Assembly: GCF_014279995.1 (NCBI RefSeq)
Contig: NZ_CP047935.1
Coordinates: forward strand, 1,943,494 to 2,007,493
Reading direction: 5' to 3'
Source: Synechococcus sp. BIOS-E4-1
GTDB taxonomy: Bacteria; Cyanobacteriota; Cyanobacteriia; PCC-6307; Cyanobiaceae
Length of the DNA: 64,000 bases
Position 1 is the first letter of the stretch. The number at the start of each line of letters is the position of its first letter. Under the pieces are notes generated by a model. That model searched no databases and was not told where the DNA came from. It saw only the letters and a program-made list of their open reading frames with translations. Positions 1 to 64,000 of this stretch are shown piece after piece. The translations under genes were made by a program, and so were the position numbers.

Positions 1-1
1 C

Positions 2-922
2 GCCACCGCAGCAGGCGGGGGAATCAGGCTTGTGGCGGTAACCACCGGCGAAACCTCTCGTGTCGCCCAATCACGGCATGGGCTCTCCTACCTCACCACC
101 GTGATGCTCGGCAGAGCCATGGGGGCGGGTCTGCTGTTAGCCAGTTCCATGAAGGTGCGTCACGGTCGCGTCAACCTGAGACTGGGCTCAGACGGACCTC
201 TCAAAGGTCTGACAGTGGATGCCGGCCGTGACGGCAGCGTGCGGGGCTTTGTCGGCAACCCCTCGCTTGAACTCGACCCGATAAGCGATACCGAAGGACG
301 AGCGAGTTTCGACTTCAGTTCGGCGGCGGGAACGGGTTACCTGCATGTGGTGCGCGACGACGGCAAAGGCGAACCCTTCAGCAGCACAGTGGAACTGGTA
401 AGCGGAGGCATCGGAGACGATGTTGCCTCTTATCTGCTCCACTCCGAACAGACACCCTCAGCGGTATTCGTGGGCGAAACGATCAAAAGTGAAGGCTTGC
501 AAAGCAGCGGAGGGCTTCTGGTTCAGGTGCTGCCCAAGGCAGCAGAAGAACCAACTCTGGTGGCTCTGCTCGAAGAAAGGTGCCGCGAGATCGAACATTT
601 CAGCCAGAAGCTGCACAGCTGCGGCGACCATCCGGAACAGTTGCTTCGGGATGTGTTCCCGGATCTGGATCCTCAGCCCATCCCAAGCAGCGAACCCATG
701 CAGGCAGTGCAGTTCCTTTGTCCTTGCAGCCGTAAACGCAGCCTGGGCGCACTCACATTGCTAGGCAGCAAGGAATTGCATTCCATGCTGAAGGAAGACA
801 AGGGAGCAGAGCTCACCTGTCATTTCTGCAGTGAGGTTTATCGATTCAATGAATCAGAGCTGCAAAGCCTGATTGAGGACATGACCCAATCAGGCGAGGA
901 GAAGAGCACCGGCAAGCAATAA
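2..922 (+). CDS. hslO: Hsp33 redox-regulated chaperone (5' end outside window)
   Basis: Hsp33 is a cytoplasmic holdase chaperone activated by oxidative unfolding; reduced zinc-bound protein is inactive. The C-terminal zinc switch is visible as a CPC pair ('[10 protein letters not shown]') followed about 35 residues later by CHFC, the CxC...CxxC pattern of the family. The N-terminal body ([15 protein letters not shown], then a beta-rich region with [13 protein letters not shown]) is also typical. The reading frame is open back to base 2 ('[14 protein letters not shown]'), so the GTG at 32 is not the real start; roughly the first 10 residues lie outside the window. Its 3' end overlaps the convergent gene at 890-1579 by 33 bp. 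Confidence 0.93.
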
Positions 923-1579
923 AAGCAAGGTGGGCAGTGCCTGCCATTGCTCCACACCAAGTGGCAGACCGGTCTGAGCTGTGACAGCACTGAGCAATGC
1001 CCCCAGCGCCAGGCCCACAATCAGGAGCAAAAGGGTCCAGCCAAGAGAGCCCAAGGGCCGCCTGCCTCGTTTGACCTGACTGATGAACACAGCAATCGTG
1101 GACAAGGCCAGAAGCAGATCAACGGTTTGCGGAGCCAGCAGCAGCAGCAACAAGGCCAAAGCTCCCGCAATGGAGCGCACGAGCAGACCCTGTCCCTGCA
1201 CCAATTGAAAATCGGGCATAAAGCCGGCGCCACTGAGGGATGGCGCCGGCAATGACATTCCGCGCAGACGAGTCAACAAAGCGGCGGGACCATTGCCACT
1301 GCTGGGCACTCCGGCGGAAACCTGCTGGCGCTCGATCTGTGAAGCAGAGGCGGCTGCTGAACTCAGACGACCAGACTGACGGTCACGAAGACGTGCCATC
1401 AACACAGCGTCGTAGGCAGCCTCAACACGGGCGCGCGCGACTGCATCATCGCCGCAGGATGCAACAACCCGATCTCTGGCTTTCTGGACGTCGTCAAATC
1501 CAGCGCCAGGATTGACGCCGAGCAAGGAGTAGGGATCTTTCGGATCCGAATCCGAGCTTGGATCCAGCCCTGCAGCCAT
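890..1579 (-). CDS. CPP1-like J-like-domain membrane protein (DUF3353)
   Basis: The N-terminal half has a degenerate J-like segment ([22 protein letters not shown], then [10 protein letters not shown]) without the HPD tripeptide. The C-terminal half has three or four hydrophobic stretches (around residues 135-160, 180-200 and 215-229). This architecture matches the cyanobacterial/plastid CPP1 family, a holdase-type chaperone for protochlorophyllide oxidoreductase; the role here is inferred from family. 229 aa is a usual length. Convergent with hslO and overlapping it at the 3' end. It could be named DUF3353 protein if CPP1 orthology fails. Confidence 0.8.
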
Positions 1580-1654
1580 TGATATACGGAAATCTATTTA
1601 GAGATTATCGAGAGACCTGCTCAAGCGAGCACAAAGCCTGCATTTGGAAGCGAC

Positions 1655-1942
1655 TCAGAACAAGGGCGGACCGTGACGGAATCCGTGTTGACGCTCAAAA
1701 CGGTGTCGAAAACTGGGCACATCGGCGTTGAGCAGGACCTGACGGTGCTTGATCAAAGGCATCTGGGGAGGCAGGTGATATCCCTCGAGAACCTCAACGT
1801 GATCCTGATGATCGCGAAAACAGACGTAATCGGTACCACCGTCGTCACAGGGACGGTGCAGCCAGAGGGTGTCCACAGCAGACCGATTCAGAGGCAATAT
1901 TCTGGCGATGGAATTGCTTCTCCGTGACTGAAAAACGGTCAT
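1655..1942 (-). CDS. Hypothetical protein, 95 aa
   Basis: No family recognised. The central part reads like a folded protein (charged and aromatic residues, 'CDDGGTDYVCFRDHQDHVEVLEGYHLPP'-like composition with two Cys and several His/Asp), which is why this strand is preferred to the 84-aa frame on the opposite strand. No signal peptide or membrane segment. It lies alone between the CPP1-like gene and the HExxH protein. The start is uncertain. Confidence 0.4.
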   Translation of the reverse strand: MTVFQSRRSNSIARILPLNRSAVDTLWLHRPCDDGGTDYVCFRDHQDHVEVLEGYHLPPQMPLIKHRQVLLNADVPSFRHRFERQHGFRHGPPLF

Positions 1943-2121
1943 GAGTGAATCTCAACCTTTCACCAAGGATTGGGACTGCAGCCAGGAACGATTCGAATCA
2001 GATCTCGCAACAGAACTCAGGCCACAGAGCAGGCAGCATCCTGCAGACCAGCTCGGAAAACACTGAGATCACCGAGAAAGAGCCTAAAATTTAAATCGAT
2101 CCAACCCAGAAACGCAACGCA

Positions 2122-2655
2122 TTAATATTGATCAAGATCCTTCTGAGTGGCATCTTTACAATTGTCATTCAGCAGAGAAACAATCGATTCCGGAGGTGCA
2201 TCTTCAAAGTAATAAGCCTCCCATTCAGACTCGTAAAGATCTGAGCCAGGCTGATGACCCAAACGCTTTAAGGCCAAATCCGCATGCTTGTAAGTCAGAC
2301 CCTTTTTGATTGCATTGGCCCTTAAATTCTGGCTGCTGTAAAGGGACGCTGTCCCCCAACACCACTGGGCCATGTGCACGGCTTCATGATGGAGTGCACG
2401 TTCAATCAAAGCCAGTGACTGTGCCGATTTTGGACAGATAATCAGGTATGGATTCGGACCGTAGTTAACGAACATTGCATAGTTATCTGCTTTACATTGA
2501 TCTTTGATGACGACCTTGCCGCGGTACTTTCGAACCGAAGCAACCACCGGATGGGAATCGAGAACGCCTCGAACAGCCGAGACCTCAAGCGCTGATGCGG
2601 CAGAGGAGAACAGGACCACCACTGAGAAAGCAAAAAAACGCCCGACGGAGAACAC
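2122..2655 (-). CDS. Secreted protein with HExxH zincin-like motif
   Basis: Residues 1-22 form a signal peptide (MFSVGRFFAFSVVVLFSSAASA). Around residue 90 there is HHEAVHMAQ, an HExxH motif of the kind that binds catalytic zinc in metallopeptidases, followed downstream by ESEWEAYYFE, where a Glu could be the third ligand (ExxxE spacing as in gluzincin-like or 'DUF' peptidase families). Five Cys in the mature part suggest disulfides. Peptidase activity is inference from the motif alone; the gene stands apart from its neighbours with no obvious operon. Confidence 0.65.
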   Translation of the reverse strand: MFSVGRFFAFSVVVLFSSAASALEVSAVRGVLDSHPVVASVRKYRGKVVIKDQCKADNYAMFVNYGPNPYLIICPKSAQSLALIERALHHEAVHMAQWCWGTASLYSSQNLRANAIKKGLTYKHADLALKRLGHQPGSDLYESEWEAYYFEDAPPESIVSLLNDNCKDATQKDLDQY

Positions 2656-3387
2656 AAAAGCTCATCAGTGCTGATCCAAATCAGACTAATCAATCCAGGA
2701 CTCACTCAAACCAGCGACTGCGACCATCGAGCCGCATCAGATCGACTGGAGAAGATTTGCGTGTCAACAGTCAAGTCGACTGAGCAGTACACAAAAGGAG
2801 TGGCATGTACCCAGAACTTGCTTTTGCTCAGTACGGCAGCGACTGGTGATGTTGACGGAGGCAGACCTCTGGCGTTGCTGTCATCAACTTCAAGACATGC
2901 CTTTGTCAAGGGTCAGCTGGTTTCCTGTCATCAGTTCACAACGCCAGGACCACAGCTTGACGCCGTTGCTCTGGCCGAAGATTGCAACTCAGAGAAGCAA
3001 CCGCAGTGAGAAGAGAGCGGGCTCATCGCCCACTCCACTGGATGAAGCCAATCAAGCGAAAACAGACACTTTTCAGAGAAGCGGTCTCGCTTTACCCAGA
3101 GACAGTCTTTGCGAGAGGTCTTCACACTGAAGCCCAAACACCACAGCTGGCCGTGAAAAATGGGGTTTTGGCGAATTCACACCCCTCTTAAACCTGGATC
3201 ACAGTCTGAAAGCACTCAGCTCAACCAGAAACAACAGATCCCTCCGATCCGTTGACAACGATCTCCACCGCATTCAAGCGCTCAGCAGCACAGACACCCA
3301 TGCAAACAACACCACCTAGAGAACCGGATTGAATAGTTGACGAACTGATGCGTGTAATGCATAAATGAACATAGATAAGGTTTATCG
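2656..3387. other. Intergenic region, no gene recognised
   Basis: Several short open frames exist on both strands (up to 113 codons), but they overlap each other, have no recognisable domain and no convincing ribosome binding site. The last ~80 bases before 3388 are AT-richer and should hold the promoter of the cyAbrB gene. Confidence 0.5.
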
Positions 3388-3759
3388 ATGCTTACTGGAT
3401 CTGATCTTCTGGCGAAGGTGAAAGAGCTTGGTGATGTCTCCAAAACTGACCTAGCTACAGCCTGCGGATACGTCACCGACAAAAAAGATGGAGGCCAGCG
3501 GGTCAATTTCACGGCTTTTTATGAAGCACTACTGAGCGCCAAAGGTGTCGAACTGGGCACTGGCACCGCCGGCATCGGCAAAGGTGGCCGCAAACTCAGC
3601 TACACCGCAAAAGTTCAGGGCAACGGCAATTTGCTTGTGGGCAAGGCCTACACCGCCATGCTTGACCTCAATCCAGGTGATGAATTTGAAATCAAGCTTG
3701 GTCGCAAGGCGATTCGCTTGATCCCCGTTGGCGCAACTGACGAAGAAGGCGAGGAGTGA
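3388..3759 (+). CDS. cyAbrB-type transcriptional regulator
   Basis: 123 aa. The N-terminal part (TGSDLLAKVKELGDVSKTDLATACGYVTDKKDGGQRVNFTAFYEALLSAKG...) and C-terminal AbrB-like swapped-hairpin part (YTAKVQGNGNLLVGKAYTAMLDLNPGDEFEIKLGRKAIRLIP) match the cyanobacterial AbrB family. These proteins bind DNA and regulate nitrogen, carbon and stress genes. In cyAbrBs the AbrB domain is C-terminal, as here. Monocistronic, closed by a strong terminator at 3796-3825. Which paralogue (cyAbrB1 or 2) cannot be decided from the sequence alone. Confidence 0.85.
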   Translation: MLTGSDLLAKVKELGDVSKTDLATACGYVTDKKDGGQRVNFTAFYEALLSAKGVELGTGTAGIGKGGRKLSYTAKVQGNGNLLVGKAYTAMLDLNPGDEFEIKLGRKAIRLIPVGATDEEGEE

Positions 3760-3795
3760 TGAGCTGATTGCCAGCTCATTTCAGCATCAATCCAC

Positions 3796-3825
3796 AAGCC
3801 CTCCCCATCACGGAGGGCTTTTTAT
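3796..3825 (+). terminator. Rho-independent terminator of the cyAbrB gene
   Basis: AAGCCCTCC / GGAGGGCTT stem of 9 bp with a 7-nt loop, followed by TTTTATT. It also sits between two convergent genes and may stop prfC transcription. Confidence 0.85.
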
Positions 3826-3852
3826 TGCCCGAACATTGAGCGAATGCTGCGT

Positions 3853-5490
3853 TCAAAGGCTGATCGGCTCGACCCCACTCACAACGGGAGCCACAGCGTT
3901 GAGCTCAAGATCGGGATGCTCTTCATGAAGCTGATTGAGATTCCAGTCGTTTTTGAATAGCAGAACCGGTCGATTCCATGCATCCCTCACGGTTTTGCAA
4001 TTGAAAATCCGACCGACTTTCTCCAAAGACGGCCATCCACCAGTGACCCAACGAGCCACTTGATAGCCCAGTGGCTCTAACCGCGTTTCAACGCCATATT
4101 CGTTCTGAAGACGATGTTGCACAACCTCGAGTTGCAACTGACCAACTGCAGCGAGAATCGGATCCCTTTTGCTTTCGTCGTTGTCATACAGGATCTGAAC
4201 TGCCCCCTCTTCACGCAATTCATTGACCCCCTTACGGAAATTCTTGAACGCTGAGGGGTTGGGATTACGGAGCCAGCTGAAGATCTCTGGACTGAAGCAG
4301 GGAATCCCCTCGTATTCCACCTTGGTTCCGGTGTAGAGGGTGTCGCCGATCGAGAACATCCCGGGATTATTCAGTCCAATCACATCACCTGGGAACGCAT
4401 CCTCCACAACCTCACGATCCTGCCCGAACAGTTTCTGTGGACGTGACAAACGAATGGCCTTTCCCGTGCGGGCATGACGGACGGTCATATCTTTTTCAAA
4501 ACGTCCGCTGCAAACGCGTACAAAAGCGACCCGGTCTCTGTGACGAGGATCCATGTTGGCCTGCAGCTTGAACACGAAACCACTGAAGTCAGGCCGCAAC
4601 GGGTCGACTGGACCGTCTTGGCTTTGACGCGCCACAGGCTTTTGAGCCATCTCCAGAAACGCATTCAGGAAAGGACGCACACCGAAATTGGTCATCGCCG
4701 AACCAAAAAACACAGGTGTCAGCTCGCCGGCATGCACCAGCTCCAGATCAAGTTCAGCACCCGCAGCGTCCAGCAGCTCCATCTCCTCAACCGCCTGCTC
4801 GAGCAGCTCAGCTTCCACAAGCTCTTTGAGCTCAGGATTATCCAGATTGAGATGACGTTCTTCCGATTGTCGCCCGCGTTCAGCACGGCTGAACAGAATC
4901 ACTTCGTGGGAGCGTCGATCAATCACCCCACGGAACTGTTCGCCACTGCCGATCGGCCAGTTCACGGCCCAGGGGGTCAGTTCCAGTTCTGATTCAATTT
5001 CATCGAGCAGTGCGAGAGGTTCCCGACCCGGTCGGTCCATCTTGTTGATGAACGTGAAGATGGGAATGTCTCGCATGCGGCAAACCTCAAACAGTTTGCG
5101 GGTCTGCGGCTCAAGCCCCTTGGCCGCGTCTTCAAGCATCACGGCGTTATCCGCTGCGGCCAGGGTCCGGTAGGTGTCCTCGGAGAAATCCTGGTGGCCG
5201 GGCGTATCCAGCAGATTGATGGTGTTACCCGTGTAATCGAACTGAAGAACGGTGGAGGTAATCGAAATACCCCGTTGCTTCTCAAGCTCCATCCAATCGG
5301 ACGTGACCTTGCGCTGCTCACCGCGGGCTTTCACCGCACCCGCCTGCTGAATCGCCCCCCCGTAGAGCAGCAATTTCTCGGTGAGGGTGGTTTTACCCGC
5401 GTCAGGGTGAGAAATAATCGCAAAATTGCGCCGTCTCGCCACCGCATCCAGCAGCTCACGTCCGTCCTGAAGTGCTGAATCCGTGCTCAT
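3853..5490 (-). CDS. prfC: Peptide chain release factor 3
   Basis: GTPase that removes RF1/RF2 from the ribosome after peptide release. Seen: G1 loop SHPDAGKTT (about residue 28), RGISIT switch, DTPGHQDF (G3), NKMD (G4), and the RF3-specific C-terminal domain. 545 aa is close to the family length. The start ATG overlaps the stop of the upstream methyltransferase by 4 nt, so it is the last gene of a three-gene translationally coupled unit (MscS, methyltransferase, prfC). Confidence 0.96.
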
Positions 5491-6200
5491 GGCCTGCGTT
5501 GATCAGAACCAGCCTGACAGCCCGTGATCCAGCCACTCACCTCCAGATAACGATCTTCAACGGCTACCACCCGCAGATGCCCCAGACCGGCATGCAGCAA
5601 CTGCTCTTTAACCTCATCCAGCGTGAAGGATGCATGCAGTGATGCCCTGTAATCACGTTGCAGGACTGCTGGCGCATCGGCGACATGGCACTCACAGAGT
5701 CGATCAATACTTGCTTCGCTGTCGGGGCGCCGGAGGTCGCGATGCAGCACCAGACAGTGAGGCGATGCAAGTGGAATCAGCGATGACCAAAGCTGCTGAG
5801 GATCATGAAGATGATGCAGCAAGCTGTTGCTGACAATCAGATCCGCCGGTTGATCTGCCTGGTGGATCGGCAACGGAGCCTTTTTGTATCGGAGACGCTC
5901 GTGGGACAACCCGGCGTCACGACGGCGATCCTCCGCAACAGCAATCATCCGGTCTGCCGCATCGAGTCCAAGCACGGAACAGTGAGGCCACCGCCGGGCC
6001 AGACGCGCCGTGATATTTCCCGGTCCACAACCAAGATCAAGCAATCGCGACTTTGCCCCGAAAGACGCCCCCGATGACTGAAGCAATGTGCAGATCCGCT
6101 CCACCATCGCCTGATCAGTTCCACTGAAATCAGCTGCTGCATAGGCATCCACCTGCAGCGGATCGTTCATGACTTCCGGTTCAGGAATGCGCAGAATCAT
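5487..6200 (-). CDS. Class I SAM-dependent methyltransferase
   Basis: 237 aa. Motif I '[16 protein letters not shown]' (about residue 55) and post-I acidic residue ('[10 protein letters not shown]') define the SAM pocket; '[12 protein letters not shown]' is motif IV/post-IV of the trans-aconitate / UbiE-type methyltransferase group. Substrate unknown. Start overlaps the MscS stop by 4 nt (ATGA) and its own stop overlaps the prfC start by 4 nt, which argues for co-translation, although the three functions have no obvious common pathway. Confidence 0.85.
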
Positions 6201-8425
6201 TGACTTGATCCACTGGAATGCAACTCCAGAGTCTGTGTGGGGAAGGGAATCTCAATGTGATGCTGCGAGAGCACTTCGAGGATCCTGCGATTGAGGCGGT
6301 GCACACTGTTTTCAAAAGCGTCATGCGTGGCATGGCATGAACGGATTTCCAACTCATGGTCATAGCTGAATGCTGAAATACGCACGAGCCGACAAGCCTC
6401 GAAATCAAGCTGAGAATCCTCCGCCACCACTGATCGCATGAGCTCAGGAATGCTCTCCAATTGTTCAGGGGTTGTGCTGTAGGAAACACCCACAACAACC
6501 TCACTCAGTGAGACGCGTTCCAGCAATTCTTCCAAAGCCACCAGCAGGGTTTCACGCACTTTCAGGAATGCTGTCCAGCCATGAAGTTGGACCATCACAA
6601 ACACAATCAGCTGATTTGTGCCGTCCTCGAGTGATTCCAGACTCACCACAGGTTCATGCAGTGCCACCTCCAACCGAAGCGTTTCAGGCATGGCCACCAT
6701 CCTTCTGGCCTGGCGCATCAACTCCTCAAGCTGAAACGGGGAGAGTGGATCACGAATCGGCAAGCGCAATTCGAGTCCCTGCACCGGCTGACGCTCCCAG
6801 CTGACGCCTCGTCTTGAAAAGTTGACGATCGTGGCTTCATCCGCAACTGAATTAGGAATCGTGACGCGACTTTCCAACGTTTGCAGTTCCATTGAACGCA
6901 GACCGATCTTGGTCACGAAGCCAAGATTGCCTCCCACTTCACAAAATTCACCCACCCGCAGCGGACGATCGGTCTGAATCGACAAGCCCGCGAACAGATT
7001 GCCGAGCAACTTGGAGGCTCCAAGGCCGATGGCGAGGCCCGGTACGGCTGAAAAGGCAAGCACAGTGCTGGAAGGAAGGCCCAGCAACAGCAGCAGCCGA
7101 TAAATCAGAACGACTGAAACCAAGGCGCCGACTGCACGGCTGATCGGCATCACCAGACTGGTGATCCTGCGCAATTGAATCGGAGATTCACCACCGCGAA
7201 CCCGAGCAAGAAACTCAGAGCTGCTTCGACCAAGCGCCTCAAAGAGAAAGAAAACGAGAACACTGGCCGAGAAATACCAGATCACATAAAAGGAATAAAT
7301 GGCCACCACGAGTGGCAGGCCAGTGAAATTGAGGATGTTATCGATCAGCTGTTCAGTGACATAGGTGAGAGGCAGTGAAGGCAGCACAATCAGCACCCGC
7401 TTCCAGGCCAATGAATCCAGTTGAAAAATCTCCTGATCATTTTCAAGACGCTGGGACCCAGTTCTGTACGTGCTTAACAGCATCCGCAGCAGGCGGTATG
7501 AGATCAATCCATAAACACCGATCAAAAGTGCAGCACAAAGCACCTGAAAGAGTGTTTGATCCCCAATTGGCCACTCGAACAAGCCACGCCAACTCTCAGG
7601 AAGAGCCAGATACCAGTCTGGGGGGATGAGATAACCAGGCGTGTAGATGAAGTCGGAGTAAAAGCGAGGCGTGGCGAATGGTTGTTGGATCTCGGGAATG
7701 GCCCTGATCTCGTCATACATCGAGCGAATCGATGACACCGTGGATGCAGAGAAATAGAAGCTTTCGTTCTCTGGGTCGCCATCAAGATCCGATGTGAGTG
7801 TGACCGCCGTTCCAGGAATCCGCCATGAGTTGGTTGGCGTTGAACGACGGTCATTGAGCTGTTTCATCCCTTCCACATCGGGGACTTCAATCACCTGCCG
7901 GCTGTGGGTCAGCACGTAATCGAGCACGTGCTTCAACTGAATCGCTGCCTCATCGGCCATGTCATCGCGAACGCTCTTGGGTATCGAGCTGGCATCCAGT
8001 GCCTTGACGGCCAGACCAAACAAGAGATTCGTGTCGTCAATCCGTTCCTGACGTGACTGATCTTTGATGGTGAATTTCCGACCGAGACGGTCAGCACGCA
8101 GGCCAACATCAGCCATCACGGCATAGAAGTTCAGCAAGGTGGTCCGAGGGCTGTCGCCCACCACCTGATCAAGCACCACATCACTCCAGGTCTCGGAGGA
8201 CTTCACCAGCTGTGGGTAGAACGGCTGATCCTCAATCGGAATCAGACCTTTAGTGTTCTGGGGTTGTGGCTGAGAAGCCTGCGTCGCTGTGACAGGCAGC
8301 AGCGCCGACCCGATGCTCAAGGCCACTGCCAGCAGAGCAACCAAAAGAAATCGCAGCGTTCGCAGGAACAATCGCGTAAACAGTCGCGTTAACAGTCGCC
8401 TCACCAGGCTTTGAGCACAAACCAT
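6197..8425 (-). CDS. MscS-family mechanosensitive channel, large
   Basis: About 742 aa. The N-terminus has a hydrophobic signal/anchor (LRFLLVALLAVALSIGSALL), then a ~230-residue soluble region, several transmembrane helices, and the MscS pore/beta domain: 'LAIGLGASKLLGNLFAGLSIQTDRPLRVGEF', then 'NLGFVTKIGLRSMELQT' and 'TIPNSVADEATIVNFSRRG'. The open frame extends to 8644, but that would run into the divergent nrdJ start; the ATG at 8425 gives a normal membrane N-terminus and is preferred. The product should release solutes on hypo-osmotic shock. First gene of the coupled unit with the methyltransferase and prfC. Confidence 0.88.
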   Translation of the reverse strand: MVCAQSLVRRLLTRLFTRLFLRTLRFLLVALLAVALSIGSALLPVTATQASQPQPQNTKGLIPIEDQPFYPQLVKSSETWSDVVLDQVVGDSPRTTLLNFYAVMADVGLRADRLGRKFTIKDQSRQERIDDTNLLFGLAVKALDASSIPKSVRDDMADEAAIQLKHVLDYVLTHSRQVIEVPDVEGMKQLNDRRSTPTNSWRIPGTAVTLTSDLDGDPENESFYFSASTVSSIRSMYDEIRAIPEIQQPFATPRFYSDFIYTPGYLIPPDWYLALPESWRGLFEWPIGDQTLFQVLCAALLIGVYGLISYRLLRMLLSTYRTGSQRLENDQEIFQLDSLAWKRVLIVLPSLPLTYVTEQLIDNILNFTGLPLVVAIYSFYVIWYFSASVLVFFLFEALGRSSSEFLARVRGGESPIQLRRITSLVMPISRAVGALVSVVLIYRLLLLLGLPSSTVLAFSAVPGLAIGLGASKLLGNLFAGLSIQTDRPLRVGEFCEVGGNLGFVTKIGLRSMELQTLESRVTIPNSVADEATIVNFSRRGVSWERQPVQGLELRLPIRDPLSPFQLEELMRQARRMVAMPETLRLEVALHEPVVSLESLEDGTNQLIVFVMVQLHGWTAFLKVRETLLVALEELLERVSLSEVVVGVSYSTTPEQLESIPELMRSVVAEDSQLDFEACRLVRISAFSYDHELEIRSCHATHDAFENSVHRLNRRILEVLSQHHIEIPFPTQTLELHSSGSSQ

Positions 8426-8562
8426 CTGTCTGCTCACGGTCACTGGCCGAAATGGTGGCAGCCCCTCACCCCTGCTGACCAGCGACACTGCAGATAGTGC
8501 CACCAACCACTTGCTACCCCCATTGCTGGCGTTAGGGTGCCGGCACTGACCCGCCTGACAAC

Positions 8563-10899
8563 GTGACCCTGTCTCCAAGCCGCAGTGATACCCAGGACAT
8601 GGCCAAAACCGTGTCCAGCAATGGGGACTTCCCCGCCACAGCACCCGCAGCCAATCCAGTTTTCTATCGGACCTACAGCCGGCGCAGCACCGCTGGACGA
8701 GAAAGCTGGAGTGAAGTTGGAGCCCGAAACCTCGGCGGTTTGCAGAAGCTCGGCCAGCTGACTGACGAAGAGGTTTCGCTGCTGGCTCGGATGCAGGCCG
8801 ACAAGAAAGCCTTGCCTTCAGGACGTTGGCTCTGGATCGGCGGCACCCCCTGGATCGAACGCCAGGAGAATTTCTCAGGCTCCTACAACTGCACTTCCAC
8901 CAATCTTGTGGACTGGGAAGCCTTCGGTTTGATGATGGACCTGGCGATGATGGGCTGCGGGACAGGCGCCATCATCGAGCCGCACCTGATCGATCGACTG
9001 CCGGTGGTCACCAACCCGATTGAGGTGATCAAAGTCACCGACATCGGTGCAACACCTGCGGGTGAGCGTCAGGAGTCAACGAGCCACAGCATCGATGGCG
9101 ACACGGTTTCGATCCGTGTTGGCGACACCCGTCGTGGCTGGGTCGACAGTTATCAGTTGCTGCTCAACCTCAGCAGTGATGAGCGTTTTGCAGGTCGAAC
9201 GGTCAAGGTTGAGATTGACCTTTCTGACGTACGACCTGTTGGCGAAACCCTCAAGGGCTTCGGCGGCATGGCCAACCCGGTCAAGCTGAAAGATCTCTAC
9301 GGACGTGTCGCCCGCCTTCTGGGCAAAGCCGTTGGACGCAAGCTCACATCGATTGAATGCTGTCTGCTGATTGATGAAGCTGCCGTCACCATCGTGGCCG
9401 GCAACATCCGTCGTAGCGCTGGAATGCGTCAGTTTTCATCCAACGACACCAGCGCAGCTGGAGCCAAAGACAATCTCTGGCAGCAGGATGCTGATGGCAA
9501 TTGGCGGATTGATCCAGAGCGTGATGCCCTGCGCATGGCCAATCACACTCGGGTTTATCACACTCGTCCCAGCCGCGAGGTGGTGCTGGATGCGGTCACC
9601 CGCCAGTTCCACAGCGGTGAGGGAGCGATCCAGTTCGCACCTGAAGCGATTGCTCGATCCAATGCCGACCTGCTCTCCACCCCTGAACTGCGTCGGGAAT
9701 TCATCGACATTTATTGCGATCAAGGCAAGGAAGAAGCAGGTCGCTGGCTGAATCTGAATCACGGCCCAATTGCTGATGACGAACTCGAGCATCGGCTCGG
9801 CCGCTATGGGCTCAATCCATGCGGAGAAATCCTTGGTGCTGATTTCCACTGCAACCTGGCGGAAGTTCATCTCAATCAGATCGACCCAAGCGATGACGAG
9901 GGACAACGCGACGCCTTCAGGGCTGGAGCCCTGTCGGTGGCTTGCCTGCTCAACCATCAATTCGAAGTGGAGCGCTATCGCCAAAGCCGCGCCTGGGATC
10001 CGATCGTTGGCGTGAGCTTTACGGGCTTATTCGATTTCTTTGTGCACGCCTTTGGAACTCCCTGGCTGAAATGGTGGGAAGCCGGTCGCCCGGACACGGA
10101 GGAAGGCCGTGAGTTCAAGCGTCAGGAAGCCGATTACCTCAGTCGCTGGAAGACAACGGTGAATGAAGCCGTTTGGGAGTATTGCGACCGTCATGGACTG
10201 CGTCGCCCCAACCGCTGCACCACGGTTCAACCCGCCGGCACGAAGAGTCTGCTCACCGGTGCTGCCCCTGGCTGGCACCCCCCTAAAGCGCAGCGTTTCA
10301 TCCGACGCATCACGTTTGGCAAGAACGATCCTGTGGCGATGGCCTGCATGGATTACGGCTACACAGTGGTGCCTTCCCAGTCCGACAAGGACGAGCAAGG
10401 TCGCTTGCTCGATGATCCGTTTGACAGCCGCTGCACCGAGTGGCTGGTTGAGATTCCCACTGAAGTGAGCTGGGCCAACCTGCCTGGCGCGGATGCCGTG
10501 GACATCAACTCCTTCTCAGCCATGGCCCAGTTTGATTTCTACATGCAGGTGCAGACTCACTACACAGCTCACAACACATCGGCGACGATCGAGTTCCGTG
10601 AGCATGAAATTGATGCGCTCGTCGACGCACTGCACGGCAGCATCGACCGTGGAGATGGCTACATCTCAGCTGCCTTGCTGGCCCGTTTCGATGCCAATGC
10701 CACCTTCCCCAGGCTTCCATTCGAACCAATCGATGCCGCGACCTACGAGCGGATGCAATCCGAGGTGATCCAGCGTCGCGTGAGTACTGATTTCTTCGAG
10801 GCTCTGCAGCACTACGACATGGGTGAAATCAGCGAAGCCGGCCCTGCCGGCTGTGATTCAGACAAGTGCCTGATGCCTCTGGCAAAGCCCAACAGTTGA
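8563..10899 (+). CDS. nrdJ: Adenosylcobalamin-dependent ribonucleoside-triphosphate reductase (class II, monomeric)
   Basis: Reduces ribonucleoside triphosphates to deoxy forms using a B12 cofactor, the usual RNR of marine picocyanobacteria. Seen: SGSYNCTSTN with the first redox Cys, 'MMGCGTGAI', 'LNPCGEILGADFHCNLAEVHLNQ' with the thiyl/active-site region, 'VQPAGTKSLLTGAAPGWHPP', and the C-terminal shuttle pair in 'PAGCDSDKCLMPL'. 778 aa from GTG 8563; ATG 8599 (MAKTVSSNG) is an equally possible start. Transcribed divergently from the MscS gene, with the tRNA-Ser gene 70 bp downstream. Confidence 0.95.
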   Translation: MTLSPSRSDTQDMAKTVSSNGDFPATAPAANPVFYRTYSRRSTAGRESWSEVGARNLGGLQKLGQLTDEEVSLLARMQADKKALPSGRWLWIGGTPWIERQENFSGSYNCTSTNLVDWEAFGLMMDLAMMGCGTGAIIEPHLIDRLPVVTNPIEVIKVTDIGATPAGERQESTSHSIDGDTVSIRVGDTRRGWVDSYQLLLNLSSDERFAGRTVKVEIDLSDVRPVGETLKGFGGMANPVKLKDLYGRVARLLGKAVGRKLTSIECCLLIDEAAVTIVAGNIRRSAGMRQFSSNDTSAAGAKDNLWQQDADGNWRIDPERDALRMANHTRVYHTRPSREVVLDAVTRQFHSGEGAIQFAPEAIARSNADLLSTPELRREFIDIYCDQGKEEAGRWLNLNHGPIADDELEHRLGRYGLNPCGEILGADFHCNLAEVHLNQIDPSDDEGQRDAFRAGALSVACLLNHQFEVERYRQSRAWDPIVGVSFTGLFDFFVHAFGTPWLKWWEAGRPDTEEGREFKRQEADYLSRWKTTVNEAVWEYCDRHGLRRPNRCTTVQPAGTKSLLTGAAPGWHPPKAQRFIRRITFGKNDPVAMACMDYGYTVVPSQSDKDEQGRLLDDPFDSRCTEWLVEIPTEVSWANLPGADAVDINSFSAMAQFDFYMQVQTHYTAHNTSATIEFREHEIDALVDALHGSIDRGDGYISAALLARFDANATFPRLPFEPIDAATYERMQSEVIQRRVSTDFFEALQHYDMGEISEAGPAGCDSDKCLMPLAKPNS

Positions 10900-10971
10900 A
10901 AGCAAGAGGGAGTCATCCGGTGGTGACTCCTTTAAAATGTTCTTGCGGACGTCATCGATGTCACGCAGCTT

Positions 10972-11058
10972 GGAGAGGTGGTCGAGTGGTTTATGGCTCT
11001 GGTCTTGAAAACCAGCGTGGATGCAAGTTCACCGTCGGTTCGAATCCGACCCTCTCCG
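10972..11058 (+). tRNA. tRNA-Ser (anticodon UGA), island attachment target
   Basis: Acceptor stem GGAGAGG (10972-10978) pairs with CCTCTCC (11051-11057). The anticodon arm CTGGT-CTTGAAA-ACCAG places TGA at 11006-11008, a long variable arm follows, and the T-arm is GTCGG-TTCGAAT-CCGAC. CCA is not encoded. The 3' part from 11001 is duplicated at 30175, so the intact gene is probably a hybrid restored by the integrating element. Confidence 0.96.
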
Positions 11059-11095
11059 TTCCAGAAACCCAGTCTTTGACTGGGTTTTTTAGTGT
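11001..11095 (+). repeat. Left attachment repeat (attL) of the 19.2-kb island
   Basis: 95 bp from the anticodon stem of tRNA-Ser through its terminator, nearly identical to 30175-30269 at a constant offset of 19,174 bp; only a few substitutions are seen (e.g. GTGGATGCAAG vs GTGGGCGCAAG). The homology continues more weakly into the integrase genes. Confidence 0.9.
11065..11092 (+). terminator. Terminator downstream of tRNA-Ser
   Basis: AAACCCAGTC / GACTGGGTTT stem with a TTT loop and a T-run. The same hairpin is carried in the second attachment repeat at 30239-30266. Confidence 0.85.
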
Positions 11096-11198
11096 CTGAA
11101 AGGGCTTTCAGCGGGTCTGCAGCAGGGCTTCCGGGGGAGCTGTACTGCCTTCAAATGTGCCAAAAAGGGGCATACTGAGCCCCTGATGTGTCGAAAAT

Positions 11199-12296
11199 AT
11201 GGCGCTGGATCTGACCGCAACGACCGCCAGCCTCAAGGCTCGGGGCATCCGCGGAAGCTTGCTGTCTGAAAAGGGATCTTTCTATTGGCGCGTTCGTGTG
11301 ACCGATACCGAGGGCGAACGAAAAACTCGAAAAATTCCGCTGCGGTTGGCCGCAGAACCCTCAGCCCTTGCATTGGCTGAATCCAGAATTGTTGAACTCT
11401 CTGGTCAGATTCAGGAGCAGGGGGCTCTCCCCGATCAGCTGCCTTGGGATGTCCGCAAGGTGGTCCCCGCCGGCAAGAAAAACACCGTCACCGTGGCAGT
11501 GGCGGTCCAAGCCCTGGAGGTGGATTTCTGGAAAGGCAAGATCAGAACCACTGCAGCTGAGCGCACCTGGGAACGGTTGAAAGCAGAGACAGATCGGCTG
11601 CCGCAGCAAGCAACGCTCACCATGGATCTGCTTGTGGGAGTCGGTGAGCAGCAGAAGCCCGGCAGCCGAACCCGCCTCGAATTTCTGAAAGTGTCGAAGC
11701 GGCTGGCCAAGCTCATGCGCGTCGGGGGCACCGACCGCCTCGATGATCTGAAAACGCCTTACGAACCGGAAGCTCGCGGCATCCCAAGCGATGCGGAGAT
11801 TCAGCAGGTTGTTGAGGCCACGATTGACGATCCAACTTGGGGCTGGGCAACGTGAACGCTTGCCACGTTCGGCTGCAGACCGTCTGAATGCTTTTCAATG
11901 CGCACTTCTGATGACGGCACCGCGCAGTGCCTCACCATTAAAAGGGAGGTGAAACTCCCCACCTGGCGCACTGCTCTCGCCCTGCCGGTCTGTGATCTCT
12001 CCGAACCTGAGCGGTTGGTGCCGTGGGATGTCACTACTCCGGCGAAATACGACAGCAAACACGCCAAGCTCCTTTGTGATCGGTGGCAGGGTTGGCTGAA
12101 ACGGCGATTCCCTGGGATGCAGCTCTATGGCTTCAGACATGCCTGGGCAATTCGCAGCATCAGCAAAGTGCCTTCGACATCAATCGCGGCGAAGTGCATG
12201 GGCCACGACATTGCCGTGCATCACCGGGAATATCACCGCTGGTTGGATCAGGCCGACATCGCCGCAGTCGCGTTGGCGATGCAGAAAGCAGCCTGA
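11199..12296 (+). pseudogene. Tyrosine integrase of the island, interrupted by one in-frame TGA
   Basis: Two open segments (11199-11855 and the one holding 11898-12296) are in the same frame, separated only by TGA at 11853-11855; beyond it the frame reads TLATFGCRPSE without a gap. The C-terminal part has the integrase HxxR box in 'GFRHAWAIRSI' and 'CMGHDIAVHHREYHRWL' with the H and the presumed nucleophilic Tyr. A full product would be ~365 aa, normal for tRNA-associated integrases. The same TGA is present in the second copy (31016-31018). Either it is a shared nonsense mutation or the stop is suppressed. It starts 141 bp after the tRNA, as expected for an integrase next to its att site. Confidence 0.85.
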
Positions 12297-12366
12297 TTAG
12301 ACGCTGCTTGATCCCTGCAGCAACCTCTTCGGCGAGTGAAAATGGGGATCGGTTGCTGAGCCCTGC

Positions 12367-12612
12367 ATGTTTCTCGAAATCCCCGTGTTGCTCGAAGCAG
12401 GCATCTCGGTGAACGATGAAATTGCGACTCACATCCACTGCCTTAAGCAGCCTGATCTGACTCCAGAGGATCGCGACCACATCGAGCAGAACCTTGCTCG
12501 AGGTTGTGCTCGTGGCCTGCAGCTCATCGCGCTGCATCAGCTGCACCTGTCTCTCCGCCTCGATGAGCTGTGCGTGTGTTGCGTTGATGATCAGAAAATG
12601 ACAGCCGAGTGA
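12367..12612 (+). CDS. Small hypothetical protein of the integrase module, copy 1
   Basis: 81 aa. No known domain. It is supported by a paralogue in the same position at 31494-31745; they share 'NDEIATHIHCL', 'EQNLA', 'HQLHLS' and 'DEL', with changes spread as expected for a coding sequence. Mostly helical. Lies 70 bp after the integrase frame and may be co-transcribed. A third, truncated relic is fused to integrase remains at 37.6 kb. Confidence 0.6.
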   Translation: MFLEIPVLLEAGISVNDEIATHIHCLKQPDLTPEDRDHIEQNLARGCARGLQLIALHQLHLSLRLDELCVCCVDDQKMTAE

Positions 12613-12650
12613 GTAATACGAGGCTAATCTGAGCCCTTAATTGACTCAAA

Positions 12651-12959
12651 TCAGGAATCGATCTCTTTGATATAGATCAGTAACTCATTGAATTCAAATG
12701 ATTCGCAACCATCAACATCAACCTTATCCTCATCAGTCCAAATCAGCTGCTTTGCGCAAACAAATCTGGTCTTAAGCTCTTCTGGAGAATTGATTGAGTA
12801 CTCCATAGAAAGAAGTTCAACCAAATGATTAAGATCATCTGAGTCGAACAAATCAACCCCAGGAATCAGCTGCCGTAATGCGTCCTGAAGGTTGAGCGGC
12901 GACATCCTTTCATTCAATGGTTGCTCTTGAAGCATGCCCACTGATGGATGTGTTGCCAA
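12651..12959 (-). CDS. Hypothetical acidic protein, 102 aa
   Basis: No family recognised. Acidic and helical (LNLQDALRQLIPGV, DLFDSDDLNHLVELLSMEY, SPEELKTRFVCAKQLI). No signal peptide. The start could also be the Met at residue 19 (MSPLNLQDAL). It runs against the surrounding module genes and has no counterpart in the second module copy. Confidence 0.5.
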   Translation of the reverse strand: MATHPSVGMLQEQPLNERMSPLNLQDALRQLIPGVDLFDSDDLNHLVELLSMEYSINSPEELKTRFVCAKQLIWTDEDKVDVDGCESFEFNELLIYIKEIDS

Positions 12960-13407
12960 TCAAGAGGAAGGCCGCCCCTCCCGGTGGAAAGACGGCCTAC
13001 TTCGCTCGTTTGTGCATTGTTCAACCCATCGCTTGTAGAGAAAGGAAGGGGTCGAAGCTTCTGGCTAGAGGCGCCCTGGGGCCATTTGCTCTAGGTGTCG
13101 GGTTGTTTTCTCCTAGGGCACCTAAGGCGGTGCAAACGGAGCGGCGATTGGCGTGACGTATCTGAGGTGTACCTAACCAAACGACCAACCCAGGTCATTG
13201 TTGAGACTGTTGGAGCAGGGGCCAGAAGTCAGTCTGCTTCTGCGATCTGCGCTGGTGGAGTGTCAGCTGTCAAAGCTCCTCCGATCTCGATAAACATACT
13301 TTCGTCAGCGAACACACATATGGCAACCAGCCATCCTGCTCATTGCCTTCACCGGCAAAAAATCCAATAGTGAAGACGGCTTGCCCAAGCTCAGATGAGG
13401 GGCAGTA
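12960..13407. other. Spacer upstream of thermonuclease, conserved in a distant copy
   Basis: No gene recognised. Bases about 13170-13407 match 48160-48400 over most of their length (shared 'CAGGTCATTGTTGA', 'GCAGGGGC', 'CAGTCTGCTTCTG'-like blocks and 'CCCAAGCTCAGA' just before the nuclease start), showing that this spacer belongs to the repeated module and may carry the nuclease promoter. Confidence 0.55.
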
Positions 13408-13809
13408 ATGACGACGCCTCGAACCGCTGCGAACTGGTCTCTAGCCCTGCTGTTGGTGCTTGGCCTAGCGCAGCCTGCTGCAGCCCTGGAAACCGTCACC
13501 ATCCGCAGCTGCTACGACGGCGACACCTGCCGCAGCAATACCGGCGAAAAGATCAGGCTGGCCTGCATCGACACTCCCGAGCTGAAAGGGAAACGGGCTC
13601 AGCCTGAACGAGCCAGAGCTGCTAGGGATCACCTGCGGGCGATGGTCGAGGGAAGGTCTGTCGGCCTTCGCCGGATCACCAAAGACCGTTATGGCCGGAC
13701 TGTCGGTGAGCTGTTCGTCGACGGGATGAATGTTCAGCAGGCGATGGTCGCCAGCCGCCATGCAGAGATCTATTGGAAGTACGCCAGCCAGTGCCCCTGG
13801 ACGCGGTGA
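13408..13809 (+). CDS. Secreted thermonuclease-like (SNase) protein, intact copy
   Basis: 133 aa. Signal peptide MTTPRTAANWSLALLLVLGLAQPAAA, then an SNase core: 'CYDGDTCR' with the calcium-binding Asp, 'IRLACIDTPEL' with the first catalytic Arg and Asp, 'RARAARDHLRAMV', and 'DRYGRTVGELFVDGMNVQQAMV'. It should cut DNA or RNA outside the cytoplasm. It is a little shorter at the C-terminus than classical SNases but ends in the same 'YASQCPWTR' as the frameshifted copy at 37.8 kb, so the end is genuine. Three decayed copies exist at 31.8, 37.8 and 48.5 kb, always after integrase remnants. Confidence 0.85.
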   Translation: MTTPRTAANWSLALLLVLGLAQPAAALETVTIRSCYDGDTCRSNTGEKIRLACIDTPELKGKRAQPERARAARDHLRAMVEGRSVGLRRITKDRYGRTVGELFVDGMNVQQAMVASRHAEIYWKYASQCPWTR

Positions 13810-13843
13810 ATACCTGATTGAGGGAGCCCTAAGCCGGCACGTT

Positions 13844-13912
13844 CACTCTTCCGGGTGATGTGAATCCGATTGATTCCGGAGATGGTGAAGAGGTCCAGGA
13901 GGGATGACCTCC
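13844..13912 (+). repeat. Module-end element with GGAGGGATGACCTCC hairpin, copy 1
   Basis: CTTCCGGGTGATGTG followed ~40 bp later by the palindrome GGAGG-GATGA-CCTCC (13898-13912). The same palindrome occurs at 32469-32483, 38242-38256 and 48943-48957, each time after a thermonuclease gene or relic. In the last two it lies 18 bp before the His-rich gene, so it may act as a 5' UTR hairpin. Confidence 0.7.
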
Positions 13913-14054
13913 ACATGGAATTGAAACCGGGGAATTTGCTCCTGATGAACCACTCTGAAAAGATCCTCAAACCGAACTTTGAGGGCGGATGTCCCCTCTT
14001 CCAAGCGGCATTCATGGGGCATAGACCGAAAAGATACCCCTCGGACTAGAAAAA

Positions 14055-14309
14055 ATGAAAAGCTTTTCTGACTACATCGAAAACGTGTCTGCGATCGAAG
14101 CCATAGAATTGTATGAAACACAAAATCATATTTTAAGGGAAGAATTCAGTGATATGAATTCTTATCAACGCAAAGAACTTTCCATGATCACAGCACGCAG
14201 AAAGCGAAAGTCAATTCTCGACGTTCACTGGCTAAATTTCTGTTGGCAACTGAAAGATGCTAAGCAAACACCTTCTGGCACTTGGAAATCATGCCCACCT
14301 GAGAAGTGA
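14055..14309 (+). CDS. Small hypothetical protein, 84 aa
   Basis: No family recognised. Charged, helical (SDYIENVSAIEAIELYETQNHIL, then ITARRKRKSILDVHWLNFCWQLKDA). AT-richer than the flanking sequence. No signal peptide. Coding status rests only on open length and protein-like composition. Confidence 0.4.
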   Translation: MKSFSDYIENVSAIEAIELYETQNHILREEFSDMNSYQRKELSMITARRKRKSILDVHWLNFCWQLKDAKQTPSGTWKSCPPEK

Positions 14310-14619
14310 CAGTAATTAGGGCCTACGGGCGCAACCAAGCAAAGCCCGGCATCATGCGCGGACTAACGCCTGATCCATACTTCGCCCTCTCTTCATTGGG
14401 TTGCTGGCTTCTGCTATTGCTATCGCCTCGCCAAGCGCAGGACTGTTCATATTGATTTTTTCGATTCAGCTTTGCCGGTGAATATGACTGAACTTCAAGC
14501 CAAATCTGACTACTCCTTCCAACGAAGGATCTTGAAACCGTATCTTCTTGTGCGGCTGCCCCTCTTCCGACTTCTAAACAGCAGGCGTAGACCGAAAGGG
14601 TTCCAAACGGTGACACATC

Positions 14620-14904
14620 ATGTCCCAAGAACAGCTCCAAGCATTCATCGAAAAGGTCCAAGGTGACACCCGTCTTCAGGAGAAGTTCAAAGCTGCTGAT
14701 GATTCAGACGCAGTTCTTGCGATTGCGAAAGAGGCGGGATTTATGATTTCTGCTGATAAGATGGCTCAATCAGAGATGACTGAAGAAGAGCTGGAAGGCG
14801 CGGCTGGGGGGCTGCGGCGGCCGGGGTGTGTTAATTCTTTCGGAACCCCCCCGGTCAATCCTTCACTGTTTCACTGTTCGACTAGCACTCCCTTCTGTGA
14901 CTAG
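14620..14904 (+). CDS. Nif11-leader (prochlorosin-type) precursor peptide
   Basis: Leader of 64 residues (MSQEQLQAFIEKVQGDTRLQEKF... AGFMISADKM... EEELEGAAGG) typical of ProcA substrates of a class II lanthionine synthetase. The core after the double Gly has about 30 residues with three Cys (core positions 6, 22, 29) and seven Ser/Thr, so up to three (methyl)lanthionine rings are possible. It is the only procA in the first island and is followed by a terminator and the spacer repeat shared with the one at 33461. The TATAAC promoter of the main array is not visible upstream. Confidence 0.9.
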   Translation: MSQEQLQAFIEKVQGDTRLQEKFKAADDSDAVLAIAKEAGFMISADKMAQSEMTEEELEGAAGGLRRPGCVNSFGTPPVNPSLFHCSTSTPFCD

Positions 14905-14933
14905 AACTCGACCGATGTGAGCCTACTCATCAA

Positions 14934-14957
14934 AAACCCTGCGCAGGGGTTTTTTAT
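14934..14957 (+). terminator. Terminator of the first procA gene
   Basis: AAACCCTG-CG-CAGGGGTTT hairpin followed by a T-run and TTTATTGC, the style shared by most terminators in the procA array. Confidence 0.8.
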
Positions 14958-14983
14958 TGCTTCAATCACCCCAAAAAAGACCA

Positions 14984-15088
14984 TCAATCAGCCTTCAATA
15001 CCTGGCACGATTGAGCAGAGATAGACGGGGCTTAATTAGCAATCAAGCCTGGAATCAACTAGCAACTCCGGCCAATACTCGTTCAGCG
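14984..15088 (+). repeat. Post-procA spacer repeat, copy 1
   Basis: About 105 bp from 'ATCAGCCTTCAATACCTGGCACGATTGAGC' to 'CCAATACTCGTTCAGC', matching 33832-33943 with few changes. It contains the imperfect hairpin GGCTTAATT-AGC-AATCAAGCC. The first ~35 bp recur upstream of most procA genes of the main array. Confidence 0.75.
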
Positions 15089-15232
15089 GCAGCCCGATCC
15101 ACCGGGACGCCCGAGCACCGGTGCATCGTTATGGCCTGCAGGGATCCCTTAGGCACTGCCTTATGGACCGGCCCCCGCAGTCACGCCACTAATCCCCGAT
15201 GAAAGGTTGATGTAGCCCTTTTGCATTGCCGA

Positions 15233-16120
15233 TCAGAGCAAAGGGCCTTCGATGTCGGCATCTCTGGCATTGCCCTTGCCGCGGTGGATGTCCTTCACCC
15301 TGCGGAGATATTCACGAGTCAGGAAGACGCCTCTGTTGGGGTCAACCTCATCGGTGTTTAGCTGCAGCGCAAGCTGTTGCTCACTGATGCCCATTACTTC
15401 AAGGGCCACAGACTGGATGCTGAGCAGGTCTTCCATGCCCTCGTCGACTGCCTTCTTTGCCTCCAGGCCAGCGATGTTGATCGCCTCTTCTGTGATGTTG
15501 GCTGCTTTGTTGATCAGCTCTCGGTTGTCCTGTGCAGCAGTGTTCAGAGCACCGACTGAACGGCTTGCATCGTTGGTTTGCTGCTGCAGGTCTGCCAGAG
15601 CTCGGCGATACGTCTCGAAGGAGCCGTTGATCTGCTCCTGATTGTTTTTCAGCAATGCCAGTGACTGCTGTTGCAGGGTCTCGCCCGTCTTTGCAGCTTC
15701 TGCCATGGCGGTGGTTCGCTCAAGCAGATCGCTAACGGTGGCTTGCATTCCAGCAACTTCCTCGGAAAACAGCATCGACCTTGCGTAGATGGCGCTGCTT
15801 GCAGCGTTCCACTCAGTCATTGCCGTCACGTCGGGGCTGGTGCCGAAACGTTCTGAGAGCTCTGCCAGCCCAGCATTGACCTGCTCAACATCAGCCTGCA
15901 GCTGACCGATGGTGTCCTGAGTCTGTTGCTGCTGAATCCTGGCGTTGAGCAGTTCACGCTCACGTTGTTGGCGTTCTGCTTCTGCTGCTGATTCCAGCTG
16001 TGCCTCACGGTGCTGGCTCTCGATCCAAGCCTTGCGGCCTTCGAGCGGAATGGAGTCGGGGACTTCCCAGCTGGTGCCTTTCAACTCGTCGATCTCTCCT
16101 CTGTAAGTGACCTTCTGCAT
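15233..16120 (-). CDS. Coiled-coil hypothetical protein
   Basis: 295 aa, almost wholly helical and rich in Gln, Glu and Ala (REAQLESAAEAERQQRERELL, then repeated 'DTIGQLQADVEQVNAGLAELSERF'-type heptads to about residue 240). No signal peptide or membrane segment. Downstream partner of the gene at 16124-16630 with only 3 bp between them, so co-transcribed. A structural or scaffold-like role in the satellite is possible but nothing shows it. Confidence 0.7.
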   Translation of the reverse strand: MQKVTYRGEIDELKGTSWEVPDSIPLEGRKAWIESQHREAQLESAAEAERQQRERELLNARIQQQQTQDTIGQLQADVEQVNAGLAELSERFGTSPDVTAMTEWNAASSAIYARSMLFSEEVAGMQATVSDLLERTTAMAEAAKTGETLQQQSLALLKNNQEQINGSFETYRRALADLQQQTNDASRSVGALNTAAQDNRELINKAANITEEAINIAGLEAKKAVDEGMEDLLSIQSVALEVMGISEQQLALQLNTDEVDPNRGVFLTREYLRRVKDIHRGKGNARDADIEGPLL

Positions 16121-16123
16121 GGA

Positions 16124-16630
16124 TCAATACCCCCGTGACATGGCTTGGAGCTCGGCCTGCTGCTTGGCGATGCCAGCTGCATACATCTGCTGCATGGCGT
16201 GCTCATGCGCCTGTTGCTGAGCAGCCTTGGCTTCTGCTCTTTCTGAGGGTGTCTGCACTCCTGCCTCAGTCCTGAGTCGCTTGGCTGCTGCAGGGTCGAG
16301 CTCCTCCAGGCGCATCGCCTGAGTGAAATTCCGGGCTTTGTAGGGGTTCGCTTCGATCAGCTGTTTCACCTCAGCGGCCTTTGCCTCATCTCGGCGCTGC
16401 TCCTGGCTCTTCGGGGTTGGTGAGAGTGAACCTTGCAGGGCATCAGCCACCAGGTCGGCTGGTGCAGATCCGCTCAGCAGACTCACCAGCTCGGGGTCAG
16501 ATGCTGCTAACTCGAAGCATTTCGATGCATTCTGTTGCTTCCAGGCTGCAAAATCAGCTGGAAAGGGTTCTGTCGCGCTGAATGTTGCCCAGCGCCGGAG
16601 AACCGCAATTGAGCTTGAGAAATCCGCCAA
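16124..16630 (-). CDS. Hypothetical Ala/Gln-rich helical protein
   Basis: 168 aa. No recognised domain. N-terminal half mixed helical (RRWATFSATEPFPADFAAWKQQNASKCF), C-terminal half charged helices (RRDEAKAAEVKQLIEANPY, AKAAQQQAHEHAMQQMYAAG). Same operon as 15233-16120 (3-bp gap) and probably 16651-17034 (20-bp gap). Confidence 0.65.
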   Translation of the reverse strand: MADFSSSIAVLRRWATFSATEPFPADFAAWKQQNASKCFELAASDPELVSLLSGSAPADLVADALQGSLSPTPKSQEQRRDEAKAAEVKQLIEANPYKARNFTQAMRLEELDPAAAKRLRTEAGVQTPSERAEAKAAQQQAHEHAMQQMYAAGIAKQQAELQAMSRGY

Positions 16631-16650
16631 GTTCTCACAAATAACTGCTC

Positions 16651-17034
16651 CTAAAATAACCCGCTGCCAGGGAACATGCTGCGCTCTTGTTTTCTGTGGA
16701 GTTTGACGATGCCCTCTTTGAGATTTGGTGGCCTGTTGTAGGTGCTGCTGCTTCTCAATTTGTTGGCTTCGAGCATCTCACCAGCCTCAAGATGGTGGGC
16801 AATCCTCTCAGCTAGGACCCTGCCTCGTGGTGTTGAGGCGTAACGCTGCCCCTTCATTCCGATTGTCACCTTTGAGGCATAGCTATCCAGGCAGTAACGC
16901 TCAAAATCGAAGGCATCGGGTTCAGTAGAAGGGGGTTGGACTGTTGATGTGACTGCTATTTGAGGGCAATGCTTCAGTTGCTCCGCTGCTCTTGCATGAA
17001 GTGCAGCGATGCCATCATTAAACCTGCGGGGCAT
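16651..17034 (-). CDS. Hypothetical protein, first gene of the coiled-coil operon
   Basis: 127 aa, basic. No family recognised. Contains 'FDFERYCLDSYASKVTIGMKGQRYASTPRGRVLAERIAHHLEAG', which looks like a small folded unit, and a basic C-terminal tail (KEGIVKLHRKQERSMF). Oriented with and 20 bp upstream of the 168-aa gene. Confidence 0.6.
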   Translation of the reverse strand: MPRRFNDGIAALHARAAEQLKHCPQIAVTSTVQPPSTEPDAFDFERYCLDSYASKVTIGMKGQRYASTPRGRVLAERIAHHLEAGEMLEANKLRSSSTYNRPPNLKEGIVKLHRKQERSMFPGSGLF

Positions 17035-17217
17035 TGATTGGCGGTCGTTTCTTACCCGGAGTCTGCATTAAAAAACCCCAGCTGGTGGGCTAGGGGAGGG
17101 TAAAGAGTGTCGACACTGTTCGTCAATCAAACCAGATCTAGCTTAATTTATACACTCTTAGTTTACTACTAATACTAGTTACTTAAGTAGATATATCTAT
17201 AAGGTAGAAACCATTTT

Positions 17218-17517
17218 TCAAGCTGTCTGCAGTCGGTTTGACGGCTGTTCGGAGATTGATTGGGCGTTGACAAAAAGATCGTCAAGGTACCGCTCAGTCA
17301 CAGCTCTGTCAGTACATCCATTCTGGTAAAGGAAATAGGCTAAAGCTGAGCTCATCACTCGATACTGGTCCCAATTGTTATTCATGCTCACAAAAGTATT
17401 CAACGCATTATAAAGAACCTCAGGAATTTCAGATTCAAGACTTACAAAAGAGGCTTGATCTTCCGAAAAAGATACATGAGATGTGTTGGCACAGATTTCC
17501 AAGTGGTTGCGATCCAT
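17218..17517 (-). CDS. DUF2811 family protein
   Basis: 99 aa. The segment 'VSLESEIPEVLYNALNTFV', then 'NNNWDQYRVMSSALAYFLYQNG', then 'RYLDDLF' matches the cyanobacterial DUF2811 family, whose function is unknown. Single gene, with AT-rich upstream sequence. Confidence 0.75.
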   Translation of the reverse strand: MDRNHLEICANTSHVSFSEDQASFVSLESEIPEVLYNALNTFVSMNNNWDQYRVMSSALAYFLYQNGCTDRAVTERYLDDLFVNAQSISEQPSNRLQTA

Positions 17518-18234
17518 TCAGGCTGTATTCGTCACGATTGCCCCACTAGAAAGACACGAAAAGCGACTCACGTCAAAGCCGTCGCACTTTCATCTTCAAG
17601 CTGTGATCTCATATGAGACTCACTGGCCTGTCGACTGCGCATAGATCGACGATGATCAAACACTCCCCCAAACAAGGGGGGGCAATCCTGTCAAGAACCT
17701 TAAGGCACAAAAACTAAAAACCACAGATCAGCGGCATGGCGGAAGATCTCAAGGAATTTTTGTGGAAAAACACGCTTCTATCCGTGGAAAAAGACTCTGC
17801 TTTTCCACAAAGCTGTGCACCATAAGCCTTGCTGATAATTCAAAACTCTCTCAAGACTCGGACTTGGGGTAGACGCTTGAGATCGTTGATGGGCTCTAGC
17901 CAGCGAGAAGCACGGGTATTGCTGGCTACTTTTTACGCAGGCAGTCTTATCCAAGTCCAACTCTGAGTGACCCTCTAAAGCACGTCAGCCCGCAAAACTC
18001 ACTCACCAGGGGGGAGGGCAAGATAAAAACAGAATGTTGCACTTATCTAGAGATTATTGCGAATTGATGATGCTTCGCTTTTCGGCTAAGTAATGCTTAC
18101 CTGATTGGCACGCATCACACTTGCAGGCGTTCGCTTTGCTTTATCAGCGCTTGCCTCCTGAGAAAGCATTACCGAGTCATCAATAGCGCCTCCTTATTGC
18201 TAAGCAATAAGGCCCGAAACCGGCCGGATTTGCG
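17518..18234. other. Non-coding region with inverted repeats before the short recombinase
   Basis: No convincing gene. Bases 18092-18099 (TAATGCTT) and 18164-18171 (AAGCATTA) are inverted copies, and a perfect 10-bp palindrome lies at 18192-18212. The position directly before the recombinase makes this a candidate for recombinase binding or an operator. Confidence 0.5.
18192..18212. repeat. Perfect 10-bp inverted repeat upstream of recombinase
   Basis: CCTTATTGCT-A-AGCAATAAGG. It is not followed by a T-run and precedes rather than follows a gene, so an operator or recombination site is more likely than a terminator. Confidence 0.6.
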
Positions 18235-18894
18235 GTGCTCTGCCCGGATCTGTTGCTGTCACTGCTTGGTTGCTCTTCTATCGATAGAGCAACTAGGATT
18301 AAGGCTGATTCGAGCCCTCTTGTGAAGGTCAATCGCAACGGTCAGGCCACAGTGCTCACCACCGAGCAGCTGGATGAACTGTTGGCTGCTGCTCCGTCAC
18401 CTCGTTATCGCGCTCTGTGGTCGCTGCAGCGATGGTCAGCAGCTCGCATCACCGAGACCCTGGTCCTGACATGGGGCGATGTTGCTGCCGGTCACGTCAC
18501 CTATCGGAAGGCCACCACTAAGACAAAGGCCACCAAGCAGATCCGCAGCACCGACAGGCTTCAGGCTGCTCTGGATGACTACCGCCAGGCTTGGGCTGAT
18601 GAGCATGGCCACGTTCCTGCAGCTGGTGAGGTGCTGTTTCCTGCCAGTGGCAGCACCCACACTCCGATGAGCAGGCAGGCAGCTGACAAGGCCCTGCGGT
18701 CAACTGCCAAGCGACTCGGCTTCGAGGGTGTCTCGACTCACAGCTTCCGCCGGAGTTTTGCCACTGGTGCTCTGAAGCGAGGGGCATCATTGCCTGCAGT
18801 GCAACGGGTTACGGGCCATCAATCACTTTCCGGGCTCACTCCTTACATCGAGGTGGATGAGGTTGATGTGATGGCCGCCCTGGCTGGTGCATAA
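18235..18894 (+). CDS. Short tyrosine recombinase of the satellite block
   Basis: Up to 219 aa, about 190 if GTG 18322 (VKVNRNGQATVL) is the start, which fits the family better because the first 29 codons have no conserved look. Catalytic features: Arg in 'WSAARITETLVLTWGDV', 'HSFRRSFAT' (HxxR) and 'TGHQSLSGLTPYIEV' with His and the nucleophilic Tyr. The usual N-terminal SAM-like DNA-binding domain is missing or very short, as in small Xer-like recombinases of cyanobacterial elements. It is closed by its own terminator. Distinct from the tRNA-proximal integrase, so the island is probably composite. Confidence 0.88.
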   Translation: MLCPDLLLSLLGCSSIDRATRIKADSSPLVKVNRNGQATVLTTEQLDELLAAAPSPRYRALWSLQRWSAARITETLVLTWGDVAAGHVTYRKATTKTKATKQIRSTDRLQAALDDYRQAWADEHGHVPAAGEVLFPASGSTHTPMSRQAADKALRSTAKRLGFEGVSTHSFRRSFATGALKRGASLPAVQRVTGHQSLSGLTPYIEVDEVDVMAALAGA

Positions 18895-18918
18895 CTAAGG
18901 CCAACAATCAGAACAGCT

Positions 18919-18946
18919 GCCCGGCCGATGTTGCCGGGCTTTTTAT
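18919..18946 (+). terminator. Terminator of the short recombinase gene
   Basis: GCCCGGC-CGATGTT-GCCGGGC stem with TTTTTATT. Confidence 0.85.
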
Positions 18947-19103
18947 TGCCTTGCGGGGGTGGCGGTGGATTCTGTTGCTGCGATTTTCTGAGGATGGTGA
19001 GAAACAGAATGGAGCTGAGTGATGCTTTCTCCCCTCCTGATTATTTTTGCCGCCGCTTTGGGGTGCCGGGGGGTTGCGATATCTCTAAGACGTTAACCCT
19101 GAA

Positions 19104-19460
19104 TCAGTTTTCCCTGCCTGTGATCTGAAGCAGCTTGGCGCTGAGGCCCAGAGCACCGATGGCATTGCTGTGCTGCCGGGATTCGATTGACATTGTTGCC
19201 ACCTTTTCGAGTTTCTCCAAGGCACTGGCAACCCAATCTTTGCGATCCATCTGATCGAATCGCTCTCTGATGACGCCACGCGCTTTCTGTAGGTAGGTCT
19301 CAGCCTGACGTGTGCTAACCCCCCATTCGGACGAGCAAACCCGAACGATCTCGCCAGTTGGCTTGCACAGGCTGATCAGCTCGATGATTTTGTCTACTCG
19401 ACGGGCTGAAAGTTCCTTATTTGCTTTCTTTACTCCTTTCCCATAAGTATCGGCGCTCAT
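19104..19460 (-). CDS. Terminase-small-subunit-like protein (TerS candidate)
   Basis: 118 aa. Residues about 15-65 form a helix-turn-helix unit (RRVDKIIELISLCKPTGEIVRVCSSEWGVSTRQAETYLQKAR). The C-terminal part 'DWVASALEKLEKVATMSIESRQHSNAIGALGLSAKLLQITGREN' has the Ala/Leu helix ending in 'AKLLGL'-like sequence common in TerS proteins. TerS selects DNA for headful packaging, and satellites use their own TerS to divert helper capsids. Here it stands without TerL or structural genes. It could instead be a plain HTH protein; structure comparison would decide. Confidence 0.5.
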   Translation of the reverse strand: MSADTYGKGVKKANKELSARRVDKIIELISLCKPTGEIVRVCSSEWGVSTRQAETYLQKARGVIRERFDQMDRKDWVASALEKLEKVATMSIESRQHSNAIGALGLSAKLLQITGREN

Positions 19461-19570
19461 CTTTTTAGTGCCGTTGAATTGCTGGCCTCATTTTAATCAC
19501 CAAGCTGGTGCGCTGGCAGCGGGTGCAATCTTCCGCTGATTGATTAGTTAATCAAGTAGGGCACAGACTC

Positions 19571-19600
19571 AATAAAAAGCCCCACTCTCTTGAGCAGGGC
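19571..19600 (-). terminator. Terminator of the metallothionein gene
   Basis: On the minus strand GCCCTGCTC-AAGA-GAGTGGGGC (two G:T pairs) followed by TTTTTATT. Confidence 0.7.
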
Positions 19601-19626
19601 ATCTTTTATTGGTGTGTTTTTAGAAA

Positions 19627-19785
19627 TCAGCAGCACTCACAGCTGTTGCAGCACTGCTCACCGCCAGCATGGCCGTCCGCGCAGGGTTGGGAGCAGAACA
19701 GCTTGCCGTCCTTCTCAACTGCAGTTTGGGGCGAAACAGTGCAGCCACAGGGCTCACATGCACAGGTAGGAGTTGAGACAGCCAT
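19627..19785 (-). CDS. Bacterial metallothionein (SmtA/BmtA type)
   Basis: 52 aa, below the length usually scanned for. Eleven Cys: 'CACEPCGC' at residues 8-15, 'FCSQPCADGH' at 30-39 with a His, and 'CCNSCECC' at the end. This is the zinc-finger-like cage of cyanobacterial metallothioneins that bind Zn, Cd or Cu in the cytoplasm. A GAGGAA ribosome binding site lies 7 nt before the ATG, and a terminator follows. It is cargo within the island; no SmtB-type regulator is adjacent. Confidence 0.9.
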   Translation of the reverse strand: MAVSTPTCACEPCGCTVSPQTAVEKDGKLFCSQPCADGHAGGEQCCNSCECC

Positions 19786-19860
19786 CAGCTTTCCTCGTTT
19801 CTCCCTTCTTTATAGGACGGGCAACACTCACAGGGCATCCCCCAAGCAGGTGAACTGCTG

Positions 19861-20184
19861 TCACTGGGCCTGCAATTCCTTGAGACGACTCAAGCTGATG
19901 TGCCTCTGACCGTTGGGTTGCATCGATCCTGCTGCTTCCCAGGCTGGTGATGCAGGCCCTGAATAGATCTCAACGGCATCGCCGGTCTTGCTGATCTGCA
20001 GGACAATCAGCCGCTCGGCTGTCGGCACCATCCCTCGCAGGGCCACTCCTGTTTTGCCTGTAGTCGCCTTGATCTCCACCGCCCTGCCTTCTGAGTCGTG
20101 GGCATCGACTGATTCAACGGTGTTTGGCTTGGAACATTGGTCAAGCAATAGCTGATAAGTGAGGTAGGCGATGGCCACCACCAC
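19861..20184 (-). CDS. Possible PD-(D/E)XK-fold small protein
   Basis: 107 aa. The stretch 'SVDAHDSEGRAVEIKATTG' has the spacing D-x(n)-(E)xK of the restriction-endonuclease fold, followed by 'ERLIVLQISKTGDAVEIYSGPASPAWEAAG' as in DUF6998-like endonuclease-related proteins. The N-terminus is short and hydrophobic (VVAIAYLTYQLLL), so the gene may be a 5'-truncated remnant. Activity not established. Confidence 0.5.
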   Translation of the reverse strand: MVVAIAYLTYQLLLDQCSKPNTVESVDAHDSEGRAVEIKATTGKTGVALRGMVPTAERLIVLQISKTGDAVEIYSGPASPAWEAAGSMQPNGQRHISLSRLKELQAQ

Positions 20185-20320
20185 GGTCGGTTAAATGATC
20201 AGCTGTTGATTCCCTGAGAAATTAATGAGTAACATCAAAACTGGATTTCCCCAGAAAGAGGGATGCAAGGATCCGGAATTCAACAGATATTGAAAGAGTC
20301 ATAAAAGAGCATTATCTCAG

Positions 20321-20809
20321 ATGAGTTACAACTATTTAATCTGCTGGTCTCAGATGGGTTTCGCTAAATATGGCAAAACCGCATCAGACAATCCACATCA
20401 AAGATTAAAGAGCAGGTTTGCAGAAGAACGATGCGAATGGGGTGAACCAGATAAAATGTGGGTATGGAAATTCTCAGACAATGAAAGCGCTGCCAAATGT
20501 GAAACTGAGTTACACAAGTGCTGCAGGGAGATTGCTCTAAACAGTTGGCCAGAATTTAATAAATTACATCCTTGGAGACACGGTCCAAAGGAAAATGGAA
20601 TGTATGGAGATTGGTGGTTGCCTTGTATGTTGCTCGTAAGAGTTGTTGCCAGAGGCATTAAGAAACATGGTGGAACACGTATGAGAGGACCAAGCGATGA
20701 GCAATCCTTACCTGAATTTTCGGCCATAACCTTAGAGACCATATACGCCAACATCCTTCAGATCCATGAGCGCTTAAACCTCCTGGAACAGCATCTAACC
20801 GCTAATTAA
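20321..20809 (+). CDS. Hypothetical protein, weakly T5orf172/GIY-YIG-like
   Basis: 162 aa, AT-richer than neighbours. The N-terminus 'YNYLICWSQMGFAKYGKTASDNPHQRLKSRFAE' resembles the start of T5orf172/GIY-YIG-related domains (YxI... KIGKT...RLK), followed by a Trp-rich middle and a C-terminal helix. Only the first ~40 residues support the comparison. Isolated on the plus strand among minus-strand genes. Confidence 0.5.
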   Translation: MSYNYLICWSQMGFAKYGKTASDNPHQRLKSRFAEERCEWGEPDKMWVWKFSDNESAAKCETELHKCCREIALNSWPEFNKLHPWRHGPKENGMYGDWWLPCMLLVRVVARGIKKHGGTRMRGPSDEQSLPEFSAITLETIYANILQIHERLNLLEQHLTAN

Positions 20810-20857
20810 TTTTCCACCCCTCCAGGAAGAGTCTTTTTTCCATTCAGAGGTTGATGC

Positions 20858-21010
20858 TTAACAAGCCCACCTCTGGCAGGTCGATCCGAAAGGATCGAGG
20901 CTGTTCTGTTGTTGATGTCGGTAGCAACTCTGTCTCGCTCAGCCAAGCGGTTGCTGTCGACGATGGCCTGCAGCTGGTTGCTGACCTGTTCTGTTCCGAT
21001 CCAGGCAGAA
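20858..21010. repeat. Internal island repeat, copy A (copy B at 21945-22090)
   Basis: 'AAGCCCACCTCTGGCAGGTC' with 'GATCCGAAAGGATCGAGGCTGTTCTGTTGTTG' here matches 21945-22000 almost exactly (one A fewer there), and similarity fades further on. Translated on the minus strand both copies give 'NNRTASIL' and 'VDS.L', so they derive from a small duplicated gene; copy A is out of frame after the extra A. Confidence 0.6.
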
Positions 21011-21126
21011 CCCATCAGCCCTGGTTGTGACCTCAGCCAAACTCCCTGCGCTAACGCCCGGACTCCAGCGATAAGGAGAGCCCCTGCCTGATGCTGGGCT
21101 TTCAGGCCAGTAAAAAAGACCCACAC

Positions 21127-21349
21127 CAGGCGTAGTGCCTTGGCCGGGTCCGAGTGATGGGGAAGTCCAGTTTGCTACCGCCAGCCGTTCGCGTCAACGC
21201 TGCATATGGTGTCCAGTGCATACCAAATATGACTTTGTACACCTAGATACAAAATTCACTGAAAGTCTGACTAATCTTTGCGCATCGGCCGGGTGATGGG
21301 GATTTTCCAGCCTTTGTAATTAAGTCGCCGCAAAAACGGCGGCTTTTTT
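21127..21349 (+). ncRNA. Candidate non-coding RNA ending in a strong terminator
   Basis: No open frame explains this stretch, yet it ends in a very good terminator (21324-21349). It contains two related blocks, GGCCGGGTCCGAGTGATGGGG (from 21143) and GGCCGGGTGATGGGG (from 21287). A terminator without a gene before it suggests a small transcript; start and function unknown. Confidence 0.3.
21324..21349 (+). terminator. Terminator without an upstream gene
   Basis: GTCGCCG-CAAAAA-CGGCGGC stem followed by TTTTTTA. Confidence 0.75.
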
Positions 21350-21535
21350 ATGACCTTGGCTCATGGCCCATCAAATAACGGCCCTCTCCACTTCGACGGT
21401 AATTGACTCCAGCCTGTCTTAGGAATCTGTTGGATCTGACAGCCATCAGCACTGTCCTGCGTCAGCTAGTGATGACGCGAAGAGGTTGAGCACATGGAGA
21501 TGGCTACGAAGTGGGTTCCCTCGCTTTGACCAATC

Positions 21536-21853
21536 GTGCAGATGTATCTCGCAGACTGCCTGTTTCCGGATATTGAAAGCCAGCTCGCTGCTTACAAGAG
21601 CTTTTGCGAGTTGTGGGATTCAGGTGAGATGGCCAAGGCTGACAAGTTTCCAGGCTTTGAGATGTTGTTTCGCGTTCATGCACCTGGTGCTGGCCGTGTA
21701 ACCGCACTCTTCAAAGCTGAGAGCGATGCACAAATTTTTGAGCACTTCGCTCCTTGGCGTGCTCAGTACGGGATCGAAATGGATTTCACGCCAGTGATCG
21801 GTTGCCAAGACGTTGTGGACCATCACAAAAAGCTGTTCGCAAAAATGGGCTGA
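21536..21853 (+). CDS. DUF3303 family protein
   Basis: 105 aa. 'MYLADCLFPDIESQ', 'FRVHAPGAGRVTALFKAESDAQIFEHFAPW' and 'FTPVIGCQDVV' match the picocyanobacterial DUF3303 family, a ferredoxin-like small fold of unknown role. No signal peptide. It looks like a core-type gene inside the island. The start could also be the Met at residue 3. Confidence 0.75.
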   Translation: MQMYLADCLFPDIESQLAAYKSFCELWDSGEMAKADKFPGFEMLFRVHAPGAGRVTALFKAESDAQIFEHFAPWRAQYGIEMDFTPVIGCQDVVDHHKKLFAKMG

Positions 21854-22092
21854 AGCCTCATTCCATGCAGCAGGGATGAGTAGTCCCATGGCCAGCGTTC
21901 ACCCTTTCGGGTGATGCCCATCTCATCCCTGCGGGTGATGCTGAAAAAGCCCACCTCTGGCAGGTCGATCCGAAGGATCGAGGCTGTTCTGTTGTTGTTG
22001 TCGACAGTGATCAAAAGGGTGCTGTCGACCATGACCTGCACTTGGCTGCTGCTCGGCTCAACTCCGATCTCAGCCCCTGATGTCATCGTCAC
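21823..22092 (-). CDS. Small hypothetical protein, paralogous repeat copy B
   Basis: 89 aa. The N-terminal ~50 residues ('SSSQVQVMVDSTLLITVDNNNRTASILRIDLPEVGF') share 'VDS', 'NNRTASIL' with the translated copy at 20858-21010, which supports coding; the C-terminal part is not shared and overlaps the DUF3303 gene by 31 bp. May be a remnant with a lost stop. Confidence 0.3.
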   Translation of the reverse strand: MTMTSGAEIGVEPSSSQVQVMVDSTLLITVDNNNRTASILRIDLPEVGFFSITRRDEMGITRKGERWPWDYSSLLHGMRLQPIFANSFL

Positions 22093-22136
22093 GGCTGGTG
22101 ATGCTGCTCAGTCGGTACTGACATCTACTGGAGTTT

Positions 22137-22409
22137 TCAGCGAATCCTTCCGACGACATAACCCACCAGCAACCCTGCTGCGCCGCCCAAAACACCTCCG
22201 CTCAATGCTGCGCGTTGAGTGACATTGAGGCGTCCACCGAAAACGATGGCAATGGCCACCACCACCAGTAGCCCTGATGTTGCGACCACCGCATCAAGGC
22301 TTTGATGCTTTTTGGTTGGTTTGCCTGATGACTGAGGTTTTTTCAACTTCCCTGCCTCTTGATCCAATTCACGCTCGATCCTGTTGATCTCATCGTGTGG
22401 GCCTGCCAT
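22137..22409 (-). CDS. Small membrane protein with glycine-zipper-like tail
   Basis: 90 aa from ATG 22409 (MAGPHDEINRIERELDQ); the longer frame to 22538 has no protein-like N-terminus. A charged helix is followed by two hydrophobic segments, 'VVATSGLLVVVAIAIVFGG' and 'AALSGGVLGGAAGLLVGYVVG', the latter Gly-rich as in glycine-zipper proteins. Function unknown; could be a small membrane-acting protein of the element. Confidence 0.55.
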   Translation of the reverse strand: MAGPHDEINRIERELDQEAGKLKKPQSSGKPTKKHQSLDAVVATSGLLVVVAIAIVFGGRLNVTQRAALSGGVLGGAAGLLVGYVVGRIR

Positions 22410-22560
22410 GCGATCGATTGCGCTCCGCGGATTCTGACCTCTGCAACTGAATCCAGCTAGGGGCTTCCGGGCGTGCGGCGAACTGGGATGAGCAGCTGCT
22501 CGGCCGGTGTCGCTGCCCAATGCCCGATACCTAATCAACTAAGTGCTCTGAACAGAATTG

Positions 22561-22963
22561 CGACTGTCGAAATGTCACCCAACTGTCACCACCGTTTTCG
22601 ACAGTTGAGCTCCGGGCATAGCCCAGTCATATGAAGGGTTGTACTAATAAAAATCATCAACTGTCGAACTGTCACTCTCTTTTTCTCTTCTCTTCTGAGT
22701 CCTTTCTCTCCCTGCTTGGTTCCATCTCTCCATTTCCTTCATAGAGGGCCTGTTTCGTGACAGTTGACTCCCTCGAGCCTGAGAAGCAAGACCAGCAAAG
22801 GGCTATGCCCGAAAAAACCCATGCGACAGTTGGGGTGACAGTAGTGGTGACAGTTGCCTCTCGCCTTCGGGCATAGCCCAGTCACAGCCTTGGTTTTGAG
22901 GAATCGCCACCGGCAAAATCCTGAATTTTCGACAGTTCGACAGTTGAGCTCCGGGCATAGCCC
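22561..22963. repeat. Iteron-like region, probable replication origin of the element
   Basis: Eleven exact copies of ACTGTC/GACAGT in both orientations (starting at 22563, 22582, 22600, 22660, 22668, 22759, 22825, 22837, 22849, 22931, 22939), plus four copies of the 11-bp palindrome GGGC-ATA/TAT-GCCC (22614, 22800, 22869, 22953). GTTGAGCTCCGGGCATAGCC appears twice. It contains no gene and lies directly beside the 3' end of the primase/helicase gene, an arrangement typical of satellite and plasmid origins. Origin function is inference. Confidence 0.6.
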
Positions 22964-22986
22964 AGTCCCTGACTGGATTCTCTTGA

Positions 22987-25900
22987 TTAAGAGGCACTCC
23001 AGACGACCTGATCAGCCCTTGGAGCCGGAATGATTCGCCCCCTGCCGTATTGCTTTGGCAGTGAGAGCAGCAGCTCTTTCGCAGCCTTTGCGTCTGATGC
23101 CCACCTCCGCCTCAGAACTTCCCTGGCAGTGACCTTCTCTTGCCTTCCGCCAAGCTCGATCACCTTGGCCACAGAGGCAGGAATGTCGCTCATTCCGATC
23201 TGCGGAGCCAGGGTGTCGAAGCTGTTCAGGAAATACTGAGCCATGCGAACAGCCCTCTCCATGCTCTCGGCACTGATCTTGAGCGGAATGTCGTTCATCG
23301 ATCCACCAGCTCCAGGCTTGCTGATCAGCGAGGCGTGCTCGATCGCATGGATCCATCCAGCGAATCTGACGAGATAGCCGCGCAGTTTTCCCAGATACGG
23401 CGATCGAACACCGCCGCACTGAGCTGCTTCCATGCTGAACTCATCAGCCGCCTTGGCGAAGACGTGCCAGGCATCCTCTGAAAGCTCCACCTCGATCTCT
23501 CCGCTGATCTGATCCAGCGAGGAATAAATACGAGTCAGCTCGGGAGTGATGTCACTCTCATCACGATTGGCAGCCGGGAAGACATAAGGCGGAATCACCC
23601 ACAGAAACCGAGACCAGAAACCATCACCGCCTCTGCTCGCCGCATCCTCACCGCTCAGGATTCCACCGAGGGTGTCCTGTTGGATTGAGCCATAAACGCT
23701 CACAGCTGTCTCGGACACAATCAGGCGATCAGCTCCTGATCTGGTGATGTCGATCCCCTCGCCGCTCCACATCGAGAGCCATTGAGGCCGATCCTTTGCT
23801 GCCCCGCCTTTTCTGTAGGCATCCATAGAGCCGATCCATGCCGACAGTTCATCCCTGGCCATCACCAGCCCGAAGGTCATCGGGTTAGTCAGTGATTTCG
23901 CCATCCCCTCAAAGGTGGTGTCTGAGGCGATTCGCTGCCGTGCCGCCGGCACTTTCTTTTGCTGATCCTTCGGAAGGTCTTCCTGCCGAGCTTTTTCTTC
24001 CTTCTCGATCTGATCGCTCAACTCATCCCACTTGTTCAGCGGTGCCAGAACTTGCCTGCTGACTGGTGTCTTCATTTCGCTGGCTCCGCCGACTCGACCG
24101 ATCCAGAACACCATCGGCTCGGTGTAGCCGACCTTCACCTTGGTTCGATACCGCCTGCCAAGGATCGAGGCCGATGCGGACAGGAATGGAGGCAGCATCG
24201 CCAGCTCACTGATCGGGAAAGCCTTTGCTCGGGTGCTCAGCAGTTCGGCAACAGAGGTCGGAAGCACTTCGCGCAGCTGCAAACAATCCTTCTTTGCATT
24301 CTCGAAGCGATCGAGTTGCTCTGCTTGCAGTTCCTTGTCGAGGTTCTCTTTCTCGCTCAGGTTGCTGTCGAACTCATCACGATCCAGGCCCGCCAGCTCC
24401 CACAGCCACAGCCCGAGCAATGTCTGCTCTTCGGGGGTTGGTGATGCCGGTCTGGCGACTCCGTAGGAGCACCAATGCGCAGCCCACTCACCGAGGCCGC
24501 CCTTCCTATGACTCGCCCAGCAATAGAAGTGATTGGATTCGGCGAACAGCCTCAGGCTGTTGCCGCTGTAAACGCCGCTCTCACGAACAGTGCTGAACGG
24601 TGATTGGCCTTCTGCGCCCTCTGCTGTCTCTACGAAAGCGAACTCAAAGCCAGGCCAGCCGCGTTTCTCCTGCTTCTCGATCAGCGTCCCCTGCCTGGCA
24701 ACGAACTCGAACGCACCAGCGAGGCCGTGCTGTTCAAACAGCTTCTCTTCTGCGTGGCGAATCTTCCAGCCGAGCTCTAATTCAGTACGCCTCCACTCAA
24801 CCGGCGGATCGAACTCACCATCATTTCCGCCGTTGCTGCGAGCTTGGCTCCAAGCAATCGCCATTGCCTCATCCATCTCCCAAGCGAACTCAGGTGATTT
24901 CCAGTTGGCGGGCAGTGCGCTCAAAGCTTCCCGGTATTCACTCCAGCGGGTTTCGAGGTGGTCAACCTTCCAGCCGCGCTGCTTGGCTTCCGCCTCCAGA
25001 ACCCGGCGCACCTCGGCCAGGTCATAACAATGGTCAGCTGCTTCGATCAGCCTCTGCTCAGTCGTGGCTGCCCCGCCTCGAAGGCGTTTCGAGTTTGGCC
25101 TCAGAGCACCCGGCAACCTCATCCGGCGTGCCTTGCTGACGACAGCTGGATCACTGCCGGCCAGGGCTGTGAGCAACTTCAGGACCGGGAATGCATCGTC
25201 AAAGCTGGCAACGCTGTCTAGGTGAATGTGGCCATGTACCGACTTGCCGCCACTGCTCACCACGGTCAGTGAGAACCCGAGCCCTTTCAGCCAATCAACC
25301 CGCTTGAGCTGCTCCTCCTCGCTGATGTCATCCCACTCCAGATAGAGCTCTGGCAGGCCAAGCGCCGTCCGCTTGCCCATGGTGGTGAGCGCAGTGTTCC
25401 GATCGAAGTCGGTCTGGCTGGTGAGATAAAAACCGCCTTTTGTTCGCGCCTTGGCGTTACTGGAATTTGTCTTAATCTACTCCAGGCACTTGGCAGTCCC
25501 TTCCCGGCAGCCGTCATTCGGATTCGGGCCATACAGATTGCTGCTGAAGCTGTGCTGCATGGATTCGCCCAACTTGAGCCATGACGCTTCCTTGCCGTCT
25601 TTGTCGGTTGCTTTAAGCGGCGCGAGCTGCAGCTCTCCGTCATCTCCGAATCCGAGCAGGGCAGGTCGGTCGCCGCAGATCACAAAGGTGATGCCGTCTG
25701 CGATCACCGTCTTTCTGATCGCCAAGAATCTGACGGTCGGGTGATCGAGATTCTTCAGATCACTACGCAGGGTGATCGGCTTTCCAATCGCTTTCGCTGC
25801 TGATTGCCCTGCAGCTGGTGAATCTGTTTCGCCCCATGGATCGGGAGCCTGGGGGTTCTGCACTGACCACCCGGCAGCGTTGGCAACATCAGCGAACTCC

Positions 25901-26124
25901 TCAACCTTTCCGCCGTTCTGAATGAAGCGATCCAGAACCTTCCGAGCATCCTTGCTGTGGCCGTTGAGAGCACCGTCGACAATCTTCGAACGGTGGCCTG
26001 TAAGTCTTCGGCGATCCTTCTCAATCTGAGGAAGTTGATCGAATGGGCCGTCGTAGCGAGTGCCCCATTCGGTCTCTTTCTCTACGACCTGAGAAGAATT
26101 AGTTTTCGGCTTTCGAGGGGCCAT
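22987..26124 (-). pseudogene. Primase / DUF3987 helicase replication protein, interrupted by one amber codon
   Basis: Two long open segments, 26124-25477 (215 aa) and the one covering 25380-22987 (797 aa), lie in the same frame. They are separated only by TAG at 25477-25479, after which the frame reads IKTNSSNAKARTKGGFYLTSQ without a break. A full protein would be about 1045 aa. Around the joint, 'LYLEWDD' and 'SSGGKSVHGHIHLD' resemble an archaeo-eukaryotic primase core. The rest is DUF3987: 'PPFLSASASILGRRYRTKV', Walker-A-like 'GRVGGASEMKTP', Walker-B-like 'LVMARDELSAWI' and 'GDGFWSRFLWV'. If not suppressed, the ATG at 25380 could still give the helicase part. CAG to TAG is the simplest origin of the stop. 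Confidence 0.8.
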
Positions 26125-26186
26125 CAGCAGGGCTGAAAAATAAAGATCGGGGGTGTGGTGATTGATTGATTGAGGCGGGGTGCTGA

Positions 26187-26951
26187 TCAGTCAGCGGGAT
26201 CGGTTGAAGCGAGCTTTTTCTCGAGTTCGATCTCTTTCAGAACTCTTGCTTTCGTCGCTTCGGCTGCTTGGTTCAGCGCACTGATGTGGAGGTGCTCGTC
26301 ACTTGAGGGCGGCAGCATGGTGCGCATCAGTGAATAAGGCTCAACAACAGCGAGGCGCATCTCGTCAGAGCCATGCCACATCAGCGATCGAATGTGGAAC
26401 ATCAGCTCCCTGCACCAACACTCACGAATCTCCAAATAGGCAGTTGGCTTTGTCTCTGACAGTGCATGGCGATGCCCCAGCACACATATCAACCAACACT
26501 GTTCAACCGCCCTATCAAGGGTCAGCGAGATCTCTATTTGACGATCTCCTTCATGCCACTTGTGAGCATCTGCCACTGTCCGACGCAACCCAGGCTCAAA
26601 CCAATCAATCGCTGCATCTTCCAGCAGACACCAGTAGCCCTCGGGCATGAAGAACTTTCTGGTGCGGTCAAGGGGTTTGATAATCAACGGCCCGCGTTCT
26701 GGATAGGCGTCATATTCCGAGGTGCCTCGCAGATAGTCAGGCCGGTCATTGATCCACTGGTACGCGATATCAAGATCGCCAAACCTGTTGAGAATCAGAT
26801 CATCGACCTGCTGCAGATGGTCGTGAAGACGCTCCTCAATCGCGTTTTGCCTGGCGAGCCGCCTTTCTTCTCGAACCTGCCGCTTGCAGTCATCGAGTGA
26901 CATCGAATCGTCAAAGACGGGGGATTGGTCTGTGGTTGTTGCTAAGGTCAT
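26187..26951 (-). CDS. Hypothetical protein upstream of the replication gene
   Basis: 254 aa, Trp- and Arg-rich, soluble. N-terminal charged helix (DDCKRQVREERRLARQNAIEERLHDHLQQVDDLIL), then 'GDLDIAYQWINDRP' and a helical C-terminus (NQAAEATKARVLKEIELEKKLAS). No domain recognised. Same strand as and 62 bp upstream of the primase/helicase, so probably part of the replication operon. Confidence 0.65.
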   Translation of the reverse strand: MTLATTTDQSPVFDDSMSLDDCKRQVREERRLARQNAIEERLHDHLQQVDDLILNRFGDLDIAYQWINDRPDYLRGTSEYDAYPERGPLIIKPLDRTRKFFMPEGYWCLLEDAAIDWFEPGLRRTVADAHKWHEGDRQIEISLTLDRAVEQCWLICVLGHRHALSETKPTAYLEIRECWCRELMFHIRSLMWHGSDEMRLAVVEPYSLMRTMLPPSSDEHLHISALNQAAEATKARVLKEIELEKKLASTDPAD

Positions 26952-26974
26952 GGGAAGGAAATTAGGTTTTTCTG

Positions 26975-27009
26975 CCGCTTCGGAATTCGTCTTCCGAGGC
27001 GGTTTTTTA
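26975..27009 (+). terminator. Strong hairpin with T-run reading plus strand
   Basis: CCGCTTCGGAA-TTCGTC-TTCCGAGGCGG followed by TTTTTTAT. It terminates plus-strand transcripts although all genes nearby are on the minus strand, so it may block antisense transcription, or shape the leader of the gene at 26187-26951. Confidence 0.55.
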
Positions 27010-27019
27010 TGCCTGGTGT

Positions 27020-27247
27020 TCAGAGTGGTTCGTGGAGGTTGATGCCCTCAGCGAGAGCGCCACGCCACAACCAAAGGCGGATGATTCGGCCCTCTGAACA
27101 ACGCTCGCAAAGCGCTCGGGTGAGCAACTTCGCGTAAGCAGATGCGCCACAACGAACAGTGATCTGCCTGACAAGTGGTGGCAGATGTTTTTCCTCGTAT
27201 GGCTGCAACCCTCCAGCGCAATTTGCGCAATTGGTTGAGGTTGTCAA
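27020..27247 (-). CDS. Small Cys-containing hypothetical protein
   Basis: 75 aa. 'CANCAGGLQPYEEKHLPPLVRQ' near the N-terminus and 'LCERCSEG' later give two CxxC pairs, so a small zinc-binding fold is possible. No family recognised. In line with the minus-strand early operon of the element. Confidence 0.5.
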   Translation of the reverse strand: MTTSTNCANCAGGLQPYEEKHLPPLVRQITVRCGASAYAKLLTRALCERCSEGRIIRLWLWRGALAEGINLHEPL

Positions 27248-27352
27248 AACTGATTACTCCTAGCGAGTGAACAAAGACTAGCAAGATAATTCAGATTAAT
27301 GCACATCAATGTGACTGCAATCTTCTCTCTTGCTAGTTACTTAGGCAGCTAT

Positions 27353-27592
27353 TTATGGGAATTGATCTCCCTGCTGACAAGCCAGCTGGTGCTCCACCCG
27401 ATCCAGCACCTTGAGATCTTCACTTGAATGAAAATCGATGGCATCCCGATAACGCTCGCGCCAGAGCGAAGCCGCTGCCCGGGCATCGTCAGCATGGTTT
27501 GCCATGCCGAGGCCCTCGAAGTAGCTGGCCCTGAGCTGCTCGAACCTGATGCCGGTGGCGGCCACATCGGCCGCAGTGATTCTTTCCCTCAT
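27353..27592 (-). CDS. Hypothetical protein, 79 aa
   Basis: Helical, charged (RERITAADVAATGIRFEQLRASYFEGLGMANHADDARAAASLWRERY). The ATG overlaps the stop of the J-domain gene by 4 nt (27589-27592), which fixes the start and shows translational coupling. No domain recognised. Confidence 0.65.
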   Translation of the reverse strand: MRERITAADVAATGIRFEQLRASYFEGLGMANHADDARAAASLWRERYRDAIDFHSSEDLKVLDRVEHQLACQQGDQFP

Positions 27593-28095
27593 GAGCGGGC
27601 CATCTCCAATGCTTTGTCTCTGGCGGTGTTGATTCGTGCCATCACCTCAGTTCGACCTCCTCGATCTGGGTGGTGAATTCGCATCAGTTCTCGATGCCGA
27701 GTCCGTACTTCTGAAGCCCTGGCGGTTGCATCCAGGCCGAGGATTGCGAAGGGTTCAGAGGAACGCCCCAAACCTCCAGATAACAGGCTGGCTAGCTCCA
27801 GCTGTGAAACCGAAGCAGCCAGTCGCACGTTCTCCTTCTGGAGCTCCTGAATCTCTTTTTCAAAGCGCTCTGATCGATTGAGGTAAAAGCGAAATGACAC
27901 CTCAAGCTCAGAGTTTTGATGTCTGAGGAAAGCAATCTCATCTGCTTTCTTCTGGCAATCGTTGTCCTGCGGCATGTCGATAAGACCGGCCGCATAGCGG
28001 AGGTGTTGCCGAGCCTTGTCATTGCGATGGATGGCTGGCCATGTGGCCAACTCACACAACGTCTCGACAACCTCGTTCAGGTTGGGTTGCTGCAT
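27589..28095 (-). CDS. Protein with C-terminal J-domain
   Basis: 168 aa. Residues ~50-105 are a coiled coil (FLRHQNSELEVSFRFYLNRSERFEKEIQELQKENVRLAA). Residues ~118-165 are a J-domain: 'FAILGLDATARASEVRTRHRELMRIHHPDRGG' with an intact HPD, then 'VMARINTARDKAL'. It should recruit and stimulate an Hsp70 (DnaK). The coiled coil followed by J order is unlike DnaJ/DjlA. Overlaps both neighbours at stop/start codons, so it belongs to a three-gene operon headed by the HTH gene. It may recruit host DnaK to element replication; that is inference. Confidence 0.8.
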   Translation of the reverse strand: MQQPNLNEVVETLCELATWPAIHRNDKARQHLRYAAGLIDMPQDNDCQKKADEIAFLRHQNSELEVSFRFYLNRSERFEKEIQELQKENVRLAASVSQLELASLLSGGLGRSSEPFAILGLDATARASEVRTRHRELMRIHHPDRGGRTEVMARINTARDKALEMARS

Positions 28096-28394
28096 CAGCG
28101 CTCACCTCGCTGAATCTGCTCGGCGCAGACAGTCGCCCGTTGTCGGTCGAACACGTACTGAAACCGAGTGCCACGCTTCTTTTTCACGAAGCAGCTCGGG
28201 TCCATTTGCCCGGTCTCGCACCACCGGATCAGGCATCGTTTGCTGATGCCAAGCTCCTGCGCGAACTTCGCGCTGGTGGTGTGGCGATTTCCCGGCACGG
28301 GTAAGTGCTGAATCGCTTTGTTCAGAATTTCGCGGAGATCCTGAACCTCGCCGGAAAGCGCAGCAATTCGCCCCTCAAGAGTTTGATGTTCCAT
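28095..28394 (-). CDS. Helix-turn-helix (excisionase/AlpA-like) DNA-binding protein
   Basis: 99 aa. N-terminal coiled coil (LEGRIAALSGEVQDLREILNKAI), then an HTH/winged element 'TSAKFAQELGISKRCLIRWCETGQMDPSCFVKKKRGTRFQYVF' resembling MerR-like excisionase folds. First gene of the operon with the J-domain protein (1-nt overlap). Likely a regulator or recombination directionality factor of the element. Confidence 0.65.
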   Translation of the reverse strand: MEHQTLEGRIAALSGEVQDLREILNKAIQHLPVPGNRHTTSAKFAQELGISKRCLIRWCETGQMDPSCFVKKKRGTRFQYVFDRQRATVCAEQIQRGER

Positions 28395-28636
28395 TGTTGA
28401 TGGAGCAAAACCGCCTGGATCCCTCTGGAACCTGTTGCGGGTGATTTTGCGTCCGAGCTTTCAATGTGCCGGTGACTTATCCCTCTTCGGTCCCCGTAGC
28501 GATGGGGCAACAGTGAGGGCCGGGGAGCACCAAACCTTGCTGAAGGGTTCAGACCGTGCCGGTTTCAACTTGCTGAGTTTGCACAACCTGACTCAGGCAG
28601 TCAAGCAACTCAAGAGTAATTCGTACTATTTTGCAA

Positions 28637-28792
28637 ATGTGGCATGACAAAACTATTTTTTCATCTGAAGAGCAAAGAAGAACTGAGCTTAGAAGATTTT
28701 TGAATTTTTATAACACTGTTAAGCCTCACAAAGGGATTGATAATTTAACCTCATATGATAAACTAGAGAGATATTTTAAACAAAATGTGTAA
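28637..28792 (+). pseudogene. C-terminal remnant of a DDE transposase
   Basis: 51 codons ending TAA. 'RRTELRRFLNFYNTVKPHKGIDNLTSYDKL' is the C-terminal signature of the IS3/IS481-type integrase-core transposase (YN..RPHxG...L.P...). No N-terminal part is found upstream, where base composition changes abruptly. It marks the left edge of an AT-rich segment that includes the CEOS-like gene. Confidence 0.75.
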
Positions 28793-28817
28793 ACAACTCG
28801 GTAGAATCTAACAAATT

Positions 28818-29924
28818 ATGAATAATCAAATGTTTGGAGTTATAGGAACTTCTAGAAAAGAATCAGAAAAAAGACTACCAATTCATCCAAAACATTTACT
28901 AAAAATACCTAAAGACATTAGAAGTAATATGGTCTTTGAAACTGGATATGGAGAACATTTTGGGATATCTGATGAAAAAATTGCTAGCTTAACTGCAGGC
29001 ACTGCTTCACGTAAAGATATACTAAAAGATATAGGAAACGTAATTTTATTAAAACCAGTTTTAGAAGACTTTACAGAGATCAAAGAGGGTGGAATAATTT
29101 TGGGTTGGTCTCACTGTGTCCAACAAAAAGAAATCACTCAAATAGCTATTGATAAAAAATTAACTATTATATCTTTTGAGTCAATGTTTTCTCTTAATAA
29201 AGATAACAAAATAAATGAACATGTCTTTTATCAAAATAATGAATTAGCTGGTTATTGTGCCGTTCTACATGCACTTCAATTAAAAGGAATTGATGGTCTG
29301 TATGGAGATCAAAAGAAAATACTAGTCATAGGTTTTGGGTCTGTAAGTCATGGAGCTATACATGCCTTACAAGCAAGAGGCTATAAAGATATAACAATAT
29401 GTACACGCAGAAGTATTGGTACATTATCGAATGTAATTACAGGGTGTAAATATGTTACTATGCCAAAAGATATTATAAGCAGTAAAAGGTTTGCTAATTT
29501 GATTTATAAGTCTGATATGGTTATTAACGGGATATTACAAGACCCTGATAATCCAATAATGTTCATAAAAGAAAAAGACCATTTAAAAATGAAATCAGGA
29601 AGTTTGATTATTGATGTTAGTTGTGATCAAGACATGGGATTTTCTTTTTCAAAACCAACTACATTTAAAGATCCTATATTTAAAGTAGATAATATAGATT
29701 ACTATGGGGTAGATCATACCCCAAGTTACCTCTGGGATACTGCTACTATGACAATATCTCAAGCACTCAGTGATTACTTACCTAATATCATTATAGGCAA
29801 AGAAAATAAATCTAAAAATAAGACATTGCTAAATGCTACAGACATCAAAGATGGGATTATCAATAATAAAACTATAATTTCATTTCAAAATAGAAATGAA
29901 GAATACCCTTATCATTTTATATAG
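28818..29924 (+). CDS. N5-(carboxyethyl)ornithine synthase-like / alanine dehydrogenase-PNT family enzyme
   Basis: 368 aa. N-terminal AlaDH/PNT domain ('SRKESEKRLPIHPKHL', 'FETGYGEHFGISDEKI'), an NAD(P)-binding Rossmann motif 'KILVIGFGSVSHGAIHALQA', and the CEOS-type C-terminal part ('IIDVSCDQDMGFSFSKPTT', 'YYGVDHTPSYLWDTAT'). CEOS reductively condenses ornithine (or lysine) with pyruvate; alanine dehydrogenase or another opine-type reaction is possible. Its base composition is strikingly AT-rich (codons ending in A/T) against ~55% GC neighbours, so it is recently acquired cargo, next to a transposase remnant and 250 bp before the right attachment repeat. Confidence 0.75.
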   Translation: MNNQMFGVIGTSRKESEKRLPIHPKHLLKIPKDIRSNMVFETGYGEHFGISDEKIASLTAGTASRKDILKDIGNVILLKPVLEDFTEIKEGGIILGWSHCVQQKEITQIAIDKKLTIISFESMFSLNKDNKINEHVFYQNNELAGYCAVLHALQLKGIDGLYGDQKKILVIGFGSVSHGAIHALQARGYKDITICTRRSIGTLSNVITGCKYVTMPKDIISSKRFANLIYKSDMVINGILQDPDNPIMFIKEKDHLKMKSGSLIIDVSCDQDMGFSFSKPTTFKDPIFKVDNIDYYGVDHTPSYLWDTATMTISQALSDYLPNIIIGKENKSKNKTLLNATDIKDGIINNKTIISFQNRNEEYPYHFI

Positions 29925-30174
29925 ATTATTTGACTAAATTGTTTTCACCTTTATTGAACATGGTTTACCTCTATTTTCACCATTTTCAAAAGGGCACCGT
30001 CAAGTTAACTAATTGAGGTGTAGAAAAGTGCTTCTACTGATTTTTAGAAACAGTAAACCTCATTAATTGAGTTGGCTCTGGCTCGAAAGACCAGTGCCGG
30101 GCAAATATGTCGAAAATGTGTCGCAGACTGTCACACATATGCCCAAAGTCCTTGCAAGCAGGGAGGCACAGCTT

Positions 30175-30269
30175 GGTCTTGAAAACCAGCGTGGGCGCAA
30201 GTTCACCGTCGGTTCGAATCCGACCCTCTCCGTTCCAGAAACCCAGTCACTGACTGGGTTTTTTAGTGT
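30175..30269 (+). repeat. Right attachment repeat: 3' tRNA-Ser fragment
   Basis: Copy of 11001-11095 (tRNA-Ser from the anticodon stem to the discriminator base at 30232, plus the terminator hairpin). The 5' half of the tRNA is replaced by unrelated sequence, so this is not a functional tRNA. It is followed by a second integrase in the same spacing as the first, so it also served as left end of an earlier insertion. Confidence 0.9.
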
Positions 30270-30361
30270 TTGAGATGGCTTTCAGAAGGTCTGCAGCGAA
30301 GCTTCAGGTGCAGCAACACTGCCTGGAATTACGCCAAAAAGAGGCACAAAGTGCCAACAAA

Positions 30362-31460
30362 ATGCCCCTGGGCCTGAATGCCACTGCAGCCAGCCTTATG
30401 GCGCGTGGGATCAAGGGCAGCCTGTATGAGGCGAGGGGGTCCTTCTACTGGCGGGTCTGCGTTGCAGATTCAGAAGGTCAAGGAAGAACTCGCAAAATTC
30501 CCCTGCGGCTGCGGACGCAGCCTTCAACCCTGACCCTGGCGGAAACAAGAATTGCCGAATTATCTGCATTGATCCAGCTGGAGGGGGGTTCTGCCCGATC
30601 AGCTGCCATGGAACGCACCGAAAGTTGCTCCTGTAGCCAAGAAACACGCCTTCACCGTGGCCAAGGGGGTCAAAGCCTTCGAGGTTGATTTTTGGAAAGG
30701 CAAGACCAGAACCACTGCAGCTGAGCGCACCTGGGAACGGTTGAAAGCAGAGACAGATCGGCTGCCGCAGCAAGCAACGCTCACCATGGATCTGCTTGTG
30801 GGTGTCGGTGAGCAGCAGGAGCCCGGCAGCCGAACCCACCTCGAATTTCTGAAAGTGTCGAAACGGCTGGCCAAGCTCATGCGCGTTGAGGGCACAGACC
30901 GACTCGATGATCTGAAAACGCCTTACGAACCAGAAGCTCGCGAGATTCCAAGCGATGCGGAGATTAAGCAGGTTGTTGAGGCCACGATTGACGATCCAAC
31001 TTGGGGCTGGGCAACGTGAACGCTTGCCACGTTCGGCTGCAGACCGTCTGAATGCTTTTCAATGCGCACTTCTGATGACGGCACCGCGCAGTGCCTCACC
31101 ATTAAAAGGGAGGTGAAACTCCCCACCTGGCGCACTGCCCTGGCGCTGCCAGTCTGTGATCTCTCCGAACCTGAACGGGTGTTGCCGTGGGATGTGACAG
31201 CTCCGGCGAAATACGACAGCAAACACGCCAAGCTCCTTTGTGATCGTTGGCAGGGTTGGCTAAAACGGCGATTCCCCGGGATGCAGCTCTACTGCTTCAG
31301 GCATGCCTGAGCAATCCGCAGCATCAGCAAGGTGCCGTCGACATCCATCGCTGCGAAGTGCATGGGCCACGACATCGCCGTGCACCATCGGGAATATCAC
31401 CGCTGGTTGGATCAGGCCGACATCGCCGCAGTCGCGTTGGCGATGCAAAACGCAGCTTGA
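30362..31460 (+). pseudogene. Second tRNA-proximal tyrosine integrase, decayed
   Basis: Homologue of the integrase at 11199-12296. Damage: a frame change near 30588 (after 'ALIQLEGG'), the same TGA as copy 1 at 31016-31018, and a further TGA at 31307 turning 'FRHAW' into FRHA-stop just before the HxxR arginine. The N-terminal third differs clearly from copy 1, whereas from about 30700 on the two are nearly identical. That points to recombination or gene conversion between them. Not functional. Confidence 0.85.
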
Positions 31461-31493
31461 TTTGATACCTGCAGCAACCGCTTTGGCGAGTGA

Positions 31494-31745
31494 ATGAGGA
31501 TCGATTGCCTGGCTCGGATGCTGCTGACTCTCGACGTTCTGCTGGAGGCCGCCACTGCGATGAACGACGAGATCGCGACTCACATCCACTGCCTGCAGAA
31601 GCATGAGCTGACTCCTGAGGCCAGGGATCGCATGGAGCAGAACCTTGCTGGCGGTGTCGCCCGTGCCTTGCAGGTGATCGGGATGCACCAGCTGCATCTC
31701 TCTTTCAAGTTCGACGAGCTGGCCGTAAAGATGGCGCTCGCCTGA
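31494..31745 (+). CDS. Small hypothetical protein of the integrase module, copy 2
   Basis: 83 aa, paralogue of 12367-12612 ('MNDEIATHIHCLQKHELTPEARDRMEQNLAGG', 'MHQLHLSFKFDELAV'). Helical, no known domain. It has remained open while the integrase before it and the nuclease after it are broken, so it may have its own use or be too short to have collected a stop. Confidence 0.55.
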   Translation: MRIDCLARMLLTLDVLLEAATAMNDEIATHIHCLQKHELTPEARDRMEQNLAGGVARALQVIGMHQLHLSFKFDELAVKMALA

Positions 31746-31762
31746 TCAGCATCATCGGAGTG

Positions 31763-32022
31763 ATGAGATTCAACACTGCCGCGCGATCGGCTCAGCTGCC
31801 CTGCTGTTGATGCTTGGGCTTCCTGCTGCGACCCTGGAGACCGTCACCATCCGCAGCTACTACGACGGCGACACCTACAGAACCACTGGCTGTGAGCGGA
31901 TCAGACCGGCCTGCATCGACACTCCCGAGCGGCAACTGAGGCGGGCTCAGCCGGAACGGGTCAAGGCGGCTAGAGATCACCCAGCGACGATGAATACAGA
32001 GATCACCAATATGAATGCTTGA
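31763..32022 (+). pseudogene. Truncated thermonuclease, copy 2
   Basis: The signal region (ATG 31763) and the core ('TVTIRSYYDGDTYR', 'RPACIDTPER') are in different frames. The gene stops after 'VKAARDH', losing the 'DRYGRTVGELF' half present in copy 1. CYDGDT has become YYDGDT. Broken. Confidence 0.75.
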
Positions 32023-32428
32023 GAAACTTCTTATGAATTTGCCAGAAAAATGTTGCTTGGTAAGTCATAGTCTCCATCGACCATTTTTCTGCATTTTCAT
32101 CGGGCAGTTCCTGCATTAAATTAAAGCTTGCACGCAAATTTTTGCAGTCAACAAAAAGTGCCGTTGGCACGAGTAGACCATTGTCAGCCATGGTTTGCGT
32201 GGGAGTGGTGACTCCGACTCCAAACGCTGTTTTACTTCCCACGACTCTTGCATAGCTAAACACGTATTTCTCAGGTTGATCGACTTCAAAATAGCCGTAC
32301 TCTTCACGTGGCTTGCCTCCAATTTGCACGTCGTTTGCAGAAACTTTGGCGAATTGACTAATAGCTGCAATTACAAAAGATGTTGATAGTAATAATTTCA
32401 CGAGTCTTCGGGTCATTTCAAATATCAA
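32003..32428 (-). CDS. Secreted hypothetical protein, 141 aa
   Basis: Signal peptide 'RLVKLLLSTSFVIAAISQFAKVSA' from Met 1 or Met 5, then a mature part with 'YGYFEVDQPEKYVFSYARVVGSKTAFGVGVTTPTQTM' and two Cys ('VDCKNL' only one clear). No family recognised. AT-richer than the module genes. Confidence 0.55.
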   Translation of the reverse strand: MIFEMTRRLVKLLLSTSFVIAAISQFAKVSANDVQIGGKPREEYGYFEVDQPEKYVFSYARVVGSKTAFGVGVTTPTQTMADNGLLVPTALFVDCKNLRASFNLMQELPDENAEKWSMETMTYQATFFWQIHKKFLKHSYW

Positions 32429-32468
32429 TGCTTCCTTTCTTCTAGCAGTTCTTTATCGCTTGGCCGTC

Positions 32469-32483
32469 GGAGGGATGACCTCC
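32469..32483 (+). repeat. Module-end GGAGGGATGACCTCC palindrome, copy 2
   Basis: Same 15-bp hairpin as at 13898, 38242 and 48943, here after the truncated thermonuclease and the secreted hypothetical gene. Confidence 0.65.
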
Positions 32484-32524
32484 TGACGGAAAAACAACCT
32501 CACGCCACCCATTCCCCGCCAAGT

Positions 32525-32605
32525 GCGATTTTTTATTGCCCTGGAGCGCTCGGCAGGATGTGCGTCACCAGATCAACGTAGACCCAGCGGATCACGCCTG
32601 GAGCC
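32525..32605 (-). pseudogene. Relic of a DUF3104 gene (3' end)
   Basis: CTCGGCAGGATGTGCGTCACCAGATC then AGCGGATCACGCCTGGA matches the 3' end of the intact DUF3104 genes at 33042 and 50568 but breaks off after ~75 bp. No open frame remains. Confidence 0.55.
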
Positions 32606-32765
32606 GTTCATCCGCAAAGGAGATCAAAAGCCCCTTAATACCATTCACGATATACGAATTTGCCGGGAACCTCGTTGGGTGGCTGAAATGCGGGCCAATC
32701 TCCTTTTTTCTCTACATCAAAATACCAATCTTCACCTTTTCGGATCATCCAATACGGAAAAGTAT

Positions 32766-33026
32766 TTACTTTTTATCTACAATCATTAAGCGCTCTTTGG
32801 AGAATTCTGCAATAATTTTGTGTGGATCGTCTCTGTAATTCCACGTAGCTCGCGCAGACGTGAATCTTCCGTCGATGCGAATGCTGTTGATATCAATCTG
32901 ATAATCCACAATATTAATCGGCTTTTTATCAAGATCATATGAAATTGATGCAGCTGTGACCCACCTTTCGGCCTTAGCAGGGGAGGCAACCAGGATCAAC
33001 GGCAGAGCCAATAGGAGTCGTTTCAT
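32766..33026 (-). CDS. Small secreted hypothetical protein, 86 aa
   Basis: Signal peptide MKRLLLALPLILVASPAKA, mature part 'ERWVTAASISYDLDKKPINIVDYQIDINSIRIDGRFTSARATWNYRDDP', which looks like a small surface-adhesin-E-type beta fold. Exported role unknown. Confidence 0.65.
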   Translation of the reverse strand: MKRLLLALPLILVASPAKAERWVTAASISYDLDKKPINIVDYQIDINSIRIDGRFTSARATWNYRDDPHKIIAEFSKERLMIVDKK

Positions 33027-33041
33027 CCCATCAGTTTGGCC

Positions 33042-33317
33042 TTAGTCGGTACCGGGAAGGATGTGGGTCACCATATCAGCGTTGACCAAGCGGATCACGC
33101 CTGAATCCACATCGGCGAACTGAAAGAGGTTGTGCATGGAGGGATCACGGGCAGCACCACCGCAGTGGATCACCTGCCCCATCCACCAATCCTTGTCGGC
33201 CTTCTCTCCGGTCAGAAGGTCGTGGAGCACGATCACCGTCATGCCTGGAACCACGCTCAGGAAGATCGGCTGTTCTGAGGGGTCCTGTTGGTTGTAGATC
33301 CCGTGGTCGACTGACAC
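33042..33317 (-). CDS. DUF3104 family protein, copy 1
   Basis: Core 'FLSVVPGMTVIVLHDLLTGEKADKDWWMGQVIHCGGAARDPSMHNLFQFADVDSGVIRLVNADMV' matches the other copy at 50568-50861 closely. The frame is open to 33458 but that part is the leader repeat of the divergent procA gene; GTG 33317 is a more likely start (91 aa). DUF3104 is a picocyanobacterial family of unknown function. Divergent pairing with procA recurs at 39.0-39.7 kb (both decayed). Confidence 0.7.
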   Translation of the reverse strand: MSVDHGIYNQQDPSEQPIFLSVVPGMTVIVLHDLLTGEKADKDWWMGQVIHCGGAARDPSMHNLFQFADVDSGVIRLVNADMVTHILPGTD

Positions 33318-33392
33318 ACTCTCACTATGAGGATAAGTAATAGCCACAAAACAGCAGGTCTGCCCCAAGTTTTTTTGGCAAGACCAAGCCTG

Positions 33393-33460
33393 ATGGTGCC
33401 CGGAGTACGGATGACGCTGCTGCTGGCCATGGCTAAGTTTTCTGTACTGGCCAGTCACCG
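33393..33460 (+). promoter_or_regulatory. procA leader type B, copy 1
   Basis: GTGCCCGGAGTACGGATGAC, GCTGCTGCTGGCCATGGCTAA, GTTTTCTGTACTGGCCAGTCACC. Near-identical blocks precede procA at 34447 and 42945 and the relics at ~39450 and 51801. GGCTAAGTT sits where the type A leaders have GCTATAAC (last base 22 nt before the ATG). Confidence 0.6.
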
Positions 33461-33721
33461 ATGTCCCTAGAACAACTCAAGGCATTCCTCGCCAAAGTCA
33501 AAGACGATTCCAATCTTCAGGAGAAACTTAAAGCAGCTAAGTCACCTGAAGGCGTTGTGGGCATTGCTAAAGAACAAGGTTATGAATTCACTGCTGATAA
33601 GATCAACCAGCTCAGTGAAGAAGAGCTTGAAGGCACAGCTGGCGGTGGATGTTACGATAATACTAATGAGTGTAGTACCATGACTATTGTTGTGTTGCAA
33701 GGGGAGGGGGATAAAAGATAA
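33461..33721 (+). CDS. Nif11-leader precursor peptide
   Basis: 86 aa. Leader of the 'MSLEQLKAFLAKVK...AKSPEGVVGIAKEQGYEFTADKI' subfamily ending ELEGTAGG. Core of about 24 residues beginning GCYDNTNEC with two Cys and four Ser/Thr; both Cys are near the N-terminus and the tail (VVLQGEGDKR) is without ring residues. Type B leader upstream; divergent from DUF3104. Confidence 0.88.
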   Translation: MSLEQLKAFLAKVKDDSNLQEKLKAAKSPEGVVGIAKEQGYEFTADKINQLSEEELEGTAGGGCYDNTNECSTMTIVVLQGEGDKR

Positions 33722-34047
33722 AGCGAAAGATTAAGTGGACTCCCCATATGAGAGCTCTCGTAGACTACGCCCTCTAATCCCCTGCATTGACAGGAAATTT
33801 TTATTGTGTCAATAGTCTGGCTAAGCCCATAAATCAGCCTTCAATACCTGGCACAATTGAGCGCAGTTGAGCAGAAATAGTCAGGGCTTAATTAACAATC
33901 AAGCCTGCAATTAACTAGCAACTCCGGCCAATACTCGTTCAGCCGCTGCAATCAACTCCGACTCCCTGCCAAGACCAGGCCGGCCTACGCCCGAAATACG
34001 GATAGACCGCAGCAGAGCCTGCCTGGCGATCCAAGGGCTCTCCTTTA
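33722..34047. repeat. Spacer repeat, copy 2, with weak terminator
   Basis: 33778-33810 has a weak CCTGCATTGACAGG hairpin followed by AAATTTTTATT. 33832-33943 repeats 14984-15088. The rest up to 34047 has no gene. Confidence 0.65.
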
Positions 34048-34110
34048 GTGACTACGTGTCACCCGATACATACAAGCAGTTGTAGCCTTTGTTTGTCGAG
34101 ATCGCGTCAA

Positions 34111-34341
34111 ATGGAAGACTTGCTGACCATTGCGAATAAGTGCCAGACGGTCAGCTTCCTTTCTGATCCAAGCCCCAGTGGTTCAACAAATGACGTCTTC
34201 GTGATCGTTGACCACATCAAAGAAATGCCAGCAAGTCATCCTCCTCTTCTGAAGACACGCCGGAACATGCGTTATGAGGATGCCGTTGCTCTTTGGAGAG
34301 AGCTTCAACGCTGTGGATGGACTGTGACTGAAGCTTCCTGA
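34111..34341 (+). CDS. DUF1651 family protein, copy 1
   Basis: 76 aa from ATG 34111; a GTG at 34048 would add 21 residues without similarity to the family. 'VFVIVDHIKEMPASHPPLLKTRRNMRYEDAVALWRELQRCGWTV' matches the picocyanobacterial DUF1651 family; a second member is at 59490-59720 and is also 76 aa. Function unknown. Confidence 0.65.
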   Translation: MEDLLTIANKCQTVSFLSDPSPSGSTNDVFVIVDHIKEMPASHPPLLKTRRNMRYEDAVALWRELQRCGWTVTEAS

Positions 34342-34446
34342 TAATTTAAGACCGATAGTTCGATCCATCTCAGGCCGGATGGTGCCCGGAGTACGGATTA
34401 CGCTGCTGCTGGCAATGGCTAAGTTTTCTGTACTGGCCAGTCACCC

Positions 34447-34791
34447 ATGTCCCTAGAACAACTGAAGGCATTTCTCGCCAAGGTCAAAGATGATTCCAAT
34501 CTTCAGAAGAAACTAAAAGCAGCTAAGTCACCTGACGATGTCGTAGGAATTGCAAAAGAACATGGTCATGAATTCACTGCTGATAAGATCGAAGAGCTCA
34601 GTCAAGAGGAGCTGGAAGGCGTGTCTGGTGGAGGCACCGGCATGGGTGCCGAATTTGGCTGTAGGCAACTTCAACGATATAGCATAAAAATATTTGCGAC
34701 ATTATTTGCAGCCAAGTATATAGAGATTGTTTGGCCAGCTACCTCTAAATCACTACAGTTGCACGAGCTTAAAACTCCTGAATTTGCCTGA
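34447..34791 (+). CDS. Nif11-leader precursor with unusually long core
   Basis: 114 aa. Normal leader ('MSLEQLKAFLAKVKDDSNLQKKL', ending ELEGVSGG), but the core has 52 residues with one Cys (core position 10) and a hydrophobic, aromatic middle (IKIFATLFAAKYIEIVWPA) unlike other prochlorosin cores. A frame change just after 'FGCRQ' could have replaced the original end by read-through. If genuine, it is not a typical lanthipeptide. Type B leader at 34379-34446. Confidence 0.75.
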   Translation: MSLEQLKAFLAKVKDDSNLQKKLKAAKSPDDVVGIAKEHGHEFTADKIEELSQEELEGVSGGGTGMGAEFGCRQLQRYSIKIFATLFAAKYIEIVWPATSKSLQLHELKTPEFA

Positions 34792-34872
34792 TAAGCTATT
34801 GAAAAAAAATTCATTACTTGGTGCAATTGATCGAACCAATTGTTAGCTAAAGGCCCTTTAGTAAATCGTTGC

Positions 34873-34878
34873 TATAAC
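34873..34878 (+). promoter_or_regulatory. procA -10 box
   Basis: TATAAC in GTTGCTATAACCGTT, last base 22 nt before the ATG at 34900. The -35 position reads AAGGCC, a weaker match than in the other type A leaders. Confidence 0.6.
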
Positions 34879-34899
34879 CGTTCAAGACTCCCGATACCC

Positions 34900-35142
34900 A
34901 TGTCAGAAGAGCAACTCAAAGCCTTCATTGCTAAGGCCGATGTCGACAAGTCCATTCAGGACAAACTAAAGGCAGCAAAGTCACCCGAGGAGGTCGTGGG
35001 CGTCGCTAAAGATCACGGTCACGAGTTCACTGCTGATAAAGTCACTGAGCTCATAGCTGAACTCAGAGAAGAGGAGCTAGAGGGTTTGGCTGGTGGGGCC
35101 GTGCCTAAAGATACTACTATTCCTTGCGGCTATAATTGGTAA
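34900..35142 (+). CDS. Nif11-leader precursor peptide
   Basis: 80 aa from ATG 34900, set by leader similarity and promoter spacing; the upstream ATG-like extension to 34840 contains the promoter. Leader 'MSEEQLKAFIAKADVDKSIQDKL...' with a 4-residue insertion (IAEL) before REEELEGLAGG. Core AVPKDTTIPCGYNW: one Cys, two Thr, so at most one methyllanthionine ring. Confidence 0.88.
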   Translation: MSEEQLKAFIAKADVDKSIQDKLKAAKSPEEVVGVAKDHGHEFTADKVTELIAELREEELEGLAGGAVPKDTTIPCGYNW

Positions 35143-35315
35143 TCCTAAACGCTGTATAGCAGGCACTTTCAATCTTGGCTGAATGTTAAATCTTCAAAGC
35201 TTACGCTCTCGGAGCTCTTACATTAACAGGGGCTTTTTATTACTTCAATAGCTTGGGTAATCCCATCAATCAGCCTCCAATACCTGGCACGATTGAGCGC
35301 AGTAAGTATTAATCA

Positions 35316-35344
35316 AAGACACTTCAAGACATTATTGCTATAAC
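35316..35344 (+). promoter_or_regulatory. procA promoter, type A
   Basis: AAGACA, 17-nt spacer, TATAAC (35339-35344); ATG at 35366. Confidence 0.7.
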
Positions 35345-35365
35345 CGTTAAAGACTCCCGATAGCC

Positions 35366-35677
35366 ATGTCAGAAGAACAACTCAAAGCCTTTCTAGAAAA
35401 GGTCAAAGGCGACACCAGTCTGCAATTGAAGCTAAAAGCAGCTTCCGATGCTGATGGCGTTGTGGCGATTGCGAAAGATGCTGGATTTGAATTTTCTGCT
35501 GACAATCTAAAGCGTGTTTTTGGGCCCTTAGAAATTTCCGATAAAGAGTTAGAGATTGCAGCTGGTGGCGAACAATTTACAGATATTAAATATACCTGTC
35601 CAGAAGTGGCAACCATAAATGATATAGCCTGCAAAGGAATTTCAGACATAGTGTGTACCGGAATAATATGCCCTTGA
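35366..35677 (+). CDS. Nif11-leader precursor peptide, four-Cys core
   Basis: 103 aa. Leader 'MSEEQLKAFLEKVKGDTSLQLKL...VVAIAKDAGFEFSADNL' ending ELEIAAGG. Core of 35 residues with Cys at core positions 10, 21, 29, 34 and five Ser/Thr, enough for several rings. Type A promoter. No clear terminator follows. Confidence 0.9.
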   Translation: MSEEQLKAFLEKVKGDTSLQLKLKAASDADGVVAIAKDAGFEFSADNLKRVFGPLEISDKELEIAAGGEQFTDIKYTCPEVATINDIACKGISDIVCTGIICP

Positions 35678-35756
35678 TTTTTTATCACTTCCTCCCAAAA
35701 AAAAGATAAATAAGCCTTGAATACCTGGCACGATTGGGCGTGTTAATCGATAAACA

Positions 35757-35785
35757 AAGACGCTTCAGGAAATGGATGCTATGAC
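35757..35785 (+). promoter_or_regulatory. procA promoter, type A
   Basis: AAGACG, 17-nt spacer, TATGAC (35780-35785); ATG at 35807. Confidence 0.7.
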
Positions 35786-35806
35786 TGCTGAACAGACCTG
35801 CTACTC

Positions 35807-36082
35807 ATGTCAGAAGAACAACTCAAAGCCTTCCTTGAGAAGGTCAAAGCAGACACCAGCCTTCAGGAGAAGCTCAAAGCAGCGGCTGATGCCGATGCTG
35901 TTGTTGCGATTACCAAAGAGGCTGGTTTTAGTATTTCTGTTGACGATTTGAAGAGCTCTCAATCTATGTCAGAAGAAGAACTCGAAGGTATGGCTGGAGG
36001 GGCCGGGTATTATATGACTGGGAAGACTGCGGAATGTGGCCCGGTAGCATGCACCTGTCGAGGTCCCTGCTTGACACAGTAA
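35807..36082 (+). CDS. Nif11-leader precursor peptide, four-Cys core
   Basis: 91 aa. Leader ends EEELEGMAGG. Core of 26 residues (AGYYMTGKTAEC then GPVACTCRGPCLTQ) with Cys at core positions 12, 17, 19, 23 and Thr at 6, 9, 18, 25: four possible methyllanthionine rings, one of the most ring-rich cores here. Type A promoter and a good terminator at 36107-36136. Confidence 0.92.
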   Translation: MSEEQLKAFLEKVKADTSLQEKLKAAADADAVVAITKEAGFSISVDDLKSSQSMSEEELEGMAGGAGYYMTGKTAECGPVACTCRGPCLTQ

Positions 36083-36106
36083 GAAGAGTTGTACTCATTA
36101 TCCACC

Positions 36107-36136
36107 AAAGCCCCTGCACTGATAGGGGCTTTTTAT
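36107..36136 (+). terminator. procA terminator
   Basis: AGCCCCT-GCACTGAT-AGGGGCT followed by TTTTATTGCTTC. The AAGCCCCTGCATTGACAGGGGCTTTTTATTGCTTC pattern recurs after most procA genes. Confidence 0.8.
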
Positions 36137-36211
36137 TGCTTCAATAGCCAGACGAATCCCATAAATAAGCCTTAAATACCTGCCATGATTAGGCGTATTA
36201 ATCGATAGACA

Positions 36212-36240
36212 AAGACGCTTCAGGAAATGGCTGCTATGAC
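36212..36240 (+). promoter_or_regulatory. procA promoter, type A
   Basis: AAGACG, 17-nt spacer, TATGAC (36235-36240); ATG at 36262. Confidence 0.7.
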
Positions 36241-36261
36241 TGCTTAACAGTCCTGATAGCC

Positions 36262-36519
36262 ATGTCCGAAGAACAACTCAAGGCATTCCTCGCCAAAGTC
36301 AAAGGCGACACCAGCCTTCAGGAGAAACTCAAAGCAGCGAAGTCACCTGAAGATGTTGTAGGCATTGCTAAAGAACTTGGTCATGAATTCACCGCTGACA
36401 AGTTCACTAATCTCAGTAAAGAGGAGCTAGAGGGCGTGGCTGGGGGGAGTGGGAGCTATGCGGCGGGGTGCTGTGTTGGTTCAAGTCAGTGTGTGTTGGG
36501 AGGTGCTGGTACCTCATAG
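36262..36519 (+). CDS. Nif11-leader precursor peptide
   Basis: 85 aa. Leader 'MSEEQLKAFLAKVKGDTSLQ...AKSPEDVVGIAKELGHEFTADKF' combines the MSEEQ start with the GHEFTADK subfamily. Core of 23 residues (SGSYAAGCCVGSSQC then VLGGAGTS), Cys at core positions 8, 9, 15 and six Ser/Thr. Contains a second Gly-Gly inside the core. Weak terminator near 36636-36660. Confidence 0.9.
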   Translation: MSEEQLKAFLAKVKGDTSLQEKLKAAKSPEDVVGIAKELGHEFTADKFTNLSKEELEGVAGGSGSYAAGCCVGSSQCVLGGAGTS

Positions 36520-36712
36520 GTAGCTTCAAGTCAGCTTGGTGGGGCAGACTGCTTTTGGTTGCTTGTTATTTGATCCCAGATCTCCGAGGATCCATTTTTT
36601 AAGGGATCACTGATAGAGCTTACACACTCAAAGCCCTGCATTAGCAGAGGTTTTTATTGCTTAAATCTCGCCAATAAACCAACAAATCAGCCTCCGATGC
36701 CTGGCACGATTG

Positions 36713-36924
36713 AGCGCAGTTGAGCAGTAATCAGGCGGGTGGAAGCGTTGCCAAACTTAGTGGTTAATTGATTCTGAGTCATTCACCAGAGTCTCACCAG
36801 AACTTCGTGGGTTCAGCACCAGAGCAGTGCAGTGGGGTTCACCAGAAGAGCTGTGATATTGAAGGAGTCGAGGTGGCAAAACCGCCAACACAACTCAAAC
36901 ACTCAACTCATTCACTTCAAAACC
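36713..36924 (+). promoter_or_regulatory. Leader type C with CACCAG repeats, copy 1
   Basis: About 200 bp closely matching 44209-44413. Contains four CACCAG repeats (in ATTCACCAGAGTCTCACCAGAAC, TCAGCACCAGAGCAGTG, GGGTTCACCAGAAG) and ends GAAGGAGTCGAGGTGGCAAAAC before the gene. Different from leaders A and B; probably a regulator-binding or structured 5' UTR region. It starts with the common spacer block CCTGGCACGATTGAGCGCAG. Confidence 0.6.
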
Positions 36925-37089
36925 ATGACTGAACTCAACATCCAAGCCCAAATCATTGAACTGACTGACGATCAACTCAAAGCAGCCCAAGGTGGCTGTG
37001 GGCATCAGCCTTTCGAACAAATTGTGGACGACATTTTCAAGCCAATTGTTGATTACCTTAAGGATGAGTTTCAGCAAAAAACTGCTTGA
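36925..37089 (+). CDS. Short double-glycine bacteriocin-like peptide
   Basis: 54 aa from ATG 36925. Leader of 24 residues without the Nif11 domain (MTELNIQAQIIELTDDQLKAAQGG), then a 30-residue core starting CGHQPFEQIVDD and forming an amphipathic helix, with one Cys and one Thr. The LTDDQLKAAQGG end is the double-glycine type cut by C39 peptidase transporters. It shares its long upstream region with the procA gene at 44414, so both may be controlled together. Terminator at 37111-37137. Confidence 0.75.
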   Translation: MTELNIQAQIIELTDDQLKAAQGGCGHQPFEQIVDDIFKPIVDYLKDEFQQKTA

Positions 37090-37110
37090 GCCGATCCAGG
37101 TCATTCAGCC

Positions 37111-37137
37111 AACCCCGCCAAGTGCGGGTTTTTTATT
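37111..37137 (+). terminator. Terminator of the double-glycine peptide gene
   Basis: AACCCCGC-CAAGT-GCGGGTT followed by TTTTATTGCC. A decayed copy is seen near 32510-32540. Confidence 0.8.
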
Positions 37138-37204
37138 GCCATCCTTCCGGATACAATACGGCCCTGCAGATCGTTGCTACGACGAGTGAGCAGACCCGCT
37201 AGCT

Positions 37205-37420
37205 ATGCCAGAAGAGCAACTCAAGGCTTTCCTGGAGAAGGTACTAGGTGACACCAGACTTCAATAGAAGCTCAAAGCTTCAGCAGATTCTGATTAAATA
37301 GTTGCAATTGCTAAAGACGTGGGGTTTACGATTTCATAAGAGGAACTGGAAAGCTTGGCTGGAGGCAAAAACCCAGCTTGTCATACGGTAATCTACTTTG
37401 CTCAAGCAAGTTGCGGCTGA
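37205..37420 (+). pseudogene. Broken Nif11-leader precursor
   Basis: Frame from ATG 37205 reads a recognisable ProcA ('MPEEQLKAFLEKVLGDTRLQ', 'KLKASADSD', 'IVAIAKDVGFTIS', 'EELESLAGG') but has three in-frame stops (after LQ, SD and IS) and a shortened leader end. The core region (KNPACHTVIYFAQASCG) with two Cys is still open. The -10 has become TACGAC at 37178-37183. Confidence 0.88.
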
Positions 37421-37557
37421 TTCCAATTCACTTAGTCTCAGCGTACAAAGATTAGATTACACAATCAAAAACTTTGCATTTACAGGGTCTATCATGGCCT
37501 CAACCACCTCTAAAATTCCATAAATTAGCCTCCAATCCCTTGCACAATTGAGCGTAG

Positions 37558-37740
37558 TTGAGTAGAGACCAGGCTGGCGAAGTCCAAGCCTTGAAGGTTG
37601 ATTTTGAGCAGAGCAAGATCAGGGTCACACAGAATGCAGCTTTGCTGGTGGTGTCCCGTGGACTGACGGTGAACGCCCCGCGTCAGCTGCAGCTGTCGTT
37701 CAATCTTGGTGAGCTGACCATGGAAAGCTCCGGCCCCTGA
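37558..37740 (+). pseudogene. Module relic 3: integrase fragment fused to small-ORF fragment
   Basis: 'GEVQALKVDFEQSKIRVTQ' aligns with 'AVQALEVDFWKGKIRTTA' of the integrase, and directly after it 'VSRGLTVNAPRQLQLSFNLGELT' aligns with 'VARALQVIGMHQLHLSFKFDELA' of the small module ORF. More than 1 kb between them has been deleted. No tRNA fragment is seen before it. Confidence 0.7.
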
Positions 37741-37776
37741 ACCATCACTTACAGAGAGACTCGATTTCACACTGCC

Positions 37777-38156
37777 GTGATCATTTCATTTGCACTGCTG
37801 TTGATGCTTGGCCAGACACAGCCTGTTGGGACCATAGAAACCGTCACCATAAGCAGCTGCTACGACGGCGATACCTGCCGGACTTCTGTCGGTGAACGGA
37901 TCAGGCTGGCCTGCATCGACACCCCGGAGCTACAAGGCAAGCGGGCTAAGCCGAAGCGTGCCAGAGCTGCCCGTGATCATCTGAAGGGCATGGTTGTGAC
38001 AAGTCCGTCAGCCTTCGCCGCATCTCAACCGACCGTTATGGCCGAACTGTCGGGTCGCTGTTCATCGACGGAATCAACGTCCAGCAGGCAATGGTCACCA
38101 GTCGCCATGCAGAAATCTCTTGGAAATACGCCAGCCAGTGCCCCTGGACGCGCTGA
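37777..38156 (+). pseudogene. Frameshifted thermonuclease, copy 3
   Basis: From GTG 37777 the frame reads the signal region and SNase core ('TVTISSCYDGDTCR', 'IRLACIDTPELQGKRA', 'RARAARDHLKGMV'). After about 38000 the continuation 'DKSVSLRRISTDRYGRTVGSLFIDGINVQQAMV...YASQCPWTR' is in the next frame and ends at TGA 38154-38156. A single indel breaks an otherwise complete gene, so this copy decayed recently. Confidence 0.85.
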
Positions 38157-38190
38157 AGACCTGAATGGGGAAGACATAGGGCCTAAAGAG

Positions 38191-38731
38191 ACCCTTTCGG
38201 GTGATGTGGATTTAGTTCAGTTCAGCGATGCTGAAGACATCGGAGGGATGACCTCCTGCCCTCACACCAAACCAATGAAACTCGTCTCTTCCATCGCTGC
38301 CGCTTCTGTTATCGGCGCTTCAATGTTTATTGCTCCACCAGCTGCTGACGCAAAAGAGCATCACCACCACCATCATCATAGACATCATGAACTAAGAAGA
38401 ATTCATCGTGAATTCCGCCATGATGTTCGCGAATTTAATCATTACCAGAGAGCATATGATCGTGATTGGCGGCATGCTCACAGGGTTTACAACCGCGAGG
38501 TCTATGGCTACCCGAGAGTGATTCCTGCCTACGGATACAACCATCGCCATCCTGGATTCGGAATCCAGATCAGCTTCTGATTTGAAATTTCTGTCGGGAA
38601 GCCTGAAGCCATGAAAGCGAGGCTGAGAGCTATACAAGACCCGAAAGGGAAAAGCAGGGGGCGTTGAGTGTCGCCATCGATCTCCCGACAAAAAACTCAC
38701 ACTGATCACGCCCCGTTAAGTGCGGGGTTTT
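38191..38731 (+). repeat. ~0.54-kb direct repeat with His-rich gene, copy 1
   Basis: From CGGGTGATGTGGATTTAGTT through the His-rich gene and its terminator; almost identical to 48890-49439, 10.7 kb away. It includes the GGAGGGATGACCTCC palindrome at 38242-38256. The main differences are two His codons more in the second copy and a few substitutions. Confidence 0.9.
38275..38580 (+). CDS. His-rich secreted protein, copy 1
   Basis: 101 aa from ATG 38275. The frame continues upstream into the nuclease remnant (a 267-codon fusion), but the signal peptide MKLVSSIAAASVIGASMFIAPPAADA fixes the start. The mature protein opens with a His run (KEHHHHHHHRHHELRRIHREF) and is rich in Arg, Tyr and His (YQRAYDRDWRHAHRVYNREVYGYPRV). 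It could bind Ni, Cu or Zn in the periplasm; this is inference from composition. Terminator at 38709-38732. Confidence 0.8.
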   Translation: MKLVSSIAAASVIGASMFIAPPAADAKEHHHHHHHRHHELRRIHREFRHDVREFNHYQRAYDRDWRHAHRVYNREVYGYPRVIPAYGYNHRHPGFGIQISF

Positions 38732-38732
38732 C
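38709..38732 (+). terminator. Terminator of His-rich gene, copy 1
   Basis: CCCCG-TTAAGTG-CGGGG followed by TTTT; same in copy 2. Confidence 0.7.
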
Positions 38733-39029
38733 AGCGATGCATTAATACCGATCAGCTGTAGATCTCAGACGTTTGCGGAAGGCTGCTCACCTGCTCGTTC
38801 AGAACAGCATTGACGATGACATGTAGATAAGCTGCTCGCCGTAGGTTTTTCATGGTTTGAGATTCAGAATTGACCGTATTCATGGAGCAATGAATCACCT
38901 TAAGAGCGAACAAGTTCTCTGCGCGGTTCATGGGACAAGTGGCGGTTGATGTCACCATCGATGAATTCAGCGTCTAACTCAATGCTCAATCTCAAGTAAA
39001 TCTGTGATGTTGCTCACAGTCTCATCAGA

Positions 39030-39290
39030 TCGATGGAAGGGTATGCGTCACCAGGCCATCGCTAACCCTGCAAATCACAACTGAATCAACATCAGCGATC
39101 TTCAAGAGGATTGGGGGCTTTGGGCCACGTACTGCTCCCCCGCAGTGGATGACCTGGCCTATCTACCTGTGCTTGTCGACCCTTTCAGCGCTCAGATAAT
39201 CCTGGCGCACGACCACCATCATTGCCGATAAGGGCCTGACTTCGGAAGATCAGCTGCTCTAAGGGGACCTAGGGGTCCTAGAAGCCATGA
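39030..39290 (-). pseudogene. Decayed DUF3104 gene
   Basis: Nucleotide similarity to the intact DUF3104 genes is clear (GGTATGCGTCACCAGGCCATC, CCGCAGTGGATGACCTGGCC, CAGATCAGCTGCTCTAAGGGG), but the frame is lost through several changes. It is divergent from a procA relic, repeating the DUF3104/procA pairing of 33.0-33.7 kb. Confidence 0.65.
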
Positions 39291-39449
39291 TCGACCGACA
39301 CTCTTTCCTGGCTAGTGCACCTGCACAAGTCACGGTTGAGAAAGTCTGGCCAAGACCGCCTGGCAGGTCCGTACAGGAAGGTGCCCTGAGTACCGGTGAC
39401 GTTCTGCTGGTCATGGCTAAGTCTTCTATGCTTACCAATCACCCATATC

Positions 39450-39683
39450 AGAAAAGCAACTCAACTCATTCGTGAGAGAGTACAAAGCGACACCATCCTT
39501 CAGAAGAAGATCAAAGCTGCTGCTGTTATTGATGTTGTTGATGCGATCGCAAAAGAGGCTGGATTTATTATCTCCGCTGACGAATTGAAGAAAGCTCAAC
39601 TAGAATTGTCAGATGAAGAATTGGAAAGTGTAGCTAGGGCAAACATCACTGAACTTGGACATACAAAGACCCCACCAAGCTAA
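39450..39683 (+). pseudogene. Broken Nif11-leader precursor
   Basis: The ATG of the leader start is ATA (ATATCAGAAAAGCAACTCAA), a frameshift follows near 39480, and the Gly-Gly has become AR ('DEELESVARANITEL'). The middle part 'IDVVDAIAKEAGFIISADELKKAQLELSDEELE' is still readable. No Cys remains in the core. A decayed type B leader lies at 39378-39449. Confidence 0.85.
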
Positions 39684-39851
39684 AATAGATAAACACTCAA
39701 AACCTCATCGTAGGCGTAGGTTTTTATGGCTGCAAGGACCTCCGTTTTTGATTAAAACGGCATAGGATGCCCGAAAGATGAAATGCAGCAATCATTGGCC
39801 ACAGACAATGACGCACACCACTGCTAAAACTCTCATACATACTTGACGGTC

Positions 39852-40118
39852 ATGACCCTAGATCAACTTAGGGGATTTTTAGCAAAAGTCAGGAACGATG
39901 CCAGTCTCTTTGAGAGGGTAAAAGCTGCTGAGTCCGCCGACGAAATAACACTTATCGCTGCAGAAAATGGCCACATCTTTACCTCTATGCATATCAATGA
40001 ACTCACAGATGGCGAATTAGAGAGTGTTTCAGGAGGAGCAAACATATGCACTGGATGCCAAATCGCAACAACCTGCATAGATGACAGCCAAATACTTAGA
40101 TACACTAATTCCGGCTGA
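39852..40118 (+). CDS. Nif11-leader precursor peptide, divergent
   Basis: 88 aa from ATG 39852. Leader is more divergent than the rest (MTLDQLRGFLAKVRNDASLF, 'ITLIAAENGHIFTSMHINELTDGELESVSGG'). Core of 26 residues (ANICTGCQIATTC then IDDSQILRYTNSG): Cys at core positions 4, 7, 13; six Ser/Thr. Upstream sequence lacks the standard cassette. No terminator seen. Confidence 0.82.
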   Translation: MTLDQLRGFLAKVRNDASLFERVKAAESADEITLIAAENGHIFTSMHINELTDGELESVSGGANICTGCQIATTCIDDSQILRYTNSG

Positions 40119-40319
40119 CAATTCTGTTTTGAAAAATAGACAATATTTCCAAGATCTAATTTGGAAACTGTTGATTTAATAACCAACAAACCAGAGCTCA
40201 AGATCAAGCGTTTTCGAGCACAGCGATAACCAGGCAAAGATGCTTAGAAGCGTCCAGAGCATAATAGGCAGAGTCTGCTTTTAGACACGACCAATGAACA
40301 ACGCATAGCTTTCTAGGGA

Positions 40320-40490
40320 GAAATCAAATCAAATGCAGAATCACAAGAGGAGCTCAAAGCGACAGCAGATCCAAATACAGTTCTTGTGATTGCGCAAGAG
40401 GTTGCATTTATGATATATGTTGATGACTTAATAAGGCTCACTCAATGCTATCAGATGGGAAATGCAAGAGATAGCTGCTGGCTTTGAACC
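40320..40490 (+). pseudogene. Nif11-leader relic
   Basis: 'QEELKATADPNTVLVIAQEVAFMIYVDDLIRLTQ' is recognisable as the centre of a ProcA leader, but start, Gly-Gly and core are gone. Just downstream (to ~40800) nothing else is readable. Confidence 0.6.
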
Positions 40491-41157
40491 GATAAATAAA
40501 TGCCTTGGCTCGCGACTATGACACCAGCCGTACTCTTAAGGTTCAACTATTATATTTACACCTCCCGTAGGCGCTAATTTACCGCGGCTGTGAATCCATG
40601 ACTCTCTGTTTCAAAACCATGTCACTGAGGGGGTATTGTATTTAAAAGTGCTTGGAGCAGACTTTGATGATTGACAACTTGCTAGCAGTTTCGCGAAAAC
40701 GTTATACCGGCAGGACAATTAGAAAGCATTTGGAAGGCATGAAACATGTTCAAGGCAACTGTTGCTGCATGCAAACCCCATGAAATGAAGGGTCACATCA
40801 TGGTTTGAGAGTGGCGTTCCTCTGCAGAACTCCAAGTGATAATTGTGAAATAAAAAACTCAAGATCTAACCGTAATAGAAGCATCAGAGCAAAAGCAATT
40901 CATACGTTGGCTGCAGCCAGCTCACTGGGACCAGCACTTTTAGCTAGTCCATCCAATGTCTTTGGCTTGTATGCACAATGGAGCGAAACAAAAGGTCAAA
41001 GCGAAAATTATTTGAAGGCATTCTTTGCTGATTGCTGTGAGCTCCAGCCGGGTTTTGACAAACAGCCAAACGCTGACGCCCATATCGACCTATGCAGCAC
41101 TGCGATAGGACTCTGCAGAAGCTGTTTTGGGGATTCCTTGGGCTATGGACAAAAGAA
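40491..41157. other. Region without recognised gene
   Basis: A 165-codon plus-strand frame (40805-41302) crosses the lipoprotein gene and its terminator on the other strand, and has no recognisable domain. Probably decayed array sequence. Confidence 0.4.
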
Positions 41158-41183
41158 AAATGCCGAAAGTAATTTCGGCATTT
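41158..41183 (-). terminator. Terminator of the lipoprotein gene
   Basis: AAATGCCGAAA-GTAA-TTTCGGCATTT, 11-bp stem; on the minus strand it is followed by TTCTTTT. Confidence 0.8.
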
Positions 41184-41219
41184 GCGCTCGGTCGAACAAG
41201 ACTCAGGCAGAAGTTTCAC

Positions 41220-41504
41220 TCAGATGCCATCTTCAACATCACCCCGATCTTTTGCTGCCGAAGGATCACAAATATCATAAATCAGCTCATCTGTATCGAT
41301 AGAGCCATCAACAGTATTAGCCTGCTCTTCGTCTTTTAATCCCAAACGATCAAGCGCTTCATCTTTAGTGATTTGCTCGGTTTTATATTGAGCACAAATT
41401 TCTTTAATCTTTTTATCTGATTCACCTGGAACGTCTGCACCCATTTCGCAAGCAACTGCAAGCAATGTCAACGGTAGGATTGTCAGAACCTTGATTGGCT
41501 TCAT
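41220..41504 (-). CDS. Small lipoprotein, 94 aa
   Basis: From ATG 41504: signal peptide 'MKPIKVLTILPLTLLAVAC' with a lipobox-like LAVAC before Cys 19. Mature part acidic (EMGADVPGESDKKIKEICAQYKTEQITKDEALDRLGLKDEEQAN) and free of domains I know. The open frame to 41573 adds an N-terminus that would spoil the signal peptide. Own terminator. Confidence 0.7.
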   Translation of the reverse strand: MKPIKVLTILPLTLLAVACEMGADVPGESDKKIKEICAQYKTEQITKDEALDRLGLKDEEQANTVDGSIDTDELIYDICDPSAAKDRGDVEDGI

Positions 41505-42877
41505 TCTCAGAAAACTCCTGGAGTGGTACAAAATCAAAATAACCAATTTTTCGACAAAATCCCGACATATCAAAAGCTACCGACTAACGTTAACCATCAG
41601 GTAGATCCTGAAGCACGGCAAACATGAATCGTGGATTCAGCAGATGGTACATATGTATTTTCCATTCATCACTCGAATAGCAAATTGAAAGAAGAGCAAC
41701 CGGCCCTAACGCGGTCAATAAAAATTCCTCAAGCGATAACCACCACTACTAAGCGGTGATGTGCAAATAGGTTTGTGCTGGAGGCAAAGCAGCAGCCATC
41801 AGCCTCGATCAGTGAATAAACCGAGTTGCGGTGCTTCTCTGCATTGCCGTCAAGTGGTGCACAGATCAACTATGACTGGAATCATCAATACAGCCAGGAA
41901 GACATGGGTAAGGACCCTTCTGAATGACGTCTTGGAGAGTCAGGAGCAGTGACTAAGGGATATGCATGCGTTACTAACGGGCTGCAAGTGACGGCAAGAG
42001 CAGAGCTGAAGTGCAATCAAAAAAATCTCCAAAACACACGGATGTGCCTGCAATGCGGAAATCAAAAGGGCTACTGCCCAAAAGTCGTGAGATCAACGAC
42101 ACCCGCATGAGCTGAAAAACTGGCACGAAGCGGAACATTTTTGAATGGATTAACTGCAAGTCGGCTAGTCGGCTCAGCAGAAAATCAGATGTGTCTTACA
42201 GAAGAAACAAAAAAAGAACAATCCAAGTACTCCCGATAAGGAATAACTTGTCTGAGCCTTTGTCAATATCGAAAAGTTCGTAGGGCTCTGGAATCATTGC
42301 GTTAACGATAGAAAACGAGAATCTAATCGTTCTGACCGCAAGGAGGGAGCATGTGGGATACGAAATCAGAGTTGACCCACCTCACTCCGGATCCTATAGC
42401 TGTGATCTGAGCAAGGTTCGGGTTCTAAGGGTCACAGACAGCCGCACAGGCATCAATAACGCGAAAGGTGAAAATGATGGACTCGATTCTTTCCAGGCAT
42501 CACCTCCCAGCAAGGAGTCCCTCAACCCTGAAGGCAAATCCGTGTAGAACGGCCCTTGTGGCTCGGGCAAATCATGGGCCCAACGGCGAAGAGGCATGTC
42601 CACAAAACCAGAACGCTAGTACTAGCGCCTAAAAGCGTTGGGCGCCGGTCAAGCCCGTCAATGTGCTCCCGTGGAATCTGGTCTGGAAAGTTCCTGAAAC
42701 CGAACCTCTCAGTGCGACTATTTCGACTTCTTCGCTTTGTGAAACACACGTAGAACTTATTTACTGACAGGGAAAAAGCCAATGACTGCACTAGAGAGCT
42801 ACTGGAAAGGAGTCACTACCGCTCAAGGCAGAAAACTGCTCAAGAACTGTCAAAAACTTGGAAGCCAATGAGCCGGC
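41505..42877. other. 1.4-kb region without recognised gene
   Basis: Only short overlapping frames on both strands (up to 89 codons) with no domain. A short stretch near 42781-42871 (MTALESYWKGVTTAQGRKLL...) may be the remnant of a gene. Probably degraded sequence between two blocks of the procA array. Confidence 0.4.
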
Positions 42878-42944
42878 AGGTGCCCGGAGTACGGCTGACG
42901 CTGCTGCTGGCCGTAGCTAAGGCTTCTGTACTGGCCAATCACCC
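42878..42944 (+). promoter_or_regulatory. procA leader type B, copy 3
   Basis: GTGCCCGGAGTACGGCTGAC through GGCTTCTGTACTGGCCAATCACCC, as upstream of 33461 and 34447. Here no DUF3104 gene accompanies it. Confidence 0.55.
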
Positions 42945-43178
42945 ATGTCCCAAGAACAACTCAAGGCATTCCTCATCAAGGTCAAAGCTGATTCCAGCCT
43001 TCAGGAGAAGCTACAAGCAGCAAAGTCAACTGAAGATGTTGTAGGTATCGCTAAAGAACATGGTCATGAATTCACTGCTGATAAGATCAGCCAGCTCAGC
43101 GAAGAGGAGCTGGAAGGCGTGGCTGGGGGGACGTTGTTGGGAGCACTGCTTGGATTAACGATAGCAAGGCATTGTTGA
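42945..43178 (+). CDS. Nif11-leader precursor peptide, hydrophobic core
   Basis: 77 aa. Leader 'MSQEQLKAFLIKVKADSSLQ...GHEFTADKISQLSEEELEGVAGG'. Core TLLGALLGLTIARHC: hydrophobic, one C-terminal Cys, two Thr, so one ring closing on Thr 1 or Thr 10. Unlike the polar cores of the family, it could insert in membranes. Confidence 0.88.
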   Translation: MSQEQLKAFLIKVKADSSLQEKLQAAKSTEDVVGIAKEHGHEFTADKISQLSEEELEGVAGGTLLGALLGLTIARHC

Positions 43179-43353
43179 ATGTTAATGCAAGCGATACTGG
43201 AAACTGTATTGTATTAATTTGGGGAACTAATGTGGATTAGTCAACTCATCAAGCCCCTGCCACCACAGAGAGTCTTGATTGCTTCAATAGACTAGCTAAT
43301 CCCATAAAGCACCCTCCAATACCTGGCACGATTAGCGCAGTAAGTATTAGCCA

Positions 43354-43382
43354 AAGATACTGCAGCAGACCGTTGCTATAAT
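43354..43382 (+). promoter_or_regulatory. procA promoter, type A
   Basis: AAGATA, 17-nt spacer, TATAAT (43377-43382); ATG at 43405 (one nt further than usual). Confidence 0.7.
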
Positions 43383-43404
43383 CGATAAAAGACTTCAGAC
43401 ACCC

Positions 43405-43629
43405 ATGTCAGAAGAACAACTCAAAGCTTTCCTAGAAAAAGTCAAAGCGGACACCAGCCTTCAGGAGAAGCTCAAAGCAGCTGCTGATGTTGACGCAGCT
43501 CTTGCGATTGCGGAAGAGGCTGGGTTTAGTATTTCCGCTGATGTCGTTCGGACTTCAGTTTCAGATGATGAGCTAGAAGGAGCTGCTGGGGGGAAATATT
43601 ACACTGATGAGATAAGTGGCCGGTGCTGA
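43405..43629 (+). CDS. Nif11-leader precursor peptide, short core
   Basis: 74 aa. Leader 'MSEEQLKAFLEKVKADTSLQ...AALAIAEEAGFSISADVV' ending ELEGAAGG. Core KYYTDEISGRC (11 residues) with C-terminal Cys, Thr 4 and Ser 8: one ring. Weak terminator at about 43685-43720. Confidence 0.88.
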   Translation: MSEEQLKAFLEKVKADTSLQEKLKAAADVDAALAIAEEAGFSISADVVRTSVSDDELEGAAGGKYYTDEISGRC

Positions 43630-43791
43630 TGGGGCTGGTTGTGCTCCAGGCTGTGAGTAGAGGGGAAGGTTGCGGAGTTTACTCATAAGAGCCCCTGCCG
43701 CAGCAGAGGTTTTTTATTTCTTCAATCACCCCAAAATCCCACAAATCAGTCTTCAATGCCTGGCACGATTGAGCACAGTAATTATTAGTCA

Positions 43792-43820
43792 AAGACACTG
43801 CAGAAGACCGTTGCTATAAC
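43792..43820 (+). promoter_or_regulatory. procA promoter, type A
   Basis: AAGACA, 17-nt spacer, TATAAC (43815-43820); ATG at 43842. Confidence 0.72.
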
Positions 43821-43841
43821 CGTTAAAGACTCCCGATACCT

Positions 43842-44066
43842 ATGTCAGAAGAGCAACTCAAAGCCTTCCTTGCACAAGTCAAAGCCGAAGACAGCCTTCA
43901 GGAAAAGCTCAAAGCCGCTGCTGATTCTGATGCAGTTCTTGCGATTGCGAAAGATGCTGGATTTAGTATCTCTGCTGACGACCTCAAAAAGGCCTCAGAG
44001 CTTTCTGAAGACGAGTTGGAAGGCGTTGCTGGAGGAGCTCCTTGTGTAGATATAAGCTATGCGTGA
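43842..44066 (+). CDS. Nif11-leader precursor peptide, nine-residue core
   Basis: 74 aa. Full-length leader ('MSEEQLKAFLAQVKAEDSLQ', ending ELEGVAGG) but a core of only APCVDISYA. The one Cys precedes the only Ser, so a ring would have to form from Cys to a downstream dehydroalanine. It may be a truncated core that has lost its end. Confidence 0.85.
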   Translation: MSEEQLKAFLAQVKAEDSLQEKLKAAADSDAVLAIAKDAGFSISADDLKKASELSEDELEGVAGGAPCVDISYA

Positions 44067-44208
44067 TGACTTTGAATTATGGTGTTATCCCATAAATGTT
44101 GTCTAACCTTCCGTCCATTTGTAGCCTACTCTTTAAAGCCTCTGTTGCTGCTGGGGCTTTAATTTCTTCAATAGCCTGACTAATTCCACAAATTAGCCTC
44201 CAATACCT

Positions 44209-44413
44209 GGCAAGATTGAGCGCAGTTGAGCAGTAATCAGGTGGGTAGAAACATTACCGAACTTAGTGGTGAATTGATTCTAAGCTATTCACCAGAAGCT
44301 CACCAGAACTTCTTGGGTGCTGCACCAGAGCTGTGTAGTGGGGTTCACCAGTAGGGCTGTGATCTTGAAGGAGTCGAGGGGGCAACACCTCCAATCATTC
44401 ACTCCTTAGAACC
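44209..44413 (+). promoter_or_regulatory. Leader type C with CACCAG repeats, copy 2
   Basis: Closely matches 36713-36924, with CACCAG repeats in TTCACCAGAAGCTCACCAGAAC, TGCACCAGAGC and GGGTTCACCAGTAGGGC, then GATCTTGAAGGAGTCGAGG. It precedes a Nif11-type gene here and a non-Nif11 peptide in copy 1. Confidence 0.6.
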
Positions 44414-44698
44414 ATGACTCAAGATCAACTTACAGCTTTTCTGGCTAACGCCAAAGGCAACACCAGCCTTCAGGAGAAGCTCAAAGCAGCGGCTGATACC
44501 AATGCTGTTGCTGCCATTGCCAAGGAAGCAGGTTTTAGTATCTCTGCTGATGACTTGAAGAGCGCTCAATCAGAGATTTCTGACGAGGAGCTGGAAGGCG
44601 CAGCTGGTGGAGGATTCACTCATGGTTTTTGGTGCAGGCTTATAAGCGGAGCAAAACCCAAAACTACGGCACCTGTACGTGGAGGTTGTATGATCTAA
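44414..44698 (+). CDS. Nif11-leader precursor peptide
   Basis: 94 aa. Leader 'MTQDQLTAFLANAKGNTSLQ...AVAAIAKEAGFSISADDL' ending ELEGAAGG. Core of 28 residues beginning GFTHGFWCRLISG with Cys at core positions 8 and 26 and four Ser/Thr. The only Nif11 gene with the type C leader. Confidence 0.9.
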   Translation: MTQDQLTAFLANAKGNTSLQEKLKAAADTNAVAAIAKEAGFSISADDLKSAQSEISDEELEGAAGGGFTHGFWCRLISGAKPKTTAPVRGGCMI

Positions 44699-44835
44699 TA
44701 ACAGCAATCTATTAGATATTCGTACTCATCAAAACTCCTGCAACGCCAAGGGCTTTTTATTCCTTCAATCACCCGATACCCACCATCAATCAGTCTCCAA
44801 TACCTGGCACGATTGAGCGCTGTAAGTATTAGCCA

Positions 44836-44864
44836 AAGACACTGCAGCAGACCGTTGCTATGTT
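44836..44864 (+). promoter_or_regulatory. procA promoter, type A
   Basis: AAGACA, 17-nt spacer, TATGTT (44859-44864); ATG at 44886. Confidence 0.65.
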
Positions 44865-44885
44865 TAGTAAAATATACCGATACTC

Positions 44886-45110
44886 ATGTCCCTAGAACAA
44901 CTCAAAGCATTCCTCGACAAGGTCAAAGGCGACCCCAGCCTTCAGGAGAAACTAAAAGCAGCAACTTCCCGCGAAGATGTTGTGGGCATTGCCAAAGAAC
45001 ACGGACACGAATTCACTGCTGATAAGTTCAGTCAGCTCAGTGAAGAGGAGCTAGAAAGTGTTTCGGGCGGAGTTTCAGTGGGTAATCAAGGAGCAGGTTG
45101 TGGTGGATAA
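44886..45110 (+). CDS. Nif11-leader precursor peptide, short Gly-rich core
   Basis: 74 aa. Leader 'MSLEQLKAFLDKVKGDPSLQ...DVVGIAKEHGHEFTADKF' ending ELESVSGG. Core VSVGNQGAGCGG: one Ser, one Cys, room for a single eight-residue lanthionine span. Good terminator at 45140-45167. Confidence 0.88.
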   Translation: MSLEQLKAFLDKVKGDPSLQEKLKAATSREDVVGIAKEHGHEFTADKFSQLSEEELESVSGGVSVGNQGAGCGG

Positions 45111-45139
45111 TGTTTCACTACTAACCATAACAAACATGA

Positions 45140-45167
45140 AGCCCCTGCATTGACAGGGCTTTTTATT
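45140..45167 (+). terminator. procA terminator
   Basis: AGCCCCTG-CATTGA-CAGGGCT followed by TTTTATTGC. Confidence 0.78.
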
Positions 45168-45292
45168 GCTTCAATCACTGCCAAATCGCGCATAAACATC
45201 ATCCGATACCTGGCACTGTTTAATACTTGGCCCAGCCACGAGCTGAGTTTTTTTATAAGCCTGCGGATACGGTGCGCCCTGCCGAACGTTGC

Positions 45293-45298
45293 TATGAC
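45293..45298 (+). promoter_or_regulatory. procA -10 box
   Basis: TATGAC in GTTGCTATGACTCC, 22 nt before ATG 45320. The -35 position (CGGTGC) does not match, since the upstream spacer differs here. Confidence 0.55.
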
Positions 45299-45319
45299 TC
45301 CTGAACAGACCTCATACCC

Positions 45320-45550
45320 ATGTCCCTAGAACAACTCAAGGCATTCCTCGCCAAAGTCAAAGGCGATTCCAATCTTCAGGAGAAACTAAAAGAAGCTAAG
45401 TCACCTGAAGACGTCGTGGGCATCGCTAAAGAACACGGCCACGAATTCACTGCTGATAAGATTACTGAACTCAGTGAAGAGGAACTAGAAGGCGTGGCTG
45501 GAGGCGGTGACTGTACAAACAAAACTGTCTTTAACAAGAATTGGATATGA
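45320..45550 (+). CDS. Nif11-leader precursor peptide
   Basis: 76 aa. Leader of the GHEFTADK subfamily ending ELEGVAGG. Core GDCTNKTVFNKNWI: the only Cys (position 3) precedes both Thr (4, 7), an unusual order for lanthipeptides. Imperfect terminator at about 45603-45632. Confidence 0.88.
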   Translation: MSLEQLKAFLAKVKGDSNLQEKLKEAKSPEDVVGIAKEHGHEFTADKITELSEEELEGVAGGGDCTNKTVFNKNWI

Positions 45551-45706
45551 TGTGACTGTCTTGGGCGGAGATTTCCCCTAGACTTCAAAACCTACACACT
45601 CAAAGCCTCTGCATTGACAGGTGCTTTTTATTGCTTCAATCTCGCCAATAATACCACAAATTAGCCTTCAATGCCTGGCACGATTGAGCGCAGTAAGTAT
45701 TAGCCA

Positions 45707-45735
45707 AAGACGCTGCAGCAGACCATTGCTATAAC
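45707..45735 (+). promoter_or_regulatory. procA promoter, type A
   Basis: AAGACG, 17-nt spacer, TATAAC (45730-45735); ATG at 45757. Confidence 0.72.
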
Positions 45736-45756
45736 CATTAAAAACTCCCGTCACCC

Positions 45757-46014
45757 ATGTCTCTAGAACAACTCAAGGCATTCCTTGAGAAAGTCAAAGG
45801 CGAAACCAGCCTTCAGGAGAAGCTGAAAGCCGCTGCTGATATTGATGCGGTTCTTGCGATTGCGAAAGAGGCGGGATTTAGCATCTCTGCTGATGACTTG
45901 AAGAACGCTCAATCAGAGGTTTCAGAAGAAGAACTGGAGAATGTGGCTGGGGGAACTGTTATGACTTTTTACTGCTTTACTTTTGGCTGTTGTAATCTAA
46001 GCAACAGTGTATAG
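45757..46014 (+). CDS. Nif11-leader precursor peptide, aromatic core
   Basis: 85 aa. Leader starts MSLEQ but continues as the AGFSISADDL subfamily, ending ELENVAGG: a hybrid leader. Core TVMTFYCFTFGCCNLSNSV: three Cys (7, 12, 13), five Ser/Thr and four aromatic residues. Terminator at 46050-46070. Confidence 0.9.
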   Translation: MSLEQLKAFLEKVKGETSLQEKLKAAADIDAVLAIAKEAGFSISADDLKNAQSEVSEEELENVAGGTVMTFYCFTFGCCNLSNSV

Positions 46015-46049
46015 AGAGTAGGTGACTAAAAAAGCCTACGCCCTCAAAG

Positions 46050-46070
46050 CACCTGCCGCAGGTGTTTTTT
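46050..46070 (+). terminator. procA terminator
   Basis: CACCTG-CCG-CAGGTG followed by TTTTTTATTGC. Confidence 0.75.
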
Positions 46071-46147
46071 ATTGCTTAAATCACCCCAAAAAGACCATCA
46101 ATCAGCCTCTGATAACTGGCACGGTTGAGCGCCTTAATTATTAGCTA

Positions 46148-46176
46148 TAGACGCTGCGACATACCTTTGCTATAAA
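46148..46176 (+). promoter_or_regulatory. procA promoter, type A variant
   Basis: TAGACG, 17-nt spacer, TATAAA (46171-46176); ATG at 46198. Nearly identical to 46604-46632. Confidence 0.68.
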
Positions 46177-46197
46177 TACAGAATCGACCTCATATAC

Positions 46198-46464
46198 ATG
46201 TCAGAAGAGCAACTCAAATCCTTTCTAGATAAGGTCAAAGTAGACACCAGTCTTCGGGAAAAGCTCAAAGCTGCTGCTGATTCCGATGCAGTTCTTGCGA
46301 TTGCGAAAGATGCTGGATTTAGTATTTCTGCTGATGAATTGAAGGCCTTTTCAGAGCTTTCAGAAGGAGAACTTGAGGAAATCTCTGGAGGACTTAACTC
46401 CTGTCACGGTGGATCATATTATGTTTATGGCACTGGTTGCAATACGTGTGGCTTTGGATGCTAG
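46198..46464 (+). CDS. Nif11-leader precursor peptide, four-Cys core
   Basis: 88 aa. Leader 'MSEEQLKSFLDKVKVDTSL...AKDAGFSISADEL' ending ELEEISGG. Core of 23 residues starting LNSCHGGSYYVYGTGC and ending CNTCGFGC: Cys at core positions 4, 16, 19, 23 with Ser/Thr at 3, 8, 14, 18, a typical multi-ring prochlorosin. Confidence 0.92.
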   Translation: MSEEQLKSFLDKVKVDTSLREKLKAAADSDAVLAIAKDAGFSISADELKAFSELSEGELEEISGGLNSCHGGSYYVYGTGCNTCGFGC

Positions 46465-46603
46465 TAGTCAACACCACCAGCCCTCAACCAGCCCATCAAA
46501 GCGGATTCTAAGCATGATCTTTTCACTTTTTCAATCCCCCCCAAAAAAGACCATCAATCAGCCTCTGATAACTGGCACGATTGAGCGCCTTAATTATTAG
46601 CCA

Positions 46604-46632
46604 TAGACGCTGCGACATACCTTTGCTATAAA
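46604..46632 (+). promoter_or_regulatory. procA promoter, type A variant
   Basis: TAGACG, 17-nt spacer, TATAAA (46627-46632); ATG at 46654. About 110 bp upstream of this gene repeat the region upstream of 46198, a sign of recent tandem duplication. Confidence 0.68.
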
Positions 46633-46653
46633 TGAAGAACCGACCTCATATAC

Positions 46654-46944
46654 ATGTCAGAAGAGCAACTCAAAGCCTTTCTAGAAAAAGTAAAAGCTGA
46701 CACTACCCTTCAGGAGAAGCTCAAAGGAGCTGCAGATTCAGATGCAGTTCTTGCGATTGCCAAAGCTGCTGGGTTCTCTATCACGACAAAAGATCTAAAC
46801 TCACATAGCCAAAACCTACCTGATGATGAGCTAGAGGCTGCTTTGGGTGGCACGGATAATGCCCTAAACAAATGCACTACTGGGTGTTCACCTAGTGGTG
46901 AGGTTCCCGGGTACACTAAGCCGTGTGATAATTCCATAATTTAA
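46654..46944 (+). CDS. Nif11-leader precursor peptide, three-Cys core
   Basis: 96 aa. Leader 'MSEEQLKAFLEKVKADTTL...AKAAGFSITTKDLNSHSQNLPDDELEAALGG', the SITT.DLNSH variant also known from characterised prochlorosins. Core of 30 residues starting TDNALNKCTTGC with Cys at core positions 8, 12, 25 and seven Ser/Thr. Confidence 0.92.
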   Translation: MSEEQLKAFLEKVKADTTLQEKLKGAADSDAVLAIAKAAGFSITTKDLNSHSQNLPDDELEAALGGTDNALNKCTTGCSPSGEVPGYTKPCDNSII

Positions 46945-47162
46945 GTTTATTTGAACAGAGCTACTTTCATACTTCAGTATTCGAGCTATAGAACAGCCTA
47001 CACTTTCAAAGCCCCTCCAATACAGAGACCTTATTGCTTCAATAGCCTGAACTCATCCCATAAATAAGATTCCAACAACTGACACGATTGAGAACAGCAA
47101 GTATTAGCCAAAACACTTCAGTATGCTGTTGCTAGAACTAGGCTGAAGCTAAACGTACTCTC

Positions 47163-47450
47163 ATGTCAGAAAAGCAACTCAAAGTTTTTCTCGAGAAGAT
47201 TAAAGTTGACCCTAATCTTCAGGAGAATCTGAAAGCTGCTGCTGATTTTGATGCTGTTGCTGCGATTGTGAAATAAGCAGGATTTATGATTTCTGCTGAT
47301 GACCTAAAGAAGGCTCAATCAGAGCTTTCTGACGAAGAGTTGGGAAACGCAGCTGGAGGAAACAGATACCCAGAATTGGAGCCAACTGTGTTGTCGTTTA
47401 TTGGGAATCTATGCATAGGCAATCTATTCATCAAAGTCCCTGCTGTATGA
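47163..47450 (+). pseudogene. Nif11-leader precursor with one nonsense codon
   Basis: Complete frame from ATG 47163 ('MSEKQLKVFLEKIKVDPNLQ', 'AGFMISADDLKKAQSELSDEELGNAAGG', core from NRYPELEPTVLSF) except for one TAA at the residue where others have Glu in AKEAGF (GAA to TAA). The -10 is changed to TAGAAC and its spacing to the ATG is longer (25 nt). The core has one Cys in ~31 residues. Recently inactivated. Confidence 0.88.
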
Positions 47451-47533
47451 GTTATTATTGATTCTATAGCCTGACTAATCCCACAAACCAACCTCTAATA
47501 CCTGGCACAATTGAGTGCAGCAATGATCAAATA

Positions 47534-47562
47534 AAGACACTTCAATGAAATGTTGCTATAAG
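47534..47562 (+). promoter_or_regulatory. procA promoter, type A
   Basis: AAGACA, 17-nt spacer, TATAAG (47557-47562); ATG at 47584. Confidence 0.68.
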
Positions 47563-47583
47563 TGGTGTACAGACTTCGAATCC

Positions 47584-47826
47584 ATGTCCCTCGAACAACT
47601 CAATTCCTTCCTCGGCAAAGTGAAGGGAGACACCAGTCTTCAAGACAAACTGAAAGCTGCAAAATCATCTGAGGAGGTTGTGTCTATCGCCAAAGAACAT
47701 GGTCACGTCTTCTCAGTTGAACATATCAATCAAGTCAGAGCGGATCAGCTCGAACGAATTGCTGGAGGCGGAGAATGTATAGAAAGAACTGTTTGTATTA
47801 GTGTCGAAAATTCTTTGTTGGATTAA
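47584..47826 (+). CDS. Nif11-leader precursor peptide
   Basis: 80 aa from ATG 47584 (promoter spacing rules out the ATG at 47545). Leader 'MSLEQLNSFLGKVKGDTSLQ...VVSIAKEHGHVFSVEHINQVRADQLERIAGG', whose end (ADQLE instead of EEELE) is divergent. Core GECIERTVCISVENSLLD: Cys 3 and 9, Thr 7, Ser 11 and 15. Last intact precursor of the array. Confidence 0.87.
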   Translation: MSLEQLNSFLGKVKGDTSLQDKLKAAKSSEEVVSIAKEHGHVFSVEHINQVRADQLERIAGGGECIERTVCISVENSLLD

Positions 47827-48160
47827 TGAAAATCAATTGGGAGGTCACTCCCTATTGAATTTTGGCAGACATGTTTCAGCAACGTAATGCCTGCTCTCCC
47901 TCCCTCATGGCGGTGTAGCGCTCAGAAGGGTGTCTGAGCAAAACGTGGTGAGAGGAATACGTATATGCATGAGTGATAGGTATGAGTTACAAGTGGCGCT
48001 GTGAACAATATGTTTTTTTCGTCTGCGCTCCTGACAGCATGGCGGCACAGCATGAAGCAAGTGATAGCACTGCATCTAAGCGAAAAGCTAAATACTTGAT
48101 CTAGTGTCCAGAGATTCTGCGATGCAACCAGAGCTGCATGGACAGGATCAAGGTATACCG
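47827..48160. other. Region without recognised gene
   Basis: Short overlapping frames only; no terminator or domain recognised. It leads into module relic 4. Confidence 0.4.
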
Positions 48161-48600
48161 ACCAAAGGACCAAATCAGGTCATTGTTGAAACTGGTGAAG
48201 CAGGGGCGAGAGTCAGTTTGCTTCTGGAATCTGCTAAAGCGGAGTATCGGCCATCATAAGCGCCTCGGATGTTGTGGCCATCTTTCCAGCTGAGGTGGGA
48301 CTTCTGGAATCAGTTGAATCGAGCATGGTCATCCTTGCCAAATCCTCCAATAATGGAAATGGCATACCCAAGCTCAGACAAGGAGCAGAAATGATGACAC
48401 TTTGATTCACTGAAATCAGTGCAGTTGGCCTGATGTTGCGATACGAACTTGTTCAGACTGTTACAAGACTAGAAAACGTCACCATCATGAGCTCCTACGA
48501 CGGGGATACCAGCAGCAGCTCAGACGACGAGCTGTGTATGCAGGAGAAATACGCAACGGGTAATGGTCGCCAGTCGCCATTCCGAGATTAATTGGGAAGA
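48160..48600 (+). pseudogene. Module relic 4: spacer and thermonuclease remnant
   Basis: 48160-48400 matches the spacer before the intact nuclease (13170-13407). 48450-48600 keeps 'LENVTIMSSYDGDT' (compare 'LETVTIRSCYDGDT') and, after a large deletion, bases of the 'MVASRHAEIYW' end (ATGGTCGCCAGTCGCCATTCCGAGATTAATTGG). Frame destroyed. The oldest-looking of the four copies. Confidence 0.7.
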
Positions 48601-48975
48601 AGCACATCGCCCCTGACCTTATGGACACCAGATCTACGCCAATCAACTCGATAGCCGTTGCTTTCCTGGCAGTTGCCGTCATTACGCTCGCGATCAAGGA
48701 ACCGCGTTGCGACTGCAAAAACACCCTGCCATCTGCAGAAACATCAACCAGTAAGAGGGCGTCTCCACAGCGACCTTCGAATACTGGCCGACAGCGTGAG
48801 CTCCGCAAGTTTTGAACAAGCGAAAATGCACTAATTAGAGATCTGGAAGATACGGATCACACCATTGGGGGATAGCGTAAGACGAAACATCACCCTTCCG
48901 GGTGATGTGGATTTAGTTCAGTTCAGCGATGCTGAAGACATCGGAGGGATGACCTCCTACCCTCACACCAAACCA

Positions 48976-49287
48976 ATGAAACTCGTCTCTTCCATCGCTG
49001 CCGCTTCTGTTATCGGCGCTTCAATGTTTATTGCTCCACCAGCTGCTGACGCAAAAGAGCATCACCACCACCACCATCATCATCATAGACATCATGAACT
49101 AAGAAGAATTCATCGTGAATTCCGTCATGATGTTCGCGAATTCAATCATTACCAGAGAGCATATGATCGTGATTGGCGGCATGCTCGCAGGGTTTACAAC
49201 CGCGAGGTCTATGGCTACCCGAGAGTGATTCCTGCCTACGGATACAACCATCGCCATCCTGGGTTCGGAATCCAGATCAGCTTCTGA
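48976..49287 (+). CDS. His-rich secreted protein, copy 2
   Basis: 103 aa from ATG 48976. Same as copy 1 (signal peptide, Arg/Tyr/His-rich mature part ending GFGIQISF) but with two more His codons in the N-terminal run, an expansion typical of CAC/CAT slippage. Terminator at 49416-49439. Confidence 0.8.
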   Translation: MKLVSSIAAASVIGASMFIAPPAADAKEHHHHHHHHHRHHELRRIHREFRHDVREFNHYQRAYDRDWRHARRVYNREVYGYPRVIPAYGYNHRHPGFGIQISF

Positions 49288-49415
49288 TTTGAAATTTCTG
49301 TCGGGAAGCCTGAAGCCATGAAAGCGAGGCTGAGAGCTATACAAGACCCGAAAGGGAAAAGCAGGGGGCGTTGAGTATCGCCATCGATCTCCCGACAAAA
49401 AACTCACACTGATCT

Positions 49416-49439
49416 CGCCCCGTTAAGTGCGGGGTTTTT
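49416..49439 (+). terminator. Terminator of His-rich gene, copy 2
   Basis: GCCCCG-TTAAGTG-CGGGG followed by TTTTT. Confidence 0.72.
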
Positions 49440-49545
49440 GCTGCCGTGGAAGCCTCCGGGAGGGTACAGACCAACAGATCCGATTAGTCAGCGAGTGAAG
49501 GGGTCTGTTGCCAAGCTGTGAACAATCAGTCCGTCGGCCGAGACC

Positions 49546-50259
49546 ATGACAGCACAACTGGTGGTGATTACAGGAGCGGGTGCAGGGATCGGAAAGGCTT
49601 TGGCCCATGCTTTTTCATCAGCCGGTCACCCCTGTTTGTTGATATCAAGAAACCAGGAGGTGGATCCAACATTGGCCAATCAGCCAGTGCTTTACAGGCG
49701 GCTTGATGTCTCCGACGCTCAAGAGCTGAGGGATGCCATCGCGTCAGCAGAGAGTCAGTACGGGCCCACAGGCTGTCTGATTAACAACGCAGGGATGATT
49801 CACATCGGCGGACTGGACAGCCTCAGCATCGAGCAGATCAATGAGGAAGTCGACACCATGATCAAAGGAGTGACAAATGGCATTCACCTTGTTTTGCCAG
49901 GCATGCGGGAACGCAAATGCGGAACAATCATCAATATCAGCTCCATTGGCGATCGCAAGCCTGCACCAGGGGCACCCGTTTATCACGCTTGCAAACACGC
50001 CGTGCGCTCATTGGGCGAGAGCCTGAACATGTCGGAAGCTGAGCACAATGTCCGTGTTATCAACCTTGCCCCTGGACTGATCCGAACAGCGATTCATCAG
50101 AAGATGGGGATCAGCTTTGAGGAATACTGCGAAATGCTTGGCAATCCGACTTTCATTGCTCCAGCGGAACTCGCAACAATCGTCCTTTTCTGCTGGCAGC
50201 AGCCACAACACATCTGCATCCGAGATATCGCTGTGATGCCTACAGACTGTGCGTTCTGA
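49546..50259 (+). CDS. Short-chain dehydrogenase/reductase, NADP-type classical SDR
   Basis: 237 aa. Cofactor motif 'VVITGAGAGIGKALAHAF', 'LINNAG' (NNAG), catalytic Ser in 'INISSIGDRK' and YxxxK in 'PVYHACKHAV'. Closest in style to the YdfG/serine dehydrogenase-like group; substrate unknown. It stands at the right border of the repeated region. Confidence 0.88.
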   Translation: MTAQLVVITGAGAGIGKALAHAFSSAGHPCLLISRNQEVDPTLANQPVLYRRLDVSDAQELRDAIASAESQYGPTGCLINNAGMIHIGGLDSLSIEQINEEVDTMIKGVTNGIHLVLPGMRERKCGTIINISSIGDRKPAPGAPVYHACKHAVRSLGESLNMSEAEHNVRVINLAPGLIRTAIHQKMGISFEEYCEMLGNPTFIAPAELATIVLFCWQQPQHICIRDIAVMPTDCAF

Positions 50260-50331
50260 TTATTGCTACAAATTCCTCGGAAGAATCAGCCTTTCTTCTG
50301 TTATGAAAACTAGCAGGTTATAGCCGTCCAA

Positions 50332-50538
50332 TTAATTCACATACCAGTTATTCGCTGTGTTCGGCAGTCTTTTTGCTGCTTTGGCTTTTTCAGCAGCAGT
50401 CATCTCAGACCAAAGCTTGTAGGTGCAGTCCAGAGCACCACGGTCCTTCAGCGCTTCTTGATAGCAAGCCGATAGCTCTGCAAACTCTTTGACGCTGACA
50501 ACGGGAACGGTCATGCGGTTTGCCCAGTGGTCATTCAT
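50332..50538 (-). CDS. Small hypothetical protein, 68 aa
   Basis: From ATG 50538 (MNDHWANRMTVPVVSVKEFAELS). Helical, with two Cys ('SACYQEALKDRGALDCTYKLW') and 'MTAAEKAKAAKRLPNTANNW' at the end. No family recognised. The frame to 50613 overlaps the DUF3104 stop region and is not preferred. Confidence 0.5.
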   Translation of the reverse strand: MNDHWANRMTVPVVSVKEFAELSACYQEALKDRGALDCTYKLWSEMTAAEKAKAAKRLPNTANNWYVN

Positions 50539-50567
50539 GCTCTTTGAAGCAATTCCTATCAGCGGTT

Positions 50568-50861
50568 CTAGCAACCAGAAAGGATTTGAGTCACCAGATC
50601 GGCACTGACCCACTTGATCTCCCCGGAATCCACATCAGCGATCTGAAAAAGGTTGTGAATCTTCGGGTCTCGTGCAGCGCCTCCGCAGTGAATCACTTGA
50701 CCCATCCACCAGTCTTGATCAGGCTTCTCCCCAGTCAGGCAGTCGTGGCGCACGATCACCGTCATACCTGGAGCAACATCCAGGAAAACCGGCCGCTCCG
50801 AGGGTTCCTGCTGAGGAATGCAACCAGAGCCAATCAACACACCATCAAACACAGTACGCAT
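50568..50861 (-). CDS. DUF3104 family protein, copy 2
   Basis: 97 aa. 'PVFLDVAPGMTVIVRHDCLTGEKPDQDWWMGQVIHCGGAARDPKIHNLFQIADVDSGEIKWVSADLV' matches the copy at 33042. Function unknown. Divergent from the TauE/SafE gene, and 0.9 kb from a procA relic with a type B leader. Confidence 0.75.
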   Translation of the reverse strand: MRTVFDGVLIGSGCIPQQEPSERPVFLDVAPGMTVIVRHDCLTGEKPDQDWWMGQVIHCGGAARDPKIHNLFQIADVDSGEIKWVSADLVTQILSGC

Positions 50862-50930
50862 GTACTCCTGCTGGATAGGTTAGGCCTGGGAGGCAATGCT
50901 TAGCAGCAATGACTCAACCGAGATCAATCC

Positions 50931-51698
50931 ATGGCCGGTGAGCTGCTGCTGCAGCTGGCACTCGGCATGATTGCTGTTGTAGCCAATGCCCTTTCAGCAT
51001 TTGCAGGTGGAGGCGCCGGCCTGGTGCAGCTACCGGCGCTGATCCTGCTGGGGTTACCCTTCGCTTCAGCACTGGCCACCCACAAACTGGCCAGCGTGGC
51101 ACTGGGCCTTGGCGCCGCAGGTCGCCACTGGCAAGCCAGCAGCCTCGATCCCCACTTAAGCCTGTTGATTCTGCTGGCTGGTCTCCCGGGAGTGTGGATC
51201 GGAGCAAGCAGCGTGCTGGCCTTGCCGGATCGCGTCGCCACAGCCGCCCTTGGGTTGCTCACGCTATCCCTCGGCCTGTACTCGGCCCGTCGCCCCAAAC
51301 TCGGACAGACCGAACGAGTGGTGAATCACAACAGACAGCAACTGCTGATCGGTATTGGCGTGCTCTTCGTGATCGGCATGCTGAACGGTTCCCTTTCATC
51401 AGGCTCAGGCCTTTTCGTCACGCTATGGCTGGTGCGCTGGTTCGGATTGAGTTATCCAAGAGCCGTTGCCCACACACTGATCATGGTGGGACTCGTCTGG
51501 AACGGCACCGGCGCTTTAGTCCTCGGGTTCCGCGGCGAAATTCACTGGAGCTGGCTGCCAGCCCTGATCGTGGGATCGCTCATTGGGGGATATCTCGGTG
51601 CTCACCTTTCGCTCAAACAAGGAAGCCGACTTGTAAAGAAAGCTTTCGAATGTCTCGCCCTGCTGATGGGCCTTTCACTGCTGATCCGCAGCCTCTGA
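50931..51698 (+). CDS. TSUP (TauE/SafE) family membrane permease
   Basis: 255 aa with about seven or eight hydrophobic segments. Family repeats visible: 'AFAGGGAGLVQLPALILLGLPFASALATHKLASVALGLGAAG' in the first half and 'GMLNGSLSSGSGLFVTLWLVRWFGLSYPRAVAHTLIM' in the second. Proteins of this family move sulfite, sulfoacetate or related organic anions; the substrate is not shown by context. Confidence 0.88.
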   Translation: MAGELLLQLALGMIAVVANALSAFAGGGAGLVQLPALILLGLPFASALATHKLASVALGLGAAGRHWQASSLDPHLSLLILLAGLPGVWIGASSVLALPDRVATAALGLLTLSLGLYSARRPKLGQTERVVNHNRQQLLIGIGVLFVIGMLNGSLSSGSGLFVTLWLVRWFGLSYPRAVAHTLIMVGLVWNGTGALVLGFRGEIHWSWLPALIVGSLIGGYLGAHLSLKQGSRLVKKAFECLALLMGLSLLIRSL

Positions 51699-51744
51699 GC
51701 TGATCTCCCAATCAACAAGATCAGAACGAGTCATATCCAAATTA

Positions 51745-52005
51745 AGGCTGACGCTGCGGCTGGCCATGGCAATTTCTCCTGTAGTGACCAATCCTGCATA
51801 TCTCTAGAGCGACTTGAAGCATTCATCGCCAATGCAACAATGGTTCCAACATTCAGGAGAACGAAAGGTAACAAAGAGACCTGTGAATGTCATGACTATC
51901 GTCAAAGAAAACGGGCACGAGCTTAATCAAGAGCATTTCAGTCAGCCATTCCAAAAGGAACTAATAGGTGTTACTCAAGGGGTACACAATGCCCTTTTAA
52001 GTTAA
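51745..52005 (+). pseudogene. Nif11-leader relic with type B leader
   Basis: AAGGCTGACGCTGCGGCTGGCCATGGC then CTGTAGTGACCAATCCTGCATATC is a decayed type B leader. 'SLERLEAFIANA' then, after a frame change, 'VMTIVKENGHELNQEHFSQPFQKELIGV' is a ProcA leader of the GHEF subfamily. Start codon, Gly-Gly and Cys are lost. A remote outlier of the array. Confidence 0.65.
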
Positions 52006-52420
52006 TACTTAGCAATGAAATACATAGAGACTGATGGCTCAATCAGCCACCAAGTCTGATTTATTTCAACAACTCCGGGCAAAACTTATTGAGCGGCAGT
52101 CATCAGCCTCGACTGACTGGCATTGGCGCCATAGTGCTGCAGAGTCTCCACCCCTTACTAGCCTCTTTCAGATTGGCCAAAGATATCAATGCCACGATTT
52201 TATGAAATACCATCGCCCCAGGGGAAGCTCCTGTCCTGTTCAGCATTTGCAAAGAAGGACTACTGAAGTGGGAGCATGCAGAGCCATTCATGGCTGAGGA
52301 TTTACTCCATTTAGCAATGGGGTACAGAGACTAAATCACGCGTAGGGAAGGAAAGTTGTTGAACTTCATCATTGTTCCTATGCTAAGTGGAGTGCTTAGC
52401 TGGAAATCAGCCAGAACGAG
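52006..52420. other. Region without recognised gene
   Basis: A frame of 87 codons (52034-52297) begins MAQSATKSDLFQQLRAKL but has no domain; probably decayed. Confidence 0.35.
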
Positions 52421-53629
52421 ATGAGCCGAAAACTAAACCCTGTATTACACAGCCAAACATTCATTGGCCAACCTAGCCGACTTTTAAATTCGAATAAGCA
52501 AAACCAGTCCACATCTTCCAGCCGCTCATTTATCACTAACGACCGACGTATTTTAGGTGTGGACAAACAGGAACTCACAGCTTCTATCGGCATTGGCGAT
52601 CTCAATGGCGACGGAATAAATGATCTGGTTGTCGCTAATGGACGCCATTGGCCTCAGCAGAATTATCTGTTCTTTAATTATGGAAAGCAAGGCAAGGTCA
52701 ATTTCACTGTTCAGCGACCTTTGGGCCTGAATCTCTCCACCAGTTATGCTGCGGTGCCTGCTGACCTGGATGGAGACGGCGATCTCGATATTGCTGTTGG
52801 CAATGATAATGCGCCCAATCGAATCTTTTACAATGATGGGCAAGGCGTGTTTTATGAGACTGGCTCCTTCGGCTATATATCTAGTTTACGGAGTCTGACT
52901 CTTGCTGATATTGATAATGATGGTGATATCGATATTCTCGTTCCATGTCGCGGTGCGCCTAATCAAATTGCTTTCAATAGTGGTTCTGGTGAGTTCCCTG
53001 ACGCTGACATCAGAACATTCGGAACAGGAATAGATAAAACCATTGACGTTGCTGTAGTTGATTGGGATGGAGATGATCATCTGGATCTAGTACTCGCCAA
53101 TCGCGTTAATGACCCCAATGTGATCTTGATGAATGATCGAAAGGGAAATTTCTCAGATAAGCAAATATTGCATGATTCGGAGGGGTTGAATTCCCGAGCC
53201 GTAGCCATCGCCGACATGAATGGAGACAAGAATTTAGACATAATTATTGGAAATATAGGGGAGCAAAATCAAATCTATTTTGGCAACGGGAGTGGTGGCA
53301 TCATTGAAGTACGAGAATTTGGATATACAGATGGTCAGACCTACGATGTTATTACTGGTGACGTTGACAACGACGGAGATATTGATTTAATTGTAGGCAA
53401 CATGATAGGAAGCCACCACAAAAACCAAAAGAATACTGTTTATATTAACCGGGGTGACGGGAATGAGTTTGATGCCATCCCCTTCGGTCCAGGCAAAGCC
53501 CCTAATTATGCAGGAAGCCCTACGTACGGAGTCAGTGTTGCTGACTTTAATCAAGATAGTTTCCTTGATATTGCAGTTGCCAATTCAGGCGATTTCAATC
53601 GATTGTACATGAATGAAGCAATTGCGTAA
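52421..53629 (+). CDS. FG-GAP/VCBS seven-repeat beta-propeller protein
   Basis: 402 aa. Seven repeats of the calcium-binding DxDxDGxxD type, e.g. 'GDLNGDGINDLVVAN', 'ADLDGDGDLDIAVGN', 'ADIDNDGDIDILVPC', 'VDWDGDDHLDLVLAN', 'ADMNGDKNLDIIIGN', 'GDVDNDGDIDLIVGN', 'ADFNQDSFLDIAVAN', spaced ~55 residues, giving a seven-bladed propeller. No classical signal peptide, so export (if any) must be by another route. Lower GC than core genes. Possible adhesin or surface protein. Confidence 0.88.
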   Translation: MSRKLNPVLHSQTFIGQPSRLLNSNKQNQSTSSSRSFITNDRRILGVDKQELTASIGIGDLNGDGINDLVVANGRHWPQQNYLFFNYGKQGKVNFTVQRPLGLNLSTSYAAVPADLDGDGDLDIAVGNDNAPNRIFYNDGQGVFYETGSFGYISSLRSLTLADIDNDGDIDILVPCRGAPNQIAFNSGSGEFPDADIRTFGTGIDKTIDVAVVDWDGDDHLDLVLANRVNDPNVILMNDRKGNFSDKQILHDSEGLNSRAVAIADMNGDKNLDIIIGNIGEQNQIYFGNGSGGIIEVREFGYTDGQTYDVITGDVDNDGDIDLIVGNMIGSHHKNQKNTVYINRGDGNEFDAIPFGPGKAPNYAGSPTYGVSVADFNQDSFLDIAVANSGDFNRLYMNEAIA

Positions 53630-53853
53630 CACAACCCCAAGTAATGACATAAGATTTATATCGCATAAATTCTTCAGAGATCAAGGCAGCTGGGTATCCA
53701 ACGACTGCTACAATGAGGCGGAGTTTGGCAGAAATGGTTCAAAATTGATTGAGAATCAACCCTGTTATCAACCAGCAACTCAATCTAAAACTCGTTCATC
53801 AATAGCGATCAAATTCGGCTCCCCTAAAAATCTTGTAATAAACACTCTGCAGC

Positions 53854-54594
53854 TTATTTGGTAAGAAATAATTTAATGATGCACAATCCAATCAAAACGC
53901 CAGATAATGGTCCAGCCACCGGAACCCATGAATACCTCCAACAAGATGTGCCTTTGCCATCAATAGGTAGAACGGCATGTGCCAGTCGGGGGCCCAAATC
54001 TCTCGCTGGATTGATGGCATAGCCGGTTGGTCCCCCAAGGGATAAACCAATCCCCCAAACGACGAAGCCGAAAATATAAGGTAATGAACCGTCCGAAAAA
54101 TTGTAAGTGTTGCCATATTCGGCAAGCGCACCGGCGATAATCACAAGTGCGGTTGTCGCCAAGCATTCAGATAGATAATTTGCGAAAAAATTCTTGATCG
54201 CAGGCGTTGTCGCAAAAACAGACAATTTATCTATCCTGCTTTCCGTGTGCTGCCAATGCGGCAAATAAACAAGCCATACAAACACTGCTCCCAGAAATGC
54301 TCCAATTAGTTGAGCAATGATGATTGCCGTAACCATCCATCCAGACGAATACTTACCGAGGCCATATTTCATCAAGGTAATGACCGGATTAATGTCCCCG
54401 CCCCGGGACCCAGACGCCATAGAAATAAAAATTCCAATCATTACGGCGAAGCCCCAACCTGCCGAAATAGCCATCCACCCCGAGCTATACGATTTTGAAG
54501 CCTTTAATAAGGCTCCGCCGCATACTCCGCATCCAAACAACACCAAAAAAAGAGTGCCCAGCAGCTCGCCAATGAAGTAATTCTGGTACATCAA
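53854..54594 (-). CDS. Aquaglyceroporin (MIP family), GlpF-like
   Basis: 246 aa with six hydrophobic helices. First pore motif is NPV ('GGDINPVITLMKYG') instead of NPA; the second is 'GYAINPARDLGPRLAHAVLP', and the Asp after NPAR is typical of glycerol facilitators rather than water channels. It should conduct glycerol or other small neutral solutes. AT-richer than the core. Alone on this strand. Confidence 0.88.
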   Translation of the reverse strand: MMYQNYFIGELLGTLFLVLFGCGVCGGALLKASKSYSSGWMAISAGWGFAVMIGIFISMASGSRGGDINPVITLMKYGLGKYSSGWMVTAIIIAQLIGAFLGAVFVWLVYLPHWQHTESRIDKLSVFATTPAIKNFFANYLSECLATTALVIIAGALAEYGNTYNFSDGSLPYIFGFVVWGIGLSLGGPTGYAINPARDLGPRLAHAVLPIDGKGTSCWRYSWVPVAGPLSGVLIGLCIIKLFLTK

Positions 54595-55698
54595 GTTTTT
54601 CCTTTATAAACATATTGTATTGCAGCTTTTTCATGCCAACAACAAAAAAAGAAGCAAGAATTACACAGAATAGCAAAACCAATCAATTGACAAATTAAAT
54701 CACCCTTGTTGGCTACTGGAGTGAATACTATCTGTAGAGGCTTTTATTAATAATAATACATCCCACTCTCTGATGATGACCACCAAGGGATATTGGGCAA
54801 GGCAACACCATCCTGGCTGCGCTGCGACATCCCGATCAAATCAGCGCACACGAAACTGCGTGCATGATTTGATGTCCCATTCAATCAAGCAGAGAATTGG
54901 AGCCTGAGGAATCAGACCAGCAAAGGCAACCACAGCCGAGTCAATCACCCATCACGGCAATGGTGACTTCAATCCTGCACTGACAGTCGTTATTGGGTTG
55001 ACGCTGGATGAGATCTGCATCCATGATGCTGCATGAAACTGAATGAACATTTTTCTATAACCTTTGAATGATTCTCGACAGGAACAAGACCGACCCTTGA
55101 GGCACAGTTTTACGTTCACTGATAGACATTCAAAACGAACAAAGATCAACTCGCTTGAGGTGGATCAACTTTGATGCAGGAAACCACCGATGGACTGTTC
55201 CAAGACACCCACGAAAACTGACCAGAACGCCTTGGCATAACGCCGAGGGTTGGTGGAAGCTAACAACATCAGAATGGCTCTGTTGATCTGCTCTCGGGTC
55301 TGACCGATAGCGCTGGAGACCATGGTTCCTCGCCGACGATCAGCTGTGGCACTCGAGCAACACAGCCGTTTCAGAACAGACGGAATCGCTTCTGGAACCA
55401 TCCGCTGATGGTTGCCAGAGGCAGCTCAGCGTGAGTTCTAGAGAAATACTCACGACGCTAAGTAGCGACGTGAACTGAGGCCAATCCACCGAGCTAGACA
55501 GTACTCCCCTGCTCTCACTGCACGTTCACAGCGAAGCGCAGCGCTGCAGAAGGAAGTTGAGCTGCCAACGAATGACAGGAGCTGCGTGTGTGATTATCAG
55601 CAACACCATCGCCAGCCAGTTACATCAAAAGTCGGAAAAGTTTTTTTTATTTTTCGATCTATCAGGCTAATCACAATGAATAATGGAAACCCTGGAAA
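54595..55698. other. 1.1-kb region without recognised gene
   Basis: Contains only small unsupported frames, the longest 78 codons (55165-55401, minus strand), without domains or clear ribosome binding sites. Confidence 0.4.
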
Positions 55699-56607
55699 TC
55701 AATCATTCTGTGACTGCATAAACACTGAAGCAGGCAGACCAGAAACATCCACTTCTGCTATAAAAATACCTCCAGCGGCAGGCATTAAAGATAGACTTTC
55801 CTGATCAAGGTCATATTTAGCGGTTGTGATGTAGAGCTTGTCAAACGCCGTACCCCCAAAACAGCAAGAGGTTACTTGCGAGCATGGAATTTCTATCGTA
55901 GCCAGATGCTTTCCATTTCTTGGATCCCAACAAGTTACAGCACTTCCGTTCCAAAGAGCAATCCAAAGCATGCCATTACAATCAATGGTCATGCCGTCAG
56001 GAGAACAATTCCAATCAGAAGGTATTTGAATGCAGATCTCTCCATCACCAGCCAAATCTCCACTCTCGGACAATGGGAACCGCTTCACATGAAGAGTTGG
56101 GGTGTCAACATAATATAGATTTTTTCTATCCAATGACCAGGCAAGTCCGTTTGAGATAGTGACCCCATCAATCATACGACTAGATTTTAAAAATTTATTC
56201 AACCTCCAGAGAGATCCAGCATTAGGCAAAAAATCATAATGAAGGTTGCCGGCCCATAGTCTTCCCCAAGGGTCGCACTTACCATCATTGAAACGATGAT
56301 TAGTTAGATCCTTGATTGGATTATGCAACGACACCATTTCCCCGCTATCTGGATTTATTATTTTAAATCCATCCGACGTTGCAGCCAACAATTGCCCCTC
56401 GTTTGTTGGCACGACACAACCCACATGAAAAGCAGTATCGATAAAACGATTGGTCTGACGGCAAGGGTCGAACAAGCCAATGCGTGAGTCTTCGATATCG
56501 ACCCAAATCAAAAGCCCACGCTCGTCCCACCAGTGAGGACCTTCGGCAAGACGCGCTCCCACATCAAGCACGCATTCCGATGAATAGACTTTGACCTGTT
56601 GATGCAT
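55699..56607 (-). CDS. SMP-30/gluconolactonase family protein
   Basis: 302 aa from ATG 56607 (MHQQVKVYSSECVL); an ATG at 56634 adds nine residues. Six-bladed propeller motifs: 'ARLAEGPHWWDERGLLIWVDIEDS' with the metal-binding Glu, 'HRFNDGKCDPWGRLWAGN' with Asn/Asp ligands, 'ISNGLAWSLDRKNLYYVDT', and 'PDGMTIDCNGMLWIALW' with the catalytic Asp. Hydrolyses sugar lactones such as gluconolactone. Near an SDR and an aquaglyceroporin, which suggests a sugar or polyol oxidation role. Confidence 0.9.
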   Translation of the reverse strand: MHQQVKVYSSECVLDVGARLAEGPHWWDERGLLIWVDIEDSRIGLFDPCRQTNRFIDTAFHVGCVVPTNEGQLLAATSDGFKIINPDSGEMVSLHNPIKDLTNHRFNDGKCDPWGRLWAGNLHYDFLPNAGSLWRLNKFLKSSRMIDGVTISNGLAWSLDRKNLYYVDTPTLHVKRFPLSESGDLAGDGEICIQIPSDWNCSPDGMTIDCNGMLWIALWNGSAVTCWDPRNGKHLATIEIPCSQVTSCCFGGTAFDKLYITTAKYDLDQESLSLMPAAGGIFIAEVDVSGLPASVFMQSQND

Positions 56608-56960
56608 GAATAATTTCTGATGGCAGTATTGCAATCATTGTGACAACACTTGCGACGAATGTCATAGAAGCAACGACTTTCAACAAGTCTTCTATCCAAG
56701 GACATGCGTCATCATTAAGTTCTCATCACATCTGCACATCCAATCAAGAGTTTGGTTGTGCTGGCGGAGCCAATCCGATCATAACTTGAGGTTCTTGACT
56801 TTCACACGCGTGCCTCAACTAAGCCCGCTGTGGTGGCTTGCTGTGAGACATGAGTGAACATCTCAGAAAATCCTGCAATGGATCTATCCAGACAGCTGTG
56901 GATGACGAAGACTTCAATGTCCTCCACTCTTAGAGGATCAAGCCATCGACTCATCGCAGA
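56608..56960. other. Intergenic region between SMP-30 and SDR genes
   Basis: The genes are divergent, so promoters of both should lie here; no motif is clear enough to name. Confidence 0.4.
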
Positions 56961-57731
56961 ATGACAAGGATTGATCTCAGTGGTGGCCTGGTTGTGGTGA
57001 CCGGTGGAGCAGGCTCGATCGGCAGTGCTGTTGCCGTTCAGGCAGCTCAGGCAGGAGCCAGCGTCGCCGTCTGTGACACCAATTACGAAGCTGCTGAACG
57101 CATCGCTGAAGAAATTCGCTCAAACGGTGGTGTGTCCGAGGGCTTCCACCTCGATGTCACCGATGCGACCGCCGTGAGAGAGATCATGCAGAGGTCAGTC
57201 GGAGAGCTTGGTGAAATGCGCGGCCTCGTGACCGCCGCCGGACTTTTACGCACCGGACCACTCGCGACCCAGACCCATCAAGACTGGCAACAAATGATGG
57301 CCGTCAACGTTGATGGAACATTCCATGCAGTGCAGGCCGCCATTCCCTATCTGAAAGCGGCAGGAGGCTCGATCGTGACCATGGGAAGCGTTTCGGCCTT
57401 CATCGGCTCAGCGGAGGGAGGGGGCTACACCACCTCCAAGGGTGCCGTGCTCAGCTTGAGCTACGCCGCAGCCGGGGAGTTAGCGCCGCAGGGGATTCGC
57501 GTGAACAACGTTGCACCAGGATGGGTCGACGGAGGGTTCACCCACCAGGCCTTGGAAGCTAGCGATGACCCTGAGGCTCTCAGGAAACGAGCTTGCGCAC
57601 TCCACCCCCTGGGAAGGATGGCCGAACCAGCTGATGTCGCCAACGCTGTGGTGTGGCTTCTCTCTGATCAAGCCGCGTTCATCACAGGCTCAATGCTGTT
57701 GGTAGATGGCGGTTTCATGATTCAGCATTGA
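56961..57731 (+). CDS. Classical SDR oxidoreductase (FabG/glucose dehydrogenase-like)
   Basis: 256 aa. 'VVVTGGAGSIGSAVAVQAAQAG' (TGxxxGxG), Asp in 'VAVCDTN' after beta-2 suggesting NAD preference, 'TAAGLL' replacing the usual NNAG, catalytic Ser in 'VTMGSVSAF', 'GYTTSKGAV' (YxxxK), and 'VNNVAPGWVDGGF'; ends 'LLVDGGFMI'. Divergent from the lactonase gene; a sugar or polyol dehydrogenase would fit, but FabG-like chemistry cannot be excluded. Confidence 0.88.
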   Translation: MTRIDLSGGLVVVTGGAGSIGSAVAVQAAQAGASVAVCDTNYEAAERIAEEIRSNGGVSEGFHLDVTDATAVREIMQRSVGELGEMRGLVTAAGLLRTGPLATQTHQDWQQMMAVNVDGTFHAVQAAIPYLKAAGGSIVTMGSVSAFIGSAEGGGYTTSKGAVLSLSYAAAGELAPQGIRVNNVAPGWVDGGFTHQALEASDDPEALRKRACALHPLGRMAEPADVANAVVWLLSDQAAFITGSMLLVDGGFMIQH

Positions 57732-57910
57732 CCGCAAATCCAATTTTTGAATGACCTGAGTATTCCAACCAATGCAATCAAGCCGAAAAAGCTTTTCAAG
57801 TGACTTGCAGCCAATACAATGAACTTTAAGAGTCCTATCCACAATTCCATTTTAGCTAAGAGAGGCAAAGAAAAGGGATAAGTTTGATATGTGTTCAAAG
57901 AGTGCTGAGA

Positions 57911-58615
57911 ATGGCCTTGTCTCTTAACCTGAAAAGCATAAAAAGGTCTTTCTATGGATCGATTGGAGAAATCGTGTTTGGGATGGAAGATGGAGTAGTC
58001 ACCATTTTTGGACTTGTTGCCGGGGTTGCAATTTCAGCTAATAGCAGCACACAAGTTTTATTAGCAGGGGCCACAGGAGGAATATCCTCAGCCATATCGA
58101 TGATGTGCGGCGTATTTCTTGATCTTCAATCCGACCATGATCAAGAGAGAATCAAAGATAAGAAACGCTTTACACGAATCCAGGAAGAGCCTAGGAAAGC
58201 AGCCGATCATTTTCTTTTGAAGCTATCGGATGCCGGGATAAGTCAACAAAGAATTTGCGCCATTCAATCCGAGATCGTTGGTGATAAAAGGAAACTGATC
58301 GCTTTGGACTCAGCATTTGATTCGCAAGATTCAGACACCTCTGATAGTCCATACATCCATGCTTGCTGGATGTTCATCTCAAATGCATTATCTGCATTGA
58401 CTCCAGTGATCGCTTTTGCATTTTGCCCTCTAGCAACAGCACGCTGGATATCACTTCTGATGACGCTTGCACTCCTATTCATACTTGGATTTGGACGGGC
58501 AAAAATAGGGCAACGCGCCATCTATCCAACCGTGATACAAACCGTTGGAATTGCAGGCTTCGCAGCGGCAGGCGGAGTCATGATTGGACAGCTCATCAGC
58601 CGAAGTTTTTCATAA
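57911..58615 (+). CDS. VIT/CCC1-family Fe/Mn transporter
   Basis: 234 aa from ATG 57911; TTG 57884 would add nine residues. 'IGEIVFGMEDGVVTIFGLVAGVAISANS' is the family's first helix signature (E..FG..DG..), followed by 'GATGGISSAISMMCGVFLDLQSDHDQERIKD', a cytoplasmic segment with Glu/His-type metal ligands, and two or three C-terminal helices. Exports or stores Fe2+/Mn2+. Confidence 0.85.
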   Translation: MALSLNLKSIKRSFYGSIGEIVFGMEDGVVTIFGLVAGVAISANSSTQVLLAGATGGISSAISMMCGVFLDLQSDHDQERIKDKKRFTRIQEEPRKAADHFLLKLSDAGISQQRICAIQSEIVGDKRKLIALDSAFDSQDSDTSDSPYIHACWMFISNALSALTPVIAFAFCPLATARWISLLMTLALLFILGFGRAKIGQRAIYPTVIQTVGIAGFAAAGGVMIGQLISRSFS

Positions 58616-59191
58616 AAATTGCCAACAAGACTCCGCTAACAGGCTCGGCATGCAATCACTAAAACCCTCTGCCAGTGGCTGAGTATCTTCCACAAGTGAT
58701 CATTGGGTTGAGGTTGACAAGTTAGCTTTACAAAATACTTCTCAAATTAGCTAGATGATTTGCAATTTTGTGATGCTAGAAGCCCCATGCACTCATTCCC
58801 GAATGCGAATGGGGCTACGTTCGTTACAAGCCAAGCCGGATCACCAAGAAAAGGAACTGACTTGAAGCGAGTTCGCCCCGTATCAAAAAACTAGCCTCTT
58901 AATTACGTGAAAAATTAGATCATCAACATTTGGACGCTCACCAGCGATTATGGTGGCGTTAAAATCAGGACCACCTATTATTAAAAATATTCCATATCTG
59001 GAAATTTAGCTTCTCCGCTCAAAAGGACGTCGCGAAGATTCATCATTCGGATGAATAATTCCTTTCAACCTGCAAAGCCTGAAAAAATTGGGGTTATTTC
59101 AGTCCAGTAAGTACAGGGAACACAATACAGATTGTTAGGGGTATGGTCACGCAGCCGCCTTAGAGAACTTGCTGTGCTGTGAGATGGAAGC
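58616..59191. other. Region without recognised gene, with a hairpin at 58789-58817
   Basis: AGCCCCAT (58789) and ATGGGGCT form a stem around CGAATGCG; no T-run follows directly, so terminator function is uncertain. No coding frame supported. Confidence 0.4.
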
Positions 59192-59461
59192 TCAGCTCTC
59201 TGCCACCTCAATCAATACAACAGGATTTCCATCGTCGTCTTCGTGATCTGAATACCGAAATTCATCGTCACCGCCAAGCTGGAACCTTGAATCGCTGCAA
59301 TCTCTACCCCTCCCTTGCAGCCTGATGCCGTAGTCCTCAACAAGACGTGTACAGGCACTGATGATTTGCTCCGTGCTGGCCTTCCAGGGATGGTTGCCTT
59401 CCAGATCCTCGGCTCCGAGCAAGACTCCTTCCAAAACAGCAGAGATGGGATCCGTCGTCAT
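59192..59461 (-). CDS. Acidic hypothetical protein, 89 aa
   Basis: From ATG 59461 (MTTDPISAVLEGVLLGAEDLEGN). 'ASTEQIISACTRLVEDYGIRLQGRGRDCSDSRFQLGGDDEFRYSDHEDDDGNPVVLIEV' looks like a folded acidic protein; no family recognised. The frame upstream to 59560 overlaps the DUF1651 gene and is not used. Probably co-transcribed with it (28-bp gap). Confidence 0.55.
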   Translation of the reverse strand: MTTDPISAVLEGVLLGAEDLEGNHPWKASTEQIISACTRLVEDYGIRLQGRGRDCSDSRFQLGGDDEFRYSDHEDDDGNPVVLIEVAES

Positions 59462-59489
59462 TGGTTGGTTGACTGGCCGCCCGAGAGGC

Positions 59490-59720
59490 TCACCAGAAAG
59501 CGGGACAGTGCATCCAGCCAATCTGCTGCAGCTCCTCATAGAGAGACACAGCGTCGTCATAGGCCATATGAATGCGTGACTTGATCAGAGCAGGCTGGCT
59601 GTGAGGCATGGGTCTGCCGTTTTCCACGACGACCTGGACATCTCCGTCAAGAGTTTTGGATTGCTGGTGGAACCTCATCGCCCAATGAGTCTTAGGGTCT
59701 TCCAGCCAGGCATCAGACAT
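59490..59720 (-). CDS. DUF1651 family protein, copy 2
   Basis: 76 aa. 'WLEDPKTHWAMRFHQQ', 'VQVVVENGRPMPHSQPALIKSRIHMAYDDAVSLYEELQQIGW' match the family. Paralogue of the gene at 34111-34341. Function unknown. Confidence 0.7.
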   Translation of the reverse strand: MSDAWLEDPKTHWAMRFHQQSKTLDGDVQVVVENGRPMPHSQPALIKSRIHMAYDDAVSLYEELQQIGWMHCPAFW

Positions 59721-60730
59721 AGTTACTTGCTGAAGTCTTGTCCTTATCGATAGAGGCTCGTACCGCCTGATGCCCAGCCAAGTACAAATAAGTACAAAGA
59801 GAGAGCCACCGCACCACCGGGGAGAGTGAGGTGCGAGTCGGCCATTGGCATACGCGACTACGCCACAACAAGTCCGTTAAGGACGTTGCAGATCAGGATC
59901 CACAGGCCTCAGAGCTGAAACCGTGATGACTGGCTCAGGCCCAAAGCAAACGATCAGCCAGACTCCGCCACTGAACCCCAATCCAGTTCCACTTCACCAG
60001 GCTTCAAACGGCGATGGTCCACGACGGCGTCAATGCCTGCCGTGGAGATCAAACATGGAGAGAATTCGGTCTATCTGAACAGGCTTTCATCGAGAGCCCC
60101 AGAGAGCATCAGCGATTGAGCAGCCTCCATGGATTGCATCAGCTCATGGAGCAGCATTGCCTCTGGGCTTCAGGAGTATTGCCACAACCAACCCCTGCAA
60201 AGTGCTGCGATCAGAGGTAAAAATCCGAAGCCGACTTTTGCATTTGACTCTGATCCCTCGCCATCAAAGAAATTGCACCTCAGTGGATCCGAGTCGACTG
60301 ATCACTGAAATCAACACCTCAAAGGTGGTCGCCCTGCTGAAACGGATCGCCGACCAGAACCAGGCAGGACGATCCAGCCTGGTACTGGCCAAACCGCCTG
60401 AGCTCAAGTCCAAGTCACCTCTAACAGGGCAAGAGCTCCTGCAAATGCTGTAACTGAAGCCTGAAAATGAATGCCAGTTCATTTGTTACTTCATCAGGTT
60501 CCACAATCAAACAGCTGGCAGCGGACTCCAGCCAACCCGAATCAGCAAGGTTGCTTCGCAAGTCTTGATCAGAGACGTCAACGGAGCGCAGGTCCATTGC
60601 CCATGAAACCCTCCAAGACAATCAACAACATGCTCAGATGGAAACAAACTTGTTTCCAAGGCAGCGTGGATAGGTAGCGATCACTGCCGTCGAATGGTGT
60701 CGCAGTGCCTCTGCAGCGCCACCAACAGCT
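59721..60730. other. 1.0-kb region, no supported gene
   Basis: A plus-strand frame ending at 60453 has a protein-like C-terminus ('TSKVVALLKRIADQNQAGRSSLVLAKPPELKS') without a convincing start, so it may be a gene remnant. Other frames (60014-60220, 60421-60621) have no support. Confidence 0.35.
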
Positions 60731-61183
60731 TTATTGCTCAAACGCAGACAAGACCTTCTGAAAAGCCCCAGCATCATCTCGCTTCGTCGCGGCTGTTCGT
60801 AAGGCTCGTAAAACGTCAGGGCGCTTCCCGTACGGAGAAAAGTCGAGCAGACCGTCCACGACCTCCAAAGGGCTTCCATTGTCGACAAGAACCTTCAGAG
60901 CCCTGTCCATATCTGCAACCAGCTCATCAGTGCTCCATAAGCAGTTCTGACGGATGAAATAAAGAAGCTCACCAACCACGACCTCCGCAGAGAGGTTGAG
61001 CTGCTCTGCCAGCTCTCGAACCTTGTCGTCATCCTCGGCAAAAGGCGGATCAAAGCCAACCGTGGCAAGCAGGCCATAGTCGACAAACATCTGGCGCCAA
61101 CTGGAATTCGATTCAAGTCCAGACTCGATGAGGGCCCATACCCTCTGATGGGCCTCTCTGAAATCGGTGGGCGCGACGGTCAT
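60731..61183 (-). CDS. Hypothetical helical protein, 150 aa
   Basis: From ATG 61183 (MTVAPTDFREAHQRVWALIESGL). All-helical, with 'MFVDYGLLATVGFDPPFAEDDDKVRELAEQLNLSAEVVVGELLYFIRQNCLW' and a C-terminal 'VLRALRTAATKRDDAGAFQKVLSAF'. Soluble. No family recognised. Confidence 0.6.
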   Translation of the reverse strand: MTVAPTDFREAHQRVWALIESGLESNSSWRQMFVDYGLLATVGFDPPFAEDDDKVRELAEQLNLSAEVVVGELLYFIRQNCLWSTDELVADMDRALKVLVDNGSPLEVVDGLLDFSPYGKRPDVLRALRTAATKRDDAGAFQKVLSAFEQ

Positions 61184-61860
61184 CCGACTCACCTGCAATC
61201 ATCATCCATCCAGAATGGCCAGGGTTTTAATTCCTCGCTGTAGGGTTTCAACCCCTCTCACAACATTCAGGCTGGCCGACCAGATCAGCTTGCTTCACGT
61301 TTGGAGAAAGCTGGAAGACAGACCGAACTGCTTAGACGCAGACAGCATCATTTTTCAAAGCAAAGGCTCGAACTTCTGAACTTCTTCTTGCATTCAAGGA
61401 CATACCCAAACTCAATCAACCAGGCGAAATAAGCAGGGTGCGCGCACTGTCCGAGCAACACCCTGAGCGAGAGATCTTGATACCTGCAAAAAGCCAAATC
61501 AACAAATCTGGAATGCAGAAGATTTTTCAACAATGCGATCTATGCCGATGGTTTAATCAAAAGACCCTATTAAATGTAACCAAAAATCCCCCCCCCCCCA
61601 GTGGACTCCATGACGATGAACAGGGTCAATAAGAGTCGATTGACTTCATCTATTGCGTTCAAGTTTCCATCAGCCTTCCATGGTGTTAGTCCGCGATGTT
61701 CTCACCCATTCAGCTGAGGGCATTTATGGCGAAATATGCGTTCCCAGGCGACTCGGGATGGGAAAGAGAGACCCGGGTGCTGAACCTGACCTGCAATGGC
61801 TCATGAGCCGTCGCAATTGCTGCAGGCAGGATCGTCTCAGGCGGACGACGCCACCAAGTC
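61184..61860. other. Region without recognised gene, contains a 12-C tract
   Basis: Bases 61588-61599 are twelve consecutive C. A 36-codon frame (61695, MFSPIQLRAFMAKYAF...) may be a remnant. No domain or terminator recognised. Confidence 0.4.
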
Positions 61861-62829
61861 ATGGATCAACCCAAAAGCTCGTTGGATGAAAGCTGCCGTC
61901 GCGCTCAGTGCTTCTATTCATCACAATCAAGGTCCCCATCGTTGCCTGTGAAGTTGGCCAGCAACACATCAGCTGAACAGCAGCTGCTACTCGTTCATCC
62001 GATTGGCGTTGGTCTGTCTTCGCGGTTCTGGGATCGATTCGTGGCGTTATGGCAAAGCGAAAAGAGAACTCCCGTCTTACTCAATCCCGATTTGCTCGGC
62101 TGCGGAACAGCACCATGCCCAGCACGGCCACTGACACCTGAAGACTGGGCTGAGCCGCTCATTCATCTGCTTCGAGAGCGAGCCAAAGAACCTGTCGTAC
62201 TGGTCTCCCAGGGAGCGTCTCTGCCCATTGCCCTGGCCATTGCGGCCAACGCTCCCGAGTTGGTGAGTGGCTTGGTGGCGATTAGCCCGCCGGGCTGGCG
62301 GGTTCTAACGCAGGAGTTTCCACAAAGCAGAGCACGTTGGCTTTGGCGCATCTTGTTTGATGGACTCATCGGCAACTTGTTTTACCGCTATGCAAGGCGT
62401 CGCAGATTTCTGGACGGCTTTTCCAGAAAAAATTTGTTTGCTCGCCCTGAGTCGGTTGATGATGAATGGCTGGAGATGCTCAAACGGGGCTCACGAGCGA
62501 TGGACACCCGCTGGGCTGTGTATTCATTCCTTGCGGGATTCTGGCGACGCAACTGGGAACCGCAGCTGACCGGGTTGAACATTCCTGTTCAGATCCTCTT
62601 CGGCATCAACACAACCGGGATCGGTTCATCCAGGAACTGGGATGATCTCGAGGAGCGACTTGCGACCTACAGGGAAAAGCTGCCCAACGCCTCGATCAGC
62701 ACCATCACTGGCAGGAACGTTCTTCCCTATGAATCCACTGAGGAATGCGTCAACAGCGTCCGGGAATGGATCACAACGCTCCAACGGTCAGCACATCGTT
62801 CCAGCGACGGATCTGGGCGGGGGCAGTGA
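61861..62829 (+). CDS. Alpha/beta-hydrolase fold protein
   Basis: 322 aa. 'LLLVHPIGVGLSSRFWDRFV' is the oxyanion-hole HPIG/HGxG-like motif, 'PVVLVSQGASLPIALAIA' carries the nucleophile elbow with Ser-Gln-Gly (the first Gly of GxSxG is replaced by Val), and 'IPVQILFGINTTGIGSS' is the strand before the acid residue. The catalytic His is not obvious near the C-terminus ('TITGRNVLPYES'), so hydrolase activity is uncertain. The first ~30 residues look unconserved, and the Met at 61861 may be too early. Confidence 0.78.
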   Translation: MDQPKSSLDESCRRAQCFYSSQSRSPSLPVKLASNTSAEQQLLLVHPIGVGLSSRFWDRFVALWQSEKRTPVLLNPDLLGCGTAPCPARPLTPEDWAEPLIHLLRERAKEPVVLVSQGASLPIALAIAANAPELVSGLVAISPPGWRVLTQEFPQSRARWLWRILFDGLIGNLFYRYARRRRFLDGFSRKNLFARPESVDDEWLEMLKRGSRAMDTRWAVYSFLAGFWRRNWEPQLTGLNIPVQILFGINTTGIGSSRNWDDLEERLATYREKLPNASISTITGRNVLPYESTEECVNSVREWITTLQRSAHRSSDGSGRGQ

Positions 62830-62990
62830 GCGTTGGGCCTGTTTCACGCTCTGGCCGAAAACACCGCCTTGATCTGCTGGCTCGGTAGTCGTGCGCCAAA
62901 CCAAAAGCCAGATGATCGCCTGTTGCGTTGCAGGTGACCTTAAAAAATCTCATCTTCTGTTAAAAAGCACTGCTTAGAGCTCCCGTTCAG

Positions 62991-63143
62991 ATGCCCGTTG
63001 ATGTCACGGCAATTCTGGTTTCATCCACATTCATGGGAGCCGGGCTGGCATTGGCCAAATTCTTCCCCGAATCCTCTCTGCTAGCGGCTTTCTTTTTGGG
63101 TGGACTGGCCCTTGTCAACATTGCTCTCTCAATCGTTGGCTGA
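62991..63143 (+). CDS. Small membrane protein, 50 aa
   Basis: ATG 62991 to TGA 63143. 'MPVDVTAILVSSTFMGAGLALAKFF' and 'SLLAAFFLGGLALVNIALSIVG' form two transmembrane helices. Small two-helix proteins of this sort are common conserved hypotheticals in picocyanobacteria. No partner visible. Confidence 0.55.
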   Translation: MPVDVTAILVSSTFMGAGLALAKFFPESSLLAAFFLGGLALVNIALSIVG

Positions 63144-63161
63144 GCAGCTGACAGCTGCTTT

Positions 63162-63377
63162 TTGAGTCAAACACAAGTCGCGGCTTTTCGAGAAACAGAC
63201 TCGCTGGTAACGGCATCTGGTCAGATGTTGTGGCAATCCTTGGAGCCAATGCCGAACAGACCCCAAGAATTTCTGGATGTTATGGCCTCCTACCTTCCCA
63301 AAGTGCAAGCACTCAACAACGACAACCAAAGGAAGCTGTCTGTTTTCAAATCAGCAGAGCTGGTGAATACTCTTTGA
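63162..63377 (+). CDS. Hypothetical protein, up to 71 aa
   Basis: Frame from TTG 63162; ATG 63225 (MLWQSLEPMPNRPQEFLDVMASYLPKVQAL) is an alternative. The part around 'PQEFLDVMASYLPKVQALNN' looks protein-like. No family recognised. Confidence 0.3.
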   Translation: MSQTQVAAFRETDSLVTASGQMLWQSLEPMPNRPQEFLDVMASYLPKVQALNNDNQRKLSVFKSAELVNTL

Positions 63378-64000
63378 CAGGTCAGCGAGAAACGCCAAAG
63401 AAGCATCGCTTTGGATCGGCATTGGCGGACGCATCGTTCGTCCTGGTGCAAGCGTCAATCCGCGATCGGGTCATGCATCTTGACTCTGAAGTGAACAGTT
63501 GATCTCAGAAGACCGGAACTTCGAACACTGATCAATGAGGGCTGCAGGTTTTCATGCCGGCAAACAACAACCTGTGCAAGACCAGCTGGCTCTGGCACTG
63601 TCAGCGGCGCAGTGCCCGGCCCTTGACCTGTGGCTTAATTAAAGCCTCACGCGTTAGAGCAAAGGCTGCGGTTTTCAGCTGCTAAAGAGCCTGATCAACG
63701 CCGTTCGCGAAAACTGTCATCGACTTATCAACACAGCCAACAAACCCTCTCCTGACAGGCTTCCTGAGCAGGCTCCGGAAGCCTAAGCAGCCGAACCCAT
63801 GCGAAAACGTGTGCGGTTTGATACGTTGAATGGTGTCATGGGAGGCAAGTCGAGCAGCCGACTCATGAACGTTGGGGGGAGGGAGACGTCACACTCCCTC
63901 TTTCCGCAAAGTCAGCACTGCTGCGATGAGCAGAGAATCCAACCGATTTGCTGCAAATGAATCCACAGCTCAATTCCGAGATAGTGCAGCATCATCTGTT
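63378..64000. other. Window end, no recognised gene
   Basis: No coding frame, tRNA or terminator could be supported on either strand. Confidence 0.4.

Follow-up and report, generated by a model that had tools for sequence, protein, structure and literature searches.

Why a short second tyrosine recombinase should lie tail to tail with a gene resembling a terminase small subunit (TerS), inside a tRNA island that has an integrase of its own, is the question raised by the 64,000-nucleotide stretch of DNA that we analyzed (hereafter the window; G000:C1:1943494-2007493 of a 3.31-Mb single-contig Synechococcus genome). The original prediction saw here a satellite nested in the island, formed by the merging of two elements. 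We arrive at a 19.1-kb TerS-bearing phage satellite, integrated at tRNA-Ser(tga) and worked through a helper tailed phage, as the quite probable explanation.

The element at tRNA-Ser(tga) and its decay

The integration target is tRNA-Ser(tga) (10971..11059, + strand; ARAGORN, Rfam), the 3' half of which, together with the bases after it, forms attL (11000..11088, +). This sequence is directly repeated at 30174..30262 (+), the attR copy that marks the right end, and the two att sites (11.0 and 30.2 kb) bound an element of 19.1 kb. By the tRNA lies Int1, a tyrosine recombinase (11199..12296, +) with one in-frame TGA at 11853-11855. Since a second, more broken copy of Int1 with the same TGA follows directly beyond attR (approximately 30363-31461), the island is a tandem array. 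The two Int1 copies share this stop yet differ elsewhere in places, which suggests either gene conversion or an ancestor that was already stopped.

Replication genes had been predicted for the island, and a DUF3987 primase-helicase is indeed encoded at 22987..26124 (−; DUF3987 E = 4.6e-42), but its frame holds one in-frame TAG at 25479. The 1045-codon frame is 95.4% identical to the intact gene of a relative (L025) and has a dN/dS of 0.13 despite the stop, suggesting recent damage. Judging from the in-frame stops in Int1 and in the primase, the window element is decaying, and because each of these two genes is stopped this copy is probably immobile on its own, with its TerS gene still intact. 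As had been expected for capsid, portal and TerL genes, a TerL profile found no match anywhere in the window, and none of the 20 other ORFs of the element that we scanned (12 small ones were dropped beforehand) matched a head, tail or packaging PHROG, although most of the PHROGs matched carry no description.

The remaining content of the element includes a Nif11-type peptide precursor as cargo (14620..14904, +; TIGR03798, E = 7.9e-21) and an HTH protein, possibly an AlpA-like regulator or excisionase (28095..28394, −), that matches HTH_17 at E = 0.0046, under the curated cut-off. Two adjacent proteins of unknown function (295 and 168 aa; 15233..16630, −) are homologous to an adjacent pair at L057:2958-4009, in a TerL-bearing element of the same genome (blastp E = 1.4e-7 and 2.1e-19), and are candidates for packaging or capsid helpers. 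We also observed a very AT-rich segment at 28818-29924 (GC 29.6% over 29001-30000), within which an alanine-dehydrogenase-like gene immediately precedes attR.

Int2, a catalytic-domain-only recombinase

The claim of a short, intact tyrosine recombinase held up on closer analysis. The ORF as given (18235-18894, +) matches Pfam Phage_integrase at E = 1.4e-19, and an alignment of 19 relatives revealed invariant columns R42, H140, R143, H166 and Y175, with K67 conserved in at least 90%; we take these six to be the catalytic residues. The aligned relatives (some with starts chosen by homology) share the N-terminal consensus MKVxxxGQAxxLT. Because of the conserved columns and this consensus, we consider the gene intact, with its start probably at GTG 18322, approximately 87 bp inside the given start. 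Int2 thereby spans 18322..18894 (+), and since the relatives have the same short N-terminus and the match to the XerD model covers just positions 102-276 of its 290, it is a protein of about 190 aa without the usual N-terminal domain. Across three relatives, dN/dS was 0.05-0.10 (0.08 against L025 and 0.10 against L026), so that by this measure Int2 is under purifying selection; TerS also gave low values over three relatives (0.11-0.22; 0.11 against L025 and 0.13, saturated, against L026, one of two saturated pairs). For this reason both genes are more than chance ORFs.

Int2 relatives were present in 63 of the 149 genomes, and beside TerS at just three of 31 TerS loci (the window, L025 and L026), the two genes being convergent each time. 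A virome-type contig (L177) carries an Int2 relative and a DUF3987 gene, which is no demonstration that the window element is packaged. As a separate observation, a genome of another cyanobacterial family (G141) gave 14 Int2 matches, several of them fragmentary, and the DNA common to four of these copies was mainly the gene itself.

The region upstream of Int2

At window positions 18168-18180, just upstream of Int2, homology breaks off between the window and L025, and both also cease to align with L026 and L178; the window additionally loses homology to L179 at this place. At this breakpoint (18168..18187, without strand) relatives have a GTTCTCAAC motif and the window reads TCATCAAT, with no exact copy of the motif. 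Because homology to the left of Int2 breaks at one site there, Int2 may act at 18.17-18.18 kb, which we regard as a candidate site. At 5 of 22 loci the sequence GRTTCTCAA precedes Int2 by 124-146 bp; in all stretches together it occurred 17 times, against approximately 6 copies expected. When the 400 bp upstream of Int2 were compared with each of 22 loci, a site-like repeat appeared only in L053, where a 4.3-kb segment next to Int2 lies between the copies of a 33-bp repeat (94%) of the site upstream of Int2. This segment (L053:3713-8015) contains an 881-codon ORF, and Int2 is just outside it. An att site of Int2 had been proposed near 17.5-18.2 kb; what we found is a mosaic junction at 18.17-18.18 kb, but no att partner for Int2 in the window or in L025, including near the right end of the homology between the two.

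Before Int2 the window also has a perfect 8-bp inverted repeat, GTTGCTCT...AGAGCAAC (18269..18293, without strand). Inverted repeats that were reached by 5 or fewer of 100 shuffles were present at 11 of 27 loci, with loops of 7 to 15 nt; eight of the 11 lay between −53 and −6, and eight had GTTG...CAAC-like arms, a dyad that is nearer to the Int2 gene than the GTTCTCAAC motif. Across six genomes, the dyad pattern led to two more Int2 relics (L178 and L179) and one unrelated place with 2 mismatches, and its reversed control gave one match. We set the inverted repeat aside as an Int2 site, given its presence at 11 of 27 loci only and that it may equally be an operator or an RNA hairpin. Two further candidates were rejected: a mobile unit of exactly Int2 and TerS, for which the alignment shows no matching right end, and a variable segment upstream of Int2 in L055/L056 as a second exchange site, since in L056 this segment looks like the remains of a TerS-like gene.

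We take Int2 to act probably at its upstream region, with resolvase, cargo exchange and autoregulation as putative roles, or the upstream break may be plain mosaicism. It is a tentative and rather unlikely idea that Int2 together with TerS makes up a movable module for packaging, in which Int2 would exchange DNA approximately 130 bp upstream of its own gene at the GTTCTCAAC motif, a putative site somewhat reminiscent of the one that neighbors the integrase gene of an integron. If true, such a module would let satellites swap cargo or packaging specificity. The homology break, the recurrence of the motif before Int2 and the repeat in L053 speak for it; the lack of the exact motif in the window, the missing partner site in the window and L025, and the presence of Int2 beside TerS at just three of 31 TerS loci speak against it.

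Int1 and Int2 recur together

The presence of two different recombinases had been taken as a sign of two merged elements. To count Int2 within one family of genomes (f1) we used 20 full-length places (E below 1e-15), leaving out two fragmentary ones, and a larger tyrosine recombinase accompanied Int2 in 13 of them. In ten cases both were in the stretch first fetched (the window, L026, L058, L060, L070, L167, L168, L169, L170 and L172), and a search with the Int1 of L060 added an Int1 that is 8 to 14 kb away at L055, L056 and L062 (as L183, L181 and L182, respectively). Support for the larger integrase was weak at five of these places, with Phage_integrase E-values of 2.6e-4 to 3.2e-4 (L168, L070 and L172) and 0.0055 (L060) and no match at L058, and the Int1 profile itself included L058 and L060. 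Both L060 and L182, from genera other than that of the window, have Int1 and Int2 at the same tRNA-Ser(tga), and both repeat the order of the window, that is, tRNA-Ser(tga), Int1, small minus-strand genes, Int2 and primase.

Among 17 integrases compared, the closest to the window Int1 was that of L060 (40% identical), which sits at the same tRNA-Ser in a different genus. At 11 loci with an Int1 of the tRNA-Ser type (a set that leaves out L190, 31% identical), tRNA-Ser(tga) was present in the stretch at eight and Int2 was within 14 kb at five. We also observed that Int1 of this type has repeatedly used tRNA-Ser(tga) for integration, across several genera (L060, L182, L184, L185, L186, L188, L189 and the window at 10971), with two complete or partial Int1 copies around it in L188.

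Since Int1 and Int2 recur together in relatives, the pair reflects a shared plan and is not a sign of two merged elements. It is unlikely, in our judgment, that an older tRNA-Ser element received a satellite of Int2, TerS and primase through the action of Int2. Such an insertion would fit the loss of homology to L025, L026, L178 and L179 just upstream of Int2, and it would fit L025, where Int2, TerS and primase occur beside other genes with no Int1-type match and no tRNA in the first 20 kb; however, the contig of L025 stops short of the left end of the element, the breakpoint has no partner repeat in the window or L025, and Int1 accompanies Int2 at 13 of the 20 related loci, the tRNA-Ser of the window being shared by two of the others, which argues against it. 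The nested arrangement is therefore not supported and the single 19.1-kb satellite is the preferred reading, with the mosaic junction at 18.17-18.18 kb marking where a separate insertion may still have occurred.

A family of TerS-bearing elements without TerL

Matches to TerS were found at 31 places in 19 of the 149 genomes searched, three of them (one with a stop) in the source genome; relatives of the region around TerS occur in two named strains, Synechococcus sp. AG-679-A04 and AG-673-A03, and the contigs G016:C10 and G002:C15 are of the same genus as the window. The 30 other loci were fetched as stretches of 4.3 to 20 kb, some of them ended by contig ends. Within these stretches, neither a TerL profile nor tblastn revealed a full TerL at any of the 31 chromosomal loci; in L024 approximately 80 residues match the C-terminal part of TerL, and one short ORF matched at E = 1.2e-4. 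In a whole-genome search with phrog_2, which is incomplete because it missed the TerLs of L055-L057, the nearest TerL-type match to a TerS was approximately 12 kb away, beside the broken copy at G000:C1:2492912, and it lies in a separate element with a TerS-like gene of its own (L174).

A tRNA gene was in reach at 16 of the 31 loci, and at 10 of these 16 a duplicated tRNA 3' half encloses TerS, yielding elements of 4.6-19.1 kb (the nine relatives of the window element: 4.6-13.1 kb) at tRNA-Ser, Pro, Val, Thr, Arg or Ala. The smallest of them with integrase, helicase and TerS is 7.4 kb long. Eight of the ten contain an Int1-type integrase, which was not found in L031 and L043; over all 31 loci, 17 gave an Int1-type match within the stretch. 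Large neighbors of TerS or Int2 carried primase- or helicase-type domains in all ten cases scanned (DUF3854, D5_N, VapE, AAA_25 and Prim-Pol), and no domain was found in a 1289-aa protein of L057. In relatives, unlike in the window, Int1 and the primase are intact. For the eight att-bounded elements with an integrase, we listed 135 ORFs, set aside 21 that were already assigned, dropped 16 small ones and scanned the remaining 98. At E = 1e-4 they had matches in 20 PHROG families, of which five have a description (replication or nuclease) and 15 have none; no description among them names a head, tail, connector, packaging or lysis function. The make-up of these elements is that of a satellite that redirects packaging, which is not yet proof.

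Loss of the structural genes from an ordinary prophage, with TerS surviving by chance, could also leave a decaying copy such as ours, and in one prophage-like stretch (L054) an Int2 relative does occur with TerL (phrog_38-type, E = 1.4e-98), as the only recombinase found with the profiles used. We consider this origin quite improbable, given that the TerL-free plan recurs at 31 loci in 19 genomes, that att-bounded elements with integrase, helicase and TerS go down to 7.4 kb, and that TerS is under purifying selection.

Apart from this family, four TerL-bearing elements were observed in the source genome (L056, L057, L173 and L174; G000:C1 near 1.17, 2.82, 0.94 and 2.50 Mb, respectively). They also carry HTH/TerS-like ORFs and a large replication-type protein, and no head genes were seen in them by eye. 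Peptide precursors of the Nif11 type, which by eye resemble prochlorosins, were met repeatedly within or next to elements that bear TerS or TerL (the window precursor at 14620-14904; L024, L025, L031, L038, L051, L057, L173, L174 and L186), and window positions of approximately 33000-48000 contain many repeats of Nif11-type sequence. The position of these peptide genes in or beside packaging elements is a possible route for their spread.

The 118-aa protein as terminase small subunit by genome context

TerS is the 118-aa protein encoded at 19104..19460 (−), converging with Int2. Its sole library match below E = 0.001 was PHROG 34910, a family of unknown function (E = 1.4e-12), which 25 of 28 aligned TerS relatives match as well; no family named TerS in Pfam, PHROGs or NCBIfam matched it. 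Using tblastn, we found homologs in the cyanophages MED4-184, MED4-117 and P-HS2 (33% identity, E = 4e-9). In MED4-184 and MED4-117 the homolog is immediately followed by the gene annotated as terminase in MED4-117, and in MED4-117 the two genes overlap by 4 bp. A scan of viral contigs with the MED4-117 protein confirmed 88 loci, of which 80 were kept, and eight further loci came from scanning with another alignment, built from chromosomal relatives of TerS; when the query was the window TerS or its nearest group, no viral contig yielded a relative. TerL lay downstream of the TerS relative in all 88 viral loci fetched, starting −60 to +200 bp from the end of TerS in 80 of them, which are not independent because all were found with the TerS of one phage and belong to one phage group, and with an aligned start 0.2 to 1.6 kb from TerS in the eight loci of the second scan.

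Because its relatives sit before TerL in viral loci, the 118-aa protein is, by genome context, a terminase small subunit, as had been anticipated, and the dN/dS values indicate that the window gene is intact and under purifying selection. The AlphaFold model (32 sequences; pLDDT 83.8, pTM 0.63) has three N-terminal helices and a helical hairpin. Foldseek returned nothing at E = 0.001 or better for this model, and the best match of a TerS profile to solved structures was unrelated (E = 0.02). In a second fold comparison the small terminase of G20c was at rank 11 (6ejq_F; Z 6.3, rmsd 2.4, 53 aligned) and rank 31 (4xvn_F; Z 5.2, rmsd 1.6, 48 aligned), with unrelated rows above, up to Z 7.8. It is very improbable that the protein is instead an HTH regulator of the element, a reading in keeping with the HTH-like N-terminal helices, the lack of a TerS-named family and the rank of the G20c terminase below unrelated folds, and countered by its place before TerL in 88 of 88 viral loci and the overlap in MED4-117.

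Taken as a satellite claim, the prediction agrees with the contrast between these viral loci, all with TerL, and the chromosomal ones, 0 of 31 with a full TerL in the stretch fetched, and with the att-bounded elements.

Proposed life cycle and significance

The satellite reading, drawn from gene content and context, implies the following cycle. Upon infection by a helper tailed phage, Int1 would excise the element at the tRNA-Ser att sites, and the primase-helicase would replicate the excised satellite. The satellite TerS would then bind a putative pac site on satellite DNA and recruit the TerL of the helper, and helper heads would fill with satellite DNA. Int2 would be an accessory recombinase of the lineage, most likely acting at a putative site within approximately 150 bp upstream of its own gene, with resolving multimers or exchanging cargo as its task.

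The result is a family, defined by sequence, of elements in Synechococcus and its relatives that sit at tRNA genes and carry TerS but no TerL. Since its TerS family is common to the packaging genes of MED4-117 and P-HS2, it points to that phage group as testable helpers. The two-recombinase plan is recurrent, with a second enzyme that has no known task.

Comparison with known systems

In the literature searched we found no description of the window element and no paper that brings phage satellites, cyanobacteria and the terminase small subunit together; tycheposons and VEIMEs are compared through accounts in other papers and not through their first catalogues. In the cyanophages MED4-117, MED4-184 and P-HS2, the homologous TerS stands directly before the terminase gene, but these are 38-kb phages with their own TerL and a coat protein, and their TerS is 33% identical to ours.

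Phage satellites of the PICI type are described as having att sites, an integrase, a primase-type gene, sometimes TerS, no structural genes and a size of approximately 15 kb (PMC6092414). The window element resembles that description in its att sites, integrase, primase-type gene and TerS and in that no structural genes were recognized; PICIs are near 15 kb, the window element is 19.1 kb and its nine relatives are 4.6-13.1 kb (PMC6092414). Unlike the PICIs so described, it has a second, catalytic-only recombinase, and in this copy integrase and primase are broken; for the AlpA- or Stl-type regulator of PICIs (PMC6092414) it offers just a tentative candidate, the sub-threshold HTH_17 protein at 28095-28394.

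Tycheposons, described as elements of 4-200 kb with a tRNA at the border and a tyrosine recombinase, share all three marks with the window element (PMC10872708). As described, tycheposons and VEIMEs also share with it an origin in marine bacteria and the carriage of cargo, and some are proposed satellites (PMC10872708, PMC10803314, PMC10187409, PMC11389934). Induction, interference and packaging are described for PICIs (PMC6092414), and the mark of a VEIME is that it is found inside virions (PMC10872708, PMC10803314, PMC10187409, PMC11389934); packaging of the window element is a prediction. The PICMI of Vibrionaceae is similarly a small marine satellite with an integrase, a DUF3987-type primase and no capsid remodeling genes; its mandatory genes are given as int, alpA, primase and fis, with no terminase mentioned in that description, whereas TerS is recurrent in the Synechococcus-type elements (PMC10803314). 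Int2 also differs from another picocyanobacterial integrase, described as a full-length protein of more than 350 aa near tRNA-Phe or tRNA-Cys, often with a serine recombinase (PMC10187409).

Overall, the window element appears to work like a PICI-type satellite and is filed near tycheposons and VEIMEs, which enter here by their descriptions; its paired catalytic-only recombinase sets it apart from the PICIs described.
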